From contig CANMKG010000002.1 of the NCBI GenBank assembly GCA_947498505.1, positions 620,001-684,000 on the forward strand: a stretch of DNA of 64,000 nt. Reading direction: 5' to 3'. The translations under genes were made by a program, and so were the position numbers. Shown here one piece after another: positions 1-64,000 of the stretch. Numbering within the stretch: the stretch's first letter is position 1; the number at the start of each line of letters is the position of its first letter. The DNA comes from an uncultured Maribacter sp. (GTDB lineage: Bacteria > Bacteroidota > Bacteroidia > Flavobacteriales > Flavobacteriaceae). Below the pieces are notes generated by a model. That model did not search any database. It saw only the letters and a list, made by a program, of their open reading frames with translations, and was not told the DNA's origin.

Positions 1-125
1 GGCATTTTTTCTATAGCAGAAAGTGGCCCTGTGCATTCACTAAAATAAAGGTTTGAGTTTTTGTCTAAATAAAATGTAAGATTATGCGTATTAATGTAGG
101 AAATTGCATTAAACGTTTTTTCCAT
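1..125 (-). CDS. Hypothetical protein, N-terminal part only
   Basis: An ATG at 125 (minus strand) opens a frame that stays open for 41 codons to the window edge, beginning MEKTFNAISYIN. I recognise no domain. The upstream 264 bases are non-coding and separate it from the divergent HTH gene at 390. The reading frame is short, so it could be chance, but codon content looks like its neighbours. The rest of the gene lies outside the window. Confidence 0.45.
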   Translation of the reverse strand, partial: MEKTFNAISYINTHNLTFYLDKNSNLYFSECTGPLSAIEKM

Positions 126-343
126 ATGCTATGTTGCGGTTTTAACTGTGGTTTTAATCTTAGTCCAATTTATCCATCACGTCCATACTCAGTTTTAAAT
201 AATTATTTTGCATGTTAAAAATCTAATAAACATTTACTTACGTAATGTATATGAGATATGGACAAAATGATGGATTGTAACTTAAAATAATTTACTTATC
301 TTATCTATTACTAAACAAAAGTAATAAAAATTTAGTTCAAAGT

Positions 344-360
344 AGTACATAAAAGTACAT
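344..360 (+). promoter_or_regulatory. Tandem AGTACAT repeat upstream of HTH gene
   Basis: AGTACAT occurs at 344-350 and again at 354-360, exactly 10 bp apart (one helical turn), about 30 bases before the start of the HTH gene at 390. Direct repeats on one face of the helix close to a regulator start often serve as autoregulatory sites. This role is inferred from position only. Confidence 0.3.
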
Positions 361-389
361 TTTTTGAAATAAATACTTACAAGAATTGA

Positions 390-851
390 ATGAAAGCTGA
401 CGAAATAATAAATATTTTACTATCAGAATTCAAAACCGATAAAGCTGGTCTTGCTACAATTTTAGATGTACATAAATCTACAATTAGCAATATTAGTAAA
501 GGGTATACAAAACGTATTTCTCCAAAACTTGCTCAACGAATAATAGGTTTAAAACCAGAATTAAACTACTCTTTTTTAGTAGGTGCTAGTAATCAATTAC
601 GATTAACTGATGATGAAGATATTGCGCCTGCAAGTATTTGTTTAACTACAAAAGGAAGATCACGAATAACGGTTGAAGAAATCGCAACTTTTGTATTGAA
701 TCATATAGAAGAGTTTGAAAAGAATGATATTTTTTCAGTGTATAAAAGCTCTGTGATTAATCAAGCTAAGGTAGAGCTACTGCAAGAACAGTTACTTTTA
801 AAAAATACGCTTAAAAACGATAATGAGGAGGAAGCAGATAATGAGGATTAA
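390..851 (+). CDS. Small helix-turn-helix protein
   Basis: This 153-residue protein has an N-terminal region (about residues 1-65) resembling an XRE-like helix-turn-helix: a helix with LATILDVHKSTISNIS, then a recognition-like helix with KLAQRIIG. The rest is polar, with an acidic C-terminal tail (DNEEEADNED), and matches nothing I know. No membrane segment or signal peptide is visible. Its stop overlaps the stop of the convergent gene by 4 bp (TTAA at 848-851). It probably binds DNA and may control itself or the facing operon; the target is not evident. Phage-repressor ancestry is possible, but no phage genes are nearby. Confidence 0.75.
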   Translation: MKADEIINILLSEFKTDKAGLATILDVHKSTISNISKGYTKRISPKLAQRIIGLKPELNYSFLVGASNQLRLTDDEDIAPASICLTTKGRSRITVEEIATFVLNHIEEFEKNDIFSVYKSSVINQAKVELLQEQLLLKNTLKNDNEEEADNED

Positions 852-1159
852 ATACCTTTAAGTGTTTTTTCAATATCTTGCTCGGTAATTTTATCAAAGC
901 CAATATCTTTTAAAAGTACAAGTATTTTTAGGTTTTTCACACGCTTTTTAGCTTTTTCATTTTTAGCATCAATTTCTTTAATTTTTTTGTTTTTGAATAG
1001 GCTTTTTAGGTACCCTTTTTCACTGTCGGAATAATCATCGTTGGATGCGTTAAACTTATCCATAATATCGCTTAGTAAAACTATAGTTTCGCTAACAGAT
1101 AATTCTCCCTCTGTGGTCCTTCGACGCACTTCTTTTATTTCTTTTATTAAATCTTGCAT
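848..1159 (-). CDS. Hypothetical charged helical protein
   Basis: This 103-residue soluble protein is very rich in Lys, Glu and Asp and looks almost entirely helical; residues 55-75 (KNKKIKEIDAKNEKAKKRVK) could form a coiled coil. No known domain is apparent. It starts 11 bases after the membrane protein encoded just upstream on the same strand, so the two are probably co-transcribed, with the small lipoprotein gene at 1613-1771 first. It could be a cytoplasmic partner of the membrane protein, but that is a guess from gene order. Confidence 0.65.
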   Translation of the reverse strand: MQDLIKEIKEVRRRTTEGELSVSETIVLLSDIMDKFNASNDDYSDSEKGYLKSLFKNKKIKEIDAKNEKAKKRVKNLKILVLLKDIGFDKITEQDIEKTLKGI

Positions 1160-1170
1160 AGGTAGTAGGC

Positions 1171-1671
1171 TTAACTTTCAGATAAGGTTTTAGATTTTAA
1201 AATGTTTAAAATCTCTTTAGTTTCTTGTTGAAATTCGTCTTTTAAAATCTCTTGTTTTTTATGCCAAATAGATATTTTGTTTATTAGCAATGTTAGTATA
1301 AGGAAAAGTGAACATGATCCAATTGCGTACAAATGGAGCAAAACATTATCAAAACGAATCTCAGGTTGGAAAATCCAAGTAATCTGAACAGTATAGGAGT
1401 AAATAGGGACAAGGAAAGAGGATAAATATGGTCTAAAGGCTACTCCTAGTATTATTATTACGGGAACAACAGATTGCATTAGTGTCCAAACAAATGTATA
1501 ATAATCGTAGAAGCCATAGTCGTTACCTCCTTCTATTTTTAAAAACAATAATACCTTATCTAGATATAATAATAATCCAGATAAGGCAATTAATATTGAT
1601 CCAAGAACTCTTTTATTTATTATGATCTCCAACGATTCTAATTTTCTCTCTATCGACGTTATGAATCTCAT
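1171..1671 (-). CDS. Hypothetical four-helix membrane protein
   Basis: The protein has about 166 residues if it starts at ATG 1671 (MRFITSIERK); an earlier in-frame ATG exists at 1698. Four hydrophobic stretches (around GSILIALSGLLLYL, SVVPVIIILGVAF, a Tyr-rich third and SCSLFLILTLLI) suggest an integral membrane protein. A charged C-terminal helix (KKQEILKDEFQQETKEILNIL) probably lies in the cytoplasm. Whichever start is used, the gene overlaps the end of the small lipoprotein gene in another frame, suggesting translational coupling. I do not recognise the family. Confidence 0.65.
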   Translation of the reverse strand: MRFITSIERKLESLEIIINKRVLGSILIALSGLLLYLDKVLLFLKIEGGNDYGFYDYYTFVWTLMQSVVPVIIILGVAFRPYLSSFLVPIYSYTVQITWIFQPEIRFDNVLLHLYAIGSCSLFLILTLLINKISIWHKKQEILKDEFQQETKEILNILKSKTLSES

Positions 1672-1771
1672 AAAGGCTATCCGTTTCTGCGGTATCATTT
1701 TTTTCGCAAGAGCTCAAAAACCCTATAAATACAAATACTACCGCGATTAATACTAAATTTTTAACTTTCAT
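1613..1771 (-). CDS. 52-aa predicted lipoprotein
   Basis: The ATG at 1771 opens MKVKNLVLIAVVFVFIGFLS followed by SCEKNDTAETDS, a classic short signal peptide with a lipobox ending at Cys22, then a polar tail to the TAA at 1613. The mature part would be only about 31 residues, small for a lipoprotein. It overlaps the downstream membrane-protein gene out of frame by at least 59 bp. It could be an entry-exclusion-like or signalling small lipoprotein, or the truncated remnant of a longer one. The signal peptide is clear; the function is not. Confidence 0.6.
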   Translation of the reverse strand: MKVKNLVLIAVVFVFIGFLSSCEKNDTAETDSLYEIHNVDREKIRIVGDHNK

Positions 1772-2038
1772 AATAACATGCTTTTAATTAATAATTATTT
1801 ATTACATGTAAATTACGAATTTCCTACAAATGTAGGAATTATATTAATGAGTTTTGGTGTAAGTATTACGGATATCGGTATGTAGTGTAAGTAATTCGGT
1901 ATACAGCCAAAATGTTTACATAAACATCTTTGAATTGTGATTATAATCGATAATCGGAAAGCGTCAAAGAAAATAGTTTTAACGTAGTTTTTTGGAGACT
2001 ACAAGAAAAACGATATTGCTAAGTAATCTTCTGGAAAA

Positions 2039-2977
2039 TTACCTTCCTCCAATGGCTTGAATATCAAGAATACAATCGGAATCCAAACCTGGGAAAACCA
2101 ATAAGCCTTTTGCTGCATTACTTTTCATTTTGCTTAATAGCGTATTGCCATTTAATGCACAGCTAGAGTACACTTTATTGTTGTTAACTTTAGCAGATTT
2201 GTTGGTTTGCCCAAATTGTAGTTCAGCACGCATTAAACAAATATCTGCGTTACAATGATTGTTTGGAGTTTCTTCTCCGTCAGTTAAAACAGGATCTCCA
2301 TTTTCATCTCTAACAACATCTTCATGAGGGTTAACCATATCTGTTCCTAAATTTACTAAACCAAATAGGTGTCCAAATTCGTGATTTAAAGTCGCGGTTT
2401 CTATATCAACGGTAGAGCTTAAACCACCTTCTTGAGCTAAGTTATCTATTGTTTTTTGATATATAACCATTGATGTGTTTCTGTAAACAGCACCTAGTGT
2501 TACAATGTCATTATCGGGCTCATCCGTATCATCAGGAGCATCAGCAAAATAAATGTATATGGCTAAGGTTTTACCTGAATTGTAAGAATTTCGGTGTTCT
2601 TGTTCTAGGTCGGCAACCTCTTGTAATGTTAACGTTTCTTCATTTGGCGATGCAAGTTCCGTATAAGTAACTTCAATATCCTCCTTAAAAGTGTGTTTTT
2701 TTAAAAAATAATTGGTGAAGCCTGTAATAGCACTTTCTTCGGGACGAAAGCCCTGCACGTAATCAATTTCAATTAGCAATTTATCAAAGTTGGTGTTAGA
2801 AAGAATATCGTTGCCGGAACTTCCTGTTGCCTTTAAATTAGCAGTTTTATCAATAGAAGTTGGGTCTGGATTTTCACCTGGATTAGGGTTTTCACTGTCT
2901 GGACTATCAGAACTACTTGAACATGAACCAAAAAACAAAACAACTAAAACAAGTAAAAACGAAGCAGATTTTTTCAT
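2039..2977 (-). CDS. Lipoprotein zinc metalloprotease, metzincin/archaemetzincin-like
   Basis: This 312-residue protein has a signal peptide with lipobox Cys19 followed by a Ser/Asp/Pro-rich linker to about residue 43. The zinc-protease motif HEFGH lies at 199-203 and continues LFGLV, but the next residue is Asn rather than the third His of metzincins. About 32 residues later comes HCNADICLM (241-249), which matches the HC-x4-C-x-M signature of archaemetzincins and would supply both the third ligand and the Met-turn. It probably hydrolyses peptides at the cell surface or in the periplasm. Similar proteins are annotated as membrane metalloproteases in Flavobacteriaceae. It is monocistronic, with about 265 bases of non-coding sequence downstream. 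Confidence 0.8.
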   Translation of the reverse strand: MKKSASFLLVLVVLFFGSCSSSSDSPDSENPNPGENPDPTSIDKTANLKATGSSGNDILSNTNFDKLLIEIDYVQGFRPEESAITGFTNYFLKKHTFKEDIEVTYTELASPNEETLTLQEVADLEQEHRNSYNSGKTLAIYIYFADAPDDTDEPDNDIVTLGAVYRNTSMVIYQKTIDNLAQEGGLSSTVDIETATLNHEFGHLFGLVNLGTDMVNPHEDVVRDENGDPVLTDGEETPNNHCNADICLMRAELQFGQTNKSAKVNNNKVYSSCALNGNTLLSKMKSNAAKGLLVFPGLDSDCILDIQAIGGR

Positions 2978-3032
2978 AGTACAAATTTGTTACATAAAGA
3001 GTAACGCAAAAATGATGCCTCCATTATCTTTT

Positions 3033-3731
3033 TTATGATAATCTTGCTAAATAATCATAATGTTCGCCTTCAAAAATAAGCTCGCATTGCAGCCCATTTG
3101 CTAGAGCTGCGCGTTGTAAAGTATTGTAATCTATATAAAGCCAAGGGAATTCAGACGTTTTTTCTTCCTTATATTTCATCATAAAAGTTACCTCACCATA
3201 ATAACTCCCATCATCGGGGATCCAATAACCGCCATCATCATCACTTTCAAACATATAAATAATATCGCTAGAGTCTATAAGTATTTGTCCTCCAGTGGAA
3301 AGCATGTTTTTTAGGTGTGTAAAAAAGTTGCCAATATTAGCCAGCGTACCAGCAAGACCAGTACCGTTCATTAGTAAAAGTAAGGTATCATATTTTTTAT
3401 GGTGTTGGTACAGGGTCTCATTAATAGTATTTTTTATGCCTCTTAGCCTGCAAGTTTCAATAGCCCCTTTTGAAGCATCTAAGGCAGTAACTTTTTTGTT
3501 TTGTTGTTCAAGCCAAAGGCTGTGACTGCCTGCTCCAGCACCAATATCTAAAATATTACCCTTACATAATTTTAATGCTTTTTGTTCAAGAATGGGCATT
3601 TCATTAAACGAGCGAAACAAATAGGGAAGTGGTAAAACATCTTCCTCATCTAAAGACGAAAAAGTAATGATGTCTTCGGTATAGTTATTTTGCTGATAAT
3701 CTAGTAAGGCATTACCATAAATATCGTTCAT
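3033..3731 (-). CDS. Class I SAM-dependent methyltransferase
   Basis: About 232 residues from the start MNDIYGNALLDYQQ (ATG 3731); a second in-frame ATG lies 24 bases upstream at 3755. Motif I is ILDIGAGAGSHSLWLE, followed by the acidic motif VTALDAS at the end of strand beta-2 and LLLMNGTGL at motif IV, all typical of Rossmann-fold methyltransferases. Substrate residues are not diagnostic, so the acceptor is unknown. It is soluble, with no signal peptide. It is divergent from the cysteine-cluster gene at 3817, with 85 bases between the starts, and downstream of nothing obviously related. Confidence 0.8.
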   Translation of the reverse strand: MNDIYGNALLDYQQNNYTEDIITFSSLDEEDVLPLPYLFRSFNEMPILEQKALKLCKGNILDIGAGAGSHSLWLEQQNKKVTALDASKGAIETCRLRGIKNTINETLYQHHKKYDTLLLLMNGTGLAGTLANIGNFFTHLKNMLSTGGQILIDSSDIIYMFESDDDGGYWIPDDGSYYGEVTFMMKYKEEKTSEFPWLYIDYNTLQRAALANGLQCELIFEGEHYDYLARLS

Positions 3732-3816
3732 GCGTATATTTGTACTTTGTAACAAAGTTCAGGTTTTTGTTTGTTTTAGAAAAATTGAACTCAATTATTG
3801 CTTGCATATTTAGACC

Positions 3817-4308
3817 ATGAACAATATACTTCAACAATTACCCAAAAAGGCGGCAGAGAAGAAGGGAGAGAATCAAAAGTTTTTTAAAAAACTGAAAAAG
3901 AAACCACCCAAAAATTTGGATTACATCATGCAAGAATTACATGATGATGAGTTTGAAAAAACCGATTGTTTAACGTGTGCAAATTGTTGTAAAACTACGG
4001 GACCTTTGTTTACAAATATTGATATTGAACGTATTGCAAAACATTTTAGACAAAAGCCTCAACAATTTATAAATCAATATTTAAGAGTTGATGAGGATAA
4101 TGATTATGTATTGCAACAAGTACCTTGTACTTTTCTGGGTGCCGATAATTATTGTTCTATTTATGATGTGCGTCCAAAAGCATGTCGAGAGTTTCCACAC
4201 ACTAATCGTAAAAAGTTTCAACAAATAAGTAACCTAACCTTAAAAAATGTTGCAATATGCCCCGCTGCTTATAATATTGTGGAGGAAATGAAAAAAAGAA
4301 TACCCTAA
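3817..4308 (+). CDS. YkgJ-type cysteine cluster protein
   Basis: The 163-residue protein carries the cysteine pattern of the YkgJ/UPF0153 family: DCLTCANCCKTTGP (about residues 49-62), then VPCTFLGADNYCSIYDVRPKAC (about 107-128) followed by REFPH. The Cys residues are thought to bind zinc or an iron-sulfur cluster. The N-terminal 35 residues are Lys-rich and basic. The biochemical role of this family is not established; some members act in protein modification. It ends two bases before the convergent NamZ-like gene. Confidence 0.85.
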   Translation: MNNILQQLPKKAAEKKGENQKFFKKLKKKPPKNLDYIMQELHDDEFEKTDCLTCANCCKTTGPLFTNIDIERIAKHFRQKPQQFINQYLRVDEDNDYVLQQVPCTFLGADNYCSIYDVRPKACREFPHTNRKKFQQISNLTLKNVAICPAAYNIVEEMKKRIP

Positions 4309-4310
4309 AT

Positions 4311-5543
4311 CTAGTTTTCGGGATACAATAAATATTTAGCTCTTATTTTTTTAAAGGCATTAATATCAGCTTGCCATGTTTTTTTTATTTCATTATTAGA
4401 AAGTCCTGCCTCAATTTGTTGTTGAAGTTTTTCAGTTCCCGCATGTTTAGTAAACCCTTTGGTAATAAAAAATTTCTTTTTATCTACGGTATTCATGTAG
4501 GCATCAATAATCCATTGCATGGAAACCTCATTCATTCTAGAAACTTTAGACAGGTCTTTTCCGAAACATTTTTTGCCTTTTTCTTTGGGGTATTTAGCAC
4601 CAAAATTAGATTTTGGAGTATAATGAAAATTATACTGAATACTATCTAAAAAAGAAGCGCCATAACGTTGAAATTGATACTCCGTTCCTCTGCCCGCGTT
4701 CACATTTGTTCCCTCAAAAAGCCCAAGACTAGGGTACAAATTTATTGCAGTATCATTGGGTAAGTTTGGTGAGGGCCTAATAGTTAAACTGTAGTTAGTT
4801 TTACGAGAATAGCTTTTTAACGGTATCACGGTTAGCAAAGCTTTGTTATTGTTTTTTAACCAACCCTCTTCATTTATCATTGTAGCATACTCGCCAATTG
4901 TCATTCCGTATACCAAGGGGATTAAAGTCATACCTAAAAAACCAGTATGCTCTTTTTGCATGGTAGGTCCGTCAACATAATGGATATTTGGATTTGGGCG
5001 GTCAAGAACCAAAATGGGGATATTATTTTTAGCACAAGCTTCCATAGCCAACTGTAGTGTTGCTATGTAGGTGTAAAAACGAACACCCACATCTTGAATA
5101 TCAAAAACAACCAAATCAATACCTTTTAATTGTTCATCAGATGGTTTTTTGTTTTTTCCGTACAACGAAATTATAGGGAGACCTGTTTTTTTGTCCATAC
5201 CATCATTTACATGCTCGCCCGCATCAACTTGGCCTCTAAAACCATGTTCAGGGGCAAAAACTTTTACAATATTAATGTCGTGGCTTAATAAAGAATCAAT
5301 CAAATGGGTGCGACCATTTTTTTTAAAAATCACACTAGTTTGGTTAGCAATAATAGCAATTTGTTTGTTTTTAAGTTTGGGTAAATAAGCTTCCGTTTGG
5401 TTGGCGCTAATTTGTAAAGTGTCGTTTTTTGGGGAAGCGTTTTCCACAATATTTTTTTTGTGCGCTTTTCCTTGGTTTCCACAGGTAGTTAATATAAAAA
5501 ACCATAATAAAAATGTACTTTTGAAACTAGGTAAAAACATCAT
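4311..5543 (-). CDS. namZ: Exo-beta-N-acetylmuramidase, NamZ/DUF1343 family
   Basis: The protein is about 410 residues from MMFLPSFKS, with a signal peptide and lipobox-like FILTTCG, so it is probably a periplasmic or surface lipoprotein. It has the full DUF1343 pattern: VFAPEHGFRG, DAGEHVND, GLPIISLYG, GIDLVVFDIQDVGVRFYTYI, LDRPNPN and GRGTEYQFQRYGASF. Characterised NamZ enzymes (GH171) release N-acetylmuramic acid from the non-reducing ends of peptidoglycan, so a cell-wall recycling role is likely. The start used here leaves only 3 bp to the divergent permease start at 5547; an alternative ATG lies further upstream at 5597 but would delay the signal peptide by 18 residues. Confidence 0.85.
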   Translation of the reverse strand: MMFLPSFKSTFLLWFFILTTCGNQGKAHKKNIVENASPKNDTLQISANQTEAYLPKLKNKQIAIIANQTSVIFKKNGRTHLIDSLLSHDINIVKVFAPEHGFRGQVDAGEHVNDGMDKKTGLPIISLYGKNKKPSDEQLKGIDLVVFDIQDVGVRFYTYIATLQLAMEACAKNNIPILVLDRPNPNIHYVDGPTMQKEHTGFLGMTLIPLVYGMTIGEYATMINEEGWLKNNNKALLTVIPLKSYSRKTNYSLTIRPSPNLPNDTAINLYPSLGLFEGTNVNAGRGTEYQFQRYGASFLDSIQYNFHYTPKSNFGAKYPKEKGKKCFGKDLSKVSRMNEVSMQWIIDAYMNTVDKKKFFITKGFTKHAGTEKLQQQIEAGLSNNEIKKTWQADINAFKKIRAKYLLYPEN

Positions 5544-5546
5544 GAT

Positions 5547-6788
5547 TTGAATTTTGAATACTTTGTAGCCAAACGACTCATTAAGGGTAAGGAGCATAAA
5601 ATTAGTATTTCTGCACCAATAATAAAAATAGCGATTACCGCAATTGCTATTGGAATTATAATGATGTTGGTTGCTATTGCCACTGGTGTGGGCTTAAAAC
5701 ATAAAATTCGGGAAAAAGTAACTGCTTTTAACGGGCATGTTCAAATTTTTAATTACGATAGTAATTCTTCTGAAGTTTCAGTAAAACCACTTTCTCTTGA
5801 ACAAGATTTCTACCCTAAGTTTACTAGTATTGATGGTATTTTACATGTGCAAGCTGTTGCCAATAAAGGTGGTATTATACGTACTGAAGACACTTTTGAA
5901 GGGATTATTGCTAAAGGAGTAGGAACCGATTATAATTGGGATGTTTTTAAAGAATATGTAGTTGATGGTAGTTTGCCTGATTATTCTGATGAGTTGGGTA
6001 ATCAAGTTTTAATGTCCAGTTTAATGGCAAATAGACTACAATTGAAAACTGGTGATGATTTTTATGCTTTTTTTCTGAAAGAGCAAGACGTATCCAAAAC
6101 CCCTAATCAGAGAAAGTTTGTAATATCTGGTATTTACGACAGTGGTTTTGAAGAGTTTGATGGCACGTATGTATTTGTTGATATCAGACATGTTCAACGT
6201 ATGAATAAATGGTCAGAAAACGAAGTAGGAAATTTTGAAGTCTTCCTGAATAGTTTTGATAATATTGATGAAAAAAGTAATGAAATATACGGTAAGGTAG
6301 TTTCTACCCTTGATGTTAAAACAATTAAAGATAAGTACAGCAAAATATTTGAATGGATAGGTTTGTTTGACTTTAATATTGCCATTATAATAGGTATAAT
6401 GATTATTGTTGGCGGTATTAATATGATAACGGCACTTTTGGTTTTAATTTTGGAAAGGACGCAAATGATAGGGGTGTTAAAAGCACTTGGGTCTTCCAAT
6501 TGGACCATAAGAAAAGTGTTTTTATATAATGCTTCGTATTTGATAGGAATTGGATTGTTCTGGGGAAATATTATTGGTCTAGGGTTTATTTTTATGCAAC
6601 AAAAATTTAGACTTTTTAAGTTTCCAAATCCAAAAGAATATTACATTGACTATATACCGGTGCATATAGATTTTACAACGGTAATTGCGCTTAATTTAGG
6701 TGTATTGCTCTTATGTTTATTAATGTTATTGCTACCATCTTACATTATTACAAAAATAACCCCTGTTAAAGCAATGAAGTTTGAATAG
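5547..6788 (+). CDS. LolE/FtsX-type ABC transporter permease
   Basis: The 413-residue protein has the MacB/FtsX layout: a first membrane helix (about 27-49), a periplasmic domain (50-270), then three helices near 273-300, 325-352 and 373-400, ending with the ITKITPVKAMKFE tail typical of the family. It probably pairs with an ATPase encoded elsewhere for lipoprotein or lipid handling at the inner membrane. The first codon is TTG: the frame has a stop at 5532 and no ATG before the conserved-looking MNFEYFVAKRLIKGKE, so a TTG start is the natural reading. The gene starts 3 bp from the divergent NamZ-like gene. Confidence 0.85.
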   Translation: MNFEYFVAKRLIKGKEHKISISAPIIKIAITAIAIGIIMMLVAIATGVGLKHKIREKVTAFNGHVQIFNYDSNSSEVSVKPLSLEQDFYPKFTSIDGILHVQAVANKGGIIRTEDTFEGIIAKGVGTDYNWDVFKEYVVDGSLPDYSDELGNQVLMSSLMANRLQLKTGDDFYAFFLKEQDVSKTPNQRKFVISGIYDSGFEEFDGTYVFVDIRHVQRMNKWSENEVGNFEVFLNSFDNIDEKSNEIYGKVVSTLDVKTIKDKYSKIFEWIGLFDFNIAIIIGIMIIVGGINMITALLVLILERTQMIGVLKALGSSNWTIRKVFLYNASYLIGIGLFWGNIIGLGFIFMQQKFRLFKFPNPKEYYIDYIPVHIDFTTVIALNLGVLLLCLLMLLLPSYIITKITPVKAMKFE

Positions 6789-6887
6789 TTTTCAGACATT
6801 AAACATGCTTTTGTTTAAGGTGAATCTTACAATGGTTTTGTATCTTGATGCAAAAATTAAGGAGTCTGTAATTAAGAACTAACGTAC

Positions 6888-7664
6888 ATGGTTGAACTAC
6901 ATTTTCTAGAACAAAAAGTAAAAATTGACAAGGGAGAACTTATTAGTTATACCGTTGAAGATTATGAATGTATACATCAAAAAGGGAGTCCAGGTTGGCG
7001 AAATTCGGATACTGAAATGTTCCCAATTATAGGGCCTGTGAATACTGCTAATTATAAGGTGCAAACTCTTAGAGGAGAGGCAAAACAAGACCAACATGGT
7101 TTATTGCGAGAACTGTCATATGAATTCGTAAGTCAAGAAAATCAAATAGTAATTTTTGAGAAAACCTATAAAGCGAATACTAAAATTTTCAATAGTAAAT
7201 ATCCTGCTAAATCAACTCAAGAATTATTATCGTGGCCTTATGATTTTAGTTTTTGTAAACGGTTTGAAATTACTAAAGAAGGATTAAAAGTTTCGTTTAC
7301 TATAGAGGGTGAAGAAGGTATGCCTTTTATGCTGGGGTACCATCCTGCGTTTAAGTTAAATAGTAAAAAAACGGTCATTAACAGTGATGAAAAAAGCATA
7401 ACTTTAGATGAAATAAAGGAAGCTGGTAGTAACGCTTATCCCGTTCAGAATTGTGAAGGTATTGTTTTGAATGATGAAAAAGAAGTTCATATTAAAACAG
7501 TTGGTTTTAATCATTTTATGTTATGGACAGAGGTTGATAATATGTTATGTATAGAACCAATCACTTTTTATCCTTATGCGGTTTCTCAAAATAATTTAGC
7601 TGAAGGTTTTCAGTTTTTAGGAAAAAAACCAAAGGAATTTTCGGTACTTATAGCAGTTAAATAA
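6888..7664 (+). CDS. Aldose 1-epimerase family protein
   Basis: This 258-residue cytoplasmic protein belongs to the galactose mutarotase-like fold. Visible landmarks are SPGWRNSDTEMFPIIGPV near the N-terminus, QDQHGLLRE (about 65-73) with a candidate catalytic His, PFMLGYHPAFKL (about 145-156) with the second His, and CIEPITFYPYAV with the candidate Glu near 225. Such enzymes interconvert alpha and beta anomers of free sugars or sugar phosphates. Its stop codon overlaps the start of the Crp gene (TAATG at 7662-7666), so the two are translationally coupled even though no functional link is obvious. Confidence 0.8.
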   Translation: MVELHFLEQKVKIDKGELISYTVEDYECIHQKGSPGWRNSDTEMFPIIGPVNTANYKVQTLRGEAKQDQHGLLRELSYEFVSQENQIVIFEKTYKANTKIFNSKYPAKSTQELLSWPYDFSFCKRFEITKEGLKVSFTIEGEEGMPFMLGYHPAFKLNSKKTVINSDEKSITLDEIKEAGSNAYPVQNCEGIVLNDEKEVHIKTVGFNHFMLWTEVDNMLCIEPITFYPYAVSQNNLAEGFQFLGKKPKEFSVLIAVK

Positions 7665-8296
7665 TGCAAAGCGAATTAATAAATAATTATGGAGGTGCTT
7701 TTGAAGAAAACCTATTGCTTGAAATTCAGCAATACGGCAGGATTAAAAAAGTACAACCAGGTGATTTTTTAATCGATTTTGGACAAACTATTTCTGCAAT
7801 GCCTTTACTGTTTTCTGGTGCTGTAAAAGTACTTCGAGAGGATGATAACGGAGATGAATTATTACTGTATTTCTTGGAAAAAGGAGATACCTGTGCAATG
7901 ACGTTTTCGTGTTGTATGGGACAAAGCAAAAGTGAGATACGAGCAGTAGCCGAAACGGAAGCAGAGCTTTTAATGATTCCCATTGCGCAAATGGAATTAT
8001 GGATGCAAAAATATAAAAGTTGGAGAGCCTTTGTTTTAAACAGTTATCATTCAAGAATGACAGAGCTTTTAGAAACTGTAGATTCTCTTGCTTTTATGAA
8101 AATGGATGAACGTTTGCTTAAATATCTTATAGATAAATCTAAGGTTAATAAAAATAGTGTTGTGCGTAGCACGCATCATGAAATAGCGCAAGATTTAAAT
8201 TCGTCTAGAGTCGTAATTTCACGTCTTCTTAAAAAGTTAGAAAACAAAGGTAAAATAGCGCAACAACGTAATTATATTAAACTTTTGGACGTTTAG
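7664..8296 (+). CDS. Crp/Fnr family transcriptional regulator
   Basis: The 210-residue protein has an N-terminal cyclic-nucleotide-binding fold (about 15-125), a dimer helix (about 125-148) and a C-terminal winged helix with HHEIAQDLNSSRVVISRLLKKLENKGKI. It lacks the N-terminal cysteine cluster of oxygen-sensing FNR, but has three cysteines in one segment, TCAMTFSCCMG (Cys77, Cys83, Cys84), which could sense redox or sulfane sulfur; this is inference. It is followed after 9 bases by the cytochrome c peroxidase gene and then by sulfate and persulfide genes, so it probably controls this redox region. Candidate sites ATGAY-N4-RTCAT lie at 12782 and 16963. Confidence 0.88.
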   Translation: MQSELINNYGGAFEENLLLEIQQYGRIKKVQPGDFLIDFGQTISAMPLLFSGAVKVLREDDNGDELLLYFLEKGDTCAMTFSCCMGQSKSEIRAVAETEAELLMIPIAQMELWMQKYKSWRAFVLNSYHSRMTELLETVDSLAFMKMDERLLKYLIDKSKVNKNSVVRSTHHEIAQDLNSSRVVISRLLKKLENKGKIAQQRNYIKLLDV

Positions 8297-8305
8297 GGAA
8301 TACCA

Positions 8306-9487
8306 ATGAATAGAATTCGATTAAATATTTTTGTGCTCGGCTGTCTTTTAATTGTTTTTGCATGTAAAGAGCGTAGGTCAGAAAAATTAGTAGAATTAGC
8401 TGTTCAAAAAGACACCTTTGGTTTTACCGCATTACCCACAAACATTCTGAGTCCAGCAAACAACCCACAGACTAAAGAAAAAATAGCTTTAGGTAAACTG
8501 CTGTTTTATGATCCTATTTTATCTGGAGGTAAAGATGTGGCTTGTGCAACATGTCATCATCCAAAAACTGGATACGCAGAATTTTTAGATGTTTCCATAG
8601 GTTCTAATGGAAAGGGTTTTGGAGGAAAAAGAAGGTTTAAAAAGCCTAATAATATTCCTTTTGTTAAGCGAAATGCGCATACCATATTAAATACGGCTTT
8701 TAATGGCTTAATCAAAGGTGATGAGTATTCACCTGAAGATGCCCCTATGTTTTGGGATGTAAGAGCAAAAAGTCTAGAAAGTCAGGCGCTATTACCAATT
8801 AAATCTTTTGAAGAAATGCGTGGTGCAGCGTATTCAGAAGAAGAAATATTACGGGAACTTGAAAACCGTTTAAGTAAAATACCAGAATATAAAAAGTTGT
8901 TTAAAAATGTTTTTGGAACTCATAATGCTATCAGTGCAGAAAATATAGCAAAGGCAATAGCTGCATTTGAAAGAACATTGGTAACCAATAATTCCAGATT
9001 TGACCAATACATGAAAGGAGATTCCACCGCAATTCAATTATCTGAAAAAGAAGGGTTCGCGCTTTTTAAAAAAATTGGCTGCGCTGGTTGTCATAGTGGT
9101 CCAATGTTTACTGATTATAAAACTCATCTGCTTGGCGTTCCTGAAAACGAAAAAATAAAACAGATAGATAGCGGTTTAAGTAGAACGTTTGAGTTTAGAA
9201 CGCCTACACTTCGTAACTTAAGATTTACTGCACCATATATGCACAACGGAAGTTTTGTAAGCCTTAAAAAAGTAATGGAGTTTTACGAAGATATTTCTAA
9301 TGATAAAGTCAGAAACAAAAATATTGCTGTTAACGAATTTGACCCTTTGGTGAAGGAATTAGATTTTTCGGCAAAAGATATTTCATTGATTATCTCATTT
9401 TTAAATACACTTAATGATGATGATTTTGATAAAGAGATTCCAGAAAAAGTACCAAGTGGATTACCTGTAGGGGGAGATATTCAATAA
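8306..9487 (+). CDS. Di-haem cytochrome c peroxidase, MauG/CcpA family
   Basis: The 393-residue protein begins with a lipoprotein signal (LIVFACKER, Cys20). It has two haem c sites, CATCH at 80-84 and CAGCH at 259-263, in the usual CCP spacing, with family landmarks LGKLLFYDPILSGG, DAPMFWDVRAKSLE and TPTLRNLRFTAPYMHNGSF. It reduces hydrogen peroxide in the periplasm using electrons from c-type cytochromes, and haem attachment would depend on the CcsBA system at 19267. The gene sits 9 bases after the Crp regulator, consistent with co-expression under redox control. Confidence 0.9.
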   Translation: MNRIRLNIFVLGCLLIVFACKERRSEKLVELAVQKDTFGFTALPTNILSPANNPQTKEKIALGKLLFYDPILSGGKDVACATCHHPKTGYAEFLDVSIGSNGKGFGGKRRFKKPNNIPFVKRNAHTILNTAFNGLIKGDEYSPEDAPMFWDVRAKSLESQALLPIKSFEEMRGAAYSEEEILRELENRLSKIPEYKKLFKNVFGTHNAISAENIAKAIAAFERTLVTNNSRFDQYMKGDSTAIQLSEKEGFALFKKIGCAGCHSGPMFTDYKTHLLGVPENEKIKQIDSGLSRTFEFRTPTLRNLRFTAPYMHNGSFVSLKKVMEFYEDISNDKVRNKNIAVNEFDPLVKELDFSAKDISLIISFLNTLNDDDFDKEIPEKVPSGLPVGGDIQ

Positions 9488-9573
9488 AAATTTTTTGGTC
9501 AATTGCTTGCGGGAATAAATGTACTTTAAACGCTAATGCCTTGGTTTTGCGGATTTAGTTTTAAATTTGACCA

Positions 9574-11304
9574 ATGCATAAAATATTTCCTTTTTTACAA
9601 TGGTTGTCTACCTACGAGAAATCTTTTTTTTCTAAGGACTTACTAGCAGGAATTATTGTGGGTATAATATTGGTGCCTCAAGGAATGGCGTATGCTATGA
9701 TTGCTGGACTTCCACCGGTATACGGATTATATGCATCATTATTTCCCGTTTTAACGTATGTTTTTTTTGGAACCTCTCGTCAGGTATCAGTAGGTCCCGT
9801 TGCTATGGATTCACTTTTAGTAGCAGCAGGCTTAGGTACGTTAGCCATATCGGGAATAGAAAATTATATTTTAATGGCAATTGTATTAGCCTTTTCAGTA
9901 GGGTTTATACAAATTGTTTTAGGAATTTTTAGAGTAGGGTTTCTAGTAAATTTCCTTTCCAGGCCAGTTATAAGTGGTTTTACATCAGCTGCAGCTTTAA
10001 TAATAATGTTTAGTCAGTTAAAACATTTGCTGGGAGTTAGTATTCCTGGTAGTAATAAGTTCCATCAAATGCTGATAAATGTTTTTGAACATATCAAAGA
10101 CTTTAATCCTTATGATTTAGGAATTGGTTTAATAGGGATTGTTTTAATTGTCTTATTAAAAAAATGGGATAAACGCATACCATCAATTTTAATTGTGGTT
10201 TTTATAGGAATAATAGCAGTTTATTTCGGAGGGTTAGAAAATAAAAATGTAAAGTTGGTAGGTGAAATTGCAACCGGATTACCATCATTTTCGATGCCAG
10301 AAGTAAACCTGAAAAATGTAAAAGAAATTTGGCCAATTGCCCTAACTTTAGCTTTGGTTGGTTATCTAGAAGCAATTTCTATTGGTAAAGCGCTAGAAGA
10401 AAAAAGTGGAGAAGAAACACTTGATGCTAATAAAGAATTAATAGCGCTAGGAACTTCTAATATTGTAGGGTCTTTTTTTCAGGCATTTCCGATTACAGCA
10501 AGTTTTTCGCGTTCCGCTATTAATGCAGAAGCTGGTGCTAAAACTAATTTAGCAGCAGTAGTAAGTGTAATAATGGTTGCTGTTACCTTACTTTTTTTAA
10601 CGCCAATTTTTTATTATTTACCCAACGCTGTTTTAGCAAGTATCATTATGGTTTCAGTTTTTGGACTTATTGATGTTTCCTATGCAAAAAGCCTTTGGGT
10701 ATACCGAAAAGATGAGTTTATAGTATTGTTACTAACCTTTTTAATAACCTTATTAGTTGGTATAAAAGAAGGCATTTTACTTGGTGTTTTATTCTCATTA
10801 TTACTTATGGTGTATAGAACATCTAAACCACATTTTGCGGTATTAGGTAATATTAAAAATTCAGACTATTACAAAAACGTGAATCGATTTGGTGATGAGG
10901 TTATTCTTAGAGAAGATTTGTTAATTGTGCGGTTTGATGCACAATTGTATTTTGGAAATACGGGCTTTTTTAAAAAAGAATTATACAAGTTAATAAAAGG
11001 AAAAGGAAGCAGTCTTAAAGGGGTAATTTTAAATGCAGAAGCTATTAATTATATAGATTCTACGGCTGCCAATATGCTTATAAAAGTAATTAAAGAAACC
11101 CAAGAAAATAAACTTCAATTTTATATCGCTGGGGCAATAGGGCCTACGCGAGATATTATTTTTAGTAGCGGAATTATTGATGTATTGGATAATGAACATC
11201 TTTTTGTGAAAACTAAAGAAGCAGTAGCTTATTTTGATAATCCAGATGCGGTTTCTGCTTTAGGTTCTAAGGTGGCTTATCAAAACACTTTAAACGGTAA
11301 CTAA
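9574..11304 (+). CDS. SulP family anion (sulfate) permease
   Basis: This 576-residue inner-membrane protein begins with the SulP signature DLLAGIIVGIILVPQGMAYAMIAGLPPVYGLYASLFP (split here only by length) and has about 12 hydrophobic segments up to residue 420. A cytoplasmic STAS domain follows (about 440-550; LKGVILNAEAINYIDSTAA). SulP proteins carry sulfate, bicarbonate or other anions. The position between cytochrome c peroxidase and persulfide dioxygenase points to sulfate or sulfite movement linked to sulfide oxidation. An 8-bp inverted repeat (TTGGTCAA at 9495, TTGACCAA at 9567) ends on the start codon and might fold over it. Confidence 0.9.
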   Translation: MHKIFPFLQWLSTYEKSFFSKDLLAGIIVGIILVPQGMAYAMIAGLPPVYGLYASLFPVLTYVFFGTSRQVSVGPVAMDSLLVAAGLGTLAISGIENYILMAIVLAFSVGFIQIVLGIFRVGFLVNFLSRPVISGFTSAAALIIMFSQLKHLLGVSIPGSNKFHQMLINVFEHIKDFNPYDLGIGLIGIVLIVLLKKWDKRIPSILIVVFIGIIAVYFGGLENKNVKLVGEIATGLPSFSMPEVNLKNVKEIWPIALTLALVGYLEAISIGKALEEKSGEETLDANKELIALGTSNIVGSFFQAFPITASFSRSAINAEAGAKTNLAAVVSVIMVAVTLLFLTPIFYYLPNAVLASIIMVSVFGLIDVSYAKSLWVYRKDEFIVLLLTFLITLLVGIKEGILLGVLFSLLLMVYRTSKPHFAVLGNIKNSDYYKNVNRFGDEVILREDLLIVRFDAQLYFGNTGFFKKELYKLIKGKGSSLKGVILNAEAINYIDSTAANMLIKVIKETQENKLQFYIAGAIGPTRDIIFSSGIIDVLDNEHLFVKTKEAVAYFDNPDAVSALGSKVAYQNTLNGN

Positions 11305-11363
11305 TGTTACAAACACAGGTTTAGTATTTTGTATTTTTGTTAGAGGATGTAAAAGGTAATGTT

Positions 11364-12767
11364 ATGAAAGTAGAACAGATATACACAGGTTGTTTAGCGC
11401 AAGGAGCATATTATATAGAAAGTAATGGGGAAGTAGCTATTATTGACCCTTTGAGAGAAACTACACCCTACATAAAAAGAGCGGCAGAAGATAAAGCCAC
11501 CATAAAGTATATTTTTGAAACCCATTTTCACGCAGATTTTGTTAGTGGACATGTAACACTTTCTAAAGAAACAGGAGCCCCAATTGTTTATGGACCTACT
11601 GCTAATCCTTCTTTTGATGCAATAATAGCTAAAGATGGACAAGAATTTAAACTTGGTAATATTACTATAATAGCATTGCATACCCCTGGGCATACTATGG
11701 AAAGTACAACCTATTTATTGAAAGATGAAACTGGAAAAGATTATGCTATTTTTTCTGGAGATACTTTGTTTTTAGGTGATGTAGGTAGACCAGATTTAGC
11801 GCAAAAAGCTGCTAGCATGACACAAGAAGAGTTGGCAGGCACTTTGTTTGATAGTCTTCGAAATAAGATTATGCCCTTGGCTGATGAGGTTATCGTTTAC
11901 CCTGCACATGGGGCTGGGTCCGCTTGTGGAAAAAACATGATGAAAGAGACCGTTGATACCTTAGGGAATCAAAAAAAGATGAATTATGCTTTACGCGCTG
12001 ACATGACTAAAGCTGAGTTCGTAAAAGAAGTTACTGATGGTTTGTTACCTCCTCCTGTATATTTTCCGTTAAATGTAAAAATGAATAAAGAAGGTTACGA
12101 GGATATTGATAATGTTTTAGATAGGGGAACTCAAGCACTTTCCCCTGAAGCTTTTGAAACTGCCGCAAACGAAACGGGTGCTGTAGTGCTAGATGTTAGG
12201 CATCAAAACGAGTTTGTTAAAAGACACATTCCGAGGTCTACTTTTATTGGGTTAAATGGTGATTTTGCTCCATGGGTAGGTGCCTTGGTAGCAGATGTTG
12301 CTCAACCTATATTATTAATTGCTCCTGAAGGAAAAGAAGAGGAAGCAGTTACACGTTTATCTCGTGTAGGTTTTGATGGAACAATTGGGTATTTAAATGG
12401 AGGTGTAGAGGCATGGGAAGCATCTGGTAGAGAAATTGATACTATTGTTTCTAAAACCGCAGAAGAAGTAAAAGATGAACTAAATACTAAACCAGTTTTT
12501 GATGTTCGCAAGGTTGGAGAATGGCAATCAGAGCATGTTGAAAATGCGCACCATACACCCTTAAGTTTACTTAACAATCATTTGTCAGAATTTCCAGAAA
12601 AAGAAACATTTTATGTGCATTGCGCAGGGGGGTATCGTTCTGTAATTGCAGCTTCAATATTAAAAAACAGGGGAATACATAATTTAATTGATGTTGCTGG
12701 AGGCTATGCGGCTATTAAAAAAGCTGGCGTTACAGTAACGGACTATATTTGCCCCTCCACCTTATAA
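11364..12767 (+). CDS. Persulfide dioxygenase-sulfurtransferase, CstB-like
   Basis: The 467-residue protein starts at ATG 11364 (MKVEQIYTGCLAQG). Residues 1-235 form an ETHE1-type metallo-beta-lactamase domain with HFHADFVSGH (54-63), LHTPGHTMES and FSGDTLFLGDVGRPDL, which binds the mononuclear iron. Two rhodanese domains follow: the first has no active cysteine (LIAPEGKEEE at the loop), the second has VHCAGGYRS with Cys420. This is the CstB arrangement, which oxidises persulfide to sulfite and thiosulfate. It probably works with the SulP transporter next door to detoxify sulfide. A promoter-like TATTTTTG lies at 11332-11339. Confidence 0.9.
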   Translation: MKVEQIYTGCLAQGAYYIESNGEVAIIDPLRETTPYIKRAAEDKATIKYIFETHFHADFVSGHVTLSKETGAPIVYGPTANPSFDAIIAKDGQEFKLGNITIIALHTPGHTMESTTYLLKDETGKDYAIFSGDTLFLGDVGRPDLAQKAASMTQEELAGTLFDSLRNKIMPLADEVIVYPAHGAGSACGKNMMKETVDTLGNQKKMNYALRADMTKAEFVKEVTDGLLPPPVYFPLNVKMNKEGYEDIDNVLDRGTQALSPEAFETAANETGAVVLDVRHQNEFVKRHIPRSTFIGLNGDFAPWVGALVADVAQPILLIAPEGKEEEAVTRLSRVGFDGTIGYLNGGVEAWEASGREIDTIVSKTAEEVKDELNTKPVFDVRKVGEWQSEHVENAHHTPLSLLNNHLSEFPEKETFYVHCAGGYRSVIAASILKNRGIHNLIDVAGGYAAIKKAGVTVTDYICPSTL

Positions 12768-12781
12768 TTATATTTCCCTAG

Positions 12782-12795
12782 ATGACATTAGTCAT
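12782..12795 (+). promoter_or_regulatory. Palindrome ATGAC-ATTA-GTCAT, candidate Crp/Fnr site
   Basis: A perfect 5-4-5 inverted repeat lies 14 bases after the persulfide dioxygenase gene and about 50 bases before the small membrane protein at 12845. It has the same ATGAY-N4-RTCAT form as the palindrome before nrfH at 16963. The pattern fits the spacing of Fnr-type sites (TTGAT-N4-ATCAA). Binding by the local Crp-family protein is inferred. Confidence 0.35.
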
Positions 12796-12844
12796 GTTTT
12801 ATATTTCTAACAGCGATTAAATTTATAACCTAAATTATAATCAG

Positions 12845-12982
12845 ATGTTACGAATATTACCTTTAGTAGACTGGAACAACGGAATAGTAATGATTGGAGC
12901 TTTCGCACTTGTTGTTATTGGATTGGTGGCAGCTTTGTTTATGCTAATGAATGGAGGAAAAGGGAAAGACTCCAGCAGTTAG
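12845..12982 (+). CDS. 45-aa single-pass membrane protein
   Basis: ATG 12845 opens MLRILPLVDWNNGIVMIGAF, then a hydrophobic helix (about residues 14-36, rich in Val, Leu, Ala, Met) and the short tail NGGKGKDSSS ending at TAG 12980-12982. The clean hydrophobic helix, positively charged tail and upstream palindrome argue that it is a real gene rather than chance. Its stop overlaps the stop of the convergent exonuclease gene by 4 bp. It may be a small partner of a membrane complex or transporter of the sulfur region; nothing in the sequence proves this. Confidence 0.55.
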   Translation: MLRILPLVDWNNGIVMIGAFALVVIGLVAALFMLMNGGKGKDSSS

Positions 12983-14334
12983 TGTTTTAAGGTTTTTTTC
13001 TGAAGGTAAGAAGTTATAATCCGTTCGGTTTCTAAAGTGTTCTTTTGCGGAATAAGAAAAGCTTCTAAATCGTTCTCCGAAATAATATTGGCTTCTTTAT
13101 CAATAAAACCATATCCCTTATATTTTTCATTTTCAATGAACACAAAGGCGTACTCATCAATTGTTCTTCCTTTTTCTTTTATGAACTGACTTTCTTTTTT
13201 AGTTTTTAAGAAAGAGATAGCGGATTGTACTTTTTGGTTATATGTAGTAATTTCTTCTGAACCACTACAAATACCTTCACATTTTTTGATTTTATAGTGA
13301 GAGCATGTAGGAACATTTTCTTGTAAATGACAAAACTTGGGGCATAGCACAAAATGTTCGCAGATAAGCTCTAAAAAGCTTCTGCAATCTGCCACACTGT
13401 AGCATATTTTTAATGGGTTAGGTGCCACTTTTATTTTGTTGTATGCCAAATGTAATATTCCATTGCGGTCTTCATAACTAAAAATAGCGTATTGTTGAAT
13501 GTTTTTCTTTTGAGCAGTATTGAATTTTGGGTAATGTTGTTTTATAGCAGCCGATTCCATTAATAAAGCAACCAATTCACTTCCCGATAACTCATAATCT
13601 AAGTGGGCAGTTTCGTTACAGAGCTGAACCTCTTTGGTGCTTTTATTGTAAAAATGACTTAAAACCCGTTTTTTAATATTTATGGCTTTTCCAACATAAA
13701 TAATTTCTCCTTTTGCATTTTTAAAGTAGTAAACCCCTGCCGAGGTTGGTAATTTTTCAAATTCTTGTTTGGGCAATGACGGGGGTAAAGTAGCCTCCTG
13801 AGATCTTGCATTTAAAAAAGTTTTAAAAACACCTTCAGCACCTTCAATACGTAATAACTTTTTAAACAAAAGCATTGTGGCATGGGCATCTCCTCTTGCA
13901 CGATGCCTATCAGAAAGAGGAATGCCAATAGCAGAACAAAGTTTACCAAGACTATAGGAGTTGTAACCCGGAATTAGTTTTCTGGATAAGCGAACGGTAC
14001 ACAGTTTTTTTCTGATAAAATCTAATCCAATATTTTTAAATTCATTTTTAATTACGTTGTAATCAAAATTTACACTGTGTGCAACAAAAACACTATCCTT
14101 TGTAATTTTTAAAATCTCTGAAGCTATTTCGTCAATGGTTGGAGCATTCCTAACCATATCATCGTCAATACCCGTTAAACTTGTAATAAAATAGGGTATC
14201 TCACATTCTGGATTCACTAGCGAGGTAAACTCCTCCACAACCTCATTACCATCGAACTTAAAAATTGATATTTCGGTTATTTTGTTTCCTTTAATGCCAT
14301 TTCCTGTGGTTTCTATATCAACAATACAATACAT
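12979..14334 (-). CDS. DnaQ-like exonuclease fused to GIY-YIG domain
   Basis: About 451 residues from MYCIVDIETTGNG (ATG 14334, four bases after the stop of the upstream YdeP gene). Residues 1-165 are a DEDDh 3'-5' exonuclease domain: DIETTG (Exo I), HSVNFDYNVI (Exo II) and the HRARGDAHAT motif (Exo III). Residues about 190-280 are a UvrC-like GIY-YIG domain (SAGVYYFKNAKGEIIYVGKA). The C-terminal part contains cysteines (CSHYKIKKCEGIC) like the UvrC linker. This fusion is a known bacterial protein that resembles Cho/UvrC-type nucleases and probably acts in DNA repair. Confidence 0.88.
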   Translation of the reverse strand: MYCIVDIETTGNGIKGNKITEISIFKFDGNEVVEEFTSLVNPECEIPYFITSLTGIDDDMVRNAPTIDEIASEILKITKDSVFVAHSVNFDYNVIKNEFKNIGLDFIRKKLCTVRLSRKLIPGYNSYSLGKLCSAIGIPLSDRHRARGDAHATMLLFKKLLRIEGAEGVFKTFLNARSQEATLPPSLPKQEFEKLPTSAGVYYFKNAKGEIIYVGKAINIKKRVLSHFYNKSTKEVQLCNETAHLDYELSGSELVALLMESAAIKQHYPKFNTAQKKNIQQYAIFSYEDRNGILHLAYNKIKVAPNPLKICYSVADCRSFLELICEHFVLCPKFCHLQENVPTCSHYKIKKCEGICSGSEEITTYNQKVQSAISFLKTKKESQFIKEKGRTIDEYAFVFIENEKYKGYGFIDKEANIISENDLEAFLIPQKNTLETERIITSYLQKKTLKH

Positions 14335-14338
14335 GTAA

Positions 14339-16639
14339 CTAGTTAGCTTGCTTTTCAATAGTTACAATTACCGATTTACTAATAGGCGTATGGCTCTTAT
14401 CCGCGTAATGGTTATATGGTACCAGCACGTTAGTCTCAGGAAAATAGGCAGCTAAATTTCCTTCAGGTATTTTATATGGAATTACTAAAAACTTTTGCGC
14501 TCGTCGTTCTGTATTATCATAATTACTAATAATGTCGACCACTGAAAGGTTTTGTAAGCCCAACTTTTTCATGTCCGTTTTATTCATAAGAACAACCCTT
14601 CGTTCATTGTAAATGCCTCTGTACCGGTCATTTAATCCATAAATTGTAGTGTTGAATTGATCGTGAGAGCGAATGGTCATTAATAAAAACTCGTTTTCTT
14701 TTAAGTTGTGTTGCGGTAGACCACAAACACTAAATTGCGCTTTTTGATTCGGTAGTTTACTAAAATCTAAGTCGCGAACGTTATTAGGTAAGTAAAAACC
14801 AGCACCTTTAGATTTGGTGCTTAAGTCAGCAAACCCTTTTAAAACAGCTGTGATTTTTTCTCTAATAAGCTCATAATCTGCTCCAAGTGATTTCCAATTT
14901 ACAGAATGATTTTCTTTGAAATATGCATTTGCTATTCCGGCAACAATTTCGGGTTCACTTTTTAATTGGTTAGATGATGGCGTAAGCATGCCTTTGGTAC
15001 GGTGTACCTTACCCATGCTATTTTCTACAGTTAAAAAGCGTTGTCGTCCATTTTTTACATCTTTTTCGGACCGCCCCAGCGTCGGTAAAATAAGTGCAGT
15101 TTTTCCAGTAACAACATGAGACCTGTTAAGTTTTGTACTTATTTGAACGGTTAGTGAGCAATTTTGCAATGCTTTGGCGGTGTAATTGGTGTCTGAAGCA
15201 GCAGATACAAAGTTGCCTCCTAAGGCAATAAATACTTTACCTTTTTCATCATGCATTGCTTTTATAGCATTTACAGTATCTAAACCTTCTTTTATCGGAG
15301 GCGAGAAACCAAAAGTAGATTCAATAGCGGTATTTAGTTCTTTGGATACATGATGCATAATACCTACGGTACGATCCCCTTGCACATTGCTATGACCTCG
15401 CACTGGGCAAGTACCAGCTCCGGGTTTTCCTAAACTACCCTTTAACAGTAATAAGTTAACACACTCTTTTATGTTTTCAACGCCATTTTTATGTTGTGTT
15501 AAGCCCATTGCCCAGCATATGATGATTTTGTTTTTTTTAGCTAACAAATCAACAGTTTGGTTAATGAGTTCTTCACTGATTCCAGAACGGTGTAACAATT
15601 CTTCTTCGGTATATTGTTCTAAACTTTCAAGTACCTGCTCATGCCCTTGGGTGTAAGTCTTAATAAAATCGTTATCAAAAACGCCACCTTGTTTCTTTTC
15701 AATTGCAGCTAGTTTTTTCATGAGTAGCTTTAAAAGAGCTACATCTTCATTTAATCTAACTTGTAAATAAATATCGGTTAAAGTAGTGCCAGATAATATT
15801 CCTGTAACCTCTTGAGGGTTTTTAAATTTTAATAACCCAGCCTCTTCAAGAGGATTTATACTAATTACTTTTCCTCCATTTTCTTTACATTTTTGAAGGG
15901 CAGAAAGCATTCTGGGGTGATTTGTTCCAGGGTTTTGACCCATAACAATAACAACTTCAGCCTTATCAAAATCTTCTAATTTTACGGATCCTTTTCCGAT
16001 ACCAAGCGTTTCGCTTAAAGCCACTCCACTGGATTCATGACACATGTTGGAACAGTCAGGCATGTTGTTTGTACCAAAAGCCCGTATAAAAAGTCCGTAT
16101 AAAAATGCAGCTTCATTACTAGACCTTCCTGAAGTATAAAAAATACCGTCATCAGGAGAATTTAATTTTTGCAATTCTTTCGCAGTAAGTTCAAAGGCTT
16201 CTTCCCAAGAAATAGGTTTATAGTGTACTTCACCAGGATGTAAAACCATGGGTTGCGTTAAACGTCCACTTTTTCCAATTTTATAATCGGTCCATTGCGA
16301 GATTTCTTCAACAGAATGTTTTGCAAAAAAATCTTCATCTACTCGCATGTGCGTTGCCTCTTCTGCAAGAGCTTTAGCACCATTTTCGCAATACTCTCCA
16401 AGTTTCGAAGGTTTTTCTGGGTCTGGCCAAGCACAACCTGGACAATCAAAGCCTTCTTTTTGATTCATATGAGAAAGTGTACGTAATGATTTTACAATAC
16501 CCATTTCTTTAAAAGTATGCTGAAGCGCTACTTTTATCCCAAGAATACCCACACCATATTGCGCTGGTTGCTTTAATTTAATTCCTGTAAAATTTTTATC
16601 TCCCGTCAGAGAAATTTGTCGCTGTTTAGAATCTCCCAT
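14339..16639 (-). CDS. FdhF/YdeP family molybdopterin oxidoreductase
   Basis: The 766-residue cytoplasmic protein belongs to the YdeP branch of the molybdopterin oxidoreductase superfamily. Residues 63-70 read FDCPGCAW, the YdeP-type substitute for the usual N-terminal four-cysteine Fe-S motif. Later come YTSGRSSNEAAFLYG, DCSNMCHESSG, VVIVMGQNPGTNHPRML and the C-terminal molybdopterin-binding domain around TIRSHDQFNTTIYG. The physiological substrate is unknown; the E. coli member is linked to acid resistance. There is no Tat signal and no partner subunit in the window. It is divergent from nrfH across 400 bases that carry regulatory palindromes, and transcribed into the exonuclease gene. Confidence 0.85.
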   Translation of the reverse strand: MGDSKQRQISLTGDKNFTGIKLKQPAQYGVGILGIKVALQHTFKEMGIVKSLRTLSHMNQKEGFDCPGCAWPDPEKPSKLGEYCENGAKALAEEATHMRVDEDFFAKHSVEEISQWTDYKIGKSGRLTQPMVLHPGEVHYKPISWEEAFELTAKELQKLNSPDDGIFYTSGRSSNEAAFLYGLFIRAFGTNNMPDCSNMCHESSGVALSETLGIGKGSVKLEDFDKAEVVIVMGQNPGTNHPRMLSALQKCKENGGKVISINPLEEAGLLKFKNPQEVTGILSGTTLTDIYLQVRLNEDVALLKLLMKKLAAIEKKQGGVFDNDFIKTYTQGHEQVLESLEQYTEEELLHRSGISEELINQTVDLLAKKNKIIICWAMGLTQHKNGVENIKECVNLLLLKGSLGKPGAGTCPVRGHSNVQGDRTVGIMHHVSKELNTAIESTFGFSPPIKEGLDTVNAIKAMHDEKGKVFIALGGNFVSAASDTNYTAKALQNCSLTVQISTKLNRSHVVTGKTALILPTLGRSEKDVKNGRQRFLTVENSMGKVHRTKGMLTPSSNQLKSEPEIVAGIANAYFKENHSVNWKSLGADYELIREKITAVLKGFADLSTKSKGAGFYLPNNVRDLDFSKLPNQKAQFSVCGLPQHNLKENEFLLMTIRSHDQFNTTIYGLNDRYRGIYNERRVVLMNKTDMKKLGLQNLSVVDIISNYDNTERRAQKFLVIPYKIPEGNLAAYFPETNVLVPYNHYADKSHTPISKSVIVTIEKQAN

Positions 16640-16790
16640 TTACTACAATACTGCTGTTCTTTTTTGAAAGGTAACAAGAACATCGGGGAAATAAAAAAAG
16701 GATTAAACAATTAAGCAAAATGTATTACTATAAAGTTAGAATAGGATATTGGGTTAGTTTTTTTGAAAATCAAATTATCGAATTCCGTAA

Positions 16791-16808
16791 AAGAAATAAC
16801 TATTTCTT
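16791..16808 (+). promoter_or_regulatory. Palindrome AAGAAAT-AACT-ATTTCTT
   Basis: A perfect 7-4-7 inverted repeat lies in the 411-base gap between the divergent ydeP-like and nrfH genes, about 150 bases before the former start. A shorter TTTGA-AAA-TCAAA repeat sits at 16762-16774. Both look like protein-binding sites, but the regulator is unknown and the region is AT-rich, so chance is possible. Confidence 0.3.
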
Positions 16809-16962
16809 CCAGTATTTGAGTATAAAAATGGAGTTGGGTATTTTTTTTAGGATGTTAATTAATTTTAGTGCTGTGTTTTTTTGTTGAAAATCAGTCTGTA
16901 ATGCGAAGTATTTATTTAGATTTTTTATGATTTACAGAACTGTTGTTTTAACTGAATAAAAT

Positions 16963-16976
16963 ATGATAAAAATCAT
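16963..16976 (+). promoter_or_regulatory. Fnr-like palindrome ATGAT-AAAA-ATCAT upstream of nrfHA
   Basis: The core TGAT-N4-ATCA is identical in form to the Fnr consensus core. It lies about 93 bases before the -7 element at 17056. Nitrite ammonification genes are commonly controlled by Crp/Fnr proteins when oxygen is low, and one such regulator gene is at 7664 in this window. The role is inferred from consensus and position. Confidence 0.5.
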
Positions 16977-17031
16977 AAAAAAACAAGAATTTTTAAAACT
17001 GAATTTTTCTTAAAAAAAAGACCATAACATC

Positions 17032-17063
17032 TTGATTATGAATAAATTTTATGTTTATTTTTG
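17032..17063 (+). promoter_or_regulatory. Bacteroidota-type promoter of nrfHA
   Basis: TTG at 17032-17034 and TATTTTTG at 17056-17063 match the -33 and -7 elements (TTG and TAnnTTTG) with a 21-base spacer. Transcription would begin near 17070, which excludes the ATG at 17051 as the translation start and supports the TTG at 17084. Confidence 0.5.
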
Positions 17064-17083
17064 TTTGGAAATCAGATGTAAAA

Positions 17084-17677
17084 TTGAAGAAAAAACCTGA
17101 AATATTACCTAGCAAAAATTCAAGATGGAGAACTACCGCAGTTTTTCTTATAGCGGTTTTTTTAGGTATTGGATTGTTCTTAGCAAAAGAGGGTGAAGTA
17201 GTTTCTTATATGTCAGATAATCCAGAGGCTTGTGTTAATTGCCATGTAATGACACCCGTATACAATGCATGGATGCACAGTTCGCATAGAGAGTGGGCAA
17301 ATTGTAACGATTGCCACGTACCTCACGATAACATTGTAAATAAATATTTTTTTAAAGCCAAAGATGGTTTATATCATGCTTCCATTTTTACGCTAAGGGC
17401 GGAGCCTGATGTTATTAAAATGCAGGAAGCCTCACAAAAAGTAGTACAAGACAATTGTATTCGCTGTCATGTACAACAAGTTACACAAACTAAATATGAT
17501 GGTTGGATAGATAATCATGCAGAAAATAGAACAGAAAGACAATGTTGGAGTTGCCATAAAGAAATTCCTCATGGAAGAGTTCATGGTATTTCTACCGTAA
17601 AATATAATATAGCACCATTACCAACAGATCAGGAAGAAGCGGTTATTCCAGATTGGTTACAAAAAGAAAAAGATTAA
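17084..17677 (+). CDS. nrfH: Cytochrome c nitrite reductase small subunit NrfH
   Basis: A NapC/NirT-type tetrahaem quinol dehydrogenase that feeds electrons to NrfA. The start is taken as TTG 17084 (MKKKPEILPSKNSRWR) because the predicted promoter overlaps the earlier ATG at 17051; the latter would give 208 residues. One membrane helix (TAVFLIAVFLGIGLFLA) is followed by four CxxCH haem sites: CVNCH, CNDCH, CIRCH and CWSCH. The protein is anchored in the inner membrane facing the periplasm. The nrfA gene follows after 15 bases, and the haem lyase gene lies downstream. Confidence 0.92.
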   Translation: MKKKPEILPSKNSRWRTTAVFLIAVFLGIGLFLAKEGEVVSYMSDNPEACVNCHVMTPVYNAWMHSSHREWANCNDCHVPHDNIVNKYFFKAKDGLYHASIFTLRAEPDVIKMQEASQKVVQDNCIRCHVQQVTQTKYDGWIDNHAENRTERQCWSCHKEIPHGRVHGISTVKYNIAPLPTDQEEAVIPDWLQKEKD

Positions 17678-17692
17678 ATAAGGCCGAAGCAT

Positions 17693-19186
17693 ATGAAAAA
17701 CAAGGTATTATTCGTAGTTACGATTGTTGCTGTTTTTTTATTAGGATTACTAGCATCTAGTATTGTAAATAGAAAAAGTGAAGCTAAGTATAAATTTGTT
17801 CCAAAAGTAGATATTGGAGAAAATGAACCTCGCAATAAAGTATGGGGTGAAAATTACCCTAAAGAATATCAGTCATGGTTACAAACTGCCGACACTACAT
17901 TTTCTAGTGCACAAGGCGGTTCTGCAATGCGAGATATGTTGGAAGAAGACCCTAGGTTGGTTGTGCTTTTTGCAGGATATGGATTCTCCAAGGATTATAA
18001 TCAAGGTAGGGGGCATGCATATGCTATTGAAGATATTCATAATTCATTAAGAACTGGTGGCCCTACTGGTAAAGGAGATGGTCCTATGCCAGCGACATGT
18101 TGGACATGTAAAAGCCCTGATGTACCAAGATTAATGAGCGAAAACGGTATTGCTGAATTTTATTCTGGAAAATGGGCCGATAAAGGGGAAGAAGTTGTAA
18201 ATCCAATTGGTTGTGCAGATTGTCATGATCCCAGTAATATGAAACTACGAATTACGCGTCCAGCGTTAGTTGAAGCGTTTGATGCTATGGGAAAAGATAT
18301 TAATCAGGCAACCCACCAAGAAATGCGTTCGTTAGTTTGTGCGCAATGTCATGTAGAATATTATTTCAACAAAAAATTGCCTGGAAAAGAAGGAGTACCG
18401 TATTTAGTTTTTCCATGGAAAGAAGGTATGGCTGTTGAGGATATGGAAAAATACTATGATAACTTAGAGTTTTCTGATTGGACCCATAAAGTAAGTAAGG
18501 CTCCAATGCTAAAAGCACAACACCCAGGCTACGAAACATTTGTTACAGGTGTTCATGCGGATAGGGGAGTATCATGCGCAGATTGTCATATGCCGTATAA
18601 AAGTGAAGGCGGACAAAAATTTACAGACCACCACATACAATCACCACTAAATAATACAGCCAACGCATGTCAGGCTTGTCATAGAGAAGAATCTACCAAG
18701 TTAATGGCAAATGTGTATGAGCGTCAGCGCAAATCGACAGAAAACCGTTTGAAACTAGAAGACCTTTTAGTAAAAGCGCATGTTGAAGCTGGTAAGGCAT
18801 GGGAGTTAGGAGCTTCTGAAGAGCAAATGCAAGCAATACTTACCGATATCCGTCATGCACAATGGCGTTGGGATTATTCTGCTGCTTCTCACGGAGCATC
18901 ATTTCACTCGCCAGTTGAAACCGCTAGAGTTATTGGAGGTGGACTTGATAAAGCAGCAGAAGCAAGAGTTAAATTAGCACGTTTGTTAGCAGACCTAGGT
19001 CATAACATGCCTGTTGATATGCCAGATATTTCATCCAAAGAAAAAGCGCAAGAATATATTGGCTTAGATATGGAAAAATTGGAAGCTCAAAAAGAAACGT
19101 TTAAAGAAAATCTTTTACCAAAATGGATGGAATCCGCTAAAGCTCGTGAAGCAAAAATGGATGAGAAATCTGTTTCGATGAACTAG
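17693..19186 (+). CDS. nrfA: Ammonia-forming cytochrome c nitrite reductase NrfA
   Basis: The 497-residue periplasmic pentahaem enzyme reduces nitrite to ammonium with six electrons. It has an N-terminal signal/anchor (about residues 4-24), the catalytic haem site with lysine ligand CWTCK at 136-140, and four CxxCH sites: CADCH 174-178, CAQCH 216-220, CADCH 295-299 and CQACH 326-330. The segment QHPGYETFVTGVHADRGVSC is typical of the family active-site region. It forms a complex with NrfH. A strong hairpin-plus-T-run follows the stop, so nrfHA looks like its own transcription unit. No nitrate reductase is present in the window, so nitrite must come from elsewhere. Confidence 0.96.
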   Translation: MKNKVLFVVTIVAVFLLGLLASSIVNRKSEAKYKFVPKVDIGENEPRNKVWGENYPKEYQSWLQTADTTFSSAQGGSAMRDMLEEDPRLVVLFAGYGFSKDYNQGRGHAYAIEDIHNSLRTGGPTGKGDGPMPATCWTCKSPDVPRLMSENGIAEFYSGKWADKGEEVVNPIGCADCHDPSNMKLRITRPALVEAFDAMGKDINQATHQEMRSLVCAQCHVEYYFNKKLPGKEGVPYLVFPWKEGMAVEDMEKYYDNLEFSDWTHKVSKAPMLKAQHPGYETFVTGVHADRGVSCADCHMPYKSEGGQKFTDHHIQSPLNNTANACQACHREESTKLMANVYERQRKSTENRLKLEDLLVKAHVEAGKAWELGASEEQMQAILTDIRHAQWRWDYSAASHGASFHSPVETARVIGGGLDKAAEARVKLARLLADLGHNMPVDMPDISSKEKAQEYIGLDMEKLEAQKETFKENLLPKWMESAKAREAKMDEKSVSMN

Positions 19187-19212
19187 GTGTATTATTACGA
19201 ATTGTCCAACAC

Positions 19213-19253
19213 ATATCCTCATCGTTGTAATGACGTTTGAGGATATCTTTTTT
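19213..19253 (+). terminator. Intrinsic terminator after nrfA
   Basis: ATATCCTCA (19213-19221) pairs with TGAGGATAT (19238-19246), with a further CGT/ACG pairing inside, and is followed by CTTTTTT. It ends the nrfHA transcript, and it covers the region before the ccsBA ATG at 19267, ruling out an earlier start for that gene. Confidence 0.7.
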
Positions 19254-19266
19254 AAGAGAATGTATT

Positions 19267-22200
19267 ATGCAAAAAATATATAAAATATTTGCCTCACCAA
19301 TGTTAGCAGTATTGCTGTTATTAATTTATGGGATTGGTATGGCGGTAGCCACATTTGTTGAAAACGATTTTGGTACGGCAACAGCTTGGAAATTAATTTA
19401 CGATGCGCTTTGGTTTGAGTTGGTGATGGTAGGTTTAAGCTTTTGTTTTATTGCTAATATTTACAAATACAAATTGGTGCGCAAAGAAAAATGGGCAATT
19501 CTGCTTTTTCATATTTCTTTTGTTGTTGTGGTTATTGGAGCTGGTATAACTCGCTATAATTCTTACGGAGGCGTAATGCGAATTCGTGAAGGTGAAACTT
19601 CAAACGTTATTATTTCTGATGCTAACTATTTAAAAGCAAAGATAACTGATGGGAAAACAACCAAAATTCTTCGAAAAAAATTAAGTTTTTCTCCATTAAC
19701 GAATAATGATTTTAGTATTGAAACTACTTTTAACGGCATGCCGATTAAAATTTCGTATAACAAATTTGTTGCTGATGCATTACCAAAAATTGAGGATAAT
19801 GTAAGCGGTGGGATATCGCTTTTAGAAATGGTAGTTTCTAGTGGTAAAGGAAGAGAAACGGTTTTTTTAGAAAAAGGAGAAGTAGAGCGTATAGGTGAAC
19901 ATAATCATTTAATTGGTTTTGAAGCTGAGGGTAAAGGAGTGATTAATCTTGTAGAAAAAAATGGACAATTTCAGATACTATCACCTCGAAATTTAGACTT
20001 TTTCATAATGTCTTCTCAAAAAGCAGGTAAAATCAAAAAGGACTCTTTGCAAAATATTACGCTAAGAACGTTATACCGAGACGGAGATGCTTCATTTGTT
20101 CCTACAGCATTTCATCCTAATGCAAGAATAGATATCGTTAGCACATCAGATAAATTAAAAGATATTGATTCCAATAAAGATGATGCGCTTTTGGTAGATG
20201 TTGAGGTTAACAATCAAATTACCACAACAAATTTGCTATACCGACAAGGCTTTTTACCAACAGAACATAAGGCAGATATTGATGATTTATCGGTGGTTTT
20301 ATCCTATGGAGCAGAAGCCCAAGAAACACCATTTGCTATTCAGCTTAATGATTTTCAATTGGAACGTTATCCGGGTTCCACAAGTCCTTCATCTTACGCA
20401 AGCGAAGTAACTGTAATTGATGGAAAACAAAAAGAACCTTATCGCATTTTTATGAATAACGTGCTAGATTATAAAGGATATCGGTTTTTTCAAGCAAGTT
20501 ATGATACTGATGAATTAGGCACTGTGTTATCAGTAAATCATGATGCTTTAGGAACATGGGTAACCTATTTGGGGTATTTGTTAATGGGTATTGGAATGTT
20601 TTTTACACTTTTTGGAAAAGCGTCTCGATTTCAACAAGTCAATAAAAAGTTAAATGACTTAAAAAGGCATAAAACCGTTTTAGTTTTGGCATTTGTACTT
20701 GCTGTAAATGGATTATCTGCTAATGAGATACAGGAAGAGGGTGTAATTCCAATACAGCAAATAATAGATGTTGATCATGCTGCTTTTTTTGGACGTTTAA
20801 TGGTGCAAGATTTAGACGGAAGAATAAAACCTATTAACACCCTTGCATCCGAGTTTTTGCGTAAAATATCTGGGAAACCTTATTTTAAATTGATTCAGAA
20901 CGGAGGTAGTGTAAAGTTAGATGCTAATCAAACCTTTTTGGCAATGCATGTTTCTGGTAATTATTGGAAACAAATACCATTAATAAAGATTGATGTAAAG
21001 AAACTAGGTTCAGACTACAAGTCCCTGGAGTTGGGTGAGAATGGCCTAATTTCTTTTCAAAACTTGTTAGATGCTTCTGGGAAATACGTGTTATCGGAAG
21101 ATGTTGAAGAAGCAAATCAGAAAAAACCAGCTGAACGCAACGAATTTGATAAAGAAGTTTTAAAGGTTGATGAGCGTTTTAATATTTTATACAATGTGTT
21201 TATTGGAAACTACCTGAAGATTTTTCCAAATGACAACGACACTAATAATACATGGTTTACGTATACGCACCACTTTCAAGATTTTCCTTTGGAAGATGGA
21301 CGCTTTGCTAAAACTATTGTACCAGCGTATTTTTCTGATGTGGCAGCTCAAAATTGGGAATTAGCCACTGAAAAACTAAGCTATATTGATACGTATCAAA
21401 AAACATTAGCCAACGATATTATTCCCAATGATAAGCGTGTGGCGGCAGAATTGTGGTATAATGAACTGAATCTTAATTTTTGGTTGTTTCAGGTGCTATT
21501 TGTTTTAGGGCTTTTACTTCTGGTTTTGGCAATGGTAAAAGTTTTTGTAGAGAAAAAAACGATTGAATATATCTGGAATGCCCTTATACTCATTACACTT
21601 TTAAGTTTTGTTGTCTTTGCTGGAAACATAATATTACGCTGGTATGTTGCGCAGCACGCTCCTTGGAGTAATGGTTACGAAATGCTAATATTTGTAGCTT
21701 GGGTATTGATGTTATGTGGGTTTTTAACGTTTAGAAAGTCCGATTTTGCACTACCGCTAGCCACCTTGTTTTCTGGAGCATTACTTTTTGTAAGCTATTT
21801 AGATTGGATTAATCCAGAAATCACCAATTTAATGCCAGTGTTAAAGTCGTACTGGTTAAAAGTACATGTAGCAACCATTGTTAGTAGTTACGCTCCATTA
21901 GCACTATCTGCTGTATTAGGGTTAATGGCATTAATTTTAATGATTATTAAAACACCAAAAACCAAAAATAAAATAGATTTAAAAATTAAGGAGCTTACCT
22001 ATATTAATGAATCTTCCATGACTATTGGATTATTTGTTTTGGCTATAGGTACTTTTTTAGGAGGAGTTTGGGCAAATGAATCTTGGGGACGTTATTGGGC
22101 ATGGGATCCAAAGGAAACTTGGGCATTAATCAGTATTATAGTGTACGCTATAGTTTTGCATTTACGATTTATTCCAGGGCTGCAAAACAAGTATGTGCTT

Positions 22201-22392
22201 AATGTTGCAAGTATGTTTGCTTTTTGGTCAATTATAATGACATCTTTTGGAGTAAACTACTATTTATCCGGATTACATAGTTATGCAGCTGGAGACCCTG
22301 TTCCAATGCCAAAGTTTGTGTATTTTTTGGCAATTTTAATGATGGTAATCGCTATTTGGGCATATATTAAAAATCGAAAAAAAGCTATTTAA
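19267..22392 (+). CDS. ccsBA: Fused cytochrome c biogenesis protein CcsBA
   Basis: The 1041-residue inner-membrane protein starts at ATG 19267 (MQKIYKIFASPMLAVLLL). The N-terminal half is ResB/CcsB-like, with helices near 8-28, 40-60 and 75-95, a large periplasmic domain and another helix near 437-457. The C-terminal half is CcsA, with a run of helices and the haem-binding tryptophan-rich motif WGRYWAWDPKETW (about 940-952). It exports haem and ligates it to CxxCH motifs of periplasmic cytochromes. Local clients are NrfH, NrfA, the peroxidase at 8306 and the c-haem proteins of regions C and D. Its stop overlaps the stop of uxaC (TTAA). Confidence 0.93.
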   Translation: MQKIYKIFASPMLAVLLLLIYGIGMAVATFVENDFGTATAWKLIYDALWFELVMVGLSFCFIANIYKYKLVRKEKWAILLFHISFVVVVIGAGITRYNSYGGVMRIREGETSNVIISDANYLKAKITDGKTTKILRKKLSFSPLTNNDFSIETTFNGMPIKISYNKFVADALPKIEDNVSGGISLLEMVVSSGKGRETVFLEKGEVERIGEHNHLIGFEAEGKGVINLVEKNGQFQILSPRNLDFFIMSSQKAGKIKKDSLQNITLRTLYRDGDASFVPTAFHPNARIDIVSTSDKLKDIDSNKDDALLVDVEVNNQITTTNLLYRQGFLPTEHKADIDDLSVVLSYGAEAQETPFAIQLNDFQLERYPGSTSPSSYASEVTVIDGKQKEPYRIFMNNVLDYKGYRFFQASYDTDELGTVLSVNHDALGTWVTYLGYLLMGIGMFFTLFGKASRFQQVNKKLNDLKRHKTVLVLAFVLAVNGLSANEIQEEGVIPIQQIIDVDHAAFFGRLMVQDLDGRIKPINTLASEFLRKISGKPYFKLIQNGGSVKLDANQTFLAMHVSGNYWKQIPLIKIDVKKLGSDYKSLELGENGLISFQNLLDASGKYVLSEDVEEANQKKPAERNEFDKEVLKVDERFNILYNVFIGNYLKIFPNDNDTNNTWFTYTHHFQDFPLEDGRFAKTIVPAYFSDVAAQNWELATEKLSYIDTYQKTLANDIIPNDKRVAAELWYNELNLNFWLFQVLFVLGLLLLVLAMVKVFVEKKTIEYIWNALILITLLSFVVFAGNIILRWYVAQHAPWSNGYEMLIFVAWVLMLCGFLTFRKSDFALPLATLFSGALLFVSYLDWINPEITNLMPVLKSYWLKVHVATIVSSYAPLALSAVLGLMALILMIIKTPKTKNKIDLKIKELTYINESSMTIGLFVLAIGTFLGGVWANESWGRYWAWDPKETWALISIIVYAIVLHLRFIPGLQNKYVLNVASMFAFWSIIMTSFGVNYYLSGLHSYAAGDPVPMPKFVYFLAILMMVIAIWAYIKNRKKAI

Positions 22393-23810
22393 ACCTTATC
22401 AAAACCAAAATAGTTTTTAGCATTATTGTAGCAAACATCTTGGACAATTTTGCCTAGAAAAGAAATGTCGTTAGGGAGTTCTCCGTTTTCAACATCGGTA
22501 CCAATTGCATTGCAAAGAATTCTTCTAAAATATTCGTGTCTTGTAAATGATAAAAAGCTACGGCTATCTGTTAACATACCTACAAATCTACTTAGCAAGC
22601 CTAAATTGGATAAAATAGTGAGGTGTTTTTCTATACCATCTTTTTGATCCATAAACCACCATGCTGCTCCCCATTGCATTTTTGAAGGAATTTCGTTGGT
22701 GTTAAAGTTCCCCATCATTGTGGCAAATGTTTCGCTTTGGGCTGGATTTATGTTATAGGTAATCGTTTTTGCAAGTTGATTAGTGCTATCCAATCGGTCT
22801 AAAAAACTAGATAACGACTCAGAAAAATTATAGTCTCCAACAGAGTCGCAACCCGCATTAGAACCGAAAATAGCGGACAATCTACTATTGTTATTGCGAA
22901 TGGCACCTAAATGATATTGTTGTGTCCACCCTTTGTTGTGATACATTTTCGCCAGCTCGTACATTAGACATGCTTGGTAAGCTTCACGCTCTACTGAACT
23001 TATATTTTTGTTTTGTATTCTTTTTTTAATAATAGTGTCCACTTGATTTTCTGAAAAATCAGCATTAGCTAAAGGCCCAGATAAACCATAATCCGATAGG
23101 CGACAGCCCTCAGCATGAAAATAATCAACTCTGATTCTTAGAGCAGAGATAAGACTATTGTAATCTGTAATTTTTTGATTTGCCGCTTTTTCTAATTTTG
23201 AAAGATAATCAAGAAAAGAGTTGTTTTCTATATCAATAACAGTGTCCGCCCTAAAGGTTGGTAAAACTTTAATAGAAAAATTACTTTTGGCAATTTGTTG
23301 ATGCCATTTTAAGTCATCAATGGGGTCATCGGTAGTACATACTACGGTAACATTCATTTTGCTTAGTAATTGTCTTGGAGAGGTTTGTTTTATGGCCTCT
23401 GAAGACATTTCGTAAATAGATTTTGCCGTACTAGGTTGTAAAATTTCTGAAATACCGAAATATCGTTTAAGCTCTAAATGTGTCCAATGAAAAAGAGGGT
23501 TTTTTATGGTATGTGGTACTGTTGCCGCCCATTGCTCAAACTTTTGAAAATTTGTGGAATCTCCTGTAATATATTTTTCGTCAATACCATTAGCGCGCAT
23601 GGCTCGCCATTTATAATGATCTTCAGTCAACCACGCGTCGGTAATATCAGAAAAAGGCTCGTTTAGGGCTATTTGCTTTGCAGAAAGATGGTTATGATAG
23701 TCAATAATGGGCATTGCTTTGGCATAGTCATGGTAAAGCACTTTTGCCGTTTTATTTTGCAATAAAAAATCATCATTAATAAATGATGTATCTGTTTTTA
23801 TAGTACTCAT
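22389..23810 (-). CDS. uxaC: Glucuronate (uronate) isomerase
   Basis: This 473-residue protein is close to the standard UxaC length of about 470. It converts D-glucuronate to D-fructuronate, and often galacturonate to tagaturonate. Family marks include IIDYHNHLSAKQI (His39, His41), DAWLTEDHYKWRAMRANG, VVCTTDDPIDDLKWH, QYHLGAIRNNNSR and GMLTDSRSFLSFTRHEYFRR near the C-terminus. It is cytoplasmic. Its start overlaps the stop of uxuA by 4 bp, so these genes form one operon with the SDR at 24983. The operon supplies the first step of the uronate branch. Confidence 0.95.
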   Translation of the reverse strand: MSTIKTDTSFINDDFLLQNKTAKVLYHDYAKAMPIIDYHNHLSAKQIALNEPFSDITDAWLTEDHYKWRAMRANGIDEKYITGDSTNFQKFEQWAATVPHTIKNPLFHWTHLELKRYFGISEILQPSTAKSIYEMSSEAIKQTSPRQLLSKMNVTVVCTTDDPIDDLKWHQQIAKSNFSIKVLPTFRADTVIDIENNSFLDYLSKLEKAANQKITDYNSLISALRIRVDYFHAEGCRLSDYGLSGPLANADFSENQVDTIIKKRIQNKNISSVEREAYQACLMYELAKMYHNKGWTQQYHLGAIRNNNSRLSAIFGSNAGCDSVGDYNFSESLSSFLDRLDSTNQLAKTITYNINPAQSETFATMMGNFNTNEIPSKMQWGAAWWFMDQKDGIEKHLTILSNLGLLSRFVGMLTDSRSFLSFTRHEYFRRILCNAIGTDVENGELPNDISFLGKIVQDVCYNNAKNYFGFDKV

Positions 23811-24973
23811 AACGATAAACTTTTTTGTATGCCTAATGATAAGCCTTTAATTTCTGCAAGCCCTTTTAATCTCCCAATCGCCGTATATCCAGCATAAGTA
23901 CTTTGGGCAAGTAAGTCGTTTAATATTTGGTGTCCATGATCTGGTCGCATTGGAATATCTATTCCTCTTTTTTGTTCAACCTTTAAAACAGCCTTCACAA
24001 TTTCATACATGTCAGAAGAACCCTCTAAGTGACAATCTTCATAAAAACTTCCGTCCAATTCTCGTTTAACATTTCGCAAATGAAAAAAATGTATTTTTTC
24101 ACCAAATTTCTCAATCATTTTTGGCAAATCGTTGTTTGGGTTTGCACCCAATGATCCCGTGCAAAATGTAATTCCGTTTGCTGGACTATCAATAAAATTG
24201 ACTAAATCCTCCAGGTCTTTTTCAGACTTTACAATTCTCGGTAGACCCATAATATCAAAAGGAGGGTCGTCTGGGTGAATTGCCATTTTAATTCCATTTT
24301 CTTCTGCAACTGGAATAACTTCATTTAAGAAATACGACAAATTATTTTTAAGGTCTTCATGCGTATATCCATCATATTGAGCAATCATTTTTGAAAATGA
24401 TGCTATTGTTAAATCGTCAACAGTACCTGGTAATCCTTTTAGAATGCTGTCTTCCAGACGTTGCTGTTCCAGAGCTGGCATTTCAGAAAATCTTTTTTTA
24501 GCAATGTCTAAAACTTCTTGAGAATAATCATTTTCAGCGCCTTTACGCTTCATTATGAAACATTCAAAAATAGCCATGTCCACTTTGTCAAAACGCAAAG
24601 CCGTACCTCCGTTCTGCAATTGCCAATGTAAATGGGTTCTGGTCCAATCTAATACTGGCATAAAATTGTAGCATACATTTTTAACACCGCAAGCGGCTAG
24701 ATTAATGAGACTCTGCTTATAATTTTCTATTCGTTTTGTATAATCACCAGTTTTGAGTTTAATATTTTCATGAATAGGTACGCTTTCTACAAAAACCCAC
24801 TCCAAACCAGCTTCCTCAATTGTTTTTTTAACTTTTTGAATTTCCTCTATGTTCCAAATTTCTCCATTTGGAATATGATGCAATGCGGTTACAATACCCG
24901 TAGCTCCAGACTGCTTAATATGAGGTAAAGTAACAGGGTCGTTTTGACCAAACCATCTAAATGTTTCTTTCAT
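23807..24973 (-). CDS. uxuA: Mannonate dehydratase
   Basis: The 388-residue protein is full length for UxuA. It removes water from D-mannonate to give 2-keto-3-deoxygluconate. Landmarks are FRWFGQNDPVTLPHIKQSGA at the N-terminus and the metal-site segments KMAIHPDDPPFDIMGLPRIV, ITFCTGSLGANP, IHFFHLRNVKRE and RPDHGHQIL, which contain the His, Cys and Asp ligands of the TIM-barrel enzyme. It is cytoplasmic. It lies between the SDR (9 bases upstream) and uxaC (4-bp overlap). The next enzymes, KDG kinase and KDPG aldolase, are not in the window. Confidence 0.95.
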   Translation of the reverse strand: MKETFRWFGQNDPVTLPHIKQSGATGIVTALHHIPNGEIWNIEEIQKVKKTIEEAGLEWVFVESVPIHENIKLKTGDYTKRIENYKQSLINLAACGVKNVCYNFMPVLDWTRTHLHWQLQNGGTALRFDKVDMAIFECFIMKRKGAENDYSQEVLDIAKKRFSEMPALEQQRLEDSILKGLPGTVDDLTIASFSKMIAQYDGYTHEDLKNNLSYFLNEVIPVAEENGIKMAIHPDDPPFDIMGLPRIVKSEKDLEDLVNFIDSPANGITFCTGSLGANPNNDLPKMIEKFGEKIHFFHLRNVKRELDGSFYEDCHLEGSSDMYEIVKAVLKVEQKRGIDIPMRPDHGHQILNDLLAQSTYAGYTAIGRLKGLAEIKGLSLGIQKSLSL

Positions 24974-24982
24974 AGTAAATTA

Positions 24983-25789
24983 TTACACGCCACTAAATGC
25001 GCTAAAACCACCGTCAATTGGAATTACCACTCCCGTTACAAAGCTGGCAGAATCACTTATGAGCCATTGTACTGCACCGTTAAGTTCTTCAGCCTCCCCA
25101 AAACGTTTCATTGGAGTGTTTGCAATTATAGTATTTCCTCTAGCTGTAAAGCTACCATCTTTATTGGTTAATAAACTTCTATTTTGTTCACCTATAAAAA
25201 AACCAGGAGCAATTGCGTTAACTCGTATTTTATCTCCAAATTTTAATGCAAACTCTGTAGCCAACCATTTTGTGAAATTATCTATAGCCGCTTTTGAAGC
25301 AGAATATCCAACCACTCTTGTAATTGCTTGGGTAGCTGCCATTGAAGATATATTAACAATACTGCCTTTACCTTGTTTTATAATTTCTTGCCCGAAAACC
25401 ATAGAAGGTAATACAGTACCATCTAAATTTAGTTGCGATACTTTTCTAAAGTCTTCAATCTTTAAGTCGAAGAAATTGTTTTCAGGTGAAATAGTTGCAC
25501 CAGACATATTACCTCCGGCAGCATTGATAAGCACATCAATTTTATGCCACTTATCCAGTATTTGCTTTTTTACTTTTTCTAAATCTTGCTGATTTAAAAC
25601 ATCACAAGAAAAACCAATAATGGTGTCACTAATTTTTTTTAGCTCATTAACTTTATTTTCTACTCGTTCTGAGTTTCTACTTAGAATTACAATTTTCCCA
25701 CCTTGTTCTAAGAGATTTTTTGCGATGCTAGAACCTAAAACACCAGCGCCGCCAGTGATTACAATAACTTTGTTTGATACGTTAAACAT
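24983..25789 (-). CDS. SDR oxidoreductase, probable D-mannonate oxidoreductase (UxuB-like)
   Basis: The 268-residue short-chain dehydrogenase has the nucleotide motif TGGAGVLG (12-19), NAAGG (about 89-93), a catalytic Ser at about 148-149 and YSASK (Tyr162, Lys166). Directly upstream of uxuA and uxaC, it most likely reduces fructuronate to mannonate with NAD(P)H, the step between those enzymes; in Bacillus the same step is done by an SDR rather than the long-chain E. coli UxuB. A close paralogue lies at 30850 and shares the segment RVNAIAPGFFIG and the following QNR-LLTN pattern. The AATCGATT core of the LacI operator occurs 90 bases before its start. Confidence 0.85.
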   Translation of the reverse strand: MFNVSNKVIVITGGAGVLGSSIAKNLLEQGGKIVILSRNSERVENKVNELKKISDTIIGFSCDVLNQQDLEKVKKQILDKWHKIDVLINAAGGNMSGATISPENNFFDLKIEDFRKVSQLNLDGTVLPSMVFGQEIIKQGKGSIVNISSMAATQAITRVVGYSASKAAIDNFTKWLATEFALKFGDKIRVNAIAPGFFIGEQNRSLLTNKDGSFTARGNTIIANTPMKRFGEAEELNGAVQWLISDSASFVTGVVIPIDGGFSAFSGV

Positions 25790-25877
25790 TTTAATTTTAA
25801 TGGTTTATTATCGGTCGGTTAAACTAGTGAATTTCTTTTTTAAGCCAGTTAAAAAAAGTAAAATTGTAGTATTTTTC

Positions 25878-25885
25878 AATCGATT
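25878..25885 (+). promoter_or_regulatory. Possible weak LacI operator core AATCGATT
   Basis: This 8-bp palindrome equals the core of the perfect operator at 27981 and lies about 90 bases before the SDR-uxuA-uxaC start. Flanks differ (TC and TT instead of CGC and GCG), so it is at best a weaker site; a chance match in AT-rich DNA is possible. Confidence 0.25.
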
Positions 25886-26818
25886 TTAGTTTTTAGGATG
25901 TTCGTTGGAAGGTAAAGGGCTATCGTCACATTTTAAATCTCCAACTACGTATTGAATTCCATCAAGAAAATACTGAAGTAATTCAGGGTTTGCTAAGCTT
26001 TGTGCATTATGAGAAGGCGAGGTATAAAAAACTCTTCCTTTGCCATGCTTCTTAATCCAAGATACGTAATTTATGTTGTTTTTTGGTTCTTTACGTAGTC
26101 CTTCCAATTTATTGGCCTCCATATATAACAAAGGTCTGAAGTTATAGTTAAAATATGCATTTTTAAAAAAATAAGGTTCATCAATATGATGAAGTCCTTT
26201 GCCTTTAAAAGCTTTAACCATTGGATGGTTTACATCAACCTCTTTGATGTGCATTTGTTGTTGTTTTGGGTGATAGTCAAAACTTCCTCCGGTCATTTTA
26301 CTAAACTCAGGAGAGTTATTTTGAACAACGATGGCACCATGTAAAATCATTAATCCACCACCTTTAGCAACAAAGTTAATTAAATTCTGTTCATATTTTT
26401 TAGCTTTTTCGGTGATTTGTTGATCATTAAATGAAGTATTTTCTTTTAAAATATCCCAGAATATATCGCGTTTAGGACCTTTTGGATTGGAGTTGTTTAA
26501 AACTACAGCATCGTATTTTTTGAGGTTTTTTTTGTCAAAATTAGAGATATCATATCCTATATGGACTTCAAACGCTTTTGTTTTTTTTGCTAATATTTTA
26601 AGCATTTCAACATTATGAGGTATCGTCCAATGTTTAAATCCGGTGGCTTTAGAAAAAACTAAAACTTTTTTAATTCCTGTTTTTTTAATTCTTGTAGTTG
26701 ATGGGGCCTTTTTTTCTATTTCGGATAACCATTCTTTAGTAATCTCTATAGGTTCAGTACTTTGGCTTTGAACGAACGTTGCTAAAAGAATAAAAAGTGC
26801 AAATACTGGATTTTTCAT
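25886..26818 (-). CDS. Exported ThuA domain protein
   Basis: The 310-residue protein has a cleavable signal peptide (MKNPVFALFILLATFVQSQS) and then a ThuA-like domain of the class I glutamine amidotransferase-like fold: VLVFSKATGFKHWTIP, YDAVVLNNSNP, FVAKGGGLMILHGA, MTGGSFDYHP and KGRVFYTSPSHNAQ. ThuA proteins act on oxidised sugars, and some Bacteroidota members are part of keto-sugar pathways, but the reaction of this one is unknown. It follows lacI by 12 bases and precedes the SDR-uxuA-uxaC genes, so it probably belongs to the uronate operon but works outside the cytoplasm. Confidence 0.85.
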   Translation of the reverse strand: MKNPVFALFILLATFVQSQSTEPIEITKEWLSEIEKKAPSTTRIKKTGIKKVLVFSKATGFKHWTIPHNVEMLKILAKKTKAFEVHIGYDISNFDKKNLKKYDAVVLNNSNPKGPKRDIFWDILKENTSFNDQQITEKAKKYEQNLINFVAKGGGLMILHGAIVVQNNSPEFSKMTGGSFDYHPKQQQMHIKEVDVNHPMVKAFKGKGLHHIDEPYFFKNAYFNYNFRPLLYMEANKLEGLRKEPKNNINYVSWIKKHGKGRVFYTSPSHNAQSLANPELLQYFLDGIQYVVGDLKCDDSPLPSNEHPKN

Positions 26819-26830
26819 TTTAATTATGGT

Positions 26831-27844
26831 TTAATTTTTAGTAGATTCTCGAATTATTAGTTTGTGTTTTAAAATAATGGAATTAGCGGATTCAATATTT
26901 ATGTTCCCTTTTAAATGATTAATAATACTTTGTCCCGCCAATACCCCCATTTTGTAACCAGGGTATTCTATTGTTGACAATGTTGGGTTTACTACAGTGG
27001 AAATAGGATCGTTGTTAAATCCAACAATTTTAATGTCTTTAGGAATTTTATAGCCAATATTTTGTAATGCTTTTACACAGTGCGCTGCTAAGGTGTCACC
27101 AGAAATAAAAATACCATCAACTTTTTTTTTGGCATTTTTAACAAATTCAATGACTTTTTCAACATTTTCAGGCTTTAAATTATGCTCAAGGCAATTAGAT
27201 TCATAAAAAACATGTTTATGAGCTTTCAAAGCTTTTTCGTATCCATTTTTTCTGTCAATGTATACATTTCGTTTAAAATCGCCACCTACATGAACTATAT
27301 TTTTACAACCCTGATCTATTAAATGTTTAGTGGCTTCATATGCAGCCGATTCATTGTCTATTGCTATTATAGGACAATTTGGAATATCAAATATTCTGTC
27401 AAAAAATAAGAGTGGAATTTTTTGGTCTATATATCGCATAAAGTGATTATAGTTATCCGTTTCGTATGCTATGGACGCAAGTAGCGCATCAACACCACTA
27501 TCATATAACGTTTTAGCATTTAGGATTTCTTTATCTTTTGATTCTAATGACTGACTTATAATAAGGTTGTAACCATTATCATTGGCTATTTTTTCAATTC
27601 CTGACAAAACCGAAGACACAAAATAGGAGTTTAGTTTAGGGACTATAACACCTATTGTATTAGATTTTTGTTTGCTAAGGTTCGAGGCAAACTTGTTAGT
27701 TCTGTAACCAACTTCTTCTGCTTTAGCTAAAACCTTTTTTTTTGTTTTAGAGCTTATTGAAGGATGATTATTTAAACTTCTACTAACGGTAGCAGAAGAA
27801 ATATTTAAACTTTTTGCTAAATCATAAATAGTAATTTTTTTCAT
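26831..27844 (-). CDS. LacI family transcriptional regulator
   Basis: About 337 residues from MKKITIYDLAKSLNISSATVSRSLNNHP (start ATG 27844). The N-terminal helix-turn-helix and hinge (residues 1-60) are followed by a periplasmic-binding-protein-like sensor domain (NTIGVIVPKL, ALLASIAYE, IIAIDNESAAYEA, GFNNDPISTVVNPTLSTI). The upstream ATG at 27865 is excluded because the predicted transcription start lies near 27861. The perfect operator at 27981 suggests that it controls the divergent Gfo/Idh-TRAP operon, probably responding to a uronate or an intermediate. It may also control itself through TGCAA-CT-TTGCA at 27853. Confidence 0.92.
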   Translation of the reverse strand: MKKITIYDLAKSLNISSATVSRSLNNHPSISSKTKKKVLAKAEEVGYRTNKFASNLSKQKSNTIGVIVPKLNSYFVSSVLSGIEKIANDNGYNLIISQSLESKDKEILNAKTLYDSGVDALLASIAYETDNYNHFMRYIDQKIPLLFFDRIFDIPNCPIIAIDNESAAYEATKHLIDQGCKNIVHVGGDFKRNVYIDRKNGYEKALKAHKHVFYESNCLEHNLKPENVEKVIEFVKNAKKKVDGIFISGDTLAAHCVKALQNIGYKIPKDIKIVGFNNDPISTVVNPTLSTIEYPGYKMGVLAGQSIINHLKGNINIESANSIILKHKLIIRESTKN

Positions 27845-27852
27845 ATTGACAG

Positions 27853-27864
27853 TGCAACTTTGCA
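27853..27864 (-). promoter_or_regulatory. Palindrome TGCAA-CT-TTGCA at lacI transcription start
   Basis: A 5-2-5 inverted repeat covers the predicted start of lacI transcription (about 27861). A repressor bound here would block transcription, so it may be an autoregulatory site. The centre lacks the CG of classical LacI operators, which lowers confidence. Confidence 0.3.
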
Positions 27865-27867
27865 TTG

Positions 27868-27898
27868 CAAAATTACGTAAGATTACATATTAATCAAA
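27868..27898 (-). promoter_or_regulatory. Bacteroidota promoter of lacI
   Basis: On the minus strand TTTG (27898-27895) is followed after exactly 19 bases by TAATTTTG (27875-27868), an exact match to the TTTG-N19-TAnnTTTG consensus of the primary sigma factor in Bacteroidota. This would drive lacI and probably thuA and the uxu genes. Confidence 0.7.
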
Positions 27899-27980
27899 AA
27901 AAAACTCGTTATTTTAGTAATTATTTACTTATTTTTACTCATTCTTATGTTATAATTAGTTTTTTTGTATAATAAAATAA

Positions 27981-27994
27981 CGCAATCGATTGCG
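27981..27994 (+). promoter_or_regulatory. LacI-family operator CGCAATCGATTGCG
   Basis: A perfect 14-bp palindrome with a central CG, typical of LacI/PurR-type operators, lies in the 226-base gap between the LacI gene and the divergent operon, 76 bases before the ATG at 28071. Its location beside a LacI gene makes this a strong assignment. Confidence 0.8.
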
Positions 27995-28070
27995 CAAAAT
28001 AACTATTGAATATGTGGGGAATAAAAACTTTAATAATTCTAATATTTTCAAAAAAATAATCTGACAAAAT

Positions 28071-29447
28071 ATGAAAAGAAGAAATTTTATTAACAAAACT
28101 TTGTTAGGAACGGCTGCGACCGTTGGTTTTCCATCCATAGTGCCTGCCAATGTTTTAGGAAAAAATGCGCCAAGTAATAAAATAAATATTGGGCAAATTG
28201 GATGTGGTAGAATTGCTCGTAGCCATGATATCCATGATACCATTCGTTTTGATCAAACAAGGTTTATTGGAGTGTGTGATGTTGACTCTAAGAGAGCGGC
28301 AGATGCAAAGCAATTAGTAGATTCATATTACCAAGAAAAAACGGGTAAGAAAAAGTACGTGAATGCAAAAGTGTACGAGGATTATCGAGAAATGCTCTTA
28401 AATAAAGATATTGATGCTGTCGTAATTAGTACTCCAGACCATTGGCATTCGCAACCAGCAATGGAAGCAGCTTTGGCTGGTAAGGATATCTATTTACAAA
28501 AGCCTACTTCTTTAACTGTCCAAGAAGGACAACAATTAAGAGCAGTTGTTAAAAAAACAGGAGCAATACTTCAAGTAGGAACGCAGCAAAGAGCTATGCC
28601 ACAATTTCGTATTGCAGCTGAGTTGGTGAGAAATGGGCGTATTGGAAAGGTACATACGGTAAAAATAGGTTTACCAGGAGATCCAGCTGGTCCGGAAGCT
28701 CCAGAAATGCCTATACCTTCTAATTTGAATTTTGATATGTGGTTAGGCTCAACTCCAGATGTGCCTTATACTGAGATAGGTGTTCATCCTCAAGATGGAT
28801 ATAGTAGACCAGGATGGTTAAGACAAAGAAATTATGGAGCTGGAATGATTACGGGTTGGGGACAACACCATTATGATTCTGCAGCTTGGGGATTGAATAC
28901 AGAATTGAGCGGACCTAAATCGGTTGAAGCTTTAGCTGAATTTCCAAAATCAGGGTTATGGAATGTTCATGGAGATTTTTTTGTTAAACATGAATATGAT
29001 AATGATGTAACTGTTTATACCAGTGGTGGATATACAAACGGTATTAAATATATTGGAGACAAAGGTTGGATTTTTGTTTCTCGAGGAGCGTATACTGCAT
29101 CGGCAAGTGATCCTGTTAGCAAGGAAAAAAGTAGTAGAGCATTAAATGCTTCTAATCCAAAAATTTTGGAATCTGTTATTGGTGAAAATGAGACGCACTT
29201 GTATAAAATAGATGATCAACATGGTAATTGGTTAGATTGTATAAAATCTAGAAAAGAACCAATATCCCCAATTGAGAAAGGACATAAAGCTTGTGTTATA
29301 TGTTTGATAAGCGATATTGCTATGCAGTTTGATAGAAAGTTAGAATGGGATCCAATAAACGAGGTGTTTGTTAATGACAATGAGGCAAATGCAATGTTGG
29401 CTCGTGAGCAACGCAAGCCTTATGGAACAAATTATGTAGCAGGGTAG
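28071..29447 (+). CDS. Tat-exported Gfo/Idh/MocA oxidoreductase
   Basis: The 458-residue protein starts with a Tat-like signal, MKRRNFINKTLLGTAATVGF, so it should be exported folded with its NAD(P) cofactor. The Rossmann part has INIGQIGCGRIARSHDI, DAVVISTPDHWH and YLQKPTSLTVQEG, where Gln replaces the Glu of the usual EKP motif. The C-terminal half carries GAGMITGWGQHHYDSAAWGL, as in the family substrate-binding domain. It is the first gene of the LacI-controlled plus-strand operon. Exported members of this family in Bacteroidota work on oxidised or keto sugars; the substrate here is unknown. Confidence 0.88.
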   Translation: MKRRNFINKTLLGTAATVGFPSIVPANVLGKNAPSNKINIGQIGCGRIARSHDIHDTIRFDQTRFIGVCDVDSKRAADAKQLVDSYYQEKTGKKKYVNAKVYEDYREMLLNKDIDAVVISTPDHWHSQPAMEAALAGKDIYLQKPTSLTVQEGQQLRAVVKKTGAILQVGTQQRAMPQFRIAAELVRNGRIGKVHTVKIGLPGDPAGPEAPEMPIPSNLNFDMWLGSTPDVPYTEIGVHPQDGYSRPGWLRQRNYGAGMITGWGQHHYDSAAWGLNTELSGPKSVEALAEFPKSGLWNVHGDFFVKHEYDNDVTVYTSGGYTNGIKYIGDKGWIFVSRGAYTASASDPVSKEKSSRALNASNPKILESVIGENETHLYKIDDQHGNWLDCIKSRKEPISPIEKGHKACVICLISDIAMQFDRKLEWDPINEVFVNDNEANAMLAREQRKPYGTNYVAG

Positions 29448-29485
29448 TCTGTATTTAGGTAGTTTTTTTGAATAAAAATGAATAA

Positions 29486-30853
29486 ATGAAATTTAAAATA
29501 GTATTACCAATTCTTTGCTTATGCTTCTCCTGTGGTCAAGAGAAAAAAGTAGAGAAAGAGATTTCTGAAGATAAAAAAGTAAAACTAATAACATTAGATC
29601 CTGGTCATTTTCATGCTGCATTGGTGCACAAAAAAATGTATGCTGAGGTAGATTCTACAATATATGTATTTGCTCCGGAAGGCCCTGAAGTAAAAAGTTT
29701 TTTGAGTAAAATCGACTCTTATAACACAAGGGAAGAGAGTCCATCAAAATGGGAGGTGAATTCAGAACTTAGCAATGATTATTTAGAACAAATGATAGCT
29801 AAGAAGCCTGGGAATGTTATGATTGTGGCTGGAAAAAACTCAAAAAAAATAGATTACATTCTAGAAGCTGTTAAATCTGGTTTGAATGTCTATGCGGATA
29901 AACCTTTGGTAATTTCGCCTAGCGGGCTAAAGAAATTAAAAAAAGCCTATGAAATTGCCAAAGAAAATAACGTTTTGATATATGATATCATGACAGAACG
30001 TTTTGAGGCAACAACCAAATTACAAAAACAACTTTCTAAAATATCTAATATCTTCGGTGATATTGTTGAGGGTACTGTAGATGAACCTGCAATTAGCAAA
30101 GAAAGCGTGCACCACTTTTTTAAGTATGTAAGCGGGCAGCCATTAATAAGACCTTCATGGTTTTTCGACGTAAACGAAGAAGGTGAAGGTATTGTGGATG
30201 TTACTACACATTTAGTTGACTTGGTGCAATGGGAAGTTTTTCCGAATCAAGTCATTGATACCAATAATGTTAAAATGATATCTGCCAAAAGGTGGCCTAC
30301 CATAATGAGTTTACCTGAATTTTCCAAGGTAACGGGTTTAGAGGCGTTTCCTTCTTTTTTAGATAAAGATATTATTGACGGGAAATTACATGTATACTGT
30401 AACGGAGAAATGAACTATAGTATTAATGGAAAACATGCTAAGGTATCTGTAACATGGAATTATCAAGCTCCAGAGGGGACAGGTGATACGCATTATAGTA
30501 TTATGAGAGGCACAAAAAGTAATCTGGAGATAAAACAAGGAGCTGCTGAAGATTATAAACCAACGTTGTACGTGAAATCCAAAGGAAACAATTTTACAGA
30601 AGATGAATTGGTTACAGAAGTTAATAAAATCTATAAAAGTGGGAGTGTAGAAATGGTTTCTGACGGAGTGTGGAAAGTTAATATTCCTCAAAAGTTTAAA
30701 ATAGGGCATGAGGCGCATTTTGGACAAGTAACTGAAAACTTCTTAAAATACCTTAAACAAGGTGAACTTCCAGAATGGGAACAACCCAATATTATTGCTA
30801 AGTATTATACTACGATGGAGGGTTATAAAATGGCAAAAAGTAATATTGAATGA
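29486..30853 (+). CDS. Lipoprotein Gfo/Idh/MocA-like putative oxidoreductase
   Basis: The 455-residue protein has a lipoprotein signal (CLCFSCGQEKK, Cys16). The Rossmann region opens with KLITLDPGHFHAALV instead of a glycine-rich GxGxxG loop, then ADKPLVISPSGLK takes the place of EKP. Residues from about 300 match the 'putative oxidoreductase C-terminal' domain type. It is probably anchored at the periplasmic face or the cell surface. Its stop overlaps the next SDR start (ATGA at 30850), indicating coupling. With the Tat-exported paralogue before it, it suggests a two-step extracytoplasmic sugar modification. Confidence 0.85.
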   Translation: MKFKIVLPILCLCFSCGQEKKVEKEISEDKKVKLITLDPGHFHAALVHKKMYAEVDSTIYVFAPEGPEVKSFLSKIDSYNTREESPSKWEVNSELSNDYLEQMIAKKPGNVMIVAGKNSKKIDYILEAVKSGLNVYADKPLVISPSGLKKLKKAYEIAKENNVLIYDIMTERFEATTKLQKQLSKISNIFGDIVEGTVDEPAISKESVHHFFKYVSGQPLIRPSWFFDVNEEGEGIVDVTTHLVDLVQWEVFPNQVIDTNNVKMISAKRWPTIMSLPEFSKVTGLEAFPSFLDKDIIDGKLHVYCNGEMNYSINGKHAKVSVTWNYQAPEGTGDTHYSIMRGTKSNLEIKQGAAEDYKPTLYVKSKGNNFTEDELVTEVNKIYKSGSVEMVSDGVWKVNIPQKFKIGHEAHFGQVTENFLKYLKQGELPEWEQPNIIAKYYTTMEGYKMAKSNIE

Positions 30854-31668
30854 ATGACTCGTTTTCTGTAAAAGATAAGATATATGCCCTTTCTGGAGGG
30901 ACTGGTACCTTAGGAGGGTCAATAGCTGGCTATTTGGTAGGCGAGGGAGCAAAAGTAATTTTACTAGGACGCTCTTCTGATAAGCTGTTCGCCAAAAAGG
31001 AACAGTTAAATTTAATTTCTAAGGATAGTACTTTTACTTTTAAAGTAGACGTTCTAAATGAGGAAGCATTGCATGAGGTAAAAGAAAAAATCGTTAAAAA
31101 CTTCAGTAAATTAGACGGTCTTGTAAATCTTGCTGGAGGCAATATTCCCGGGGCTACTTTAACCGCTCATCAGAATATATACGATATTAAAATTTCGGAT
31201 ACGCAAAAAGTTTTAGACATAAATTTATATGGTACTGTTGTACCTACTATAGTCTTAAGTGATATTATGGTTAGTCAAAGTTACGGTTCTATAATCAATA
31301 TATCTTCCATGGCATCTAAGCAAGCAATTTCAAGAGTTTTGGGTTATTCCATGGCGAAAGCGGGTGTTGATATTTTTACACAGTGGATGGCCAACGAAAT
31401 GGCATCAAAGTTTACAGATAAAATTAGAGTTAATGCTATTGCTCCTGGGTTTTTTATTGGAAACCAAAACAGAAAACTATTAACAAATGAGAATGGCACT
31501 TATACAAACCGTGGCAAAAAAATAATTGAGAATACACCTATGGCACGTTTTGGTAACGCATCTGAACTTAATGGAATGGTACACTATTTGTTAAGCGATG
31601 CTTCAAGTTTTGTTACTGGTAGTGTGTTTAATGTTGATGGTGGATTTAGCTCTTTTTCAGGAGTTTGA
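30850..31668 (+). CDS. SDR oxidoreductase, paralogue of the UxuB-like enzyme
   Basis: The 272-residue protein has SGGTGTLG at 15-22, NLAGG near 93-97, ISSM near 151-154 and the catalytic YSMAK (Tyr166, Lys170). It resembles the SDR at 24983 over its whole length, sharing RVNAIAPGFFIG and the GGFS-FSGV C-terminal end. There is no signal peptide, so it is cytoplasmic although it is co-transcribed with two exported oxidoreductases. It may reduce another keto-uronate such as tagaturonate, or duplicate the fructuronate step under a different promoter. The TRAP genes follow after 132 bases. Confidence 0.85.
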   Translation: MNDSFSVKDKIYALSGGTGTLGGSIAGYLVGEGAKVILLGRSSDKLFAKKEQLNLISKDSTFTFKVDVLNEEALHEVKEKIVKNFSKLDGLVNLAGGNIPGATLTAHQNIYDIKISDTQKVLDINLYGTVVPTIVLSDIMVSQSYGSIINISSMASKQAISRVLGYSMAKAGVDIFTQWMANEMASKFTDKIRVNAIAPGFFIGNQNRKLLTNENGTYTNRGKKIIENTPMARFGNASELNGMVHYLLSDASSFVTGSVFNVDGGFSSFSGV

Positions 31669-31800
31669 TAAGGAAAAATGGTAGGTTTGATGCTGTTGAA
31701 TTAAGGTGAAAAAATTGTTGGTAATGCATAATTAGTTAAGTTTATTCAATTAAAAAGTAACTTTTTGCATTTTGGAATAAGCTAAAGATTAAAAAAGGAA

Positions 31801-32811
31801 ATGAAATTTTTTGTTGAGAAGAAAAACATAAGTTTTAAAAGAGACAGTATAATTCTACTGTTGATGCTATGTTTATTAGTGGGGAGTTCTTGTTCGGAGT
31901 ATTCGGGTAAAAAAACGCTTTATTTTGCGCATTCTCTTCCTACCTCTCACCCAGTACACAAAGGTATTTTGGTAATGAAACAATCCTTAGAAGAAAAGTC
32001 TGAAGGTAAGTTGCAAATCAAAATTTTTCCTGATGGCCAACTAGGTACTGAACGTGAGGTATTAGAATTATTGCAAATAGGTAGTGTTGCTTTAACCAAA
32101 GTTAGCGCTGCATCTATGTCTAATTTTGCGCCAGAATACCAAGTAACTAGTATACCATATTTGTTTAGGGATAGAAAACATTTGTTTAGTACTTTGGAAG
32201 GACCCGTTGGTAAGAAATTGTTGGAAAGCGGATCTGAATATTTGTTGAGAGGATTATGTTTTTATGATGCTGGAGCGAGAAGCTTTTATGCAAAGAAAAA
32301 ACCTGTTGAGAATCCTACTGATTTAAAAGGGATGAAAATTAGAACAATGAATGATCAAATGTCTGTAGATATGGTAAATACTTTGGGAGGGTCAGCAACT
32401 CCAATGGCTTATGGGGAACTTTATACTGCTTTACAGCAAAACGTGGTTGATGGAGCAGAAAATAATATACCCTCCTTCGTGACATCTAATCATTACGAAG
32501 TATGTAAATATTATACTTTTGATGAACATACCATGGTGCCCGATGTGGTTGTGGTTGGGACTAAATTTTGGAATCAGTTGAATGAAACCGAGAAAGGTTG
32601 GCTTCAAGAAGCCGCCAATGAAAGTGTTGAGCAACAAAAGATATATTGGAAAGAAACGGTTGAGGAAAATATGAAGGTATTAAAAAAGGAAAATGTGAAA
32701 TTTTTCTATCCTGATAAGACAATGTTTTCTAAAAAGTCCACACCGCTTTTAGATAAAATGAAGAAGGACCCTAAAATGCGCGAGGTGATAAAAAAAATTC
32801 AAGCAAACTAA
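31801..32811 (+). CDS. TRAP transporter substrate-binding lipoprotein (DctP type)
   Basis: The 336-residue DctP-family binding protein has an unusually anchored form: a long N-terminus with lipobox LLVGSSCSEYSG (Cys31). Family motifs are AHSLPTSHPVHKG, DGQLGTEREVLELLQ, GARSFYAKKKPVENPTDLKGMKIRTM and DGAENNIPSFV. The Arg in KIRTM is the usual salt-bridge partner for the substrate carboxylate, so the ligand is an organic acid; the neighbouring uronate genes point to a hexuronate or an oxidised sugar. It starts a tight operon with the two membrane subunits (1-bp overlap with the next). Confidence 0.92.
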   Translation: MKFFVEKKNISFKRDSIILLLMLCLLVGSSCSEYSGKKTLYFAHSLPTSHPVHKGILVMKQSLEEKSEGKLQIKIFPDGQLGTEREVLELLQIGSVALTKVSAASMSNFAPEYQVTSIPYLFRDRKHLFSTLEGPVGKKLLESGSEYLLRGLCFYDAGARSFYAKKKPVENPTDLKGMKIRTMNDQMSVDMVNTLGGSATPMAYGELYTALQQNVVDGAENNIPSFVTSNHYEVCKYYTFDEHTMVPDVVVVGTKFWNQLNETEKGWLQEAANESVEQQKIYWKETVEENMKVLKKENVKFFYPDKTMFSKKSTPLLDKMKKDPKMREVIKKIQAN

Positions 32812-33281
32812 TGCAAAAAATATACAACATACTTAATAAAGGTATAGAAACATTATTGGTAATCATATTCGGTTTGTTAATAATAGATGTTGTTTGGCAA
32901 GTAGTCTCTAGATATATAATTGGACAATCTAGCTCGTTTACAGAAGAGTTCGCGCGATTTGCACTAATATGGCTTACGGTGCTAGGAGCGGCGTATATCA
33001 ATGGTCAAAAGGATGGGCATTTATCCATGGATTTTTTGTTGTCTAAATTAAGTGAAGAAAAAAAAATAGGAAGGCAAAAAGTTATTCAGATACTTATGGC
33101 GGCTTTCTCATTAATTGTAATGGTAATTGGAGGGGGTAATCTTGTATATACCACAATAAGCTTAGGTCAAACTTCGTCAGCACTACATGTGCCGCTAGGT
33201 TATGTATATGCTATTGTCCCAATATGCGGAGTAATCATTATTTTCTTTTCATTATACAATATCAAAAAATTAAATTTTTAG
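32811..33281 (+). CDS. TRAP transporter small permease (DctQ type)
   Basis: This 156-residue membrane protein has four hydrophobic helices (about 14-36, 50-68, 93-113 and 127-148) and the DctQ pattern RYIIGQSSSFTEEFARFALIW followed by GAAYINGQKDGHLSMDF. It is the small membrane subunit that joins with DctM to form the inner-membrane, ion-driven TRAP carrier. The start overlaps the last base of the binding-protein gene, and the DctM gene begins 3 bases after its stop. Confidence 0.92.
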   Translation: MQKIYNILNKGIETLLVIIFGLLIIDVVWQVVSRYIIGQSSSFTEEFARFALIWLTVLGAAYINGQKDGHLSMDFLLSKLSEEKKIGRQKVIQILMAAFSLIVMVIGGGNLVYTTISLGQTSSALHVPLGYVYAIVPICGVIIIFFSLYNIKKLNF

Positions 33282-33284
33282 TAG

Positions 33285-34595
33285 ATGAGCATTGAATTAA
33301 TAAGTGTAATAGTTCTTTTTTTAAGCTTTGCGTGTCTTTTGGCTTACGGGGTTCCTGTGGCTTATTCCATAGGTATTTCAACCACTATTGTTTTAATCAT
33401 TAACATTGCATTTTTACCATCAATCACAACTGCATGTCAAAGAATGACTACTGGGATTGATAATTTCGCATTGTTAGCTATTCCGTTTTTTATTCTGGCA
33501 GGAGAAATAATGAATAGAGGAGGTGTTGCCAGACGGTTAATTGATTTTGCTAAATCGCTTATAGGAAGCTTTCCAGGGGGGTTAGCATATGTTAATATTA
33601 TTTCAGCGATGCTTTTTGGAGCAATTTCTGGTTCTGCAATTGCAGCTGCATCCGCAATAGGAAGTACATTAACTGATAAAATGGAGTCTGAAGGTTATCC
33701 AAGAGAGTTTAGCGCTGCGGTTAATATTAGTTCCTCTACAACGGGTCTTTTAATTCCACCTAGTAATGTGCTTATAATTTTTGCTCTTGCAAGTGGAGGT
33801 TCTGCTTCAGTGGCAGCATTATTTATTGCGGGTTATATTCCAGGAATACTAGTTGGATTAGCCATAATGCTTATGGTTTATATCTATGCAAAGCGGAAAG
33901 GACTTCCAAGAGCAGAGCGAGTAAGTTTTAAAAAACTTTGGAACGATTTTAAAAATGCTATTTTAAGCTTAACCTTATTGATTATTGTTGTTGGAGGTAT
34001 TGTTGCAGGAATTTTTACAGCTACAGAGGCGGCCGCTATAGCCGTGGTATATGCAGCCATACTTGGTTTTTGGAATAAAGAATTAAAAATTGCTGACATT
34101 AAGCAAATTTTATTGAAAAGTGCAAAAACCACTGCAATTGTAATGTTTTTAATTGCTACTTCAATGGCAATGTCTTGGCTTTTTTCTTTTGAAGGTATAC
34201 CGCAAATGTTGACAGGTCTATTAGTAGATTCTGTAAATAACCCAATATTGGTATTTTTGATTATAAACCTTATTCTACTTGTTGTAGGTACTTTTATGGA
34301 TATGACTCCTGCAGTGCTCATATTTACACCAATATTTTTACCTGTTGCAATGGCTCTTGGTATGCATCCAGTGCAGTTCGGGATGATAATTGTTTTAAAT
34401 TTATGCATAGGAGTCTGTACTCCACCAGTTGGTACATTATTGTTTGTTGGCAGTGGAGTTGCAAAAGTTCCCGTAACAAAAGTTATTAAACCTTTATTAC
34501 CATTATTAATTGCTATGGTAGTTGTTCTTTTTATGATAACTTATTTTTCAGAAATTTCTTTGTGGTTACCACGCTTTTTTGGATTAATAGATTAA
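33285..34595 (+). CDS. TRAP transporter large permease (DctM type)
   Basis: The 436-residue inner-membrane protein has about 12 helices and DctM landmarks: DNFALLAIPFFILAGEIMNRGG, FGAISGSAIAAASAIGS, SSTTGLLIPPSNVLIIFA and TFMDMTPAVLIFTPIFLPV. It carries out sodium- or proton-coupled uptake of the acid delivered by the lipoprotein at 31801. Its end overlaps in sequence with a possible upstream extension of the next gene, but the real start of that gene lies at 34637. Confidence 0.93.
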   Translation: MSIELISVIVLFLSFACLLAYGVPVAYSIGISTTIVLIINIAFLPSITTACQRMTTGIDNFALLAIPFFILAGEIMNRGGVARRLIDFAKSLIGSFPGGLAYVNIISAMLFGAISGSAIAAASAIGSTLTDKMESEGYPREFSAAVNISSSTTGLLIPPSNVLIIFALASGGSASVAALFIAGYIPGILVGLAIMLMVYIYAKRKGLPRAERVSFKKLWNDFKNAILSLTLLIIVVGGIVAGIFTATEAAAIAVVYAAILGFWNKELKIADIKQILLKSAKTTAIVMFLIATSMAMSWLFSFEGIPQMLTGLLVDSVNNPILVFLIINLILLVVGTFMDMTPAVLIFTPIFLPVAMALGMHPVQFGMIIVLNLCIGVCTPPVGTLLFVGSGVAKVPVTKVIKPLLPLLIAMVVVLFMITYFSEISLWLPRFFGLID

Positions 34596-34636
34596 CTTGT
34601 TATTTTAGAAAAGTTACAACATTGTATATACCCTTT

Positions 34637-36862
34637 ATGAAATTTTTATTTGTTTTTTCGCTTGCCTTTATTTTATTTTCTTGTCAAACATCGTATACCG
34701 AAACCAAAGTAGATTTAAGTCCTTATGTATTAGAAGAAGGATTTAAGCTTGAGGTGGTTGCAGCAGAACCTTTGTTAGAAGCGCCTGTTGCTATGGATTT
34801 TGATGCCCAAGGAAGAATTTGGGTAGTGCAAATGCCAGGCTACATGAATGATATGCAGGGCTCTGGAGAGGACAAACCTACAGGAAGTATCCAGATACTT
34901 GAGGATAGAGATGACGATGGAATTGCAGACCACGCCAAAGTATTTTTAGACAGTTTAATAATGCCAAGAGCATTGGCTCATGTATATGGCGGACTTTTAT
35001 ATGCTGAGCCACCAAATTTATGGTTTGTTGATATTGAAAACGACAAACCTGTTAATCCCGTTTTGGTAGATTCGTCATATGCTGAGGTCGGTAATCCGGA
35101 GCACCAACCTAATGGATTATTATTAAATATTGATAATTGGATTTATAATGCAAAATCAAACTATAGGTATCAACGAAAAGATGGGGTATGGAAAAAGGAA
35201 CCTACGACTTTCAGAGGGCAATGGGGTATATCAAGAGATAATTTTGGTAGATTATATTATAATGACAATTCTAGACAGTTATTAGGAGATTATGTTTTAC
35301 CCAATACAATGGTGCATAACGAATATTACACTCCTAAAGTTGGTGTTAACAAGATGCTAACGAACAATCAACGTGTTTACCCATTGCATGCAACAACTGT
35401 CAATAGAGGGTATTCTAAAGGAGTTTTAAATAAAGATAGTATCTTAATTAATACAACATCAGCATGTAGTCCATTGGTGTATTTAGGAGACGTTTTTCCA
35501 AAAACGTACATGAATAATAATGTATTTGTATGTATTCCAGAAGGTAATTTAGTTAAAAGAAATGTTTTAACATTTTCGGGAGATTCAACAATTGCAAAAC
35601 AAGTTTGGGATAACAAAGAGTTTTTAGCAGCAACTGATGAGGGTTTTCGACCAGTAAGTCTTAATAACGGTCCTGATGGTAGTTTGTATGTTGTTGATAT
35701 GCATAGAGGTATGATTGGGCATCATGCTTATTTAAGCCCTTATTTAAAGAAAAAAGTAGAAAAAACCCGTTTAGATACAATTGTAAATTTTGGAAGGATA
35801 TTAAAAGTAAGCCCTGTCGATAAAAAAACAAGTCCGAATATAAATTTTGATAAGTTGAATAGTTCTGAACTAGTGGACTTATTATCAAGCAAAAATGGAT
35901 GGATTAGAGGTAGAGCTCAGCATTACCTGATTTTTAAAGAAATGCAAAATGAACTTGAGGCAGTAAAAAGACTTGGCTTAGATGCTGAAAATGAGTTTGT
36001 ACAAATACATGCGCTTAGAATATTGGATGGGTGGAACGCATTGTCATTTGAATATTTAATTGATGTTGCTAAAAAGAGTAAAAATCAAACAGTAGCACAT
36101 GCACTCGTATTGGGAGAACAGTTTATAAGTAAAGAAAACGAAGAAAAGGCAGCGGAGTTTTTTAAAGGTTTAGAAGAGAGAAATAGTGCTCTGGTAGATT
36201 TGTATTTAGGTAATACTTTGGGGGGCTGGTTAAAAGTAAATGAAGGAGTATTTTATGATTTAGCTGCGAAAATACTTGTTAGAAATAGCAATAGACCTGT
36301 TGTCAAGGAAGCTTTTTTAAGTGGATTAGGAGGTGCTGAGAAAAAACTTATAGAGCATTTGGAGGAGTTACCATCTTTTACAGATACTGACTTTAAAAAA
36401 GAATTGCTTGCGATAATAGAAAATAGAGAGGCACAAAAACCAAACCCAATTTATAAAGGAAACGCAGCACATGAAGATACACGTACAGCTGGAGCAAAAA
36501 TGTTTTATAGCATTTGCGCATCTTGTCATGGCATTAATGGGCAAGGTATAGAAGGTTTGGCGCCACCGCTTATAAATTCAAAATACGTAAGAAACCCTAA
36601 AGTATTAGCATTAATAATACTACATGGTTTAGAAGGGCCCGTAGAAGTTGATGGGAAGCTTTACGATTATAATTTGGCAATGCCCGGACTTATAAGAAAT
36701 GATAAGATTTCTAATAAAAATATTGTAGATATTATTTCGTATGTATCTAATGCTTTTTCAGATAGCCCTAAAATTCTAGGTACTAAAATAATTGATTCTC
36801 TTAGAAGTGTAAAAGCAATTTCAGGCAACGAATTTACTGAGAAAGAGTTGGAAGAATTCTAG
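34637..36862 (+). CDS. PVC-type c-haem lipoprotein (membrane-bound dehydrogenase domain)
   Basis: The 741-residue protein starts at ATG 34637, which places a lipoprotein signal (AFILFSCQTS, Cys16) at the N-terminus. Residues 25-390 form a beta-propeller of the 'putative membrane-bound dehydrogenase' type (GFKLEVVAAEPLLEAPVAMDFD, NGPDGSLYVVDMHRGMIGHH). A helical HEAT-like region follows (about 410-590), then a mono-haem cytochrome domain with CASCHG at 627-632 and a distal Met in AMPGLI. It would accept or pass electrons in the periplasm or at the outer membrane. It is probably the last gene of the TRAP operon. The substrate is unknown. Confidence 0.88.
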   Translation: MKFLFVFSLAFILFSCQTSYTETKVDLSPYVLEEGFKLEVVAAEPLLEAPVAMDFDAQGRIWVVQMPGYMNDMQGSGEDKPTGSIQILEDRDDDGIADHAKVFLDSLIMPRALAHVYGGLLYAEPPNLWFVDIENDKPVNPVLVDSSYAEVGNPEHQPNGLLLNIDNWIYNAKSNYRYQRKDGVWKKEPTTFRGQWGISRDNFGRLYYNDNSRQLLGDYVLPNTMVHNEYYTPKVGVNKMLTNNQRVYPLHATTVNRGYSKGVLNKDSILINTTSACSPLVYLGDVFPKTYMNNNVFVCIPEGNLVKRNVLTFSGDSTIAKQVWDNKEFLAATDEGFRPVSLNNGPDGSLYVVDMHRGMIGHHAYLSPYLKKKVEKTRLDTIVNFGRILKVSPVDKKTSPNINFDKLNSSELVDLLSSKNGWIRGRAQHYLIFKEMQNELEAVKRLGLDAENEFVQIHALRILDGWNALSFEYLIDVAKKSKNQTVAHALVLGEQFISKENEEKAAEFFKGLEERNSALVDLYLGNTLGGWLKVNEGVFYDLAAKILVRNSNRPVVKEAFLSGLGGAEKKLIEHLEELPSFTDTDFKKELLAIIENREAQKPNPIYKGNAAHEDTRTAGAKMFYSICASCHGINGQGIEGLAPPLINSKYVRNPKVLALIILHGLEGPVEVDGKLYDYNLAMPGLIRNDKISNKNIVDIISYVSNAFSDSPKILGTKIIDSLRSVKAISGNEFTEKELEEF

Positions 36863-36881
36863 CAAAGAAGTAAATCAAGTT

Positions 36882-37757
36882 TTATTCTTTTTTAAAACGG
36901 TATGAAGATGGAGACTTTCCAATTACATTTTTGAAAACCCTTGTAAAATAATATGGGTCATCATAACCAATGGATCTTGCAATTTCGTTTATTCTTAGAT
37001 TACTAAAATCCAATAAATTACATGCTTTCTGTATTCTCAAAAATGTTAAGTGTTCTATTGGTGAATGCTCAGTTCTTTTTTTAAAAAGTAAACAAAAGTG
37101 TGAGACAGATAAGCCACATTCCGATGCTAAATCTTTAACAGTGATGTTTTTATTTAAATTATCTTTCATATATAAAATAGCCTTTGATATAGGGTCTTTT
37201 CTATAAATGTTTCCTGATTTTTTGTATAACGATAGGTATTTTAAAGAACCAAGTAAATTAATTAATAATACACCACTATATTCTAAGTTATTTATGGAAA
37301 ATCCATCTTCTAGTGTATAATATATTTCTTCAAATAAACGAATTCTATCTTCTAATCTTGTATTAGTATCGTTAGTTAGAACCCTTGGGTAATTGTAAGG
37401 AAGCGCAAAGTGATTCGCACTTTTTCCTTTAAAATGAACCCAGTAAATACTCCATGGGTCGTTATGGTCAGAAGCATATTTGTGAGGTGCATTTGGAGGT
37501 ATGATATAGTAGTTGTTTTCATAAAGAAAATCTTTACATCCATTAATTTCTATCCAACCAGTACCTTTGGTGCAAAAAATAAGAATATATTCAGAACTTC
37601 CTTTTAATCTTTCTCTGTAATGATATTTGGCTTTTGGGAAAAACCCAATGTCCGTTGCATACAATTGTTTGGTAAGATTGTTTTTATGTAAAATTTTAGT
37701 TTGCTTTTTAGGAATGACTAAAATTTTTTCTCCTGTAAAATTATCTTTTTTTCTCAT
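36882..37757 (-). CDS. AraC family transcriptional regulator
   Basis: The 291-residue protein has an N-terminal cupin-like sugar-sensing domain (about 30-170; EINGCKDFLYENNYYIIPPNAPHKY) and a C-terminal pair of helix-turn-helix motifs: ITVKDLASECGLSVSHFCLLFKK and RINEIARSIGYDDPYYFTRVFK. It lies between the uronate/TRAP operon and the PUL sigma factor and is transcribed away from the sigma gene, so it could control either. The 210 bases before its start contain no clear operator that I can see. Confidence 0.9.
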   Translation of the reverse strand: MRKKDNFTGEKILVIPKKQTKILHKNNLTKQLYATDIGFFPKAKYHYRERLKGSSEYILIFCTKGTGWIEINGCKDFLYENNYYIIPPNAPHKYASDHNDPWSIYWVHFKGKSANHFALPYNYPRVLTNDTNTRLEDRIRLFEEIYYTLEDGFSINNLEYSGVLLINLLGSLKYLSLYKKSGNIYRKDPISKAILYMKDNLNKNITVKDLASECGLSVSHFCLLFKKRTEHSPIEHLTFLRIQKACNLLDFSNLRINEIARSIGYDDPYYFTRVFKNVIGKSPSSYRFKKE

Positions 37758-37967
37758 GGAGCTATTTAAAAATAAAAATAAGAAAATAATCCATCATTGT
37801 CATTAAAATGTCTATTTGAAATTAGCTTATCAATTCTAATCTTGTAGTAGAAATGATATAGTAATTATTGAATTGAGAGAATGACAGTTTAAAAATCTGT
37901 TTTGAAGTTTCAGCATGCATTCAAGCGATAATCAGTACCGCATTAACATATCCATAAACTGGTTTTA

Positions 37968-38552
37968 ATGAAAAGAGGAGCACAAAGTATTGAAAAGGAA
38001 AAGGCACTTGTAGAGTGTCTTAAAAAAGGAGATATAAAAGCTTTTGAATCCCTTTTTAAATTATACAATAGAAAACTGTACGGTTTTTCTTTAGGATACT
38101 TAAAATCCCCTGTAGATGCAGAAGGCGTCGTGCAAGATGTTTTTTCTAAAGTTTGGGAAAAAAGAGCTTCGCTAAAAACAGAGTGTTCCTTTAAGTCTTA
38201 TATTTTTACTATAGCCTTTAATTTTATAAAAAAAGTATTTAATAAAAGAGCTCAGATTAGAACTTACCTTAATTCAAAAGTAGAAATTATTGATTTGGAT
38301 CAATCAACATTAAGTCAAATTGACTATAATTTTATGATGGATCGTATTATGGAAATAGTTTCGAAAATGCCCGCACGAAGGAAAGAAACTTTCATAAAAA
38401 GTCGTATCGATGGTCTTTCGGTTAAGGAAATTGCCAAAGAAATGAATATTAGCCCTAAAACCGTGGAAAATCAAATTACTTCGTCATTAAAATTTATCAA
38501 ATCCAACTGGGATTTTAAAGAAGCAGATGATAAAAAAATAGAAATAGCTTAA
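37968..38552 (+). CDS. ECF-type RNA polymerase sigma factor
   Basis: The 194-residue protein has sigma region 2 (about 18-90; FESLFKLYNRKLYGFSLGYL, VVQDVFSKVWEKR) and region 4 (about 130-182; RKETFIKSRIDGLSVKEIAKEMNIS). It belongs to the sigma factors of Bacteroidota that act with a FecR-like anti-sigma and a TonB receptor with an STN domain. Those partners follow at 38670 and 39859. An intrinsic terminator at 38581 separates it from fecR, allowing separate levels. It probably activates the susCD operon when the glycan is sensed. Confidence 0.92.
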   Translation: MKRGAQSIEKEKALVECLKKGDIKAFESLFKLYNRKLYGFSLGYLKSPVDAEGVVQDVFSKVWEKRASLKTECSFKSYIFTIAFNFIKKVFNKRAQIRTYLNSKVEIIDLDQSTLSQIDYNFMMDRIMEIVSKMPARRKETFIKSRIDGLSVKEIAKEMNISPKTVENQITSSLKFIKSNWDFKEADDKKIEIA

Positions 38553-38580
38553 TAATGTAGTTAACAGAATAGGGGTAATA

Positions 38581-38618
38581 CCTTTATTATTGATATTATA
38601 TTAATAATAAGGGTTTTT
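38581..38618 (+). terminator. Intrinsic terminator between sigma factor and FecR genes
   Basis: The left arm at 38581-38596 pairs with the right arm at 38598-38613 along about 15 bp with two G-T wobbles, followed directly by TTTTT. The stem is very long and AT-rich, with G-C pairs at its base. Confidence 0.7.
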
Positions 38619-38669
38619 AGTTTGTAGACCTTTGACATGGTAATTTATTCTGTTAACTATATTTTTTTG

Positions 38670-39710
38670 ATGAAATCAAACATTGACAAGAAAAGAATTC
38701 AAAATTATTTTTCTGGAAATTATTCGAAGGAAGATATTGAATACGTCGAAAATTTTTTTTCAAGTAAGAATGATGAAGAAGAATTAAAGAATATTCTTAA
38801 AGAGAATTGGGACAATTTTAGAATTTCCAAGGAAAATATGGGGCATGATTTAGATCATATTTTTTATAGAATTAGTGAGGAAATTCAAGAAAAACGAAAA
38901 AACAAAACTCCTAAAACTTTACTAACTAATTTTTGGAAAGCCTATGTCCGTATAGCTGCAGTTGTGTTATTACCTATAGGGTTATTGTATTTTGTTTTTT
39001 TTGATAAAATACAAACAGAATTTCACGATAATTCTTCATATGCGGAGGTAAGTGCTCCATTGGGGTCTAGGGTAAAATTTGTGTTACCAGATGGTAGTGA
39101 AGGATGGCTAAATAGCGGGTCATCTATAAAATACCCTGTTAAGTTTGGTGAAACAAGAGATGTAAATCTTATTGGTGAAGCATGGTTTGATGTTAAAAAA
39201 GATTCAAATAGACCTTTCAATGTTGTTGCCTCTAGTATAAATATCTCTGTTTTAGGAACACAATTTAATGTGTCTTCATATAATGGAGAAAAGGTTGATG
39301 TGGTCTTGGAGACAGGAAAAGTAAAGTTGACCCAAGAAAACAGCGATGAAGAATACGAGATGGAGCCTAAAGATAGGGTTGTTGTAAATACCAGAAATAA
39401 TAAAGTAAACAAAACAAAACTTCAAGAAACTGAAAAATATTCCAGTTGGAAAGATGGCAAACTTGTTTTTAGAAATGAAGCATTGTCGGAAATAGCAGAA
39501 AGGTTAAGTAGATGGTACAATGTAGAGGTTGAAATTGAAAATGAGAAAAATAAAACCTTAAAGCTAAGAGCCACATTTGTAGACGAAGATATAGAAGAGG
39601 TTTTACGCTTATTAAAGATGAGTTTACCAATTGATTATAAAATAAAACAAAGACAAAAGGATAACAACAACCAGTTCCAAAAAAGAAAAGTAATTATCTC
39701 AGTTACATAG
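38670..39710 (+). CDS. FecR family anti-sigma protein
   Basis: The protein has about 346 residues from MKSNIDKKRIQNYFSG (ATG 38670); an ATG at 38637 would add 11 hydrophobic residues and lies close to the terminator. A cytoplasmic anti-sigma part (1-80) precedes one membrane helix (about 96-116), then a periplasmic FecR domain (SAPLGSRVKFVLPDGSEGWLNSGSSIKYP, LIGEAWFDVKK) and a C-terminal DUF4974-like part (FRNEALSEIAERLSRWYNVEVE). It holds the sigma factor inactive until the STN domain of the SusC receptor signals across the periplasm. Confidence 0.92.
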   Translation: MKSNIDKKRIQNYFSGNYSKEDIEYVENFFSSKNDEEELKNILKENWDNFRISKENMGHDLDHIFYRISEEIQEKRKNKTPKTLLTNFWKAYVRIAAVVLLPIGLLYFVFFDKIQTEFHDNSSYAEVSAPLGSRVKFVLPDGSEGWLNSGSSIKYPVKFGETRDVNLIGEAWFDVKKDSNRPFNVVASSINISVLGTQFNVSSYNGEKVDVVLETGKVKLTQENSDEEYEMEPKDRVVVNTRNNKVNKTKLQETEKYSSWKDGKLVFRNEALSEIAERLSRWYNVEVEIENEKNKTLKLRATFVDEDIEEVLRLLKMSLPIDYKIKQRQKDNNNQFQKRKVIISVT

Positions 39711-39776
39711 TATAATAATTAACCAAAACTAACTTAAAAAAATACTTGCTTATGACATAATATTATTTAAAAAAAG

Positions 39777-39803
39777 CAGGAATGTGGTTGCAACACATTC
39801 CTG
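39777..39803 (+). repeat. Perfect 10-bp hairpin in the fecR-susC gap
   Basis: CAGGAATGTG (39777-39786) and CACATTCCTG (39794-39803) flank the 7-base loop GTTGCAA. On the plus strand an A-rich tract precedes it and no T-run follows; read on the minus strand it is followed by CTTTTTTT. It may be a terminator, a bidirectional one, or an mRNA leader structure before susC. Confidence 0.55.
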
Positions 39804-39858
39804 AATTAAAATTTAGCAGAGTTAATAATTCAAAAAAACCACTAAACAGAACAAAATT

Positions 39859-42800
39859 ATGAAAAAAAAAATAGAACGGTGTGAATATGAACCATACCGT
39901 GTTATAAACGTTATTAGAATTATGAAAATATCGGTGGTCCTGTTTTTTATTCTAGTTTCAAGTGTTTTTGCAAACGATTCCTACTCACAAAATAAGCGAC
40001 TAACCTTAGATATGACTAATGTAAAATTAGGAAAGGTTCTCGACGTTATTGAAGAGAATAGCAGTTTTTACTTTCTTATAAATCACGATTTTATAAACGT
40101 AAATAAAAATGTAAGTATTAACGTTAAAAACACGAAAATTAGTAATATTCTAGATGTTTTAATTGATACTAGGAAAATCTCTTATATAATACGTGACAAG
40201 CAGATTGTATTTGTAAAGAAGAAGCTTGAAAAACTTAAAAAAGTATCAAGCAAAGGAGTTTTATCCAATAAAACAGTGTTAGGAATAAGCACCGCGTATT
40301 TAAATCTTAAATCAGTTCAAAATTCAATATCCGGAACCGTTTTAGACCAAAATAATTTACCATTAGCAGGTGTAAATGTTATTGTAAAAGGAACAAATGT
40401 AGGAACGCTAACCGACTTTGATGGTAATTATTCGATTAACGCTCCCAAAGGAGGAACTATTCTTGTGTTTTCTTATCTAGGACAAAAAACCCAAGAAATA
40501 GCGATTTCTGATCAATCTGTTATTAATATTACCATGGAAGAAGATACTGCTCAATTAGATGAGGTTGTGGTTGTTGGGTACGGTAGTGTTAAAAGAAGCG
40601 ATTTAACAGGTTCTGTAACTTCCATTACTTCAGAGGATATTACCGAATCAACCAGTAATACTGTTAGTAATTTATTCCAAGGTAAAGCGGCAGGTATTCA
40701 GGTAACTACTGGAGATGCAGCTCCAGGTGGAGGTATTAATATTAGAGTTCGCGGAACATCCACTATTACAGGGTCTACAGAACCATTATACATAATAGAT
40801 GGTTTTCCCGTAAGTAGTGCAAACAACGATCAAAATATTGGAGGAGGTATTTCCGAGTCACCGGTAGAAGGTTCCGTACAATTTAATGTGTTTCCTAACG
40901 CATTATCAATGATAAACCCTTCAGATATTGCCAATATCGAAGTTTTAAAGGATGCAGCGGCTACTGCGATATATGGTAGTAGGGGCGCTAATGGAGTAAT
41001 TATTATTACGACTAAAAGAGGTAAGTCTGGAAAGCCTAAACTTAGTATGAATTATTCTATTGGAGTTAGTAAACTGGCAAATAAAATAAAAAGAATTGAC
41101 GGTAATTTAAGAGGGCAGATAGATAATGAAAATGAAATTAGAGATGGCGTCGACCCAGCGGATGTTAGATGGAATGGAGCAGATGAATTTCATCCACTTC
41201 CTGGAAATGCAAAATCGTATGATTGGCAAGACATTATATATAGACAAGCTATAACTAAAAATGTTTCATTAACTTTTAGTGGTGGAGATGAGAATACAAA
41301 ATATCTATTATCTGGCAAAGCTTTTGATCAGGAGGGTATAATGCGAGAGACAGGTTTTAAAGATTATCAGTTAAGAATAAACCTTGATCAAAAAATAGGC
41401 TCTTTCTTTTCTTTGGGTACTAATGTTTTGTTAAGCACATCTGAAAGACAACAAGCGCCAGGATCCGGATCCGGATTTGGTTATAATGTGGTAAGAAGTA
41501 CATTGGGAGAACACCCGTTGATTAATCCTGAATGGCGTGACCCAGTTAATCCAGACTTATGGTATACTGATCCGTTAAGGCAAGGTGGAAACACTTTTTC
41601 GAATCCACTCAAAATGTTACAAGAAATTGACGATAAGTTAACAAGAAATAGATTGTTAGGTAATGTTGTGGCAACTTTGAATTTTACTAAGTCTTTTAAG
41701 TTTACGGGTAGTACAGGTATTGATTATTCAGATGGAACTAGAAAAATATACACTAGAAGTAGTTTAACATTAAGTGGTTCTCCAAATGAAGGAGGAGATG
41801 CCAGAATCAATTCTAACAAGCTACTACGTGCAAATGTGAACGGTTATTTTTCATGGAAACACGATTTTGGAAATCATCATATTAATTCTTTGTTAGGAGC
41901 AGAAAATACCACAACAACAATTTCCAATGTAAATCTTTCCGCAGAAGGTTTTGCTACAGATGATTTACTTACGGAGAATTTTTCGGGAGGAAATTCTGAA
42001 ACTTTTAGAATTAGTAACAATAAATCTAAAAGAGACATTGTTGGTTTTTTTGGTAGGGTAAATTATGATTATCAGAACAAATATTATTTAAGTTTAAATG
42101 CAAGACAAGATGGGTCATCAGTGTTTGGTCCAAAAAATAAATGGGGATTTTTTCCATCTGCCGCATTGGCTTGGCGACCTAGTGAAGAAGAGTTCTTTAA
42201 AAAACAAGATATTGTTTCTAATTTAAAATTAAGAGCGACTATAGGACAAACTGGAAATGGAGATTTATCACCGTATAGCTCACAAGGTCTTTGGACGATA
42301 TTAAGTAATAGGTATAGTTTTGGAAATCAAATAGTTAATGGAGTTGGTTTATCTAGGATAAATAATGAAAATTTAAAATGGGAAACCACAACACAGTATA
42401 ATTTTGGTTTAGATGCTAGATTTCTTAAAGATAGATATGGTTTTTCTATTGATTACTATGTAAAAGATACGGAAGATCTTATTTTACCTGTTGTTATTCC
42501 AGAAACCACGGGCTTTACAAGTTCAATCCAAAACCTAGGAGAATTAAGAAATGAAGGACTTGAGTTTTCTGCTGATGCTACAATTTTAAACAAAAAATTT
42601 AAATGGGAAATTAATGGAAATATTAGTTTTCAGAAGGCCTATGCTACTGATATTAAAGAAGGAACAAATTTGGATCCTCGCACTGAAGAATCGTTCATAG
42701 AAGTTTTTAACTATCCAAGAAGAAATGGACCAAGGTTATATGTTGGTCAAGACGCTGGTCAATTTTATGGTTATATAAGAGGAGGTGTTTTTGCTAATCA

Positions 42801-43395
42801 AGCGGAAGCTGATGCCGCTCCAACGCAAATTAATGGTAATCAAGAAGGCTTTGTGTGGTATAAAGATATTGATGGAAACGGTTCTATTGGTCCAGAAGAT
42901 CAAGTTGCGTTAGGTAAAGGAACTCCAGATTATTTTTATGGGATTACTAATCGTTTTAGTTATAAAGCTTTTGATTTATCCATATTTTTTCAAGGAGTTG
43001 AAGGAAATTCAATAATTCCATTTTATGGAGGTGATGCAGGTGATCCTAGAGAATCTAATTTTTGGACACCAGAAAATAGAATTACGGATACCCCAATCAA
43101 TGCAAGTCAAAATGGTGTTTTGGATGGGTTTCAGATAACAGATAGACGAGTTCAAGATGGGGGTTATCTAAGACTTAAAAATATTAGGATAGGGTATACG
43201 TTACCCAATGATATAGGACTTTTTGGAGGGCTTAATATTTATTTGAATGCTACGAACGTAGCTACTTTCACAAAATATCGAGGATATAATCCAGATGTAA
43301 GTTCGGGTGGGTCAAGTGCTTTTAGCGAAGGCTTTGATACAGGGGTTTATCCTCTAGCTAAAGAAATTACATTAGGATTAAACTTTAACTTTTAA
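39859..43395 (+). CDS. SusC-family TonB-dependent receptor with STN domain
   Basis: The 1178-residue outer-membrane protein has a signal peptide (helix about 22-38), an STN domain (about 48-115; KRLTLDMTNVKLGKVLDVIEE), a carboxypeptidase-regulatory-like domain (about 154-230; ISGTVLDQNNLPLAGVNVIVKG), the plug (VVVVGYGSVKRSDLTGSVTS; DAAATAIYGSRGANGVIIITTKRG) and a long beta-barrel ending in LGLNFNF. It imports oligosaccharides with SusD, and the STN domain contacts FecR to relay a signal. The SusD gene follows after 10 bases. The substrate cannot be read from the sequence. Confidence 0.96.
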   Translation: MKKKIERCEYEPYRVINVIRIMKISVVLFFILVSSVFANDSYSQNKRLTLDMTNVKLGKVLDVIEENSSFYFLINHDFINVNKNVSINVKNTKISNILDVLIDTRKISYIIRDKQIVFVKKKLEKLKKVSSKGVLSNKTVLGISTAYLNLKSVQNSISGTVLDQNNLPLAGVNVIVKGTNVGTLTDFDGNYSINAPKGGTILVFSYLGQKTQEIAISDQSVINITMEEDTAQLDEVVVVGYGSVKRSDLTGSVTSITSEDITESTSNTVSNLFQGKAAGIQVTTGDAAPGGGINIRVRGTSTITGSTEPLYIIDGFPVSSANNDQNIGGGISESPVEGSVQFNVFPNALSMINPSDIANIEVLKDAAATAIYGSRGANGVIIITTKRGKSGKPKLSMNYSIGVSKLANKIKRIDGNLRGQIDNENEIRDGVDPADVRWNGADEFHPLPGNAKSYDWQDIIYRQAITKNVSLTFSGGDENTKYLLSGKAFDQEGIMRETGFKDYQLRINLDQKIGSFFSLGTNVLLSTSERQQAPGSGSGFGYNVVRSTLGEHPLINPEWRDPVNPDLWYTDPLRQGGNTFSNPLKMLQEIDDKLTRNRLLGNVVATLNFTKSFKFTGSTGIDYSDGTRKIYTRSSLTLSGSPNEGGDARINSNKLLRANVNGYFSWKHDFGNHHINSLLGAENTTTTISNVNLSAEGFATDDLLTENFSGGNSETFRISNNKSKRDIVGFFGRVNYDYQNKYYLSLNARQDGSSVFGPKNKWGFFPSAALAWRPSEEEFFKKQDIVSNLKLRATIGQTGNGDLSPYSSQGLWTILSNRYSFGNQIVNGVGLSRINNENLKWETTTQYNFGLDARFLKDRYGFSIDYYVKDTEDLILPVVIPETTGFTSSIQNLGELRNEGLEFSADATILNKKFKWEINGNISFQKAYATDIKEGTNLDPRTEESFIEVFNYPRRNGPRLYVGQDAGQFYGYIRGGVFANQAEADAAPTQINGNQEGFVWYKDIDGNGSIGPEDQVALGKGTPDYFYGITNRFSYKAFDLSIFFQGVEGNSIIPFYGGDAGDPRESNFWTPENRITDTPINASQNGVLDGFQITDRRVQDGGYLRLKNIRIGYTLPNDIGLFGGLNIYLNATNVATFTKYRGYNPDVSSGGSSAFSEGFDTGVYPLAKEITLGLNFNF

Positions 43396-43405
43396 AACAT
43401 TAATA

Positions 43406-45022
43406 ATGAAAACATATTTATATTCAATAATTCTGACAGTTTCATTGTTCCTTGTAACAGGTTGTGAAGAAAAGTTAGAAGAAGAATTGTTCAATAACTT
43501 TGGGTCATCAAATTTTCCAACAACTGAAACAGCTGAAATTCTATTGTCAGAGGCTTATCACGATTATGGACAGACATATAATAATCATAGAATGGGATGG
43601 GCTATTGAAATGCCAACTCCTGCCATGCAATATCGATTTCGTCAACCAAAACCATTGGTAAGAAACCATCTATCTACATGGACTTGGGGAACTCAATTTA
43701 GTGATCCTGCTTATTTTGAAATTTTAACGACAATATATACTGGAGTTCGAACGGCGAATGATGTAATAGGTTTAGTTTCCGAGCTTGAAACAGATAACCC
43801 CGAAAGAAAGGCAGCAATAGTGGCAGAAGCAAAATTTCTAAGATCTTTAGCATATTTTAATATGGTAAGGTTATGGGGAGGAATGCCAATAATTGATAAG
43901 GCTCAAACCTTAGATGATGACCTTTTTCCGAGCAGGGCGTCTATTGCTGAAACGTATAATTTTGTAGTTCAGGGACTTAAAGAAGCTATTCAAGATTTAC
44001 CAACTAGAAGTGAGTATGCGACACAGGGAATACAACCAGGGCATATTACCAAGGGAGGAGCACAAGGAGTTTTAGCAAAGGTTTACCTTACTATGGCTGG
44101 ACAACCGTTGGGTGATGCGTCAAATCTTCAAGAAGCAAAAACTTTACTAGAAGAAATAATTAATTCAGGGGAATGGGGTTTGGTTCAGTCTGATACGCCA
44201 TATAAAGATTTATGGAATTGGGAAAACGAGTTTAATGATGAACGTATGTTTGATGTTCAAAAACAGAGTCCTGGTCGCAGCACAGGACAAAATTATAGGA
44301 TGATGTTTGGTTATATGACTCCTCCAGTTCTATCTGAAGATATTTGGGCTACAGGAGTTAATAATTTTGCCAGAGGAGCTGGTTTAGATGGTGTTCCGCC
44401 AGAATATGCTAAATGGTATGCTGCGCATGATTCTGGACCCAGATATGAGTGGACCATTATAACTCAATTTGTAGCGAAAGGAAATTATCAAAAATTTAAA
44501 GAAGGAGAGATATATTACATGGAAGATGGGCCTGATGCGCAAGCCCATATAGGTAAATATAGAGCAGTGGGAGCTGAATTAGATGATAGGTTCTTTTGCC
44601 CTAATAATTTCCCCGTTCTTAGATATGCAGATATATTGTTAATGCATTCTGAGGTAACTAATGAACTTGGAGCGGCAGACTATACAGGGATTAACGCCAC
44701 AAGAGAAAGAGCAGGGCTTCCTGCTTTGTCAGGATTATCTCAAGATGATTTTAGAGATGCCGTTTTTATAGAACGTGAATTAGAATTAGCATACGAACAA
44801 AATTTATTGTTTGATATGAGAAGACGAGGTTTTGAATATTGCCAGCAAAGACTAAATGGTTTTTATCAGCCAAATCAAAACGAATCTGCTCCGGGAGCGG
44901 GAGATGGTTACATAGTGGATTATTCTATTACCAACCTTACAGAACCTCATCGCATGTTGTTTCCATATCCACCAAATGAACTTGCGTCAAATCCTAATTT
45001 AAAACAAAACCCAGGTTATTAA
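43406..45022 (+). CDS. SusD-family glycan-binding lipoprotein
   Basis: The 538-residue lipoprotein (TVSLFLVTGCEE, Cys20) has SusD/RagB domains: the N-terminal TPR-like region with AAIVAEAKFLRSLAYFNMVRLWGGMP, and the C-terminal RagB-like part with RYADILLMHSEVTNELG and RERAGLPALSG, ending in HRMLFPYPPNEL. It closes over the SusC barrel at the cell surface and binds the oligosaccharide. It is co-transcribed with susC. A stable hairpin downstream may lower expression of the enzymes that follow. Confidence 0.95.
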   Translation: MKTYLYSIILTVSLFLVTGCEEKLEEELFNNFGSSNFPTTETAEILLSEAYHDYGQTYNNHRMGWAIEMPTPAMQYRFRQPKPLVRNHLSTWTWGTQFSDPAYFEILTTIYTGVRTANDVIGLVSELETDNPERKAAIVAEAKFLRSLAYFNMVRLWGGMPIIDKAQTLDDDLFPSRASIAETYNFVVQGLKEAIQDLPTRSEYATQGIQPGHITKGGAQGVLAKVYLTMAGQPLGDASNLQEAKTLLEEIINSGEWGLVQSDTPYKDLWNWENEFNDERMFDVQKQSPGRSTGQNYRMMFGYMTPPVLSEDIWATGVNNFARGAGLDGVPPEYAKWYAAHDSGPRYEWTIITQFVAKGNYQKFKEGEIYYMEDGPDAQAHIGKYRAVGAELDDRFFCPNNFPVLRYADILLMHSEVTNELGAADYTGINATRERAGLPALSGLSQDDFRDAVFIERELELAYEQNLLFDMRRRGFEYCQQRLNGFYQPNQNESAPGAGDGYIVDYSITNLTEPHRMLFPYPPNELASNPNLKQNPGY

Positions 45023-45049
45023 TATATGAAAAGCAGGATTTATAGACAT

Positions 45050-45083
45050 ACAAAGAGCTGCGCTATTAGTAGCTCTTTGTTTT
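45050..45083 (+). terminator. Hairpin with short T-run after susD
   Basis: ACAAAGAGCT (45050-45059) pairs perfectly with AGCTCTTTGT (45071-45080), loop of 11 bases, followed by TTTAAAT. It lies between susD and the GH3 gene and is probably a partial terminator or 3'-end stabiliser that gives more susCD than enzyme mRNA. Confidence 0.6.
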
Positions 45084-45109
45084 AAATATAAAACTTCTAA
45101 TAAAAGTAG

Positions 45110-47377
45110 ATGAGAGGTAACAGAGTGTATGACAAACATTTATCATTAAAAAAGAACCATTTTCTTCAAAAGTATGTGGTTTTTAGTTTGGGTATTATGT
45201 TTTTAGTCATAAGGCTTAATGGGCAAACTAAGAATAATGTATTTTCTATTAGTAATGATGTAAAAGTAAAAACAATCATTTCTAAAATGACATTAGAAGA
45301 AAAAGTACACCAACTAGCTACACAATACCCTAATGCTAACATGAGGCTTCAAATTCCAAATATTAGTGCTAATGAGTGTCTTCATGGTATTAAAATGGAT
45401 CAAGCTACAGTTTTTCCTCAGGCTATAGCTATGGCATCCACTTGGGATCAAGGTTTAATAGAACGCATGGGGCATGTGGTTGCTGAAGAATCTCGTGCTT
45501 TTGGTATCCACCAATGTTATACGCCTATGTTAGCGGTAGTGCGTGATGTACGCTGGGGACGTACCGAAGAAAGTTATGGAGAAGACCCCTATTTAGTTGG
45601 AAAAATTGGAGCTTCTTATATAAAAGGGCTTCAAGGAATGGGCGTACAACGTTTTGATGAAAATCATATTATTGCTACAGCAAAACACTTTGTAGCAGAT
45701 GGTGAGCCTATGGGAGGAGATAATGGTGCAGCCATGGATATATCAGATTATAACTTGCACAATGTTCATTTATACCCTTTTAAATTAGCAATAGAAGAGG
45801 CTAGAGTTGGTGCTATTATGCCTGCACACCATTTGCTTAATGGTATTCCTTGTCATGCTAATAAATATATAATGAATGATATTCTTAGAGATGAATTTAA
45901 ATGGGACGGTCTTGTTGTTTCAGATAATGGAGACATGAGATCGTTACATCGCGTATTTAATTATTCTCCAAGCTGGAAAGATGCCGCTAAAAAAGGTTTA
46001 GAAGCTGGTATCCATCAAGAATTAGCGCTTTTTCAAAATTGGAATGAGCAACGTATGTTTGGAGAGCATCTTATTGAAGCTGTAAATGAAGGCTCTATAG
46101 CTATGGATTTAGTTGATAATGCTGTTGTACATGTTTTGAGGGCCAAATTTCAAATGGGATTATTTGATAATGATATTTTTAAAGACGAAAAGTTTGATGT
46201 AATAAAACATCCCAATAATGGAGACCCTGAAAAAATTTCGCAACATGATGCAGAGATGTTTAAAAAGGCACTTTATGTAGGTATTCCTAAAAAGAATTGG
46301 AAAAAAACTGTTTTTGATAAGCAACACAATGACCTAGCTCTGGAAGTTGCTCATAAGGCTATGGTATTGTTAAAGAACGAAAACCAAATATTACCGCTTT
46401 CTAAAGAAAAGTATAAGAAAATTGCCGTTATAGGTCCAAATGCAAATTCTATGCGCTTAGGTGGGTATTCACCAGATATTCCTAGGTATTACATTAGTAT
46501 TTATGAGGGGATTAAAAACTATGTCGGAAGAGCTTCAACTGTGAATTTTGCTGAAGGTTGCGATTTTAATGACACAACAGATAAGATAGATGAAGCCGTT
46601 GCTTTAGCAAAACAATCAGATATCGTTATTTTGGCTATTGGAGGTTCAGAGGAGACCTGTCGTGAAAATCAAGATGTAGACGATTTACATCTTCCAGAAA
46701 ATCAGCAATTACTAGAAAAAGCTATAAAGGAAGCTGGTATTCCTTATGTGGTTGTACTGTTAAATGGAAGACCACTTTCTATTGAGTATACTAAAGAAAA
46801 TGCACCAGCTATTATAGAAGGATGGTATTTAGGGCAGGAAACAGGCAAAGCCGTTGCTAACGTTCTTTTTGGTGATGTAAATCCATCTGGTAAATTACCT
46901 ATTTCTTTCCCCAGAAACGCTGGTCAAGCACCACTTTTTTATAATAAATTAGAAACAGGTCGTCCAAGAAATATTTATAAATCGGATTATACACCTCTTT
47001 ATTCTTTTGGATACGGATTGAGCTATACAACTTTTGAAATAGGTGCACCTAAATTAGAAAAAAGCACTATTTCTGTAAATGGAAATACGACTGTGTCAGT
47101 ATCTGTTAAAAACACAGGTAAATATGAAGGTGAAGAAGTTGTCCAATTATACATTCGTGATTTAATTTCAGAACGGGTAAGGCCCGCAAAAGAATTACGA
47201 AATTTTAAACGTGTTAGCTTAAAACCTGGCGAAATAAAAACGGTTACGCTTAATATAGGAAAACAACAATTGGAATATTGGAATGAAGGAAAATGGGAAG
47301 TTGAACCTGGTACTTTTAAAGTTATGGTAGGATCAGGATTAGAAAATATAAAAGTAATTAATTTAACTGTAGAGTAG
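45110..47377 (+). CDS. Glycoside hydrolase family 3 enzyme
   Basis: The 755-residue protein has a signal segment (about 20-40), a GH3 TIM-barrel domain (about 50-355) with WGRTEESYGEDPYLV and AKHFVADGEP, and the nucleophile Asp272 in LVVSDNGDM. The second GH3 domain (about 415-620; VLLKNENQILPLS) and a C-terminal fibronectin-III-like domain (from about 670; VKNTGKYEGEEVVQLYIRD) follow. It would cleave terminal beta-glycosides (glucose, xylose or similar) from imported oligosaccharides in the periplasm. SGxSE-type acid/base residues are not clear to me, so the exact specificity is open. Confidence 0.93.
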   Translation: MRGNRVYDKHLSLKKNHFLQKYVVFSLGIMFLVIRLNGQTKNNVFSISNDVKVKTIISKMTLEEKVHQLATQYPNANMRLQIPNISANECLHGIKMDQATVFPQAIAMASTWDQGLIERMGHVVAEESRAFGIHQCYTPMLAVVRDVRWGRTEESYGEDPYLVGKIGASYIKGLQGMGVQRFDENHIIATAKHFVADGEPMGGDNGAAMDISDYNLHNVHLYPFKLAIEEARVGAIMPAHHLLNGIPCHANKYIMNDILRDEFKWDGLVVSDNGDMRSLHRVFNYSPSWKDAAKKGLEAGIHQELALFQNWNEQRMFGEHLIEAVNEGSIAMDLVDNAVVHVLRAKFQMGLFDNDIFKDEKFDVIKHPNNGDPEKISQHDAEMFKKALYVGIPKKNWKKTVFDKQHNDLALEVAHKAMVLLKNENQILPLSKEKYKKIAVIGPNANSMRLGGYSPDIPRYYISIYEGIKNYVGRASTVNFAEGCDFNDTTDKIDEAVALAKQSDIVILAIGGSEETCRENQDVDDLHLPENQQLLEKAIKEAGIPYVVVLLNGRPLSIEYTKENAPAIIEGWYLGQETGKAVANVLFGDVNPSGKLPISFPRNAGQAPLFYNKLETGRPRNIYKSDYTPLYSFGYGLSYTTFEIGAPKLEKSTISVNGNTTVSVSVKNTGKYEGEEVVQLYIRDLISERVRPAKELRNFKRVSLKPGEIKTVTLNIGKQQLEYWNEGKWEVEPGTFKVMVGSGLENIKVINLTVE

Positions 47378-47397
47378 TTTGTAAGAAAAGTAACTTT

Positions 47398-49455
47398 ATG
47401 AGATTTAGTAATTTAAATAAGCAATTTCTAAAAGTAGTGAATTTAGCTGCTTTTGGGGTGTTTTTTATCAATATAATGTGTCTTGGGCAATCTGAAGATA
47501 AGATTCAATTTAAAAATAAAAAAGACCTTGTTTTTGGTGGCCAGTTTAAAGATTTAATTCTTCCAATGCCGATAATTAATGGCCTTGAAACCGAAGGCAT
47601 ATGGGGAAATAAAAATGTTGTTCCTCGTGATAAAGATAATGGCATTGAGGATAATGAGTGGTGCTATTGGGGAGGAAACCCTATACTTGGAAATGATGGT
47701 AAATACCATATTGCAATATGCAGATGGCCAGAAAATAAAGGGCATCATGGTTGGTTTAATTCTGAGGTGGCACACTGTGTCTCTAATAACCCAATAGGAC
47801 CTTATAAAATTACAAATACAATTGTTCAAAAAGGTCATAACCCAGAAGTTATTAAAATGCCCGATGGCAGTTTTGTATTACATGTTTTAGGTTCAAGGGT
47901 TTTTAAGGCTAACAATATGGAAGGCCCTTGGGAGCCATTTGGTAAATTAAAACTTGATGTAAGAGGGTTTAGACAAAACGATAGGTTTGGTTCGAACCTT
48001 ACTTCTGAGTTTAGACCTGATGGAAGCATAATAATGATGAAAAAAGATGGAGATGTAACAATTTCAAGAGATGGAATGTTAGGACCTTACAAAATGATGT
48101 CTATTAATAATTATACTAGATCAACGGGCTATCCTGAAGATCCGGTAATTTGGAGAAGTAGGCATCAGTATCATGCAATATACAATCACGCGCAAGATCG
48201 TAAAAGTGGTTACATGCGTTCTATTAACGGTATTCATTGGAAAAACGAAGCTGGCTTGCCCTATGATGCTTCTACTACTTTTTATACTGATGGTACAAAG
48301 AACAGTTGGTATAAGTTTGAAAGACCAAAAGTCCTTCAAGATTCTTTAGGTAGAGCATCTCATCTTTCTTTGGCTATTATGGACGTGGCCAAAAGTGAAG
48401 ATAAAGGAGGTGACAATCATAGTTCTAAAAACATGATTATGCCACTTGTATTGGAGAAACTTATTACTATACTAAATGAAGAACTCATAACCCATAAAAC
48501 AAAAAAAATCAGACTTAAAATTAAGGCTGAAAATGGATTTAATCCTCAAGAAGATTTGGATATAAAATCATTACGTTTTGGCTCTGATCAACTTGTAAAT
48601 TATGGTGGGGGTTGTAAGGCAACAAGTGTAAAAAATGAAGGAAAAGATTTAATTATCACCTTTAAAGGACAAAATGGAATTAACCATCGAGACTTCGACT
48701 TTAAGTTAATAGGAAAAACGAAAGATAAAAATCTTATATATGGTTATGCGCTTCTTCCTGGTAGGTCAATAAAAGAGGAAGCACTTATTCTGCTTCCTAT
48801 TAGAATAAATGATGTAAATGGTAGAAAAGTAATTGAAAGTGGAGTTGAAAACGCAGGACTCTCACAATCGAAAAACTTTAAGGTCGAAATTCGAGAATAC
48901 AGCAGAACTGGACTTCGAATTGTAAAAACGGTTGACTTTGCCCCTCTCTCTTCATATGAAAGCAAAAAGATAAGTGTTTCTCTTGATGATTCTGATTCCG
49001 CTAATTATGAATATGAGATGGTAGTTCTTGGTGATAAAAACTATGATGAATTTTGGAAAAAGGTTGATGAAACTAATAGTGCAGTTGTGTTTTCTGGAAA
49101 TTGGAAAAAAAGAGAAAAAGAAGATAAAACCTGTTTTTTAAATAACGAAATGATAAGCAATACCATTGGTGATACGGTAGAATTTATTTTTACCGGTACA
49201 AGAGCAAAAGTATATGGAAAACTAGGGCGTAAAGTTGGCTCGTACGATGTGTATATCGATGGTGAATTTATAGAGAAAATAAGGTGTGGTTGGAGGCCAA
49301 TGTCTCAATCTCCTATTTATCAAACAGGTGTGTTAAATGCTGGAAAACATATCTTGAAATTGGTTAAATCTAAGTCTGAATATATGGGAGAGGTTACGAT
49401 AGATGCATTCGCTTATGAATCCGTGCCTGCTATTTGGAAAAAGACCGAACTTTAA
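47398..49455 (+). CDS. GH43-like five-bladed propeller protein with C-terminal jelly-roll
   Basis: The 685-residue protein has a signal peptide ending near LGQSED. Residues 40-340 look like a five-bladed beta-propeller of the GH43/GH117 kind (WGGNPILGNDGKYHI, GHNPEVIKMPDGSFVLHV, GYPEDPVIW), though I cannot place it in a family. A middle part (about 345-540) looks like a beta-sandwich. The C-terminal 120 residues (VFSGNWKKREK ... GSYDVYIDGEFIEKIRCGW) resemble a galactose-binding-like or CBM fold. It lies between GH3 and the decayed gene in the PUL. It probably cleaves or binds the target glycan; candidate catalytic carboxylates are not certain. Confidence 0.65.
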   Translation: MRFSNLNKQFLKVVNLAAFGVFFINIMCLGQSEDKIQFKNKKDLVFGGQFKDLILPMPIINGLETEGIWGNKNVVPRDKDNGIEDNEWCYWGGNPILGNDGKYHIAICRWPENKGHHGWFNSEVAHCVSNNPIGPYKITNTIVQKGHNPEVIKMPDGSFVLHVLGSRVFKANNMEGPWEPFGKLKLDVRGFRQNDRFGSNLTSEFRPDGSIIMMKKDGDVTISRDGMLGPYKMMSINNYTRSTGYPEDPVIWRSRHQYHAIYNHAQDRKSGYMRSINGIHWKNEAGLPYDASTTFYTDGTKNSWYKFERPKVLQDSLGRASHLSLAIMDVAKSEDKGGDNHSSKNMIMPLVLEKLITILNEELITHKTKKIRLKIKAENGFNPQEDLDIKSLRFGSDQLVNYGGGCKATSVKNEGKDLIITFKGQNGINHRDFDFKLIGKTKDKNLIYGYALLPGRSIKEEALILLPIRINDVNGRKVIESGVENAGLSQSKNFKVEIREYSRTGLRIVKTVDFAPLSSYESKKISVSLDDSDSANYEYEMVVLGDKNYDEFWKKVDETNSAVVFSGNWKKREKEDKTCFLNNEMISNTIGDTVEFIFTGTRAKVYGKLGRKVGSYDVYIDGEFIEKIRCGWRPMSQSPIYQTGVLNAGKHILKLVKSKSEYMGEVTIDAFAYESVPAIWKKTEL

Positions 49456-49502
49456 AGAGAACCCGGCAAAACGTATAATTAAATCAAAACAGGTAGAGAT
49501 TT

Positions 49503-50007
49503 ATGAATAGTTTGAGACACATTATTATATTCATTTTGGTGATGTATGTTAGCTCATGTCAATCGTTTCAGGAGTCTGAAGAAATAGACCTGCCAGAAAA
49601 CTGTGATGTTGTTTAGGAGTCTCAGAGTAAAAATGCGTCTGAATCAATGCCTCTTGGAGGTGGTGATGTAGGACTAAACGTTTGGGTTGAAAATAATGAA
49701 ATACTATTTTATATAGGCCAGTCGGGAACACTTGATGAAAACAATCAAATGCTAAAAACATGGAAGAGTTAGAATAAAAATGGAACCCAATCCTTTTGTT
49801 GGAGCTAAATCATTTAGTCAAAAGCTAAATCTACATACTGGTGATATTACAATAGAAACAACTAGTGCTGATAATAACGTAAAAGTTAATCTTTGGGTCG
49901 ACGTTTTTAATCCAGTTGTTCATGTTAAAACTAATTACGAGAAGCCTGTAAACATCACCGCCATATACGAAACATGGCGGAGCATAGAAAAAAGGATATT
50001 CAAATAG
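49503..50007 (+). pseudogene. Decayed DUF5703 glycan-utilisation gene
   Basis: The reading begins MNSLRHIIIFILVMYVSSCQ, a lipoprotein signal, and then matches the N-terminus of DUF5703 proteins (ESMPLGGGDVGLNVWVENN; EILFYIGQSGTLDENN). A TAG interrupts at 49614-49616, the frame shifts around 49750-49762 (continuing GRVRIKMEPNPF in another frame), and the homology stops after YETWRS with a TAG at 50005. Full-length members are several hundred residues longer, so this is a truncated, frameshifted remnant. It lies within the PUL between the propeller gene and GH97, implying that the locus has lost one enzyme. Confidence 0.75.
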
Positions 50008-50041
50008 CAAAAAAGTTTAATTAAAATAAGAGGTAATTGCA

Positions 50042-51955
50042 ATGAAGTTTATAAAACAAATATTCTCGTTTATTACATTTTTTACACTTTTCGTGGCTTG
50101 TAAAGAAGAGCCACTTCAAATGGAAAGCCCAGATGGTAATTTGGAGATATATTTTGACGTATCGAAAAAATCTCTATCGATTACACAACTTTTCAAAGGT
50201 GATACTATAATTCATAAATCTCCTTTGGGGTTAGTTCTAAATAACTCAGATGTTTTAAAAAACTTCAAACTAACGAAAACTGAAAAGCAAAATTTTAAAG
50301 AAACATGGAAGCCAGTAATAGGCAAATCAAAAGAAATTGAAAATAGTTATAACGAGTTAACCTTTTATGGTGTAAGTAATGACGAAAGCCCTACTCAATT
50401 TAACGTTGTTGTAAGATGTTATAATGATGGTTTTGCTTATCGTTATAATATTCCAAAACAAGAGGATAAGGATTCTATTCAAATCAATAGTGAATCAACT
50501 AAGTTAGATTTCAAATCAGATTTTACTTTTTGGGGTTATAATGGAGAACACCACAATATAGGACCATTAAAATGGGCTAAAAGTAAAGACACCATTTATA
50601 AAATACCTTTGGTTACCAAATTTAATGCAGAAACATATGTGGGCATACATGAAGCCGAAATTATTAGGTATGCTCCTTTTGAAATTATAAAGAACACCGC
50701 TGATAATTTGGCAGGCATAAATGTAAAAGAAACCGAGGATAAGCTGCCAGTAAAAACTTCTTGGAGAACTTTTATTTTGGGAGAAACTCCTGGAGATTTA
50801 GTAAATTCTAATCTATTAGTTAATCTTAATGAACCTTGCAAAATTGATGATACCTCTTGGATAAAGTCTGGTCGGGCAGTTTGGGACTGGAGAGTTTGGG
50901 GTTACAAATCTGACGATGGATTTGAGTATGGTTTAAATACTAAATCGCATTATAGGTTTATCGATTTTGCCGCGGAAAACAATATTCAATACTTATTAAT
51001 AGATGCAGATTGGTATGGTCCTGAATTTGAACAAAATTCAGACCCTACAAAAGCTCGAGAAGGAATCAACATTGAAAGCTGTATGGAATATGCCAAGAAA
51101 AAAGGCATAGGTGTGGTGTTGTACCTTAATGATGTTGGGGCAAAAAAATATGGTTTAGAACGTATTTTAAAGCAATTTTCTGATTGGGGCGCGGTAGGTG
51201 TTAAATATGGCTTTATGAGAGGCTCTATAGAAAACAAAGTACGCCATACCAGAAATGTAGTAGAGCTATGTGCTAAATATAAATTGATGGTTAACTTTCA
51301 TGATGGACCCATTCCGCCAAGTGGAGATGATAGAACTTGGCCTAATTTAATAACAAAAGAATTTTGCCACTCTCAAGCGGATGCATTACGCTCTTATTAT
51401 CCTGAAACTATTGTAACTACAACTTTTGTAAATATGATGACCGGGGCAATTGACAATTGCGATGGCTGGTTTGATTTTAATAATAGTATAGAAAGAGTAA
51501 GAGTTTTTCAAGAAATACCAGGAACAGTAGCTGCGGAAGTAGCTAAACTCATTGTGGTATATACGGGAATGAATATTATGCCCGACGCACCGGAAGAATA
51601 CCTGAGGAAAGACGATTTATTTGACTGCATTAGAAAAATGCCTGCGCAATTTGATAGTTTTAAAGTTATTGATGGTGAAATTGGGGAGTACATAGTTGTC
51701 GCGAGACGGGCTGGAGAAAACTGGTTTGTTGGAGCTCTTACAAACCGTGACCAACGTGAGTTGAATTTAGATTTAAACTTTTTGTCTGATAATGAGAATT
51801 ATAAAATTACAGTTTATGAAGATACAGAAACTACACATTTTTTAGAGGAGAGAGAAAGTTATAAAATAAGAACGCTTGAGGTAAAAAAAGGAGATAACAT
51901 TGAGTTACAATTAGCTAAAGGAGGAGGAGCTTCACTTTATATTGAAAAAATATGA
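50042..51955 (+). CDS. Glycoside hydrolase family 97 enzyme
   Basis: The 637-residue protein is a lipoprotein (LFVACKEE, Cys20). It has the N-terminal GH97 beta-sandwich (about 25-265; MESPDGNLEIYFDV), the TIM barrel (about 280-530; YLLIDADWYGPE, GIGVVLYLNDVG) and a C-terminal beta domain. At the place where retaining members have the Asp nucleophile (GVKVDF), this protein has GVKYGF (386-391), a Gly, so it is more likely an inverting type or a variant; that rests on my recall of the motif. GH97 enzymes remove alpha-glucose or alpha-galactose. Its neighbour GH29 follows after 54 bases. Confidence 0.9.
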   Translation: MKFIKQIFSFITFFTLFVACKEEPLQMESPDGNLEIYFDVSKKSLSITQLFKGDTIIHKSPLGLVLNNSDVLKNFKLTKTEKQNFKETWKPVIGKSKEIENSYNELTFYGVSNDESPTQFNVVVRCYNDGFAYRYNIPKQEDKDSIQINSESTKLDFKSDFTFWGYNGEHHNIGPLKWAKSKDTIYKIPLVTKFNAETYVGIHEAEIIRYAPFEIIKNTADNLAGINVKETEDKLPVKTSWRTFILGETPGDLVNSNLLVNLNEPCKIDDTSWIKSGRAVWDWRVWGYKSDDGFEYGLNTKSHYRFIDFAAENNIQYLLIDADWYGPEFEQNSDPTKAREGINIESCMEYAKKKGIGVVLYLNDVGAKKYGLERILKQFSDWGAVGVKYGFMRGSIENKVRHTRNVVELCAKYKLMVNFHDGPIPPSGDDRTWPNLITKEFCHSQADALRSYYPETIVTTTFVNMMTGAIDNCDGWFDFNNSIERVRVFQEIPGTVAAEVAKLIVVYTGMNIMPDAPEEYLRKDDLFDCIRKMPAQFDSFKVIDGEIGEYIVVARRAGENWFVGALTNRDQRELNLDLNFLSDNENYKITVYEDTETTHFLEERESYKIRTLEVKKGDNIELQLAKGGGASLYIEKI

Positions 51956-52009
51956 TGTGAAGTTAATTTCGAAAAGGATAAATTAATAACAAAGTAAATT
52001 AAAGGTAAA

Positions 52010-53551
52010 ATGAAATATATTTTTCTAAGAGGATTATTTTTTGTCCTAATAACGTCTTGTACTGAACAAAAAAAGAAACAAGAAATTAAAGAGACTACAA
52101 TTCAAGCTTTTGAACCTACAATAAAATCTCTTCAAAATTATGAATGCCCAGAATGGTTTAGAGATGCAAAATTAGGAATCTATATGCATTGGGGAGCTTA
52201 TTCTGTGGCGGAACAAGGAGAATGGTATGCTAGAAAACTTTATATGGAAGATAAAAAGGAATATAAATACCATTTAGAAAACTACGGGCATCCTTCGGAG
52301 TTTGGGTATAAAGATTTTATTCCTATGTGGAAAGCGGAAAATTTTAACCCTGATAAATTGGTAGGCTTGTTTAAAAAAGCGGGGGCAAAATATTTTACAC
52401 CATGTGCAGTACATCATGATAATTTTGATTTATGGAATTCTAAACATCAAAAATGGAACGCTGTAAATATGGGACCTAAAAAGGATATAGTTGGTATGTG
52501 GAGAGAAGCAACTTTAAAACAAGGGCTGCGTTTTGGAGTTACTACCCATGTTTCTCGTAGCTATAGTTGGATGAATACAGCTAATTTTAGCGACACGAAA
52601 GGACCTAAAAAAGGAGTTCCTTACGATGGAGCACAAGGATTAGGACAAGGCTTATATCCACCAAAACATGATGATACTTATAATAGAGCGCCATATAATC
52701 CACCTAAAGAATGGCGTGATTTATGGAAAAAAAGAATGATTGACTTGATAGATAACTATCACCCAGATTTACTTTATTTTGATTGTGCAGTTCCTTTTAG
52801 AGGGGACGATAAAGGAAATACTGGTATGGAGGTTATTTCTCATTTATATAACCATTCTATTAAGCAGCATAACGGAAAACAAGAAGCGGTTATGAATATA
52901 AAGGAGCGCCCTTGGCAAGGTCTATATGCTGACGGTATGGCTACTTTAGATTTTGAGAGAGGAAAAGCATCTGGTATTCTTCCAGACCCTTGGCAAACGG
53001 ATGATTCCATTGGACCTTGGGGTTACCGTAAAGGGGCGGACTATATGACTGCCGATGCTGTAATTGATAAATTTATTGATATAGTAAGTAAAAATGGTAA
53101 CATGTTATTAAATGTGCCAATTAAAGCAGACGGTACGCTTGATGAAGAAACTACACAGGTTTTAGAAGGTATGGGGCGTTGGATGGATGTTAACGGCGAG
53201 GCTATATACGGGTCACGTCCTTGGTATAGATTTGGAGAAGGAAGAACAAATCAAATACCGCATCATATAATAAATTCTCCTTATAAAAGTACTGACATTC
53301 GCTTCACTACGAACAATGGATTCTTATATGCCATTGTTTTAGATTGGCCAGGCAATGGAGAAGAGGTTCTTATAGAAAACATTACACTAATGAATACCAG
53401 AATAGAAGCTGTTGAAAGTGTTACGATGTTGGGACGTGATGAAAAAATTGAATGGAATCAACACCCAGATGGATTGAAGATTACAATGCCAAATTCTAAT
53501 ACAGGAGAATTTGCATATACGTTTAAAATAAAATTTCAAAAAAATATATAA
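52010..53551 (+). CDS. GH29 alpha-L-fucosidase
   Basis: The 513-residue lipoprotein (VLITSCTEQ, Cys17) has GH29 hallmarks: LGIYMHWGAYSV (near 55-66), the PCAVHHDNFDLWNS segment with the conserved histidines (about 131-144) and the nucleophile Asp258 in PDLLYFDC. The strand that normally carries the YYSxxEW motif here reads GVTTHVSRSYSWM, a variant that I associate with a divergent GH29 subgroup. It would cleave terminal alpha-fucose. It ends the PUL operon and is convergent with the cytochrome gene, with 60 bases between. Confidence 0.93.
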   Translation: MKYIFLRGLFFVLITSCTEQKKKQEIKETTIQAFEPTIKSLQNYECPEWFRDAKLGIYMHWGAYSVAEQGEWYARKLYMEDKKEYKYHLENYGHPSEFGYKDFIPMWKAENFNPDKLVGLFKKAGAKYFTPCAVHHDNFDLWNSKHQKWNAVNMGPKKDIVGMWREATLKQGLRFGVTTHVSRSYSWMNTANFSDTKGPKKGVPYDGAQGLGQGLYPPKHDDTYNRAPYNPPKEWRDLWKKRMIDLIDNYHPDLLYFDCAVPFRGDDKGNTGMEVISHLYNHSIKQHNGKQEAVMNIKERPWQGLYADGMATLDFERGKASGILPDPWQTDDSIGPWGYRKGADYMTADAVIDKFIDIVSKNGNMLLNVPIKADGTLDEETTQVLEGMGRWMDVNGEAIYGSRPWYRFGEGRTNQIPHHIINSPYKSTDIRFTTNNGFLYAIVLDWPGNGEEVLIENITLMNTRIEAVESVTMLGRDEKIEWNQHPDGLKITMPNSNTGEFAYTFKIKFQKNI

Positions 53552-53611
53552 AAGATTCTAGCCCTTCTTAGGTTTAAATTTTGTGCCTAGAATAGTGCCA
53601 ATTGATTTTTT

Positions 53612-54994
53612 TTATCCAATGTTTATAACCAGATAAGGTTTTCTTTTTTTGACTTCTAAAACCTCGTCCGGACTAATTAAAGTTTTCCAGGCATAAATTT
53701 TCTTAAGTTTTGGCAATGCCTCTAAAGTGTTTAAACCTTGGTTAGTAATCTTTGTTCCATAAAGGTTGATAGTAGTTAAGTTTTTTAATGTGGAAATTTT
53801 TTTTAAACCTTCATCAGTAATTGGGTTAGAATTTAAATTAAGAAGTTGTAAACTTTCTAGTTTACTAATAGTAGTTAAATCTTCGTCTGTTATATTTACA
53901 TCACTAACATCTAACCATACAAGCTGTTCTCTTAATTTAACCAAATCTTCCAAGTTTTTTTTGGTAATGGATTTACCGGGATTTAATTTTACATCCAATA
54001 GGTTACTGGTATTACTAAGCGTTTTAATAATAAACCCTTGCGCAATTAAAGAGTTAATTGCTTCTGTATTCCCTGGAGGTACCTTTTTAAGCAATTCAGA
54101 CTCCTTTTTTGGATTAAGCCCAAGTACGTTTGCAATTTGAGACTTGTTCTCATTTATTAGATTCATACCAGCAATAATTCCGGAAGGGTTGGCCCCATTT
54201 AAAATCCATATTTTTAGAACGTTTATTTCTTCTTTAGACAATGGAGTTTTGCCTTCGGGAGGCATATAGTCTTCATGATTAATTGGTAAGGTAATTCTAT
54301 TAATCAATTCACTTTTTTCTAAATTACCAGCAACTACTGTGTTTTTGTTTTTTCCACCCTTTAGAATTAAATCAAAAGAGTTCAGCATTAAATCTCCTTT
54401 TCGTTTATCGTGACCATGACAACTGATGCATTTTTTTCTTAAAATTGGTTTTACTACATCTAAAAAAATATCAGCAGAATCTAATATAGCTACAGGAGGC
54501 CTTTCTTTTTCTTTTGGAGGTAATCCGGCTATTTTTCTCAAAGGTTCTGGAGCGTACTGGGTTAAATATGTTGAACCATGTGTTAAGTTACCTCCCAAAT
54601 GTCCTGCGATACCAAGTCCCATGAAGAGAATAAGCAGGATTGCAGAATATAAGTAGGATGAATTTTCTATCCTTTTCCAAACTGTGATACCAAAAGTTAA
54701 AATTGCAATTAAAGCCACCAATAACCCCATCCATTTGTGGTTATTTAAAGTATCCAAATTATATCCTCCTTGAAGAGAAAGCATATATCCCAGAATACAT
54801 GAAAGTACGGCTCCAATGGCGCCCAATGCAAGCGCAAAAGGAACGGCATTATTTAAATAAACGTGTTTTTCGTTTTTTGAAGCAAAATGCATAATCATCC
54901 CTATAAATAGGAAACCAATAGGAAAATGAACTATTAAAGGATGAAATCTTCCAATAAAAATGATGATGTCTGCTACTTCTACTGTATGTTCCAT
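53612..54994 (-). CDS. DUF2231 membrane cytochrome with leucine-rich repeats
   Basis: The 460-residue protein has four membrane helices in the first 130 residues (DUF2231; GRFHPLIVHFPIGFLFIGM), a planctomycete-type cytochrome C domain with one haem site CISCHG (189-194) and the conserved MPPEGKTPLS, and a C-terminal leucine-rich-repeat part (about 330-450; LQLLNLNSNPITDEGLKKIS). It is an inner-membrane c-type cytochrome, perhaps the quinol-side partner of the other proteins in this cassette. It is the last of four genes, separated by 3 bases from the beta-propeller gene. Confidence 0.85.
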   Translation of the reverse strand: MEHTVEVADIIIFIGRFHPLIVHFPIGFLFIGMIMHFASKNEKHVYLNNAVPFALALGAIGAVLSCILGYMLSLQGGYNLDTLNNHKWMGLLVALIAILTFGITVWKRIENSSYLYSAILLILFMGLGIAGHLGGNLTHGSTYLTQYAPEPLRKIAGLPPKEKERPPVAILDSADIFLDVVKPILRKKCISCHGHDKRKGDLMLNSFDLILKGGKNKNTVVAGNLEKSELINRITLPINHEDYMPPEGKTPLSKEEINVLKIWILNGANPSGIIAGMNLINENKSQIANVLGLNPKKESELLKKVPPGNTEAINSLIAQGFIIKTLSNTSNLLDVKLNPGKSITKKNLEDLVKLREQLVWLDVSDVNITDEDLTTISKLESLQLLNLNSNPITDEGLKKISTLKNLTTINLYGTKITNQGLNTLEALPKLKKIYAWKTLISPDEVLEVKKRKPYLVINIG

Positions 54995-54997
54995 AAG

Positions 54998-56065
54998 CTA
55001 TATTCTATGCAATTTATATGGATAAACACCACCAGAATTCCATTGACATACGTAAAGATTTTTATCATTATCTATACAGACATCATGGCAATGTTTGAAA
55101 ACAGGCTGATCTTGTAACATTAACCTTAATTTGCCTTTTTTATACTTTGGTTTTGTTCCTCCCGGATTGGAAACTACTTTGTTGCTTTTGTCTAAAATGG
55201 TTACAAAACCTAGGTTTTTTTGAATGTTGTAATTGTTCTTTTTCATTCCAAAGCAAACGCCAGAGTATACATTTTCACCGTCAATAACAGGTCTACTAAC
55301 ATAGGCACCTGGTAAATAGTAAGTTTCAAGATACTTACCATCTAAAGTAAATCGTTTAAACGCATTTTTGATTCTTGCACTACAAAGTAATGTAGGGTTA
55401 TTAGGGTCTCTAGTGTCAATGGTTATGCCATGAGCTTGTTTAAATTTATTTTCTTGAAGAAAACTATCACCTCCAAATTTTCTTATAAAATTGCCTTTAT
55501 AGTCATATTGCAGAATAAATTGTGACCCGTAACCATCTGCTACGTAAATATCGCCGTTGGGTGCTATTGCTGTTTCTGTAGGGTGGTATTTTGATTTAAT
55601 ACTATAAATGCCTGTTTTTTCAGGGTGCTTTAGTTCAAAGATTATTTGACCGTTTAAAGAACACTTTAAGACTCTTCCAGAACTGGAATCAGTAATGTAA
55701 AGGTATTCCTTGTCACCTTCATCGTGAATACTTAGACCATGAGCAGTAGGTAAGTCTAATGTCCAACTGTTCAATAGTTTTCCTGAAAGGTCATAAACTA
55801 GAATGTTATTTTTTTTATGATCAGTAAGTAGGTAAAGGCGCTTTTTTTTGTCAATTACCATTTCATGACAATTATTAACAGGGTATTTATTGGAATTCAG
55901 TTGACCCCAACTTTTTTCAAGTCGATACTTAAAATCGCCGTGACCTAATATTGTCTCATATGTTTTGGGTTTTGAAGGCAATATGTAAAAAGGAACGACA
56001 GATGACGCCAGCGCAGAACTTGCTGATAAAGTTGATTGTTTAATAAATTTTCTACGAGTTATCAT
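54998..56065 (-). CDS. Tat-exported NHL-type beta-propeller protein
   Basis: The 355-residue protein starts with MITRRKFIKQSTLSASSALA, a Tat signal. The rest is six repeats of a beta-propeller (LYLLTDHKKNNILVYDLSGK, YLYITDSSSGRVLKCSLNGQ, IAPNGDIYVADGYGSQF). No catalytic motif is seen. Proteins of this kind bind ligands or act as sensors beside DUF1501 and DUF1553 proteins. Its start is adjacent to the DUF1501 stop (no gap), so it is translated with that gene. Confidence 0.85.
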   Translation of the reverse strand: MITRRKFIKQSTLSASSALASSVVPFYILPSKPKTYETILGHGDFKYRLEKSWGQLNSNKYPVNNCHEMVIDKKKRLYLLTDHKKNNILVYDLSGKLLNSWTLDLPTAHGLSIHDEGDKEYLYITDSSSGRVLKCSLNGQIIFELKHPEKTGIYSIKSKYHPTETAIAPNGDIYVADGYGSQFILQYDYKGNFIRKFGGDSFLQENKFKQAHGITIDTRDPNNPTLLCSARIKNAFKRFTLDGKYLETYYLPGAYVSRPVIDGENVYSGVCFGMKKNNYNIQKNLGFVTILDKSNKVVSNPGGTKPKYKKGKLRLMLQDQPVFKHCHDVCIDNDKNLYVCQWNSGGVYPYKLHRI

Positions 56066-57544
56066 TTATGATAATATATCTTTTACAACATGGCCATGAA
56101 CGTCTGTCAACCTAAATCTTCTGCCCTGGTGTTTAAATGTTAGTTTTTCATGATCTATTCCCAATAGGTGTAACAATGTAGCCTGAAAATCGTGTACATG
56201 AACCGGGGCTTTTACCACATTATAACTGAAGTCATCAGTTTCGCCATAAACTAAGCCTGATTTAACACCCGCTCCTGCCATCCACATTGTAAAACATCCT
56301 GGATGATGATCTCTTCCATAATTATCTGCTGTAAGTCTTCCTTGTGAAAAACTAGTACGTCCAAATTCTCCACCCCAAACAACTAAAGTGTCCTCAAGTA
56401 ATCCTCTTTGTTTTAAATCTTGAATGAGTCCTGCTGTGGCTTGATCAGTATCTTTGGCTTGTCGGGCTATTCCTCTTGGTAGTCCACCATGTTGATCCCA
56501 CCCCATATGATATAGTTGTATAAATTTTACATCACGTTCCGCAAGTCGCCTAGCTTGAAGACAGTTTGCTGCATAGGTTCCAGGCGTTTTCGCATCTTCA
56601 CCGTACAACTTATATACATGTTCAGGTTCTTCTGATAAATCAACTGCATCTGGCACAGAATTCTGCATTTTATAGGCCATTTCGTATTGATTTATTTTTG
56701 ATTGAATTTCAGGATCCTGCCATATGTTATATTGATTTTTATTTAAATCACGGATATAATCTAAAGCCCTTCTCCTATCGTGATCATGAACACCGTGTGG
56801 ATTGTTTAAATAGAGTACAGGGTCTTTGCCAGACCTAAATTGAAGACCTTGGTGATGAGATGGTAAAAAACCATTTGCCCATGCCGAAGAACTCAGAGGT
56901 TGTGCTCCACCTCCTTTAGAAAGCATTACTACAAAATTAGGTAGGTCATTATTGTCTGTACCCAAACCATAACTTAACCAGGATCCAATAGATGGTCTTC
57001 CACTTTGTTGAGAACCAGTTTGTAGAAACATAACAGCAGGTTCGTGATTAATGGCATCTGTCTGCATTGATTTAATAATACACAGGTCGTCAACAATTTT
57101 TGCGGTATGCGGAAATAAATCGCTTATCCAAGCACCAGATTGACCATGTTGTTTAAAATCAAAAATAGATTTTACGAGAGGAAAAGTTGATTGATCTGAA
57201 ACCATACCAGAATTTCTTTGCGTTCCTCTAATTGAGTCTGGAATTTCTTTTCCGTGCCATTTAGCCAAGCTTGGTTTATAATCAAAAGTTTCTATCTGAG
57301 AAGGACCTCCGCTTTGAAAAAGATAAATGACTCTTTTAGCTTTAGCCGGGAAATGAGTTCCGTTTAATATTCCTCCTCCCAATGAATTTTGAATTTTATT
57401 CTTTCCTAAAAGAAGATCATTTCCAAAACCTGAAGTAGGGCCCAATAAACTTGCCAATGCAATAGAACCAAAACCTAAAGAAGTGTTTTTTAAAAAACCT
57501 CTTCGACTTTCTGAAAACTCATTATTGTTTAATTTCTTTTTCAT
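56066..57544 (-). CDS. DUF1501 protein with Tat signal
   Basis: The 492-residue protein has the Tat signal SRRGFLKNTSLGFGSIALAS (residues 13-32). DUF1501 is an alkaline-phosphatase/sulfatase-like fold; visible marks are KRVIYLFQSGGPSQIETFDYK, the central HMGWDQHGGLPRGI, VVWGGEFGRTSFSQ and GRDHHPGCFTMWMAG. The function of the family is unknown, but it is nearly always encoded beside DUF1549/DUF1553 cytochromes, as here (5-base gap). It should be folded before export and may hold metal ions. Confidence 0.9.
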   Translation of the reverse strand: MKKKLNNNEFSESRRGFLKNTSLGFGSIALASLLGPTSGFGNDLLLGKNKIQNSLGGGILNGTHFPAKAKRVIYLFQSGGPSQIETFDYKPSLAKWHGKEIPDSIRGTQRNSGMVSDQSTFPLVKSIFDFKQHGQSGAWISDLFPHTAKIVDDLCIIKSMQTDAINHEPAVMFLQTGSQQSGRPSIGSWLSYGLGTDNNDLPNFVVMLSKGGGAQPLSSSAWANGFLPSHHQGLQFRSGKDPVLYLNNPHGVHDHDRRRALDYIRDLNKNQYNIWQDPEIQSKINQYEMAYKMQNSVPDAVDLSEEPEHVYKLYGEDAKTPGTYAANCLQARRLAERDVKFIQLYHMGWDQHGGLPRGIARQAKDTDQATAGLIQDLKQRGLLEDTLVVWGGEFGRTSFSQGRLTADNYGRDHHPGCFTMWMAGAGVKSGLVYGETDDFSYNVVKAPVHVHDFQATLLHLLGIDHEKLTFKHQGRRFRLTDVHGHVVKDILS

Positions 57545-57549
57545 AGAAT

Positions 57550-60500
57550 TTATCTTAGGGTAAAACTATCAGTGGTATTCATTATACCATTAATTACTAT
57601 AGCTAATGCGGCAACGTGTGTAGGATTTAATTTTGGGTGAATTGGAGTGTTACCAATGTTAGTATAGGCTAAGGCATCGTCATTTTCGGTGATAAACCTT
57701 TTTAACTCATCTTGATGAAACTTCTTTAAAATAGATATTTCATTGTTATCAGCAGATCTACCAGTACTTAATTTAAAAGCCTCTTTTAGTTGTAACTCTA
57801 TATTTCCTTTATGTTTCAGTATTAAGTTTTCAGATAGTATTCTTGAGGCCTCAATAAATTGAGGGTCATTTAATAAAACTAAAGCTTGTAAAGGTGTACT
57901 TGTTTGCCTTCTTTTTACATTACATACACCTCGTTCATTAACATCAAAAATTAGCATACTGGGTGGAGGTGAAGTTCTTTTCCAAACAGTATAAATACTT
58001 CTTCTATAAAGACCTTCTCCGGGCTCCTGTAAATATTTATATCGCCATGGTTTATTACTGAGTTCTTCCCAGAGGCCTTTTGGTTGATATGGATAAACAC
58101 TTTTTCCTCCTATTTTAGGAGATAATAACCCACTAATTGCAAGTGCATTATCTCTAATCATTTCGGCGGTCATTCTAAGATTTGGACCTCTTGCCAAAAG
58201 AGCATTATTGGTATCTATTTCCAATAAATCCTTTCGCATTTTAGAACTTTGCTGGTATGTAGCTGAAGTAACTATTAATTTGTGTATTTTTTTTATATCC
58301 CAATTACCTTCTCGAAAGGTAACGGCTAGCCAGTTTAGTAATTTTGGATGGGTAGGTAGAGAACCTTGGTTTCCAAAATCATCTGAAGATTCCACTAAAC
58401 CTCTTCCAAAGTGCATTTGCCACAATCGGTTAACAAAAACCCTACCGGTTAATGGATTATTTTTATCAAACAACCACTTGGATAAACCCAGTCTGTTTTT
58501 GGGTAGGTTTTCATTAAAAGGAAGTATAGCTTCCGGAACATTTGGAAAAACCTCTTCGGTAGGTGCGTCATAGGCACCTCTATCTAAAATAAATGTAGGT
58601 CTAGGGCTTGGTAAATCTCCCATTACCATAATTTCCGGAATAGTATCTATATTTTGATTTAAATTAATTTTGAGTGCCTTCAGGTTTTCTTTTAAAGCTT
58701 TAGCCTCATCATTATGGTTAATATTATAGTGGTTAGATATTAATCTGGAGTTTTCAGGTTTTGATACGTTCTTTAGTAAGTCAACTGTTTTTTTGCTGTC
58801 AAAGTCATAACTAATTTCTAATCCAGATAATTCTCTATCATAAATTTTTAGTTCATCAATACCTCCTTTAATGAACGTTTTCATCTTGCTACGTGCGCCT
58901 AAGGTAAATCCATCAAACCTATAGGTGTGTATATTTGGTTTGTATAGTATGGATTTGTATAGATTGTCAATTTCGATATCAGTAGCTATTTCGTTTCCGT
59001 TGAGGTATAAATGTACTCCCGATGCTTTTCCAAAACCGTCGTATGATATTGTTATATTAGACCATTCTTTTTCCGGGATGGGTGCTTTAGCTTTAACCTG
59101 TATTGCGTTAGTTGGCCAAGAGTGAGCAATAACAAATTTTGGTTTATTTTGTTCTAGATATAATGAATATCCTCTTAAACCTACCCTTAAGTCTTCGCAA
59201 TGATATAAAATACCTGCCTCAGGATATACAATGTCAGGAAATATTGAAAGAGATAAAGTAAAAGCATTAGTATGTTCAAACTTACCTACATTTTTAGGCA
59301 AAGTAATGGTTGTAAAATCATTTAAAAAAACACCATTATTTTTATAACCATTTCTTATTTCCGGCTCCTTGATTTTTACAGGTTTACCTTTTGGTGCCAG
59401 ATTAGGGCTGTTAAATATTTTTTTATTGATACCCTTAAATTTGTCAAAAGGATAGTATGCTATTAAACCATTTTTAAGATTTTCTTTTATTGATTTTATT
59501 ACTTGTTCAGTATTCTTTTTCCATAATTGAATATCGTTAGAGCTAGATTTTTCAACCGTTAAAAGTTTACCTTCTGTCTTTTCAATGTTAGTATTAATGT
59601 AGGCTAAAACTTTTTCTTGTTCATCGTTGGTTAGTAAAAGAGATGGCCCTGGAGTTTGATCAGGCCCGTAAACGGGAGTGCCATGTTCATTGGTACTGTT
59701 AAAAAAAGCGGCTATTTGATAATAATTTTTTTGACTAATTGGGTCGTATTTATGATCATGACATCTAGCACATTCTATACTAAGCCCCATAAATGCTTTT
59801 CCGACAGTTAAAGTTCTGTCAGCAACATATTCTTGTCTGTATTCTTCAAATACAATACCCGCTTCCGAGTTTTTTTTATGTAACCTGTTAAAAGCAGTAG
59901 CTAGAGTACTTTCTTTAGTTGGTTTAGGTATTAAATCTCCTGCAAGTTGGAAAGTGGTGAATTCGTCATACGACATATTACTATTAAATGATTTTATTAC
60001 CCAATCTCTATAGGAGCTAAAATCACGATGTTTGTCGTCTAGGTATCCATCGCTATCTGCATATCTTGCCACATCAAGCCATTCAGCGGCCATTCTTTCT
60101 CCATACTTTGGAGAATTCAAAAGTTTGTCTACAATTTTTTCATAAGCGTTGTTAGATTTATCATTTACGAAAGCTTCAATTTCTTTTATTGTAGGTGGCA
60201 ACCCAGTGAGGTCAAAATACAATCTTCGTATTAACGTTTCTTTAGTTGCTTTTTTTGAGGGAAGTAATTTTTCCATTTCTAATTTGGAAGCCACAAAAAA
60301 ATCGATTTCATTTTTTGCCCATTTAAAATTCTTTATTTCAGGAATCTCTTCTTTTTTTGGTGGTATAAAAGCCCAATGTGATTTGTATTGAGCGCCTTGC
60401 TCTATCCATTTATACAAGATAGCCTTTTCTCTTGGGCTTAAAACCAAGTTACTCTCTGGAGGTGGCATAATTAATTCTTTATCTGAAGAAAAAATACGCT

Positions 60501-60792
60501 TAACGGATTCACTTTTATTTGGATGCTTTGGAATTATAGCGTGTAAATTGTCATTATCTTCAAGAGATGCATAGGCATTTTCAGCAATGTCAAGCCTCAA
60601 ACCCGCTTTTTGGTTGGCTTTATCAGGACCGTGGCAAGCAAAACACTTATCTGATAAAATGGGTTTTACATGATAGTTGTAATCAACATTTTCAGGGATG
60701 TTTTCATAAGCTTCAACTATTGATTCTGGCACATTGTTATCGCAGCTAACAAAAAAAACCACCAAAAAAAATACAGTAATAAATTTCTTCAT
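57550..60792 (-). CDS. DUF1549/DUF1553 cytochrome-like protein with LamG domain
   Basis: The 1080-residue lipoprotein (VVFFVSCDNN, Cys17) has in order: a planctomycete cytochrome domain with CFACH at 50-54, a DUF1549 domain (about 160-365) with the second haem-like site CARCH at 341-345, a laminin-G-like lectin domain (about 440-670) and DUF1553 (about 765-1040; PLTGRVFVNRLWQMHFGRGLV). It is large and exported, perhaps bound to polysaccharide through the LamG part. It starts the four-gene cassette; a -7-like TATTTTTG lies upstream on the minus strand at 60816-60809. Such genes are typical of Planctomycetes, so transfer or shared ancestry is possible. Confidence 0.9.
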   Translation of the reverse strand: MKKFITVFFLVVFFVSCDNNVPESIVEAYENIPENVDYNYHVKPILSDKCFACHGPDKANQKAGLRLDIAENAYASLEDNDNLHAIIPKHPNKSESVKRIFSSDKELIMPPPESNLVLSPREKAILYKWIEQGAQYKSHWAFIPPKKEEIPEIKNFKWAKNEIDFFVASKLEMEKLLPSKKATKETLIRRLYFDLTGLPPTIKEIEAFVNDKSNNAYEKIVDKLLNSPKYGERMAAEWLDVARYADSDGYLDDKHRDFSSYRDWVIKSFNSNMSYDEFTTFQLAGDLIPKPTKESTLATAFNRLHKKNSEAGIVFEEYRQEYVADRTLTVGKAFMGLSIECARCHDHKYDPISQKNYYQIAAFFNSTNEHGTPVYGPDQTPGPSLLLTNDEQEKVLAYINTNIEKTEGKLLTVEKSSSNDIQLWKKNTEQVIKSIKENLKNGLIAYYPFDKFKGINKKIFNSPNLAPKGKPVKIKEPEIRNGYKNNGVFLNDFTTITLPKNVGKFEHTNAFTLSLSIFPDIVYPEAGILYHCEDLRVGLRGYSLYLEQNKPKFVIAHSWPTNAIQVKAKAPIPEKEWSNITISYDGFGKASGVHLYLNGNEIATDIEIDNLYKSILYKPNIHTYRFDGFTLGARSKMKTFIKGGIDELKIYDRELSGLEISYDFDSKKTVDLLKNVSKPENSRLISNHYNINHNDEAKALKENLKALKINLNQNIDTIPEIMVMGDLPSPRPTFILDRGAYDAPTEEVFPNVPEAILPFNENLPKNRLGLSKWLFDKNNPLTGRVFVNRLWQMHFGRGLVESSDDFGNQGSLPTHPKLLNWLAVTFREGNWDIKKIHKLIVTSATYQQSSKMRKDLLEIDTNNALLARGPNLRMTAEMIRDNALAISGLLSPKIGGKSVYPYQPKGLWEELSNKPWRYKYLQEPGEGLYRRSIYTVWKRTSPPPSMLIFDVNERGVCNVKRRQTSTPLQALVLLNDPQFIEASRILSENLILKHKGNIELQLKEAFKLSTGRSADNNEISILKKFHQDELKRFITENDDALAYTNIGNTPIHPKLNPTHVAALAIVINGIMNTTDSFTLR

Positions 60793-60906
60793 TATTGATT
60801 GTTTTATTCAAAAATAGTTTTTTAAACAAAGTGATTTTTTGACTTTAACCGTTTTATTAACAGTTAATGAATTACTTTTTAATACTATTTTTTGTTAATT
60901 GTATTC

Positions 60907-62121
60907 ATGAAAAATGAGGAGTATTATACTGTAGTTGAAAAAATTATTGAAAGCAAATCGTTTGGTCACTCCAAAACTTACGCTAATTTATTACGGTATT
61001 TATTAAAGTGTACTTTGGCTAATGAGGTGCCAAAAGAGACTACAATTGCTCAAGAAATATTTGGAAAATCTGATTTTGATCCTTCAAATAGTACATTAAT
61101 AAGGGTCTATGCATATAACTTAAGAAAAAAGATTACGTCCTATTATAATAAGGAGGGCAAAGAAGATAAACTAGTAGTAAAAATACCTAAAGGAGGATAC
61201 GAGATTTTTTTTGAAGAAAAAACTTTGGATAAATTGCAAAGAAAAAATGTTCAAAAAAAATGGTTGATGCTATCTGGTTTCTTGTTTGTTGTTGCTCTTA
61301 TTTATTTGATTGCTTCTAAGAATAAGCCTGAAAACGAAAATTATGTAGCTCAAAGTGAACTTTGGAACGATTTTTTTTTAAACGAAAAACCAGCGATGAT
61401 TGTTTTGGGAGATTTGTTTGTATTCAGCGAAACAAATTCTGAAACGGGTCGTACATATAACGTTAGGGACCCTAGAGTAAACTCTATGGAGATGTATGAG
61501 AAGTTGGCCTCAACATATGATAAAACAAAATTTGAACTAAACCCAATTAGCTATACTTATTTGGTTAAAAACAGCTCAATGTGGATTGATGATTTGGTTA
61601 AATTGTTTTATCCAACAAACAAAGATTATGTCATAAGAACAATGTCTCGTTTTAATACCAAAGAGTTATCTGAAAATAATTTAATAGTTGTTGGAATGCT
61701 TAAAACCCTTGGTGTTTTTAAGAACTATTTTAAAAATTCGAATTATCTTTTTGAAACTTCAGACAGCTTAAACTCTTCTGAAAAAATAATAGAAAAAGGG
61801 ATCAACTATTCTGCGAACGGAAATCCAGATTCGTATCATACAGATTATGCTGTAATGGTAAAAATACCAGGTCCAAATAACAATTTGGTCTACCTTTTTG
61901 GAGGTTTGTGGGACACAGGTACTTCACAAAGCCTAAAGAATTTTACCGATTCAAAATTAATTTATGATTTGGAGTTAGAAATGAAAAAAAAGTTTGGAAA
62001 AATTCCGGAATATTATGAAATATTTTTTGAGGTAAATGGGATTGACAGAATGGAATTAAACTCTAAGATTATCTCCATTAATGAAATTAAAGCAGACACA
62101 AATATTTGGGATATAGACTAA
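60907..62121 (+). CDS. Membrane-anchored winged-helix regulator
   Basis: About 404 residues from MKNEEYYTVVEKII (ATG 60907). Residues about 1-100 look like an OmpR-type winged-helix module (KETTIAQEIFGKSDFDPSNSTLIRVYAYNLRKKI, then IPKGGYEIFFEE), as in CadC/ToxR-type one-component regulators. A single membrane helix (about 119-136; WLMLSGFLFVVALIYLIA) is followed by about 265 extracytoplasmic residues that match nothing I know. It lies between the divergent cytochrome cassette and the second GH97 and may sense sugar products in the periplasm directly. Confidence 0.75.
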   Translation: MKNEEYYTVVEKIIESKSFGHSKTYANLLRYLLKCTLANEVPKETTIAQEIFGKSDFDPSNSTLIRVYAYNLRKKITSYYNKEGKEDKLVVKIPKGGYEIFFEEKTLDKLQRKNVQKKWLMLSGFLFVVALIYLIASKNKPENENYVAQSELWNDFFLNEKPAMIVLGDLFVFSETNSETGRTYNVRDPRVNSMEMYEKLASTYDKTKFELNPISYTYLVKNSSMWIDDLVKLFYPTNKDYVIRTMSRFNTKELSENNLIVVGMLKTLGVFKNYFKNSNYLFETSDSLNSSEKIIEKGINYSANGNPDSYHTDYAVMVKIPGPNNNLVYLFGGLWDTGTSQSLKNFTDSKLIYDLELEMKKKFGKIPEYYEIFFEVNGIDRMELNSKIISINEIKADTNIWDID

Positions 62122-62166
62122 TACGAACTCAGCTTTGATAAGTAGTTTATAAGATAAAAATTTGAG

Positions 62167-62219
62167 AACCCAATTTAATAAACCTCCAAATCTTCACTTT
62201 TGGTGGTGCTAATTGGGTT
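62167..62219 (+). repeat. 53-nt two-stem hairpin before the second GH97
   Basis: An outer 9-bp stem (AACCCAATT 62167-62175, AATTGGGTT 62211-62219) encloses an inner stem ACCTCCAAA 62182-62190 with TTTGGTGGT 62199-62207 (one mismatch), with an 8-base loop. No T-run follows, so it is not a plain intrinsic terminator. It could be a leader RNA element or a protein-assisted end. Confidence 0.6.
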
Positions 62220-62338
62220 ATGATAATATTGCCAGTACGTTGTTTTGGCTTATAAAAGTTAAAACTTATTCTTCTGTAGGGGTGTTTGCTCATATTTGGA
62301 TATAAGAGTAACGACCACTTTTAATACTAAAATAAATT

Positions 62339-64000
62339 ATGAACAAAATATTGATATTTAAAACATGCCTATTATTTGTTTTTCTGCAATCGTGTACGAA
62401 AGAAGAAAATAAAGGGATATTAGTAAAAAGTCCAAATTCAAACTTTGAATTTACTTTAAAAATACAGGAAGATATATCAACACCAATATATTCGGTTGAT
62501 TATAAAGATAACACAGTCGTTAATAATTCTAAACTTGGTTTTGTATGGGGGATAGACACCTTACAACTAAAACCTTCTGAAACTTTCAACGTAACTGAGG
62601 TAAGTACAAATAAAGTAGACACAAGCTGGAAACCTGTCTATGGAGAAAAAAATGAATACTCAGAAACATATAATGAATCCGTTTTTAAGTTTGGAAATCA
62701 AGAAAATGAAGAGGTATTTAACTTAAGAGTACGGGCATATAACGAAGGTGTTGCCTTTAGGTATGAGTTTTCTAACCCTTCGAATGATTTAATTTACATT
62801 CAAAAAGAAAATACCGAGTTTTCATTACCTCTACAATCATCAGCATGGGCTTCGATAAGGGCACAAAAAGAAATCATTAAAATGCCAATTGCGGATATTA
62901 CCAAAGCTGTAGAAAGACCGTTATTGATTGAATTGCAAGACTCTACATTTGTGGCGATTGGAGAGGCAGCTTTAGTAGATTATTCTAGAATGAAGTTTAC
63001 CAAAAAGCAAGACAGTCTGGAAACTTTAGTTTCTGAATTAAGTGGTAGGGTAAAGTTTAATTCTTCGTTTAAAACGCCATGGCGCTTTATAATGGCGTCT
63101 GAAAGGCCTGGGGAATTATTAGAACATAATTATCTTCTTTTGAATTTAAATGAGCCTAATAAGCTAGAGACCAATTCATGGATAAAGCCAGGTAAAATTA
63201 TTAGAGAAAGTACTTTAACAACTCAAGGAGGAATGGCTTGTGTTGATTTTGCCGAAAAGCATAATTTACAGTTTATAGAATTTGATGCTGGCTGGTATGG
63301 TAATGAATATGATGATGCGTCGGATGCAACTACTGTTACAATTGATCCAAAAAGATCCAAGGGACCATTAGATTTATTAGGAGTTATTGAATATGCTAAA
63401 AGTAAAAATATAGGGGTTATACTATATGTAAACAGGAGGTCATTAGAAAAACAATTAGATGATGTGCTGCCTTTGTTAAGCTCTTGGGGTGTAGGTGGGG
63501 TAAAATATGGGTTTGTTAACGTAGGTTCTCAAAAGTGGACAAGTTGGTTGCATGATGCTGTTAGAAAGGCAGCTGATTATAAGTTAATGGTTGATGTGCA
63601 CGATGAATATAGACCAACTGGATATTCAAGAACATATCCAAACTTAATGACGCAAGAAGGTATTAGGGGAGATGAGGAGTCCCCAGAAAATGCTATGGTT
63701 ATTAATACCATTTTTACAAGAATGATAGCTGGTGCGGGTGACCAAACAAATTGTTATTTTGCTTCTAGAGTAACTGAAAAAATGGGCTCTCATGTTTCGC
63801 AATTAGCGAAAGCCGTATGTATTTATAGTCCATGGCAATTTCTTTATTGGTATGATAGACCTGAAGGTTCTGTTGCTAACGAAGAAGGAGCAGGAGGGAG
63901 CAAAATGTTCATAAAAGAAGTGCCAGAATTAGCATTTTATGATGCGCTTCCTACGGTTTGGGATAATACTAAAGTAATTAATGGCTACCCAGGAGAGTAT
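62339..64000 (+). CDS. Glycoside hydrolase family 97 enzyme, C-terminus outside window
   Basis: From ATG 62339 (MNKILIFKTCLLFVFLQSCTKEE, lipobox Cys19) the frame is open for 554 codons to the window end. The GH97 N-terminal beta-sandwich (VKSPNSNFEFTLKIQ) and TIM barrel (FIEFDAGWYGNEYDD, IGVILYVNRRS, VDVHDEYRPTGYSRTYPNLMTQE) are clear. As in the copy at 50042, the position of the retaining nucleophile reads GGVKYGF with Gly. It is a paralogue rather than a duplicate, differing in most residues. Its own leader with a long hairpin suggests a separate transcript. The rest of the gene lies beyond 64000. Confidence 0.9.
   Translation, partial: MNKILIFKTCLLFVFLQSCTKEENKGILVKSPNSNFEFTLKIQEDISTPIYSVDYKDNTVVNNSKLGFVWGIDTLQLKPSETFNVTEVSTNKVDTSWKPVYGEKNEYSETYNESVFKFGNQENEEVFNLRVRAYNEGVAFRYEFSNPSNDLIYIQKENTEFSLPLQSSAWASIRAQKEIIKMPIADITKAVERPLLIELQDSTFVAIGEAALVDYSRMKFTKKQDSLETLVSELSGRVKFNSSFKTPWRFIMASERPGELLEHNYLLLNLNEPNKLETNSWIKPGKIIRESTLTTQGGMACVDFAEKHNLQFIEFDAGWYGNEYDDASDATTVTIDPKRSKGPLDLLGVIEYAKSKNIGVILYVNRRSLEKQLDDVLPLLSSWGVGGVKYGFVNVGSQKWTSWLHDAVRKAADYKLMVDVHDEYRPTGYSRTYPNLMTQEGIRGDEESPENAMVINTIFTRMIAGAGDQTNCYFASRVTEKMGSHVSQLAKAVCIYSPWQFLYWYDRPEGSVANEEGAGGSKMFIKEVPELAFYDALPTVWDNTKVINGYPGEY

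Follow-up and report, generated by a model that had tools for sequence, protein, structure and literature searches.

A predicted membrane-spanning regulator with a predicted tandem operator before a divergent cytochrome operon in an uncultured Maribacter

The window, a stretch of 64,000 nucleotides from an uncultured Maribacter sp., carries a gene for a putative membrane-spanning regulator that is separated by a gap of 114 bp (60793-60906) from a cytochrome operon on the opposite strand. The anatomy and the predicted fold of the regulator were computed directly. The features on which the argument rests are as follows.

60907..62121, plus strand: membrane-spanning one-component regulator, 404 aa (open reading frame, ATG aligned with the starts of relatives, AF2 pLDDT 90.6)
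60907..61218, plus strand: predicted cytoplasmic winged-helix DNA-binding domain, residues 1-104 (secondary structure of the model, VIA matches to OmpR-type effector domains)
61096-61152, plus strand: predicted recognition helix, residues about 64-82 (model)
61255..61323, plus strand: predicted single transmembrane helix, residues about 117-139 (hydropathy, charge bias, helix 109-138 of the model)
61333..62085, plus strand: predicted extracytoplasmic alpha/beta sensor domain, residues about 143-393 (AF2 pLDDT 92.5, pTM 0.90; fold of the BcsB FD and the GH67 N-domain)
60847..60867, plus strand: predicted class I operator AACCGTTTTATTAACAGTTAA, two AACnGTT units 12 bp apart (30 of 36 divergent gaps)
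60809..60816, minus strand: predicted -7 box TAnnTTTG of the cytochrome operon promoter, offset by 30 from the operator
57550..60792, minus strand: predicted target gene 1, PSCyt1 + DUF1549 + DUF1553 + LamG, 1080 aa (Pfam; divergent neighbour in 34 of 35 close relatives)
56066..57544, minus strand: predicted target gene 2, DUF1501, 492 aa (Pfam; 34 of 35 loci)
54998..56065, minus strand: predicted target gene 3, NHL-repeat protein (Pfam; 27 of 35 loci)
53612..54994, minus strand: predicted target gene 4, DUF2231 + PSCyt1 + LRR (Pfam; 10 of 35 loci, once on the other strand)

An alternative TTG start exists upstream of the reading frame at 60892; relatives begin at the aligned ATG. The regulator is present in a single copy in its genome (4.08 Mb, 37 contigs). 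It has only one hydrophobic stretch, residues 117-139, flanked by six lysines and arginines in residues 98-118 and one in residues 140-160, a bias from which the winged helix is predicted to lie inside and about 265 residues outside. The full-length AlphaFold2 model (70 sequences) reached a mean pLDDT of 90.6 and a pTM of 0.68. The first-pass annotation had read the frame as a winged-helix protein that crosses the membrane and exposes about 265 residues, and hydropathy, charge bias and the model bear this out; the neighbours that it named, a GH97 gene at 62339 and a cytochrome operon (53612-60792), are both present.

In the model, the winged helix consists of helices at residues 3-15, 23-37, 44-52 and 64-82 and of a hairpin (89-92/101-104). 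The Pfam family Trans_reg_C matches the window regulator below threshold over residues 26-98 (17.8 bits for a cut-off of 26.2), and 18 of the 27 aligned members match it at E up to 1, the best at 5.5e-4. Structural comparison with VIA aligned the modelled domain with the OmpR-type effector domains of PrrA (Z 8.0, residues 3-103, 86 residues aligned at 3.3 A), SaeR (Z 7.7) and PhoB (Z 7.1), and a profile of the winged helix only gave a weak match to an ArlR-type effector domain in the PDB (E 0.21). PMC5430869 characterises ToxR-like receptors by an OmpR-type domain linked through one membrane helix to a periplasmic sensor, and assigns to the winged helix of CadC the topology beta1-4, alpha1-3, beta5-7. 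Like ToxR, CadC and TcpP, the regulator is predicted to join a cytoplasmic winged helix, a single membrane helix and a periplasmic sensor in one polypeptide; it likewise has no phosphorylation domain and would act on a local target promoter. It differs from CadC, as that source describes it, in that the model has a helix at residues 3-15 where CadC has beta1-beta4, and no strand before residue 89, so that the N-terminal four-stranded sheet is absent. Its Trans_reg_C score also falls short of the cut-off, and its sensor is modelled with the fold described below. Neither a CadC nor a ToxR chain stands among the best 50 Foldseek matches listed for the full model, an absence that does not argue against a relation. 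Since a helix replaces the first sheet, the model suggests a protein that would work like a ToxR-like receptor without having the defining topology of that group. Its earlier designation as ToxR/CadC-like thus holds for the layout and the way of working, and fails for the N-terminal sheet and the Trans_reg_C score.

Two proteins at other loci (L022:1447-3075 and L023:1465-2976) have the winged helix in common with the regulator and carry a TPR-type C-terminus, clear in L022 and weak in L023, in place of the sensor; divergent from sulfatase-like genes (read by eye), they are a sister architecture. Matches on Rhizobiaceae plasmids cover just the first half of the regulator query.

The outer domain had been described as belonging to no recognised family, and the searches agree. 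Pfam returned no significant match for the sensor in the 27 members searched, the weak and scattered hits to TRCF (4 of 27 members, best E 5.7e-4; 17.6 bits for the window regulator against a cut-off of 25) and DUF7176 (3 of 27, 0.002) being judged chance; NCBIfam gave for the window regulator one match over the outer domain, far below the cut-off, and sequence searches of the PDB found nothing for this domain below E 0.8. Foldseek alone was weak as well (E not below 0.0076). When the best 1000 Foldseek chains were realigned with VIA-align 2 (992 aligned), the sensor model matched the flavodoxin-like domain of BcsB (9fmt_F; Z 10.5, 3.3 A, 162 residues) and the N-terminal domain of a GH67 alpha-glucuronidase (1k9d; Z 10.2, 3.2 A, 130 residues), followed by a Methanococcus voltae S-layer anchor (Z 8.5), GH84 (6pwi, Z 8.2) and GH115 N-terminal domains (Z 8.1 for 4c90, and 7.8). 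The next row after the BcsB/GH67/GH84/GH115 group had a Z of 4.6, a clear drop. The BcsB and GH67 rows, at Z about 10, aligned 128-163 of 262 sensor residues, and identity to the domains of the group is about 9-16%, with no match at the level of sequence. For most of its length, the modelled sensor domain adopts an alpha/beta fold of the BcsB-FD/GH67-N type. BcsB, GH67, GH84 and GH115 proteins are enzymes or a synthase subunit, whereas the regulator, judged by its genomic context, is neither.

Nine sensor residues are invariant or nearly so in 70 members (W153, G168, D169, R187, N192, G263, G338, G378, R381). Four of them, D169, N192, G263 and G338, lie in the full-length model at or just past strand ends or near helix starts, a placement that would suit a ligand site. 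Direct glycan sensing by the domain, which the first-pass annotation had suggested, is possible given that this fold recurs in proteins that handle carbohydrates; a shared fold alone shows no function, and a sugar ligand is putative.

A contig scan with the single regulator sequence as query found no relative, and a scan with an alignment query, over one genome per species, found 137, the best 80 of which were kept. These best 80 of 137 come mostly from Flavobacteriia and other Bacteroidota, and also from MAGs labelled KSB1, Calditrichota, Melioribacteraceae, Thalassobius and Actinomycetota. The Thalassobius (L051) and Actinomycetota (L080) contigs carry typical family members, that of L080 being almost identical to a Calditrichota one, and both bins may be contaminated. 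A match to the regulator was found in 23 of the 299 genomes of the family sample, and 11, including the genome of the window, hold a close relative (at least 42% identity). Across the phylum, the sensor was found in 13 of 395 genomes, all within reading frames of 350-440 residues; no other architecture was therefore seen in these 395 genomes. Outside Bacteroidota, the gammaproteobacterium Catenovulum adriaticum, isolated from algae, has two relatives at 27-28% identity, and the family also occurs at two loci in Novosphingobium. Interrupted copies of the gene were seen in Zobellia uliginosa C3R17 (L053, 10001-10705) and in genome G444 (L154). The 70-member set used below is the window plus 69 of the 80 loci, after removal of near copies and of L053, which is interrupted but was retained in the gap counts. 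Seventeen further phylum loci exclude L154, whose regulator is broken, and L151, L152, L155, L156 and L158, whose genes had already been seen. Six loci were examined of the seven full-length plasmid matches (H5 was left out).

The most regular property of the family is its head-to-head arrangement. Among the best 80 of the 137 relatives, every locus with an upstream gene has it on the opposite strand (79/79, with mechanically called frames of 120 aa or more; L080 has none), against 150 of 723 other pairs of frames of at least 150 aa in the same loci. The family sample (L002-L030), which partly contains the same genes, gave a divergent upstream gene in 27 of 29 loci, the exceptions being L012 and L025 with a gene on the same strand, and the 17 further intact phylum loci gave 16, the exception being L159. 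Four plasmid loci are clearly divergent (L174, L175, L178, L179), one faces a doubtful frame (L176), and L177, one of the two Novosphingobium loci, has no divergent neighbour, its frames being doubtful.

The identity of the partner changes with distance. Close relatives face the PSCyt1 gene, apart from L061, where a CBM9 gene stands in its place. In Catenovulum, one relative (27% identity) is divergent from annotated DUF1553-DUF1501 genes and the second from a c-type cytochrome/DUF1080 operon. Distant relatives face GH88/BNR, GH43, GH28 and 3-keto-disaccharide hydrolase genes as identified by Pfam, and SusC/TonB, GH2, uxaC and GH3 genes as read by eye. Pfam was run on eight neighbour genes of relatives and nine window proteins; in other genomes, the names uxaC, GH2, GH3, SusC/TonB, mannonate dehydratase, sulfatase and glyA were given by eye. 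Family members usually stand head-to-head with sugar-catabolism genes. Conceivably, the regulator and planctomycete cytochrome genes moved together.

Two further proteins of the window deserve mention. One (34562-36862) combines DUF7133 with cytochrome c and, since relatives lie nearby in 6 of the 35 close-relative loci, may belong to the same pathway. The other, of 685 aa (47398-49455), lies between GH3-like and GH97 genes and has no Pfam match at E up to 1e-5.

The divergent gaps share a site whose conservation and uniqueness were computed directly. The tandem operator AACnGTTTnnTTAACnGTTAA is found in 30 of 36 shared gaps and nowhere else in 733,634 bases. Written as the class I pattern AACNGTTTNDTTAACNGTTAA, it occurs in 30 of the 36 gaps of the window and its 35 close relatives and in none of the 44 gaps of more distant relatives, whereas a class II pattern, TTAACBGTNNNNRTAACSGTTA, occurs in 30 of these 44 gaps, in none of the 36 and nowhere else in 836,754 bases; these counts come from patterns derived from, and written after seeing, the same gaps, and from loci that are not independent, several being Zobellia and Arenibacter copies. 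A form common to both classes, AACnGT-N6-AACnGTTA, is present in 64 of the 80 gaps, always in the same orientation, with 7 occurrences elsewhere, and did not arise in 200 rounds of base shuffling of the 44 gaps; L061 and L070 are without it. Of 34 class I-type sites, 19 have an extra AACnGT unit 19 bp upstream; of 30 class II sites, 28 have an extra AAC 11 bp upstream. A unit spacing of 11 bp was discarded as wrong, and the 12-bp pattern was used instead.

Class I sites were also counted across whole genomes. The genome of the window holds exactly one exact class I site, at 60847, and two loose sites adjoining other genes, neither of them GH97. Nine of the 11 genomes with a close relative contain one class I site and no more, in each case before the regulator, 41-227 bp from the match, and the remaining two (G177 and G180) have the common form only, before the regulator. 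Since most regulator-bearing genomes are of the same species as the gap loci, such counts test uniqueness and not presence. A class I site was found in 4 of 288 genomes without a close relative; three of these (L115, L120, L124; about position 1501), in genomes with no match to the regulator at all, read AACCGTTTTATTAACGGTTAA between glyA, named by eye, and a divergent gene, and may be the site of another regulator. As a control, the reversed pattern was searched in the 299 genomes: it hit 1 for class I, where the actual pattern hit 13, and 6 for class II, where the actual pattern hit 11. Locus by locus in the family sample, 8 of 10 close relatives are preceded by the class I form and all 10 by the common form; of 19 distant relatives, 9 are preceded by the class II form.

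The 12 class II sites of the family sample include 10 that lie just upstream of a listed regulator. Another (L127) is inside a coding region, and the last (L136, position 1501) stands 95 bp before a GH2-like gene that no regulator adjoins. On the same contig of this genome, G236, at a distance of about 278 kb, lies the regulator L025, whose neighbour is on its own strand and which no class II site precedes. In two Zobellia loci, related regulators (L102 and L103) directly face a GH2-like gene. This one case agrees with a site tied to its target instead of to the gene of the regulator, and the GH2-like gene is possibly a target of L025 in trans. In a Persicobacter plasmid, new to the pattern, a class II site that deviates in its final base stands next to a GH2-like gene. 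Beyond the two sets, the common form was found in only 1 of the 17 further phylum loci, and the operator is absent from both Catenovulum gaps; it is therefore a property of these two sets and does not extend to the family at large.

These two sets are also distinct lineages of regulators. A maximum-likelihood tree of the 70 members places the 29 PSCyt1-linked regulators, together with L061 and L067, in a set of 31 (support 100/100) and unites the 26 class II members in a separate one (100/100). Two supported sets match two operator classes, and regulator clade and operator class therefore go together; the class II operator is that of the sister clade, beside glycosidase and uronate genes. Of the first 108 positions, 22 distinguish the two sets strongly. 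In the recognition helix, residue 64 is L in the PSCyt1-linked set and mostly R in the class II set, and residue 68 is mostly Y in the former and N in the latter; in the wing, residue 97 is S or G versus Q. Residues 64, 68 and 97 are candidate DNA-reading positions.

The position of the site relative to promoters suggests how it would act. Sigma-A promoters of flavobacteria have a -7 box, TAnnTTTG, at -12 to -5 according to PMC9723704. On the cytochrome side, 20 of 34 loci, among them that of the window, have such a box at a distance of 30 or 31 bp from the operator; on the regulator side, a TAnnTTTR box lies 11-13 bp from the operator in 23 of 34 loci and is absent in the window. Base shuffles give chances per position of about 0.0008 and 0.003, respectively. 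By these offsets, the operator spans roughly -43 to -62 before the cytochrome operon and also overlies the regulator's own -33 region, a layout that would be usual for activation of a target combined with self-repression.

We consider it most likely that the protein, a membrane one-component regulator, controls a single target, the cytochrome operon, along with its own gene, and have good though not full confidence in a more explicit scheme, in which it is dedicated and acts locally, binds the tandem repeats, activates the operon, holds down its own gene and responds to a signal from outside. Within the 114-bp gap, the AACnGTT repeats with their 12-bp spacing would be bound by the cytoplasmic winged helix, probably by two copies arranged head to tail along one side of the DNA; direct repeats spaced by about one helical turn are typical of OmpR-type binding. 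Once bound, the protein would activate the divergent PSCyt1/DUF1549/DUF1553-DUF1501-NHL-cytochrome operon from a site upstream of the presumed start, and would repress its own gene from the same operator. The signal, probably a sugar or a product of sugar oxidation, would bind the outer domain beyond the inner membrane and alter the dimer state or the position of the DNA-binding domains, with no phosphorylation. DNA binding, the sign of regulation, the signal and the workings of the dimer are all inferred here.

The sign of regulation could also be the opposite: with the same operator and target, the protein would be a membrane-tethered repressor, and ligand would release the cytochrome operon. 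Coverage of the presumed -33 region in the regulator's own promoter (23/34 loci) fits repression, at least of the regulator, as does the TAnnTTTA box at -18 in 26 of 30 more distant relatives, where the site would cover the regulator's own start. On the cytochrome side, however, the site lies upstream of the presumed promoter, the usual position of an activator, and CadC, the best-known ToxR-like receptor, is described as an activator (PMC5430869). We regard repression of the operon as unlikely, although it is the strongest competitor of activation.

What the outer domain perceives is open to a second alternative, namely the state of a partner protein, for example the divergent cytochrome lipoprotein or a TonB/SusC-type receptor, instead of a small ligand. 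FecR-type anti-sigma factors read the state of a partner in this manner. The cytochrome partner is conserved in all but one of the 35 close relatives, SusC/TonB-like genes (by eye) are the divergent partner in 8 of 79 loci, and BcsB acts in an assembly with BcsA and BcsC, as PMC11379886 reports. The partners of the family are, however, very diverse, from the hydrolases assigned by Pfam to the GH2, uxaC and SusC genes read by eye, and such diversity within one sensor family suits a pathway-linked ligand better than one protein partner; we give the partner hypothesis a still lower probability. It is very improbable that the regulator controls the surrounding PUL with its GH97 genes at 50042 and 62339, since, although the latter begins 217 bp downstream on the same strand and read-through would be possible, relatives of the window GH97 proteins were found in none of the 35 close-relative loci (stretches up to 10 kb on each side) and the genome has its sole exact class I site at 60847. 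Of the local control proposed at first pass, the part concerning the cytochrome operon is thus sustained by divergent synteny and a shared operator, and the part concerning GH97 is, on the evidence of the 35 loci and the exact class I site, not supported. The single-target regulator of the cytochrome operon remains our preferred reading.

Membrane regulators with DNA-binding domains are widespread, and Bacteroidota are rich in TTRs (Demey et al., 2023, PMC10269533). By combining a presumed DNA-binding domain with a single-pass transmembrane region in one protein, the regulator falls in this broad class; the portion of the survey available to us describes no family with such a sensor, operators or genomic pairing. 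The initial view that membrane-crossing regulators are unusual for PULs was too strong: SusR, as PMC3878776 presents it, is itself a membrane regulator of glycan genes with a periplasmic sensor and a cytoplasmic DNA-binding domain, and SusR and HTCS are both membrane-anchored PUL regulators. The same source calls SusR unique to Bacteroidetes, whereas the family examined here, compared with SusR by description only, also occurs in Catenovulum, Novosphingobium and KSB1-type MAGs. Among the literature matches listed (titles and abstract starts, from mainly openly accessible literature), no earlier description of the regulator family, its sensor or its operators was found.

As a tentative proposal, to which we attach appreciably less confidence than to the scheme for the locus itself, these proteins may form a cross-phylum class distinct from SusR, HTCS and ToxR-like regulators, marked by a helix-capped winged helix and a sensor with the accessory fold of GH67, GH84, GH115 and BcsB, each copy standing head-to-head with one catabolic or cytochrome operon and using, in at least two clades, a clade-specific tandem operator. 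If so, a fold that enzymes use for an accessory domain would have been turned to the sensing of carbohydrates, and sugars would induce the PSCyt/DUF1501 cytochrome operons. The poorly understood cytochrome operons of the planctomycete type (PSCyt/DUF1549/DUF1553/DUF1501) gain a putative regulator with a predicted operator and a single predicted target, and the identity of the inducer would point to the substrate. Two clades with two operators make a DNA-recognition code testable, and through the wider family, inducers could be matched to many gene clusters for algal glycans in marine Bacteroidota.
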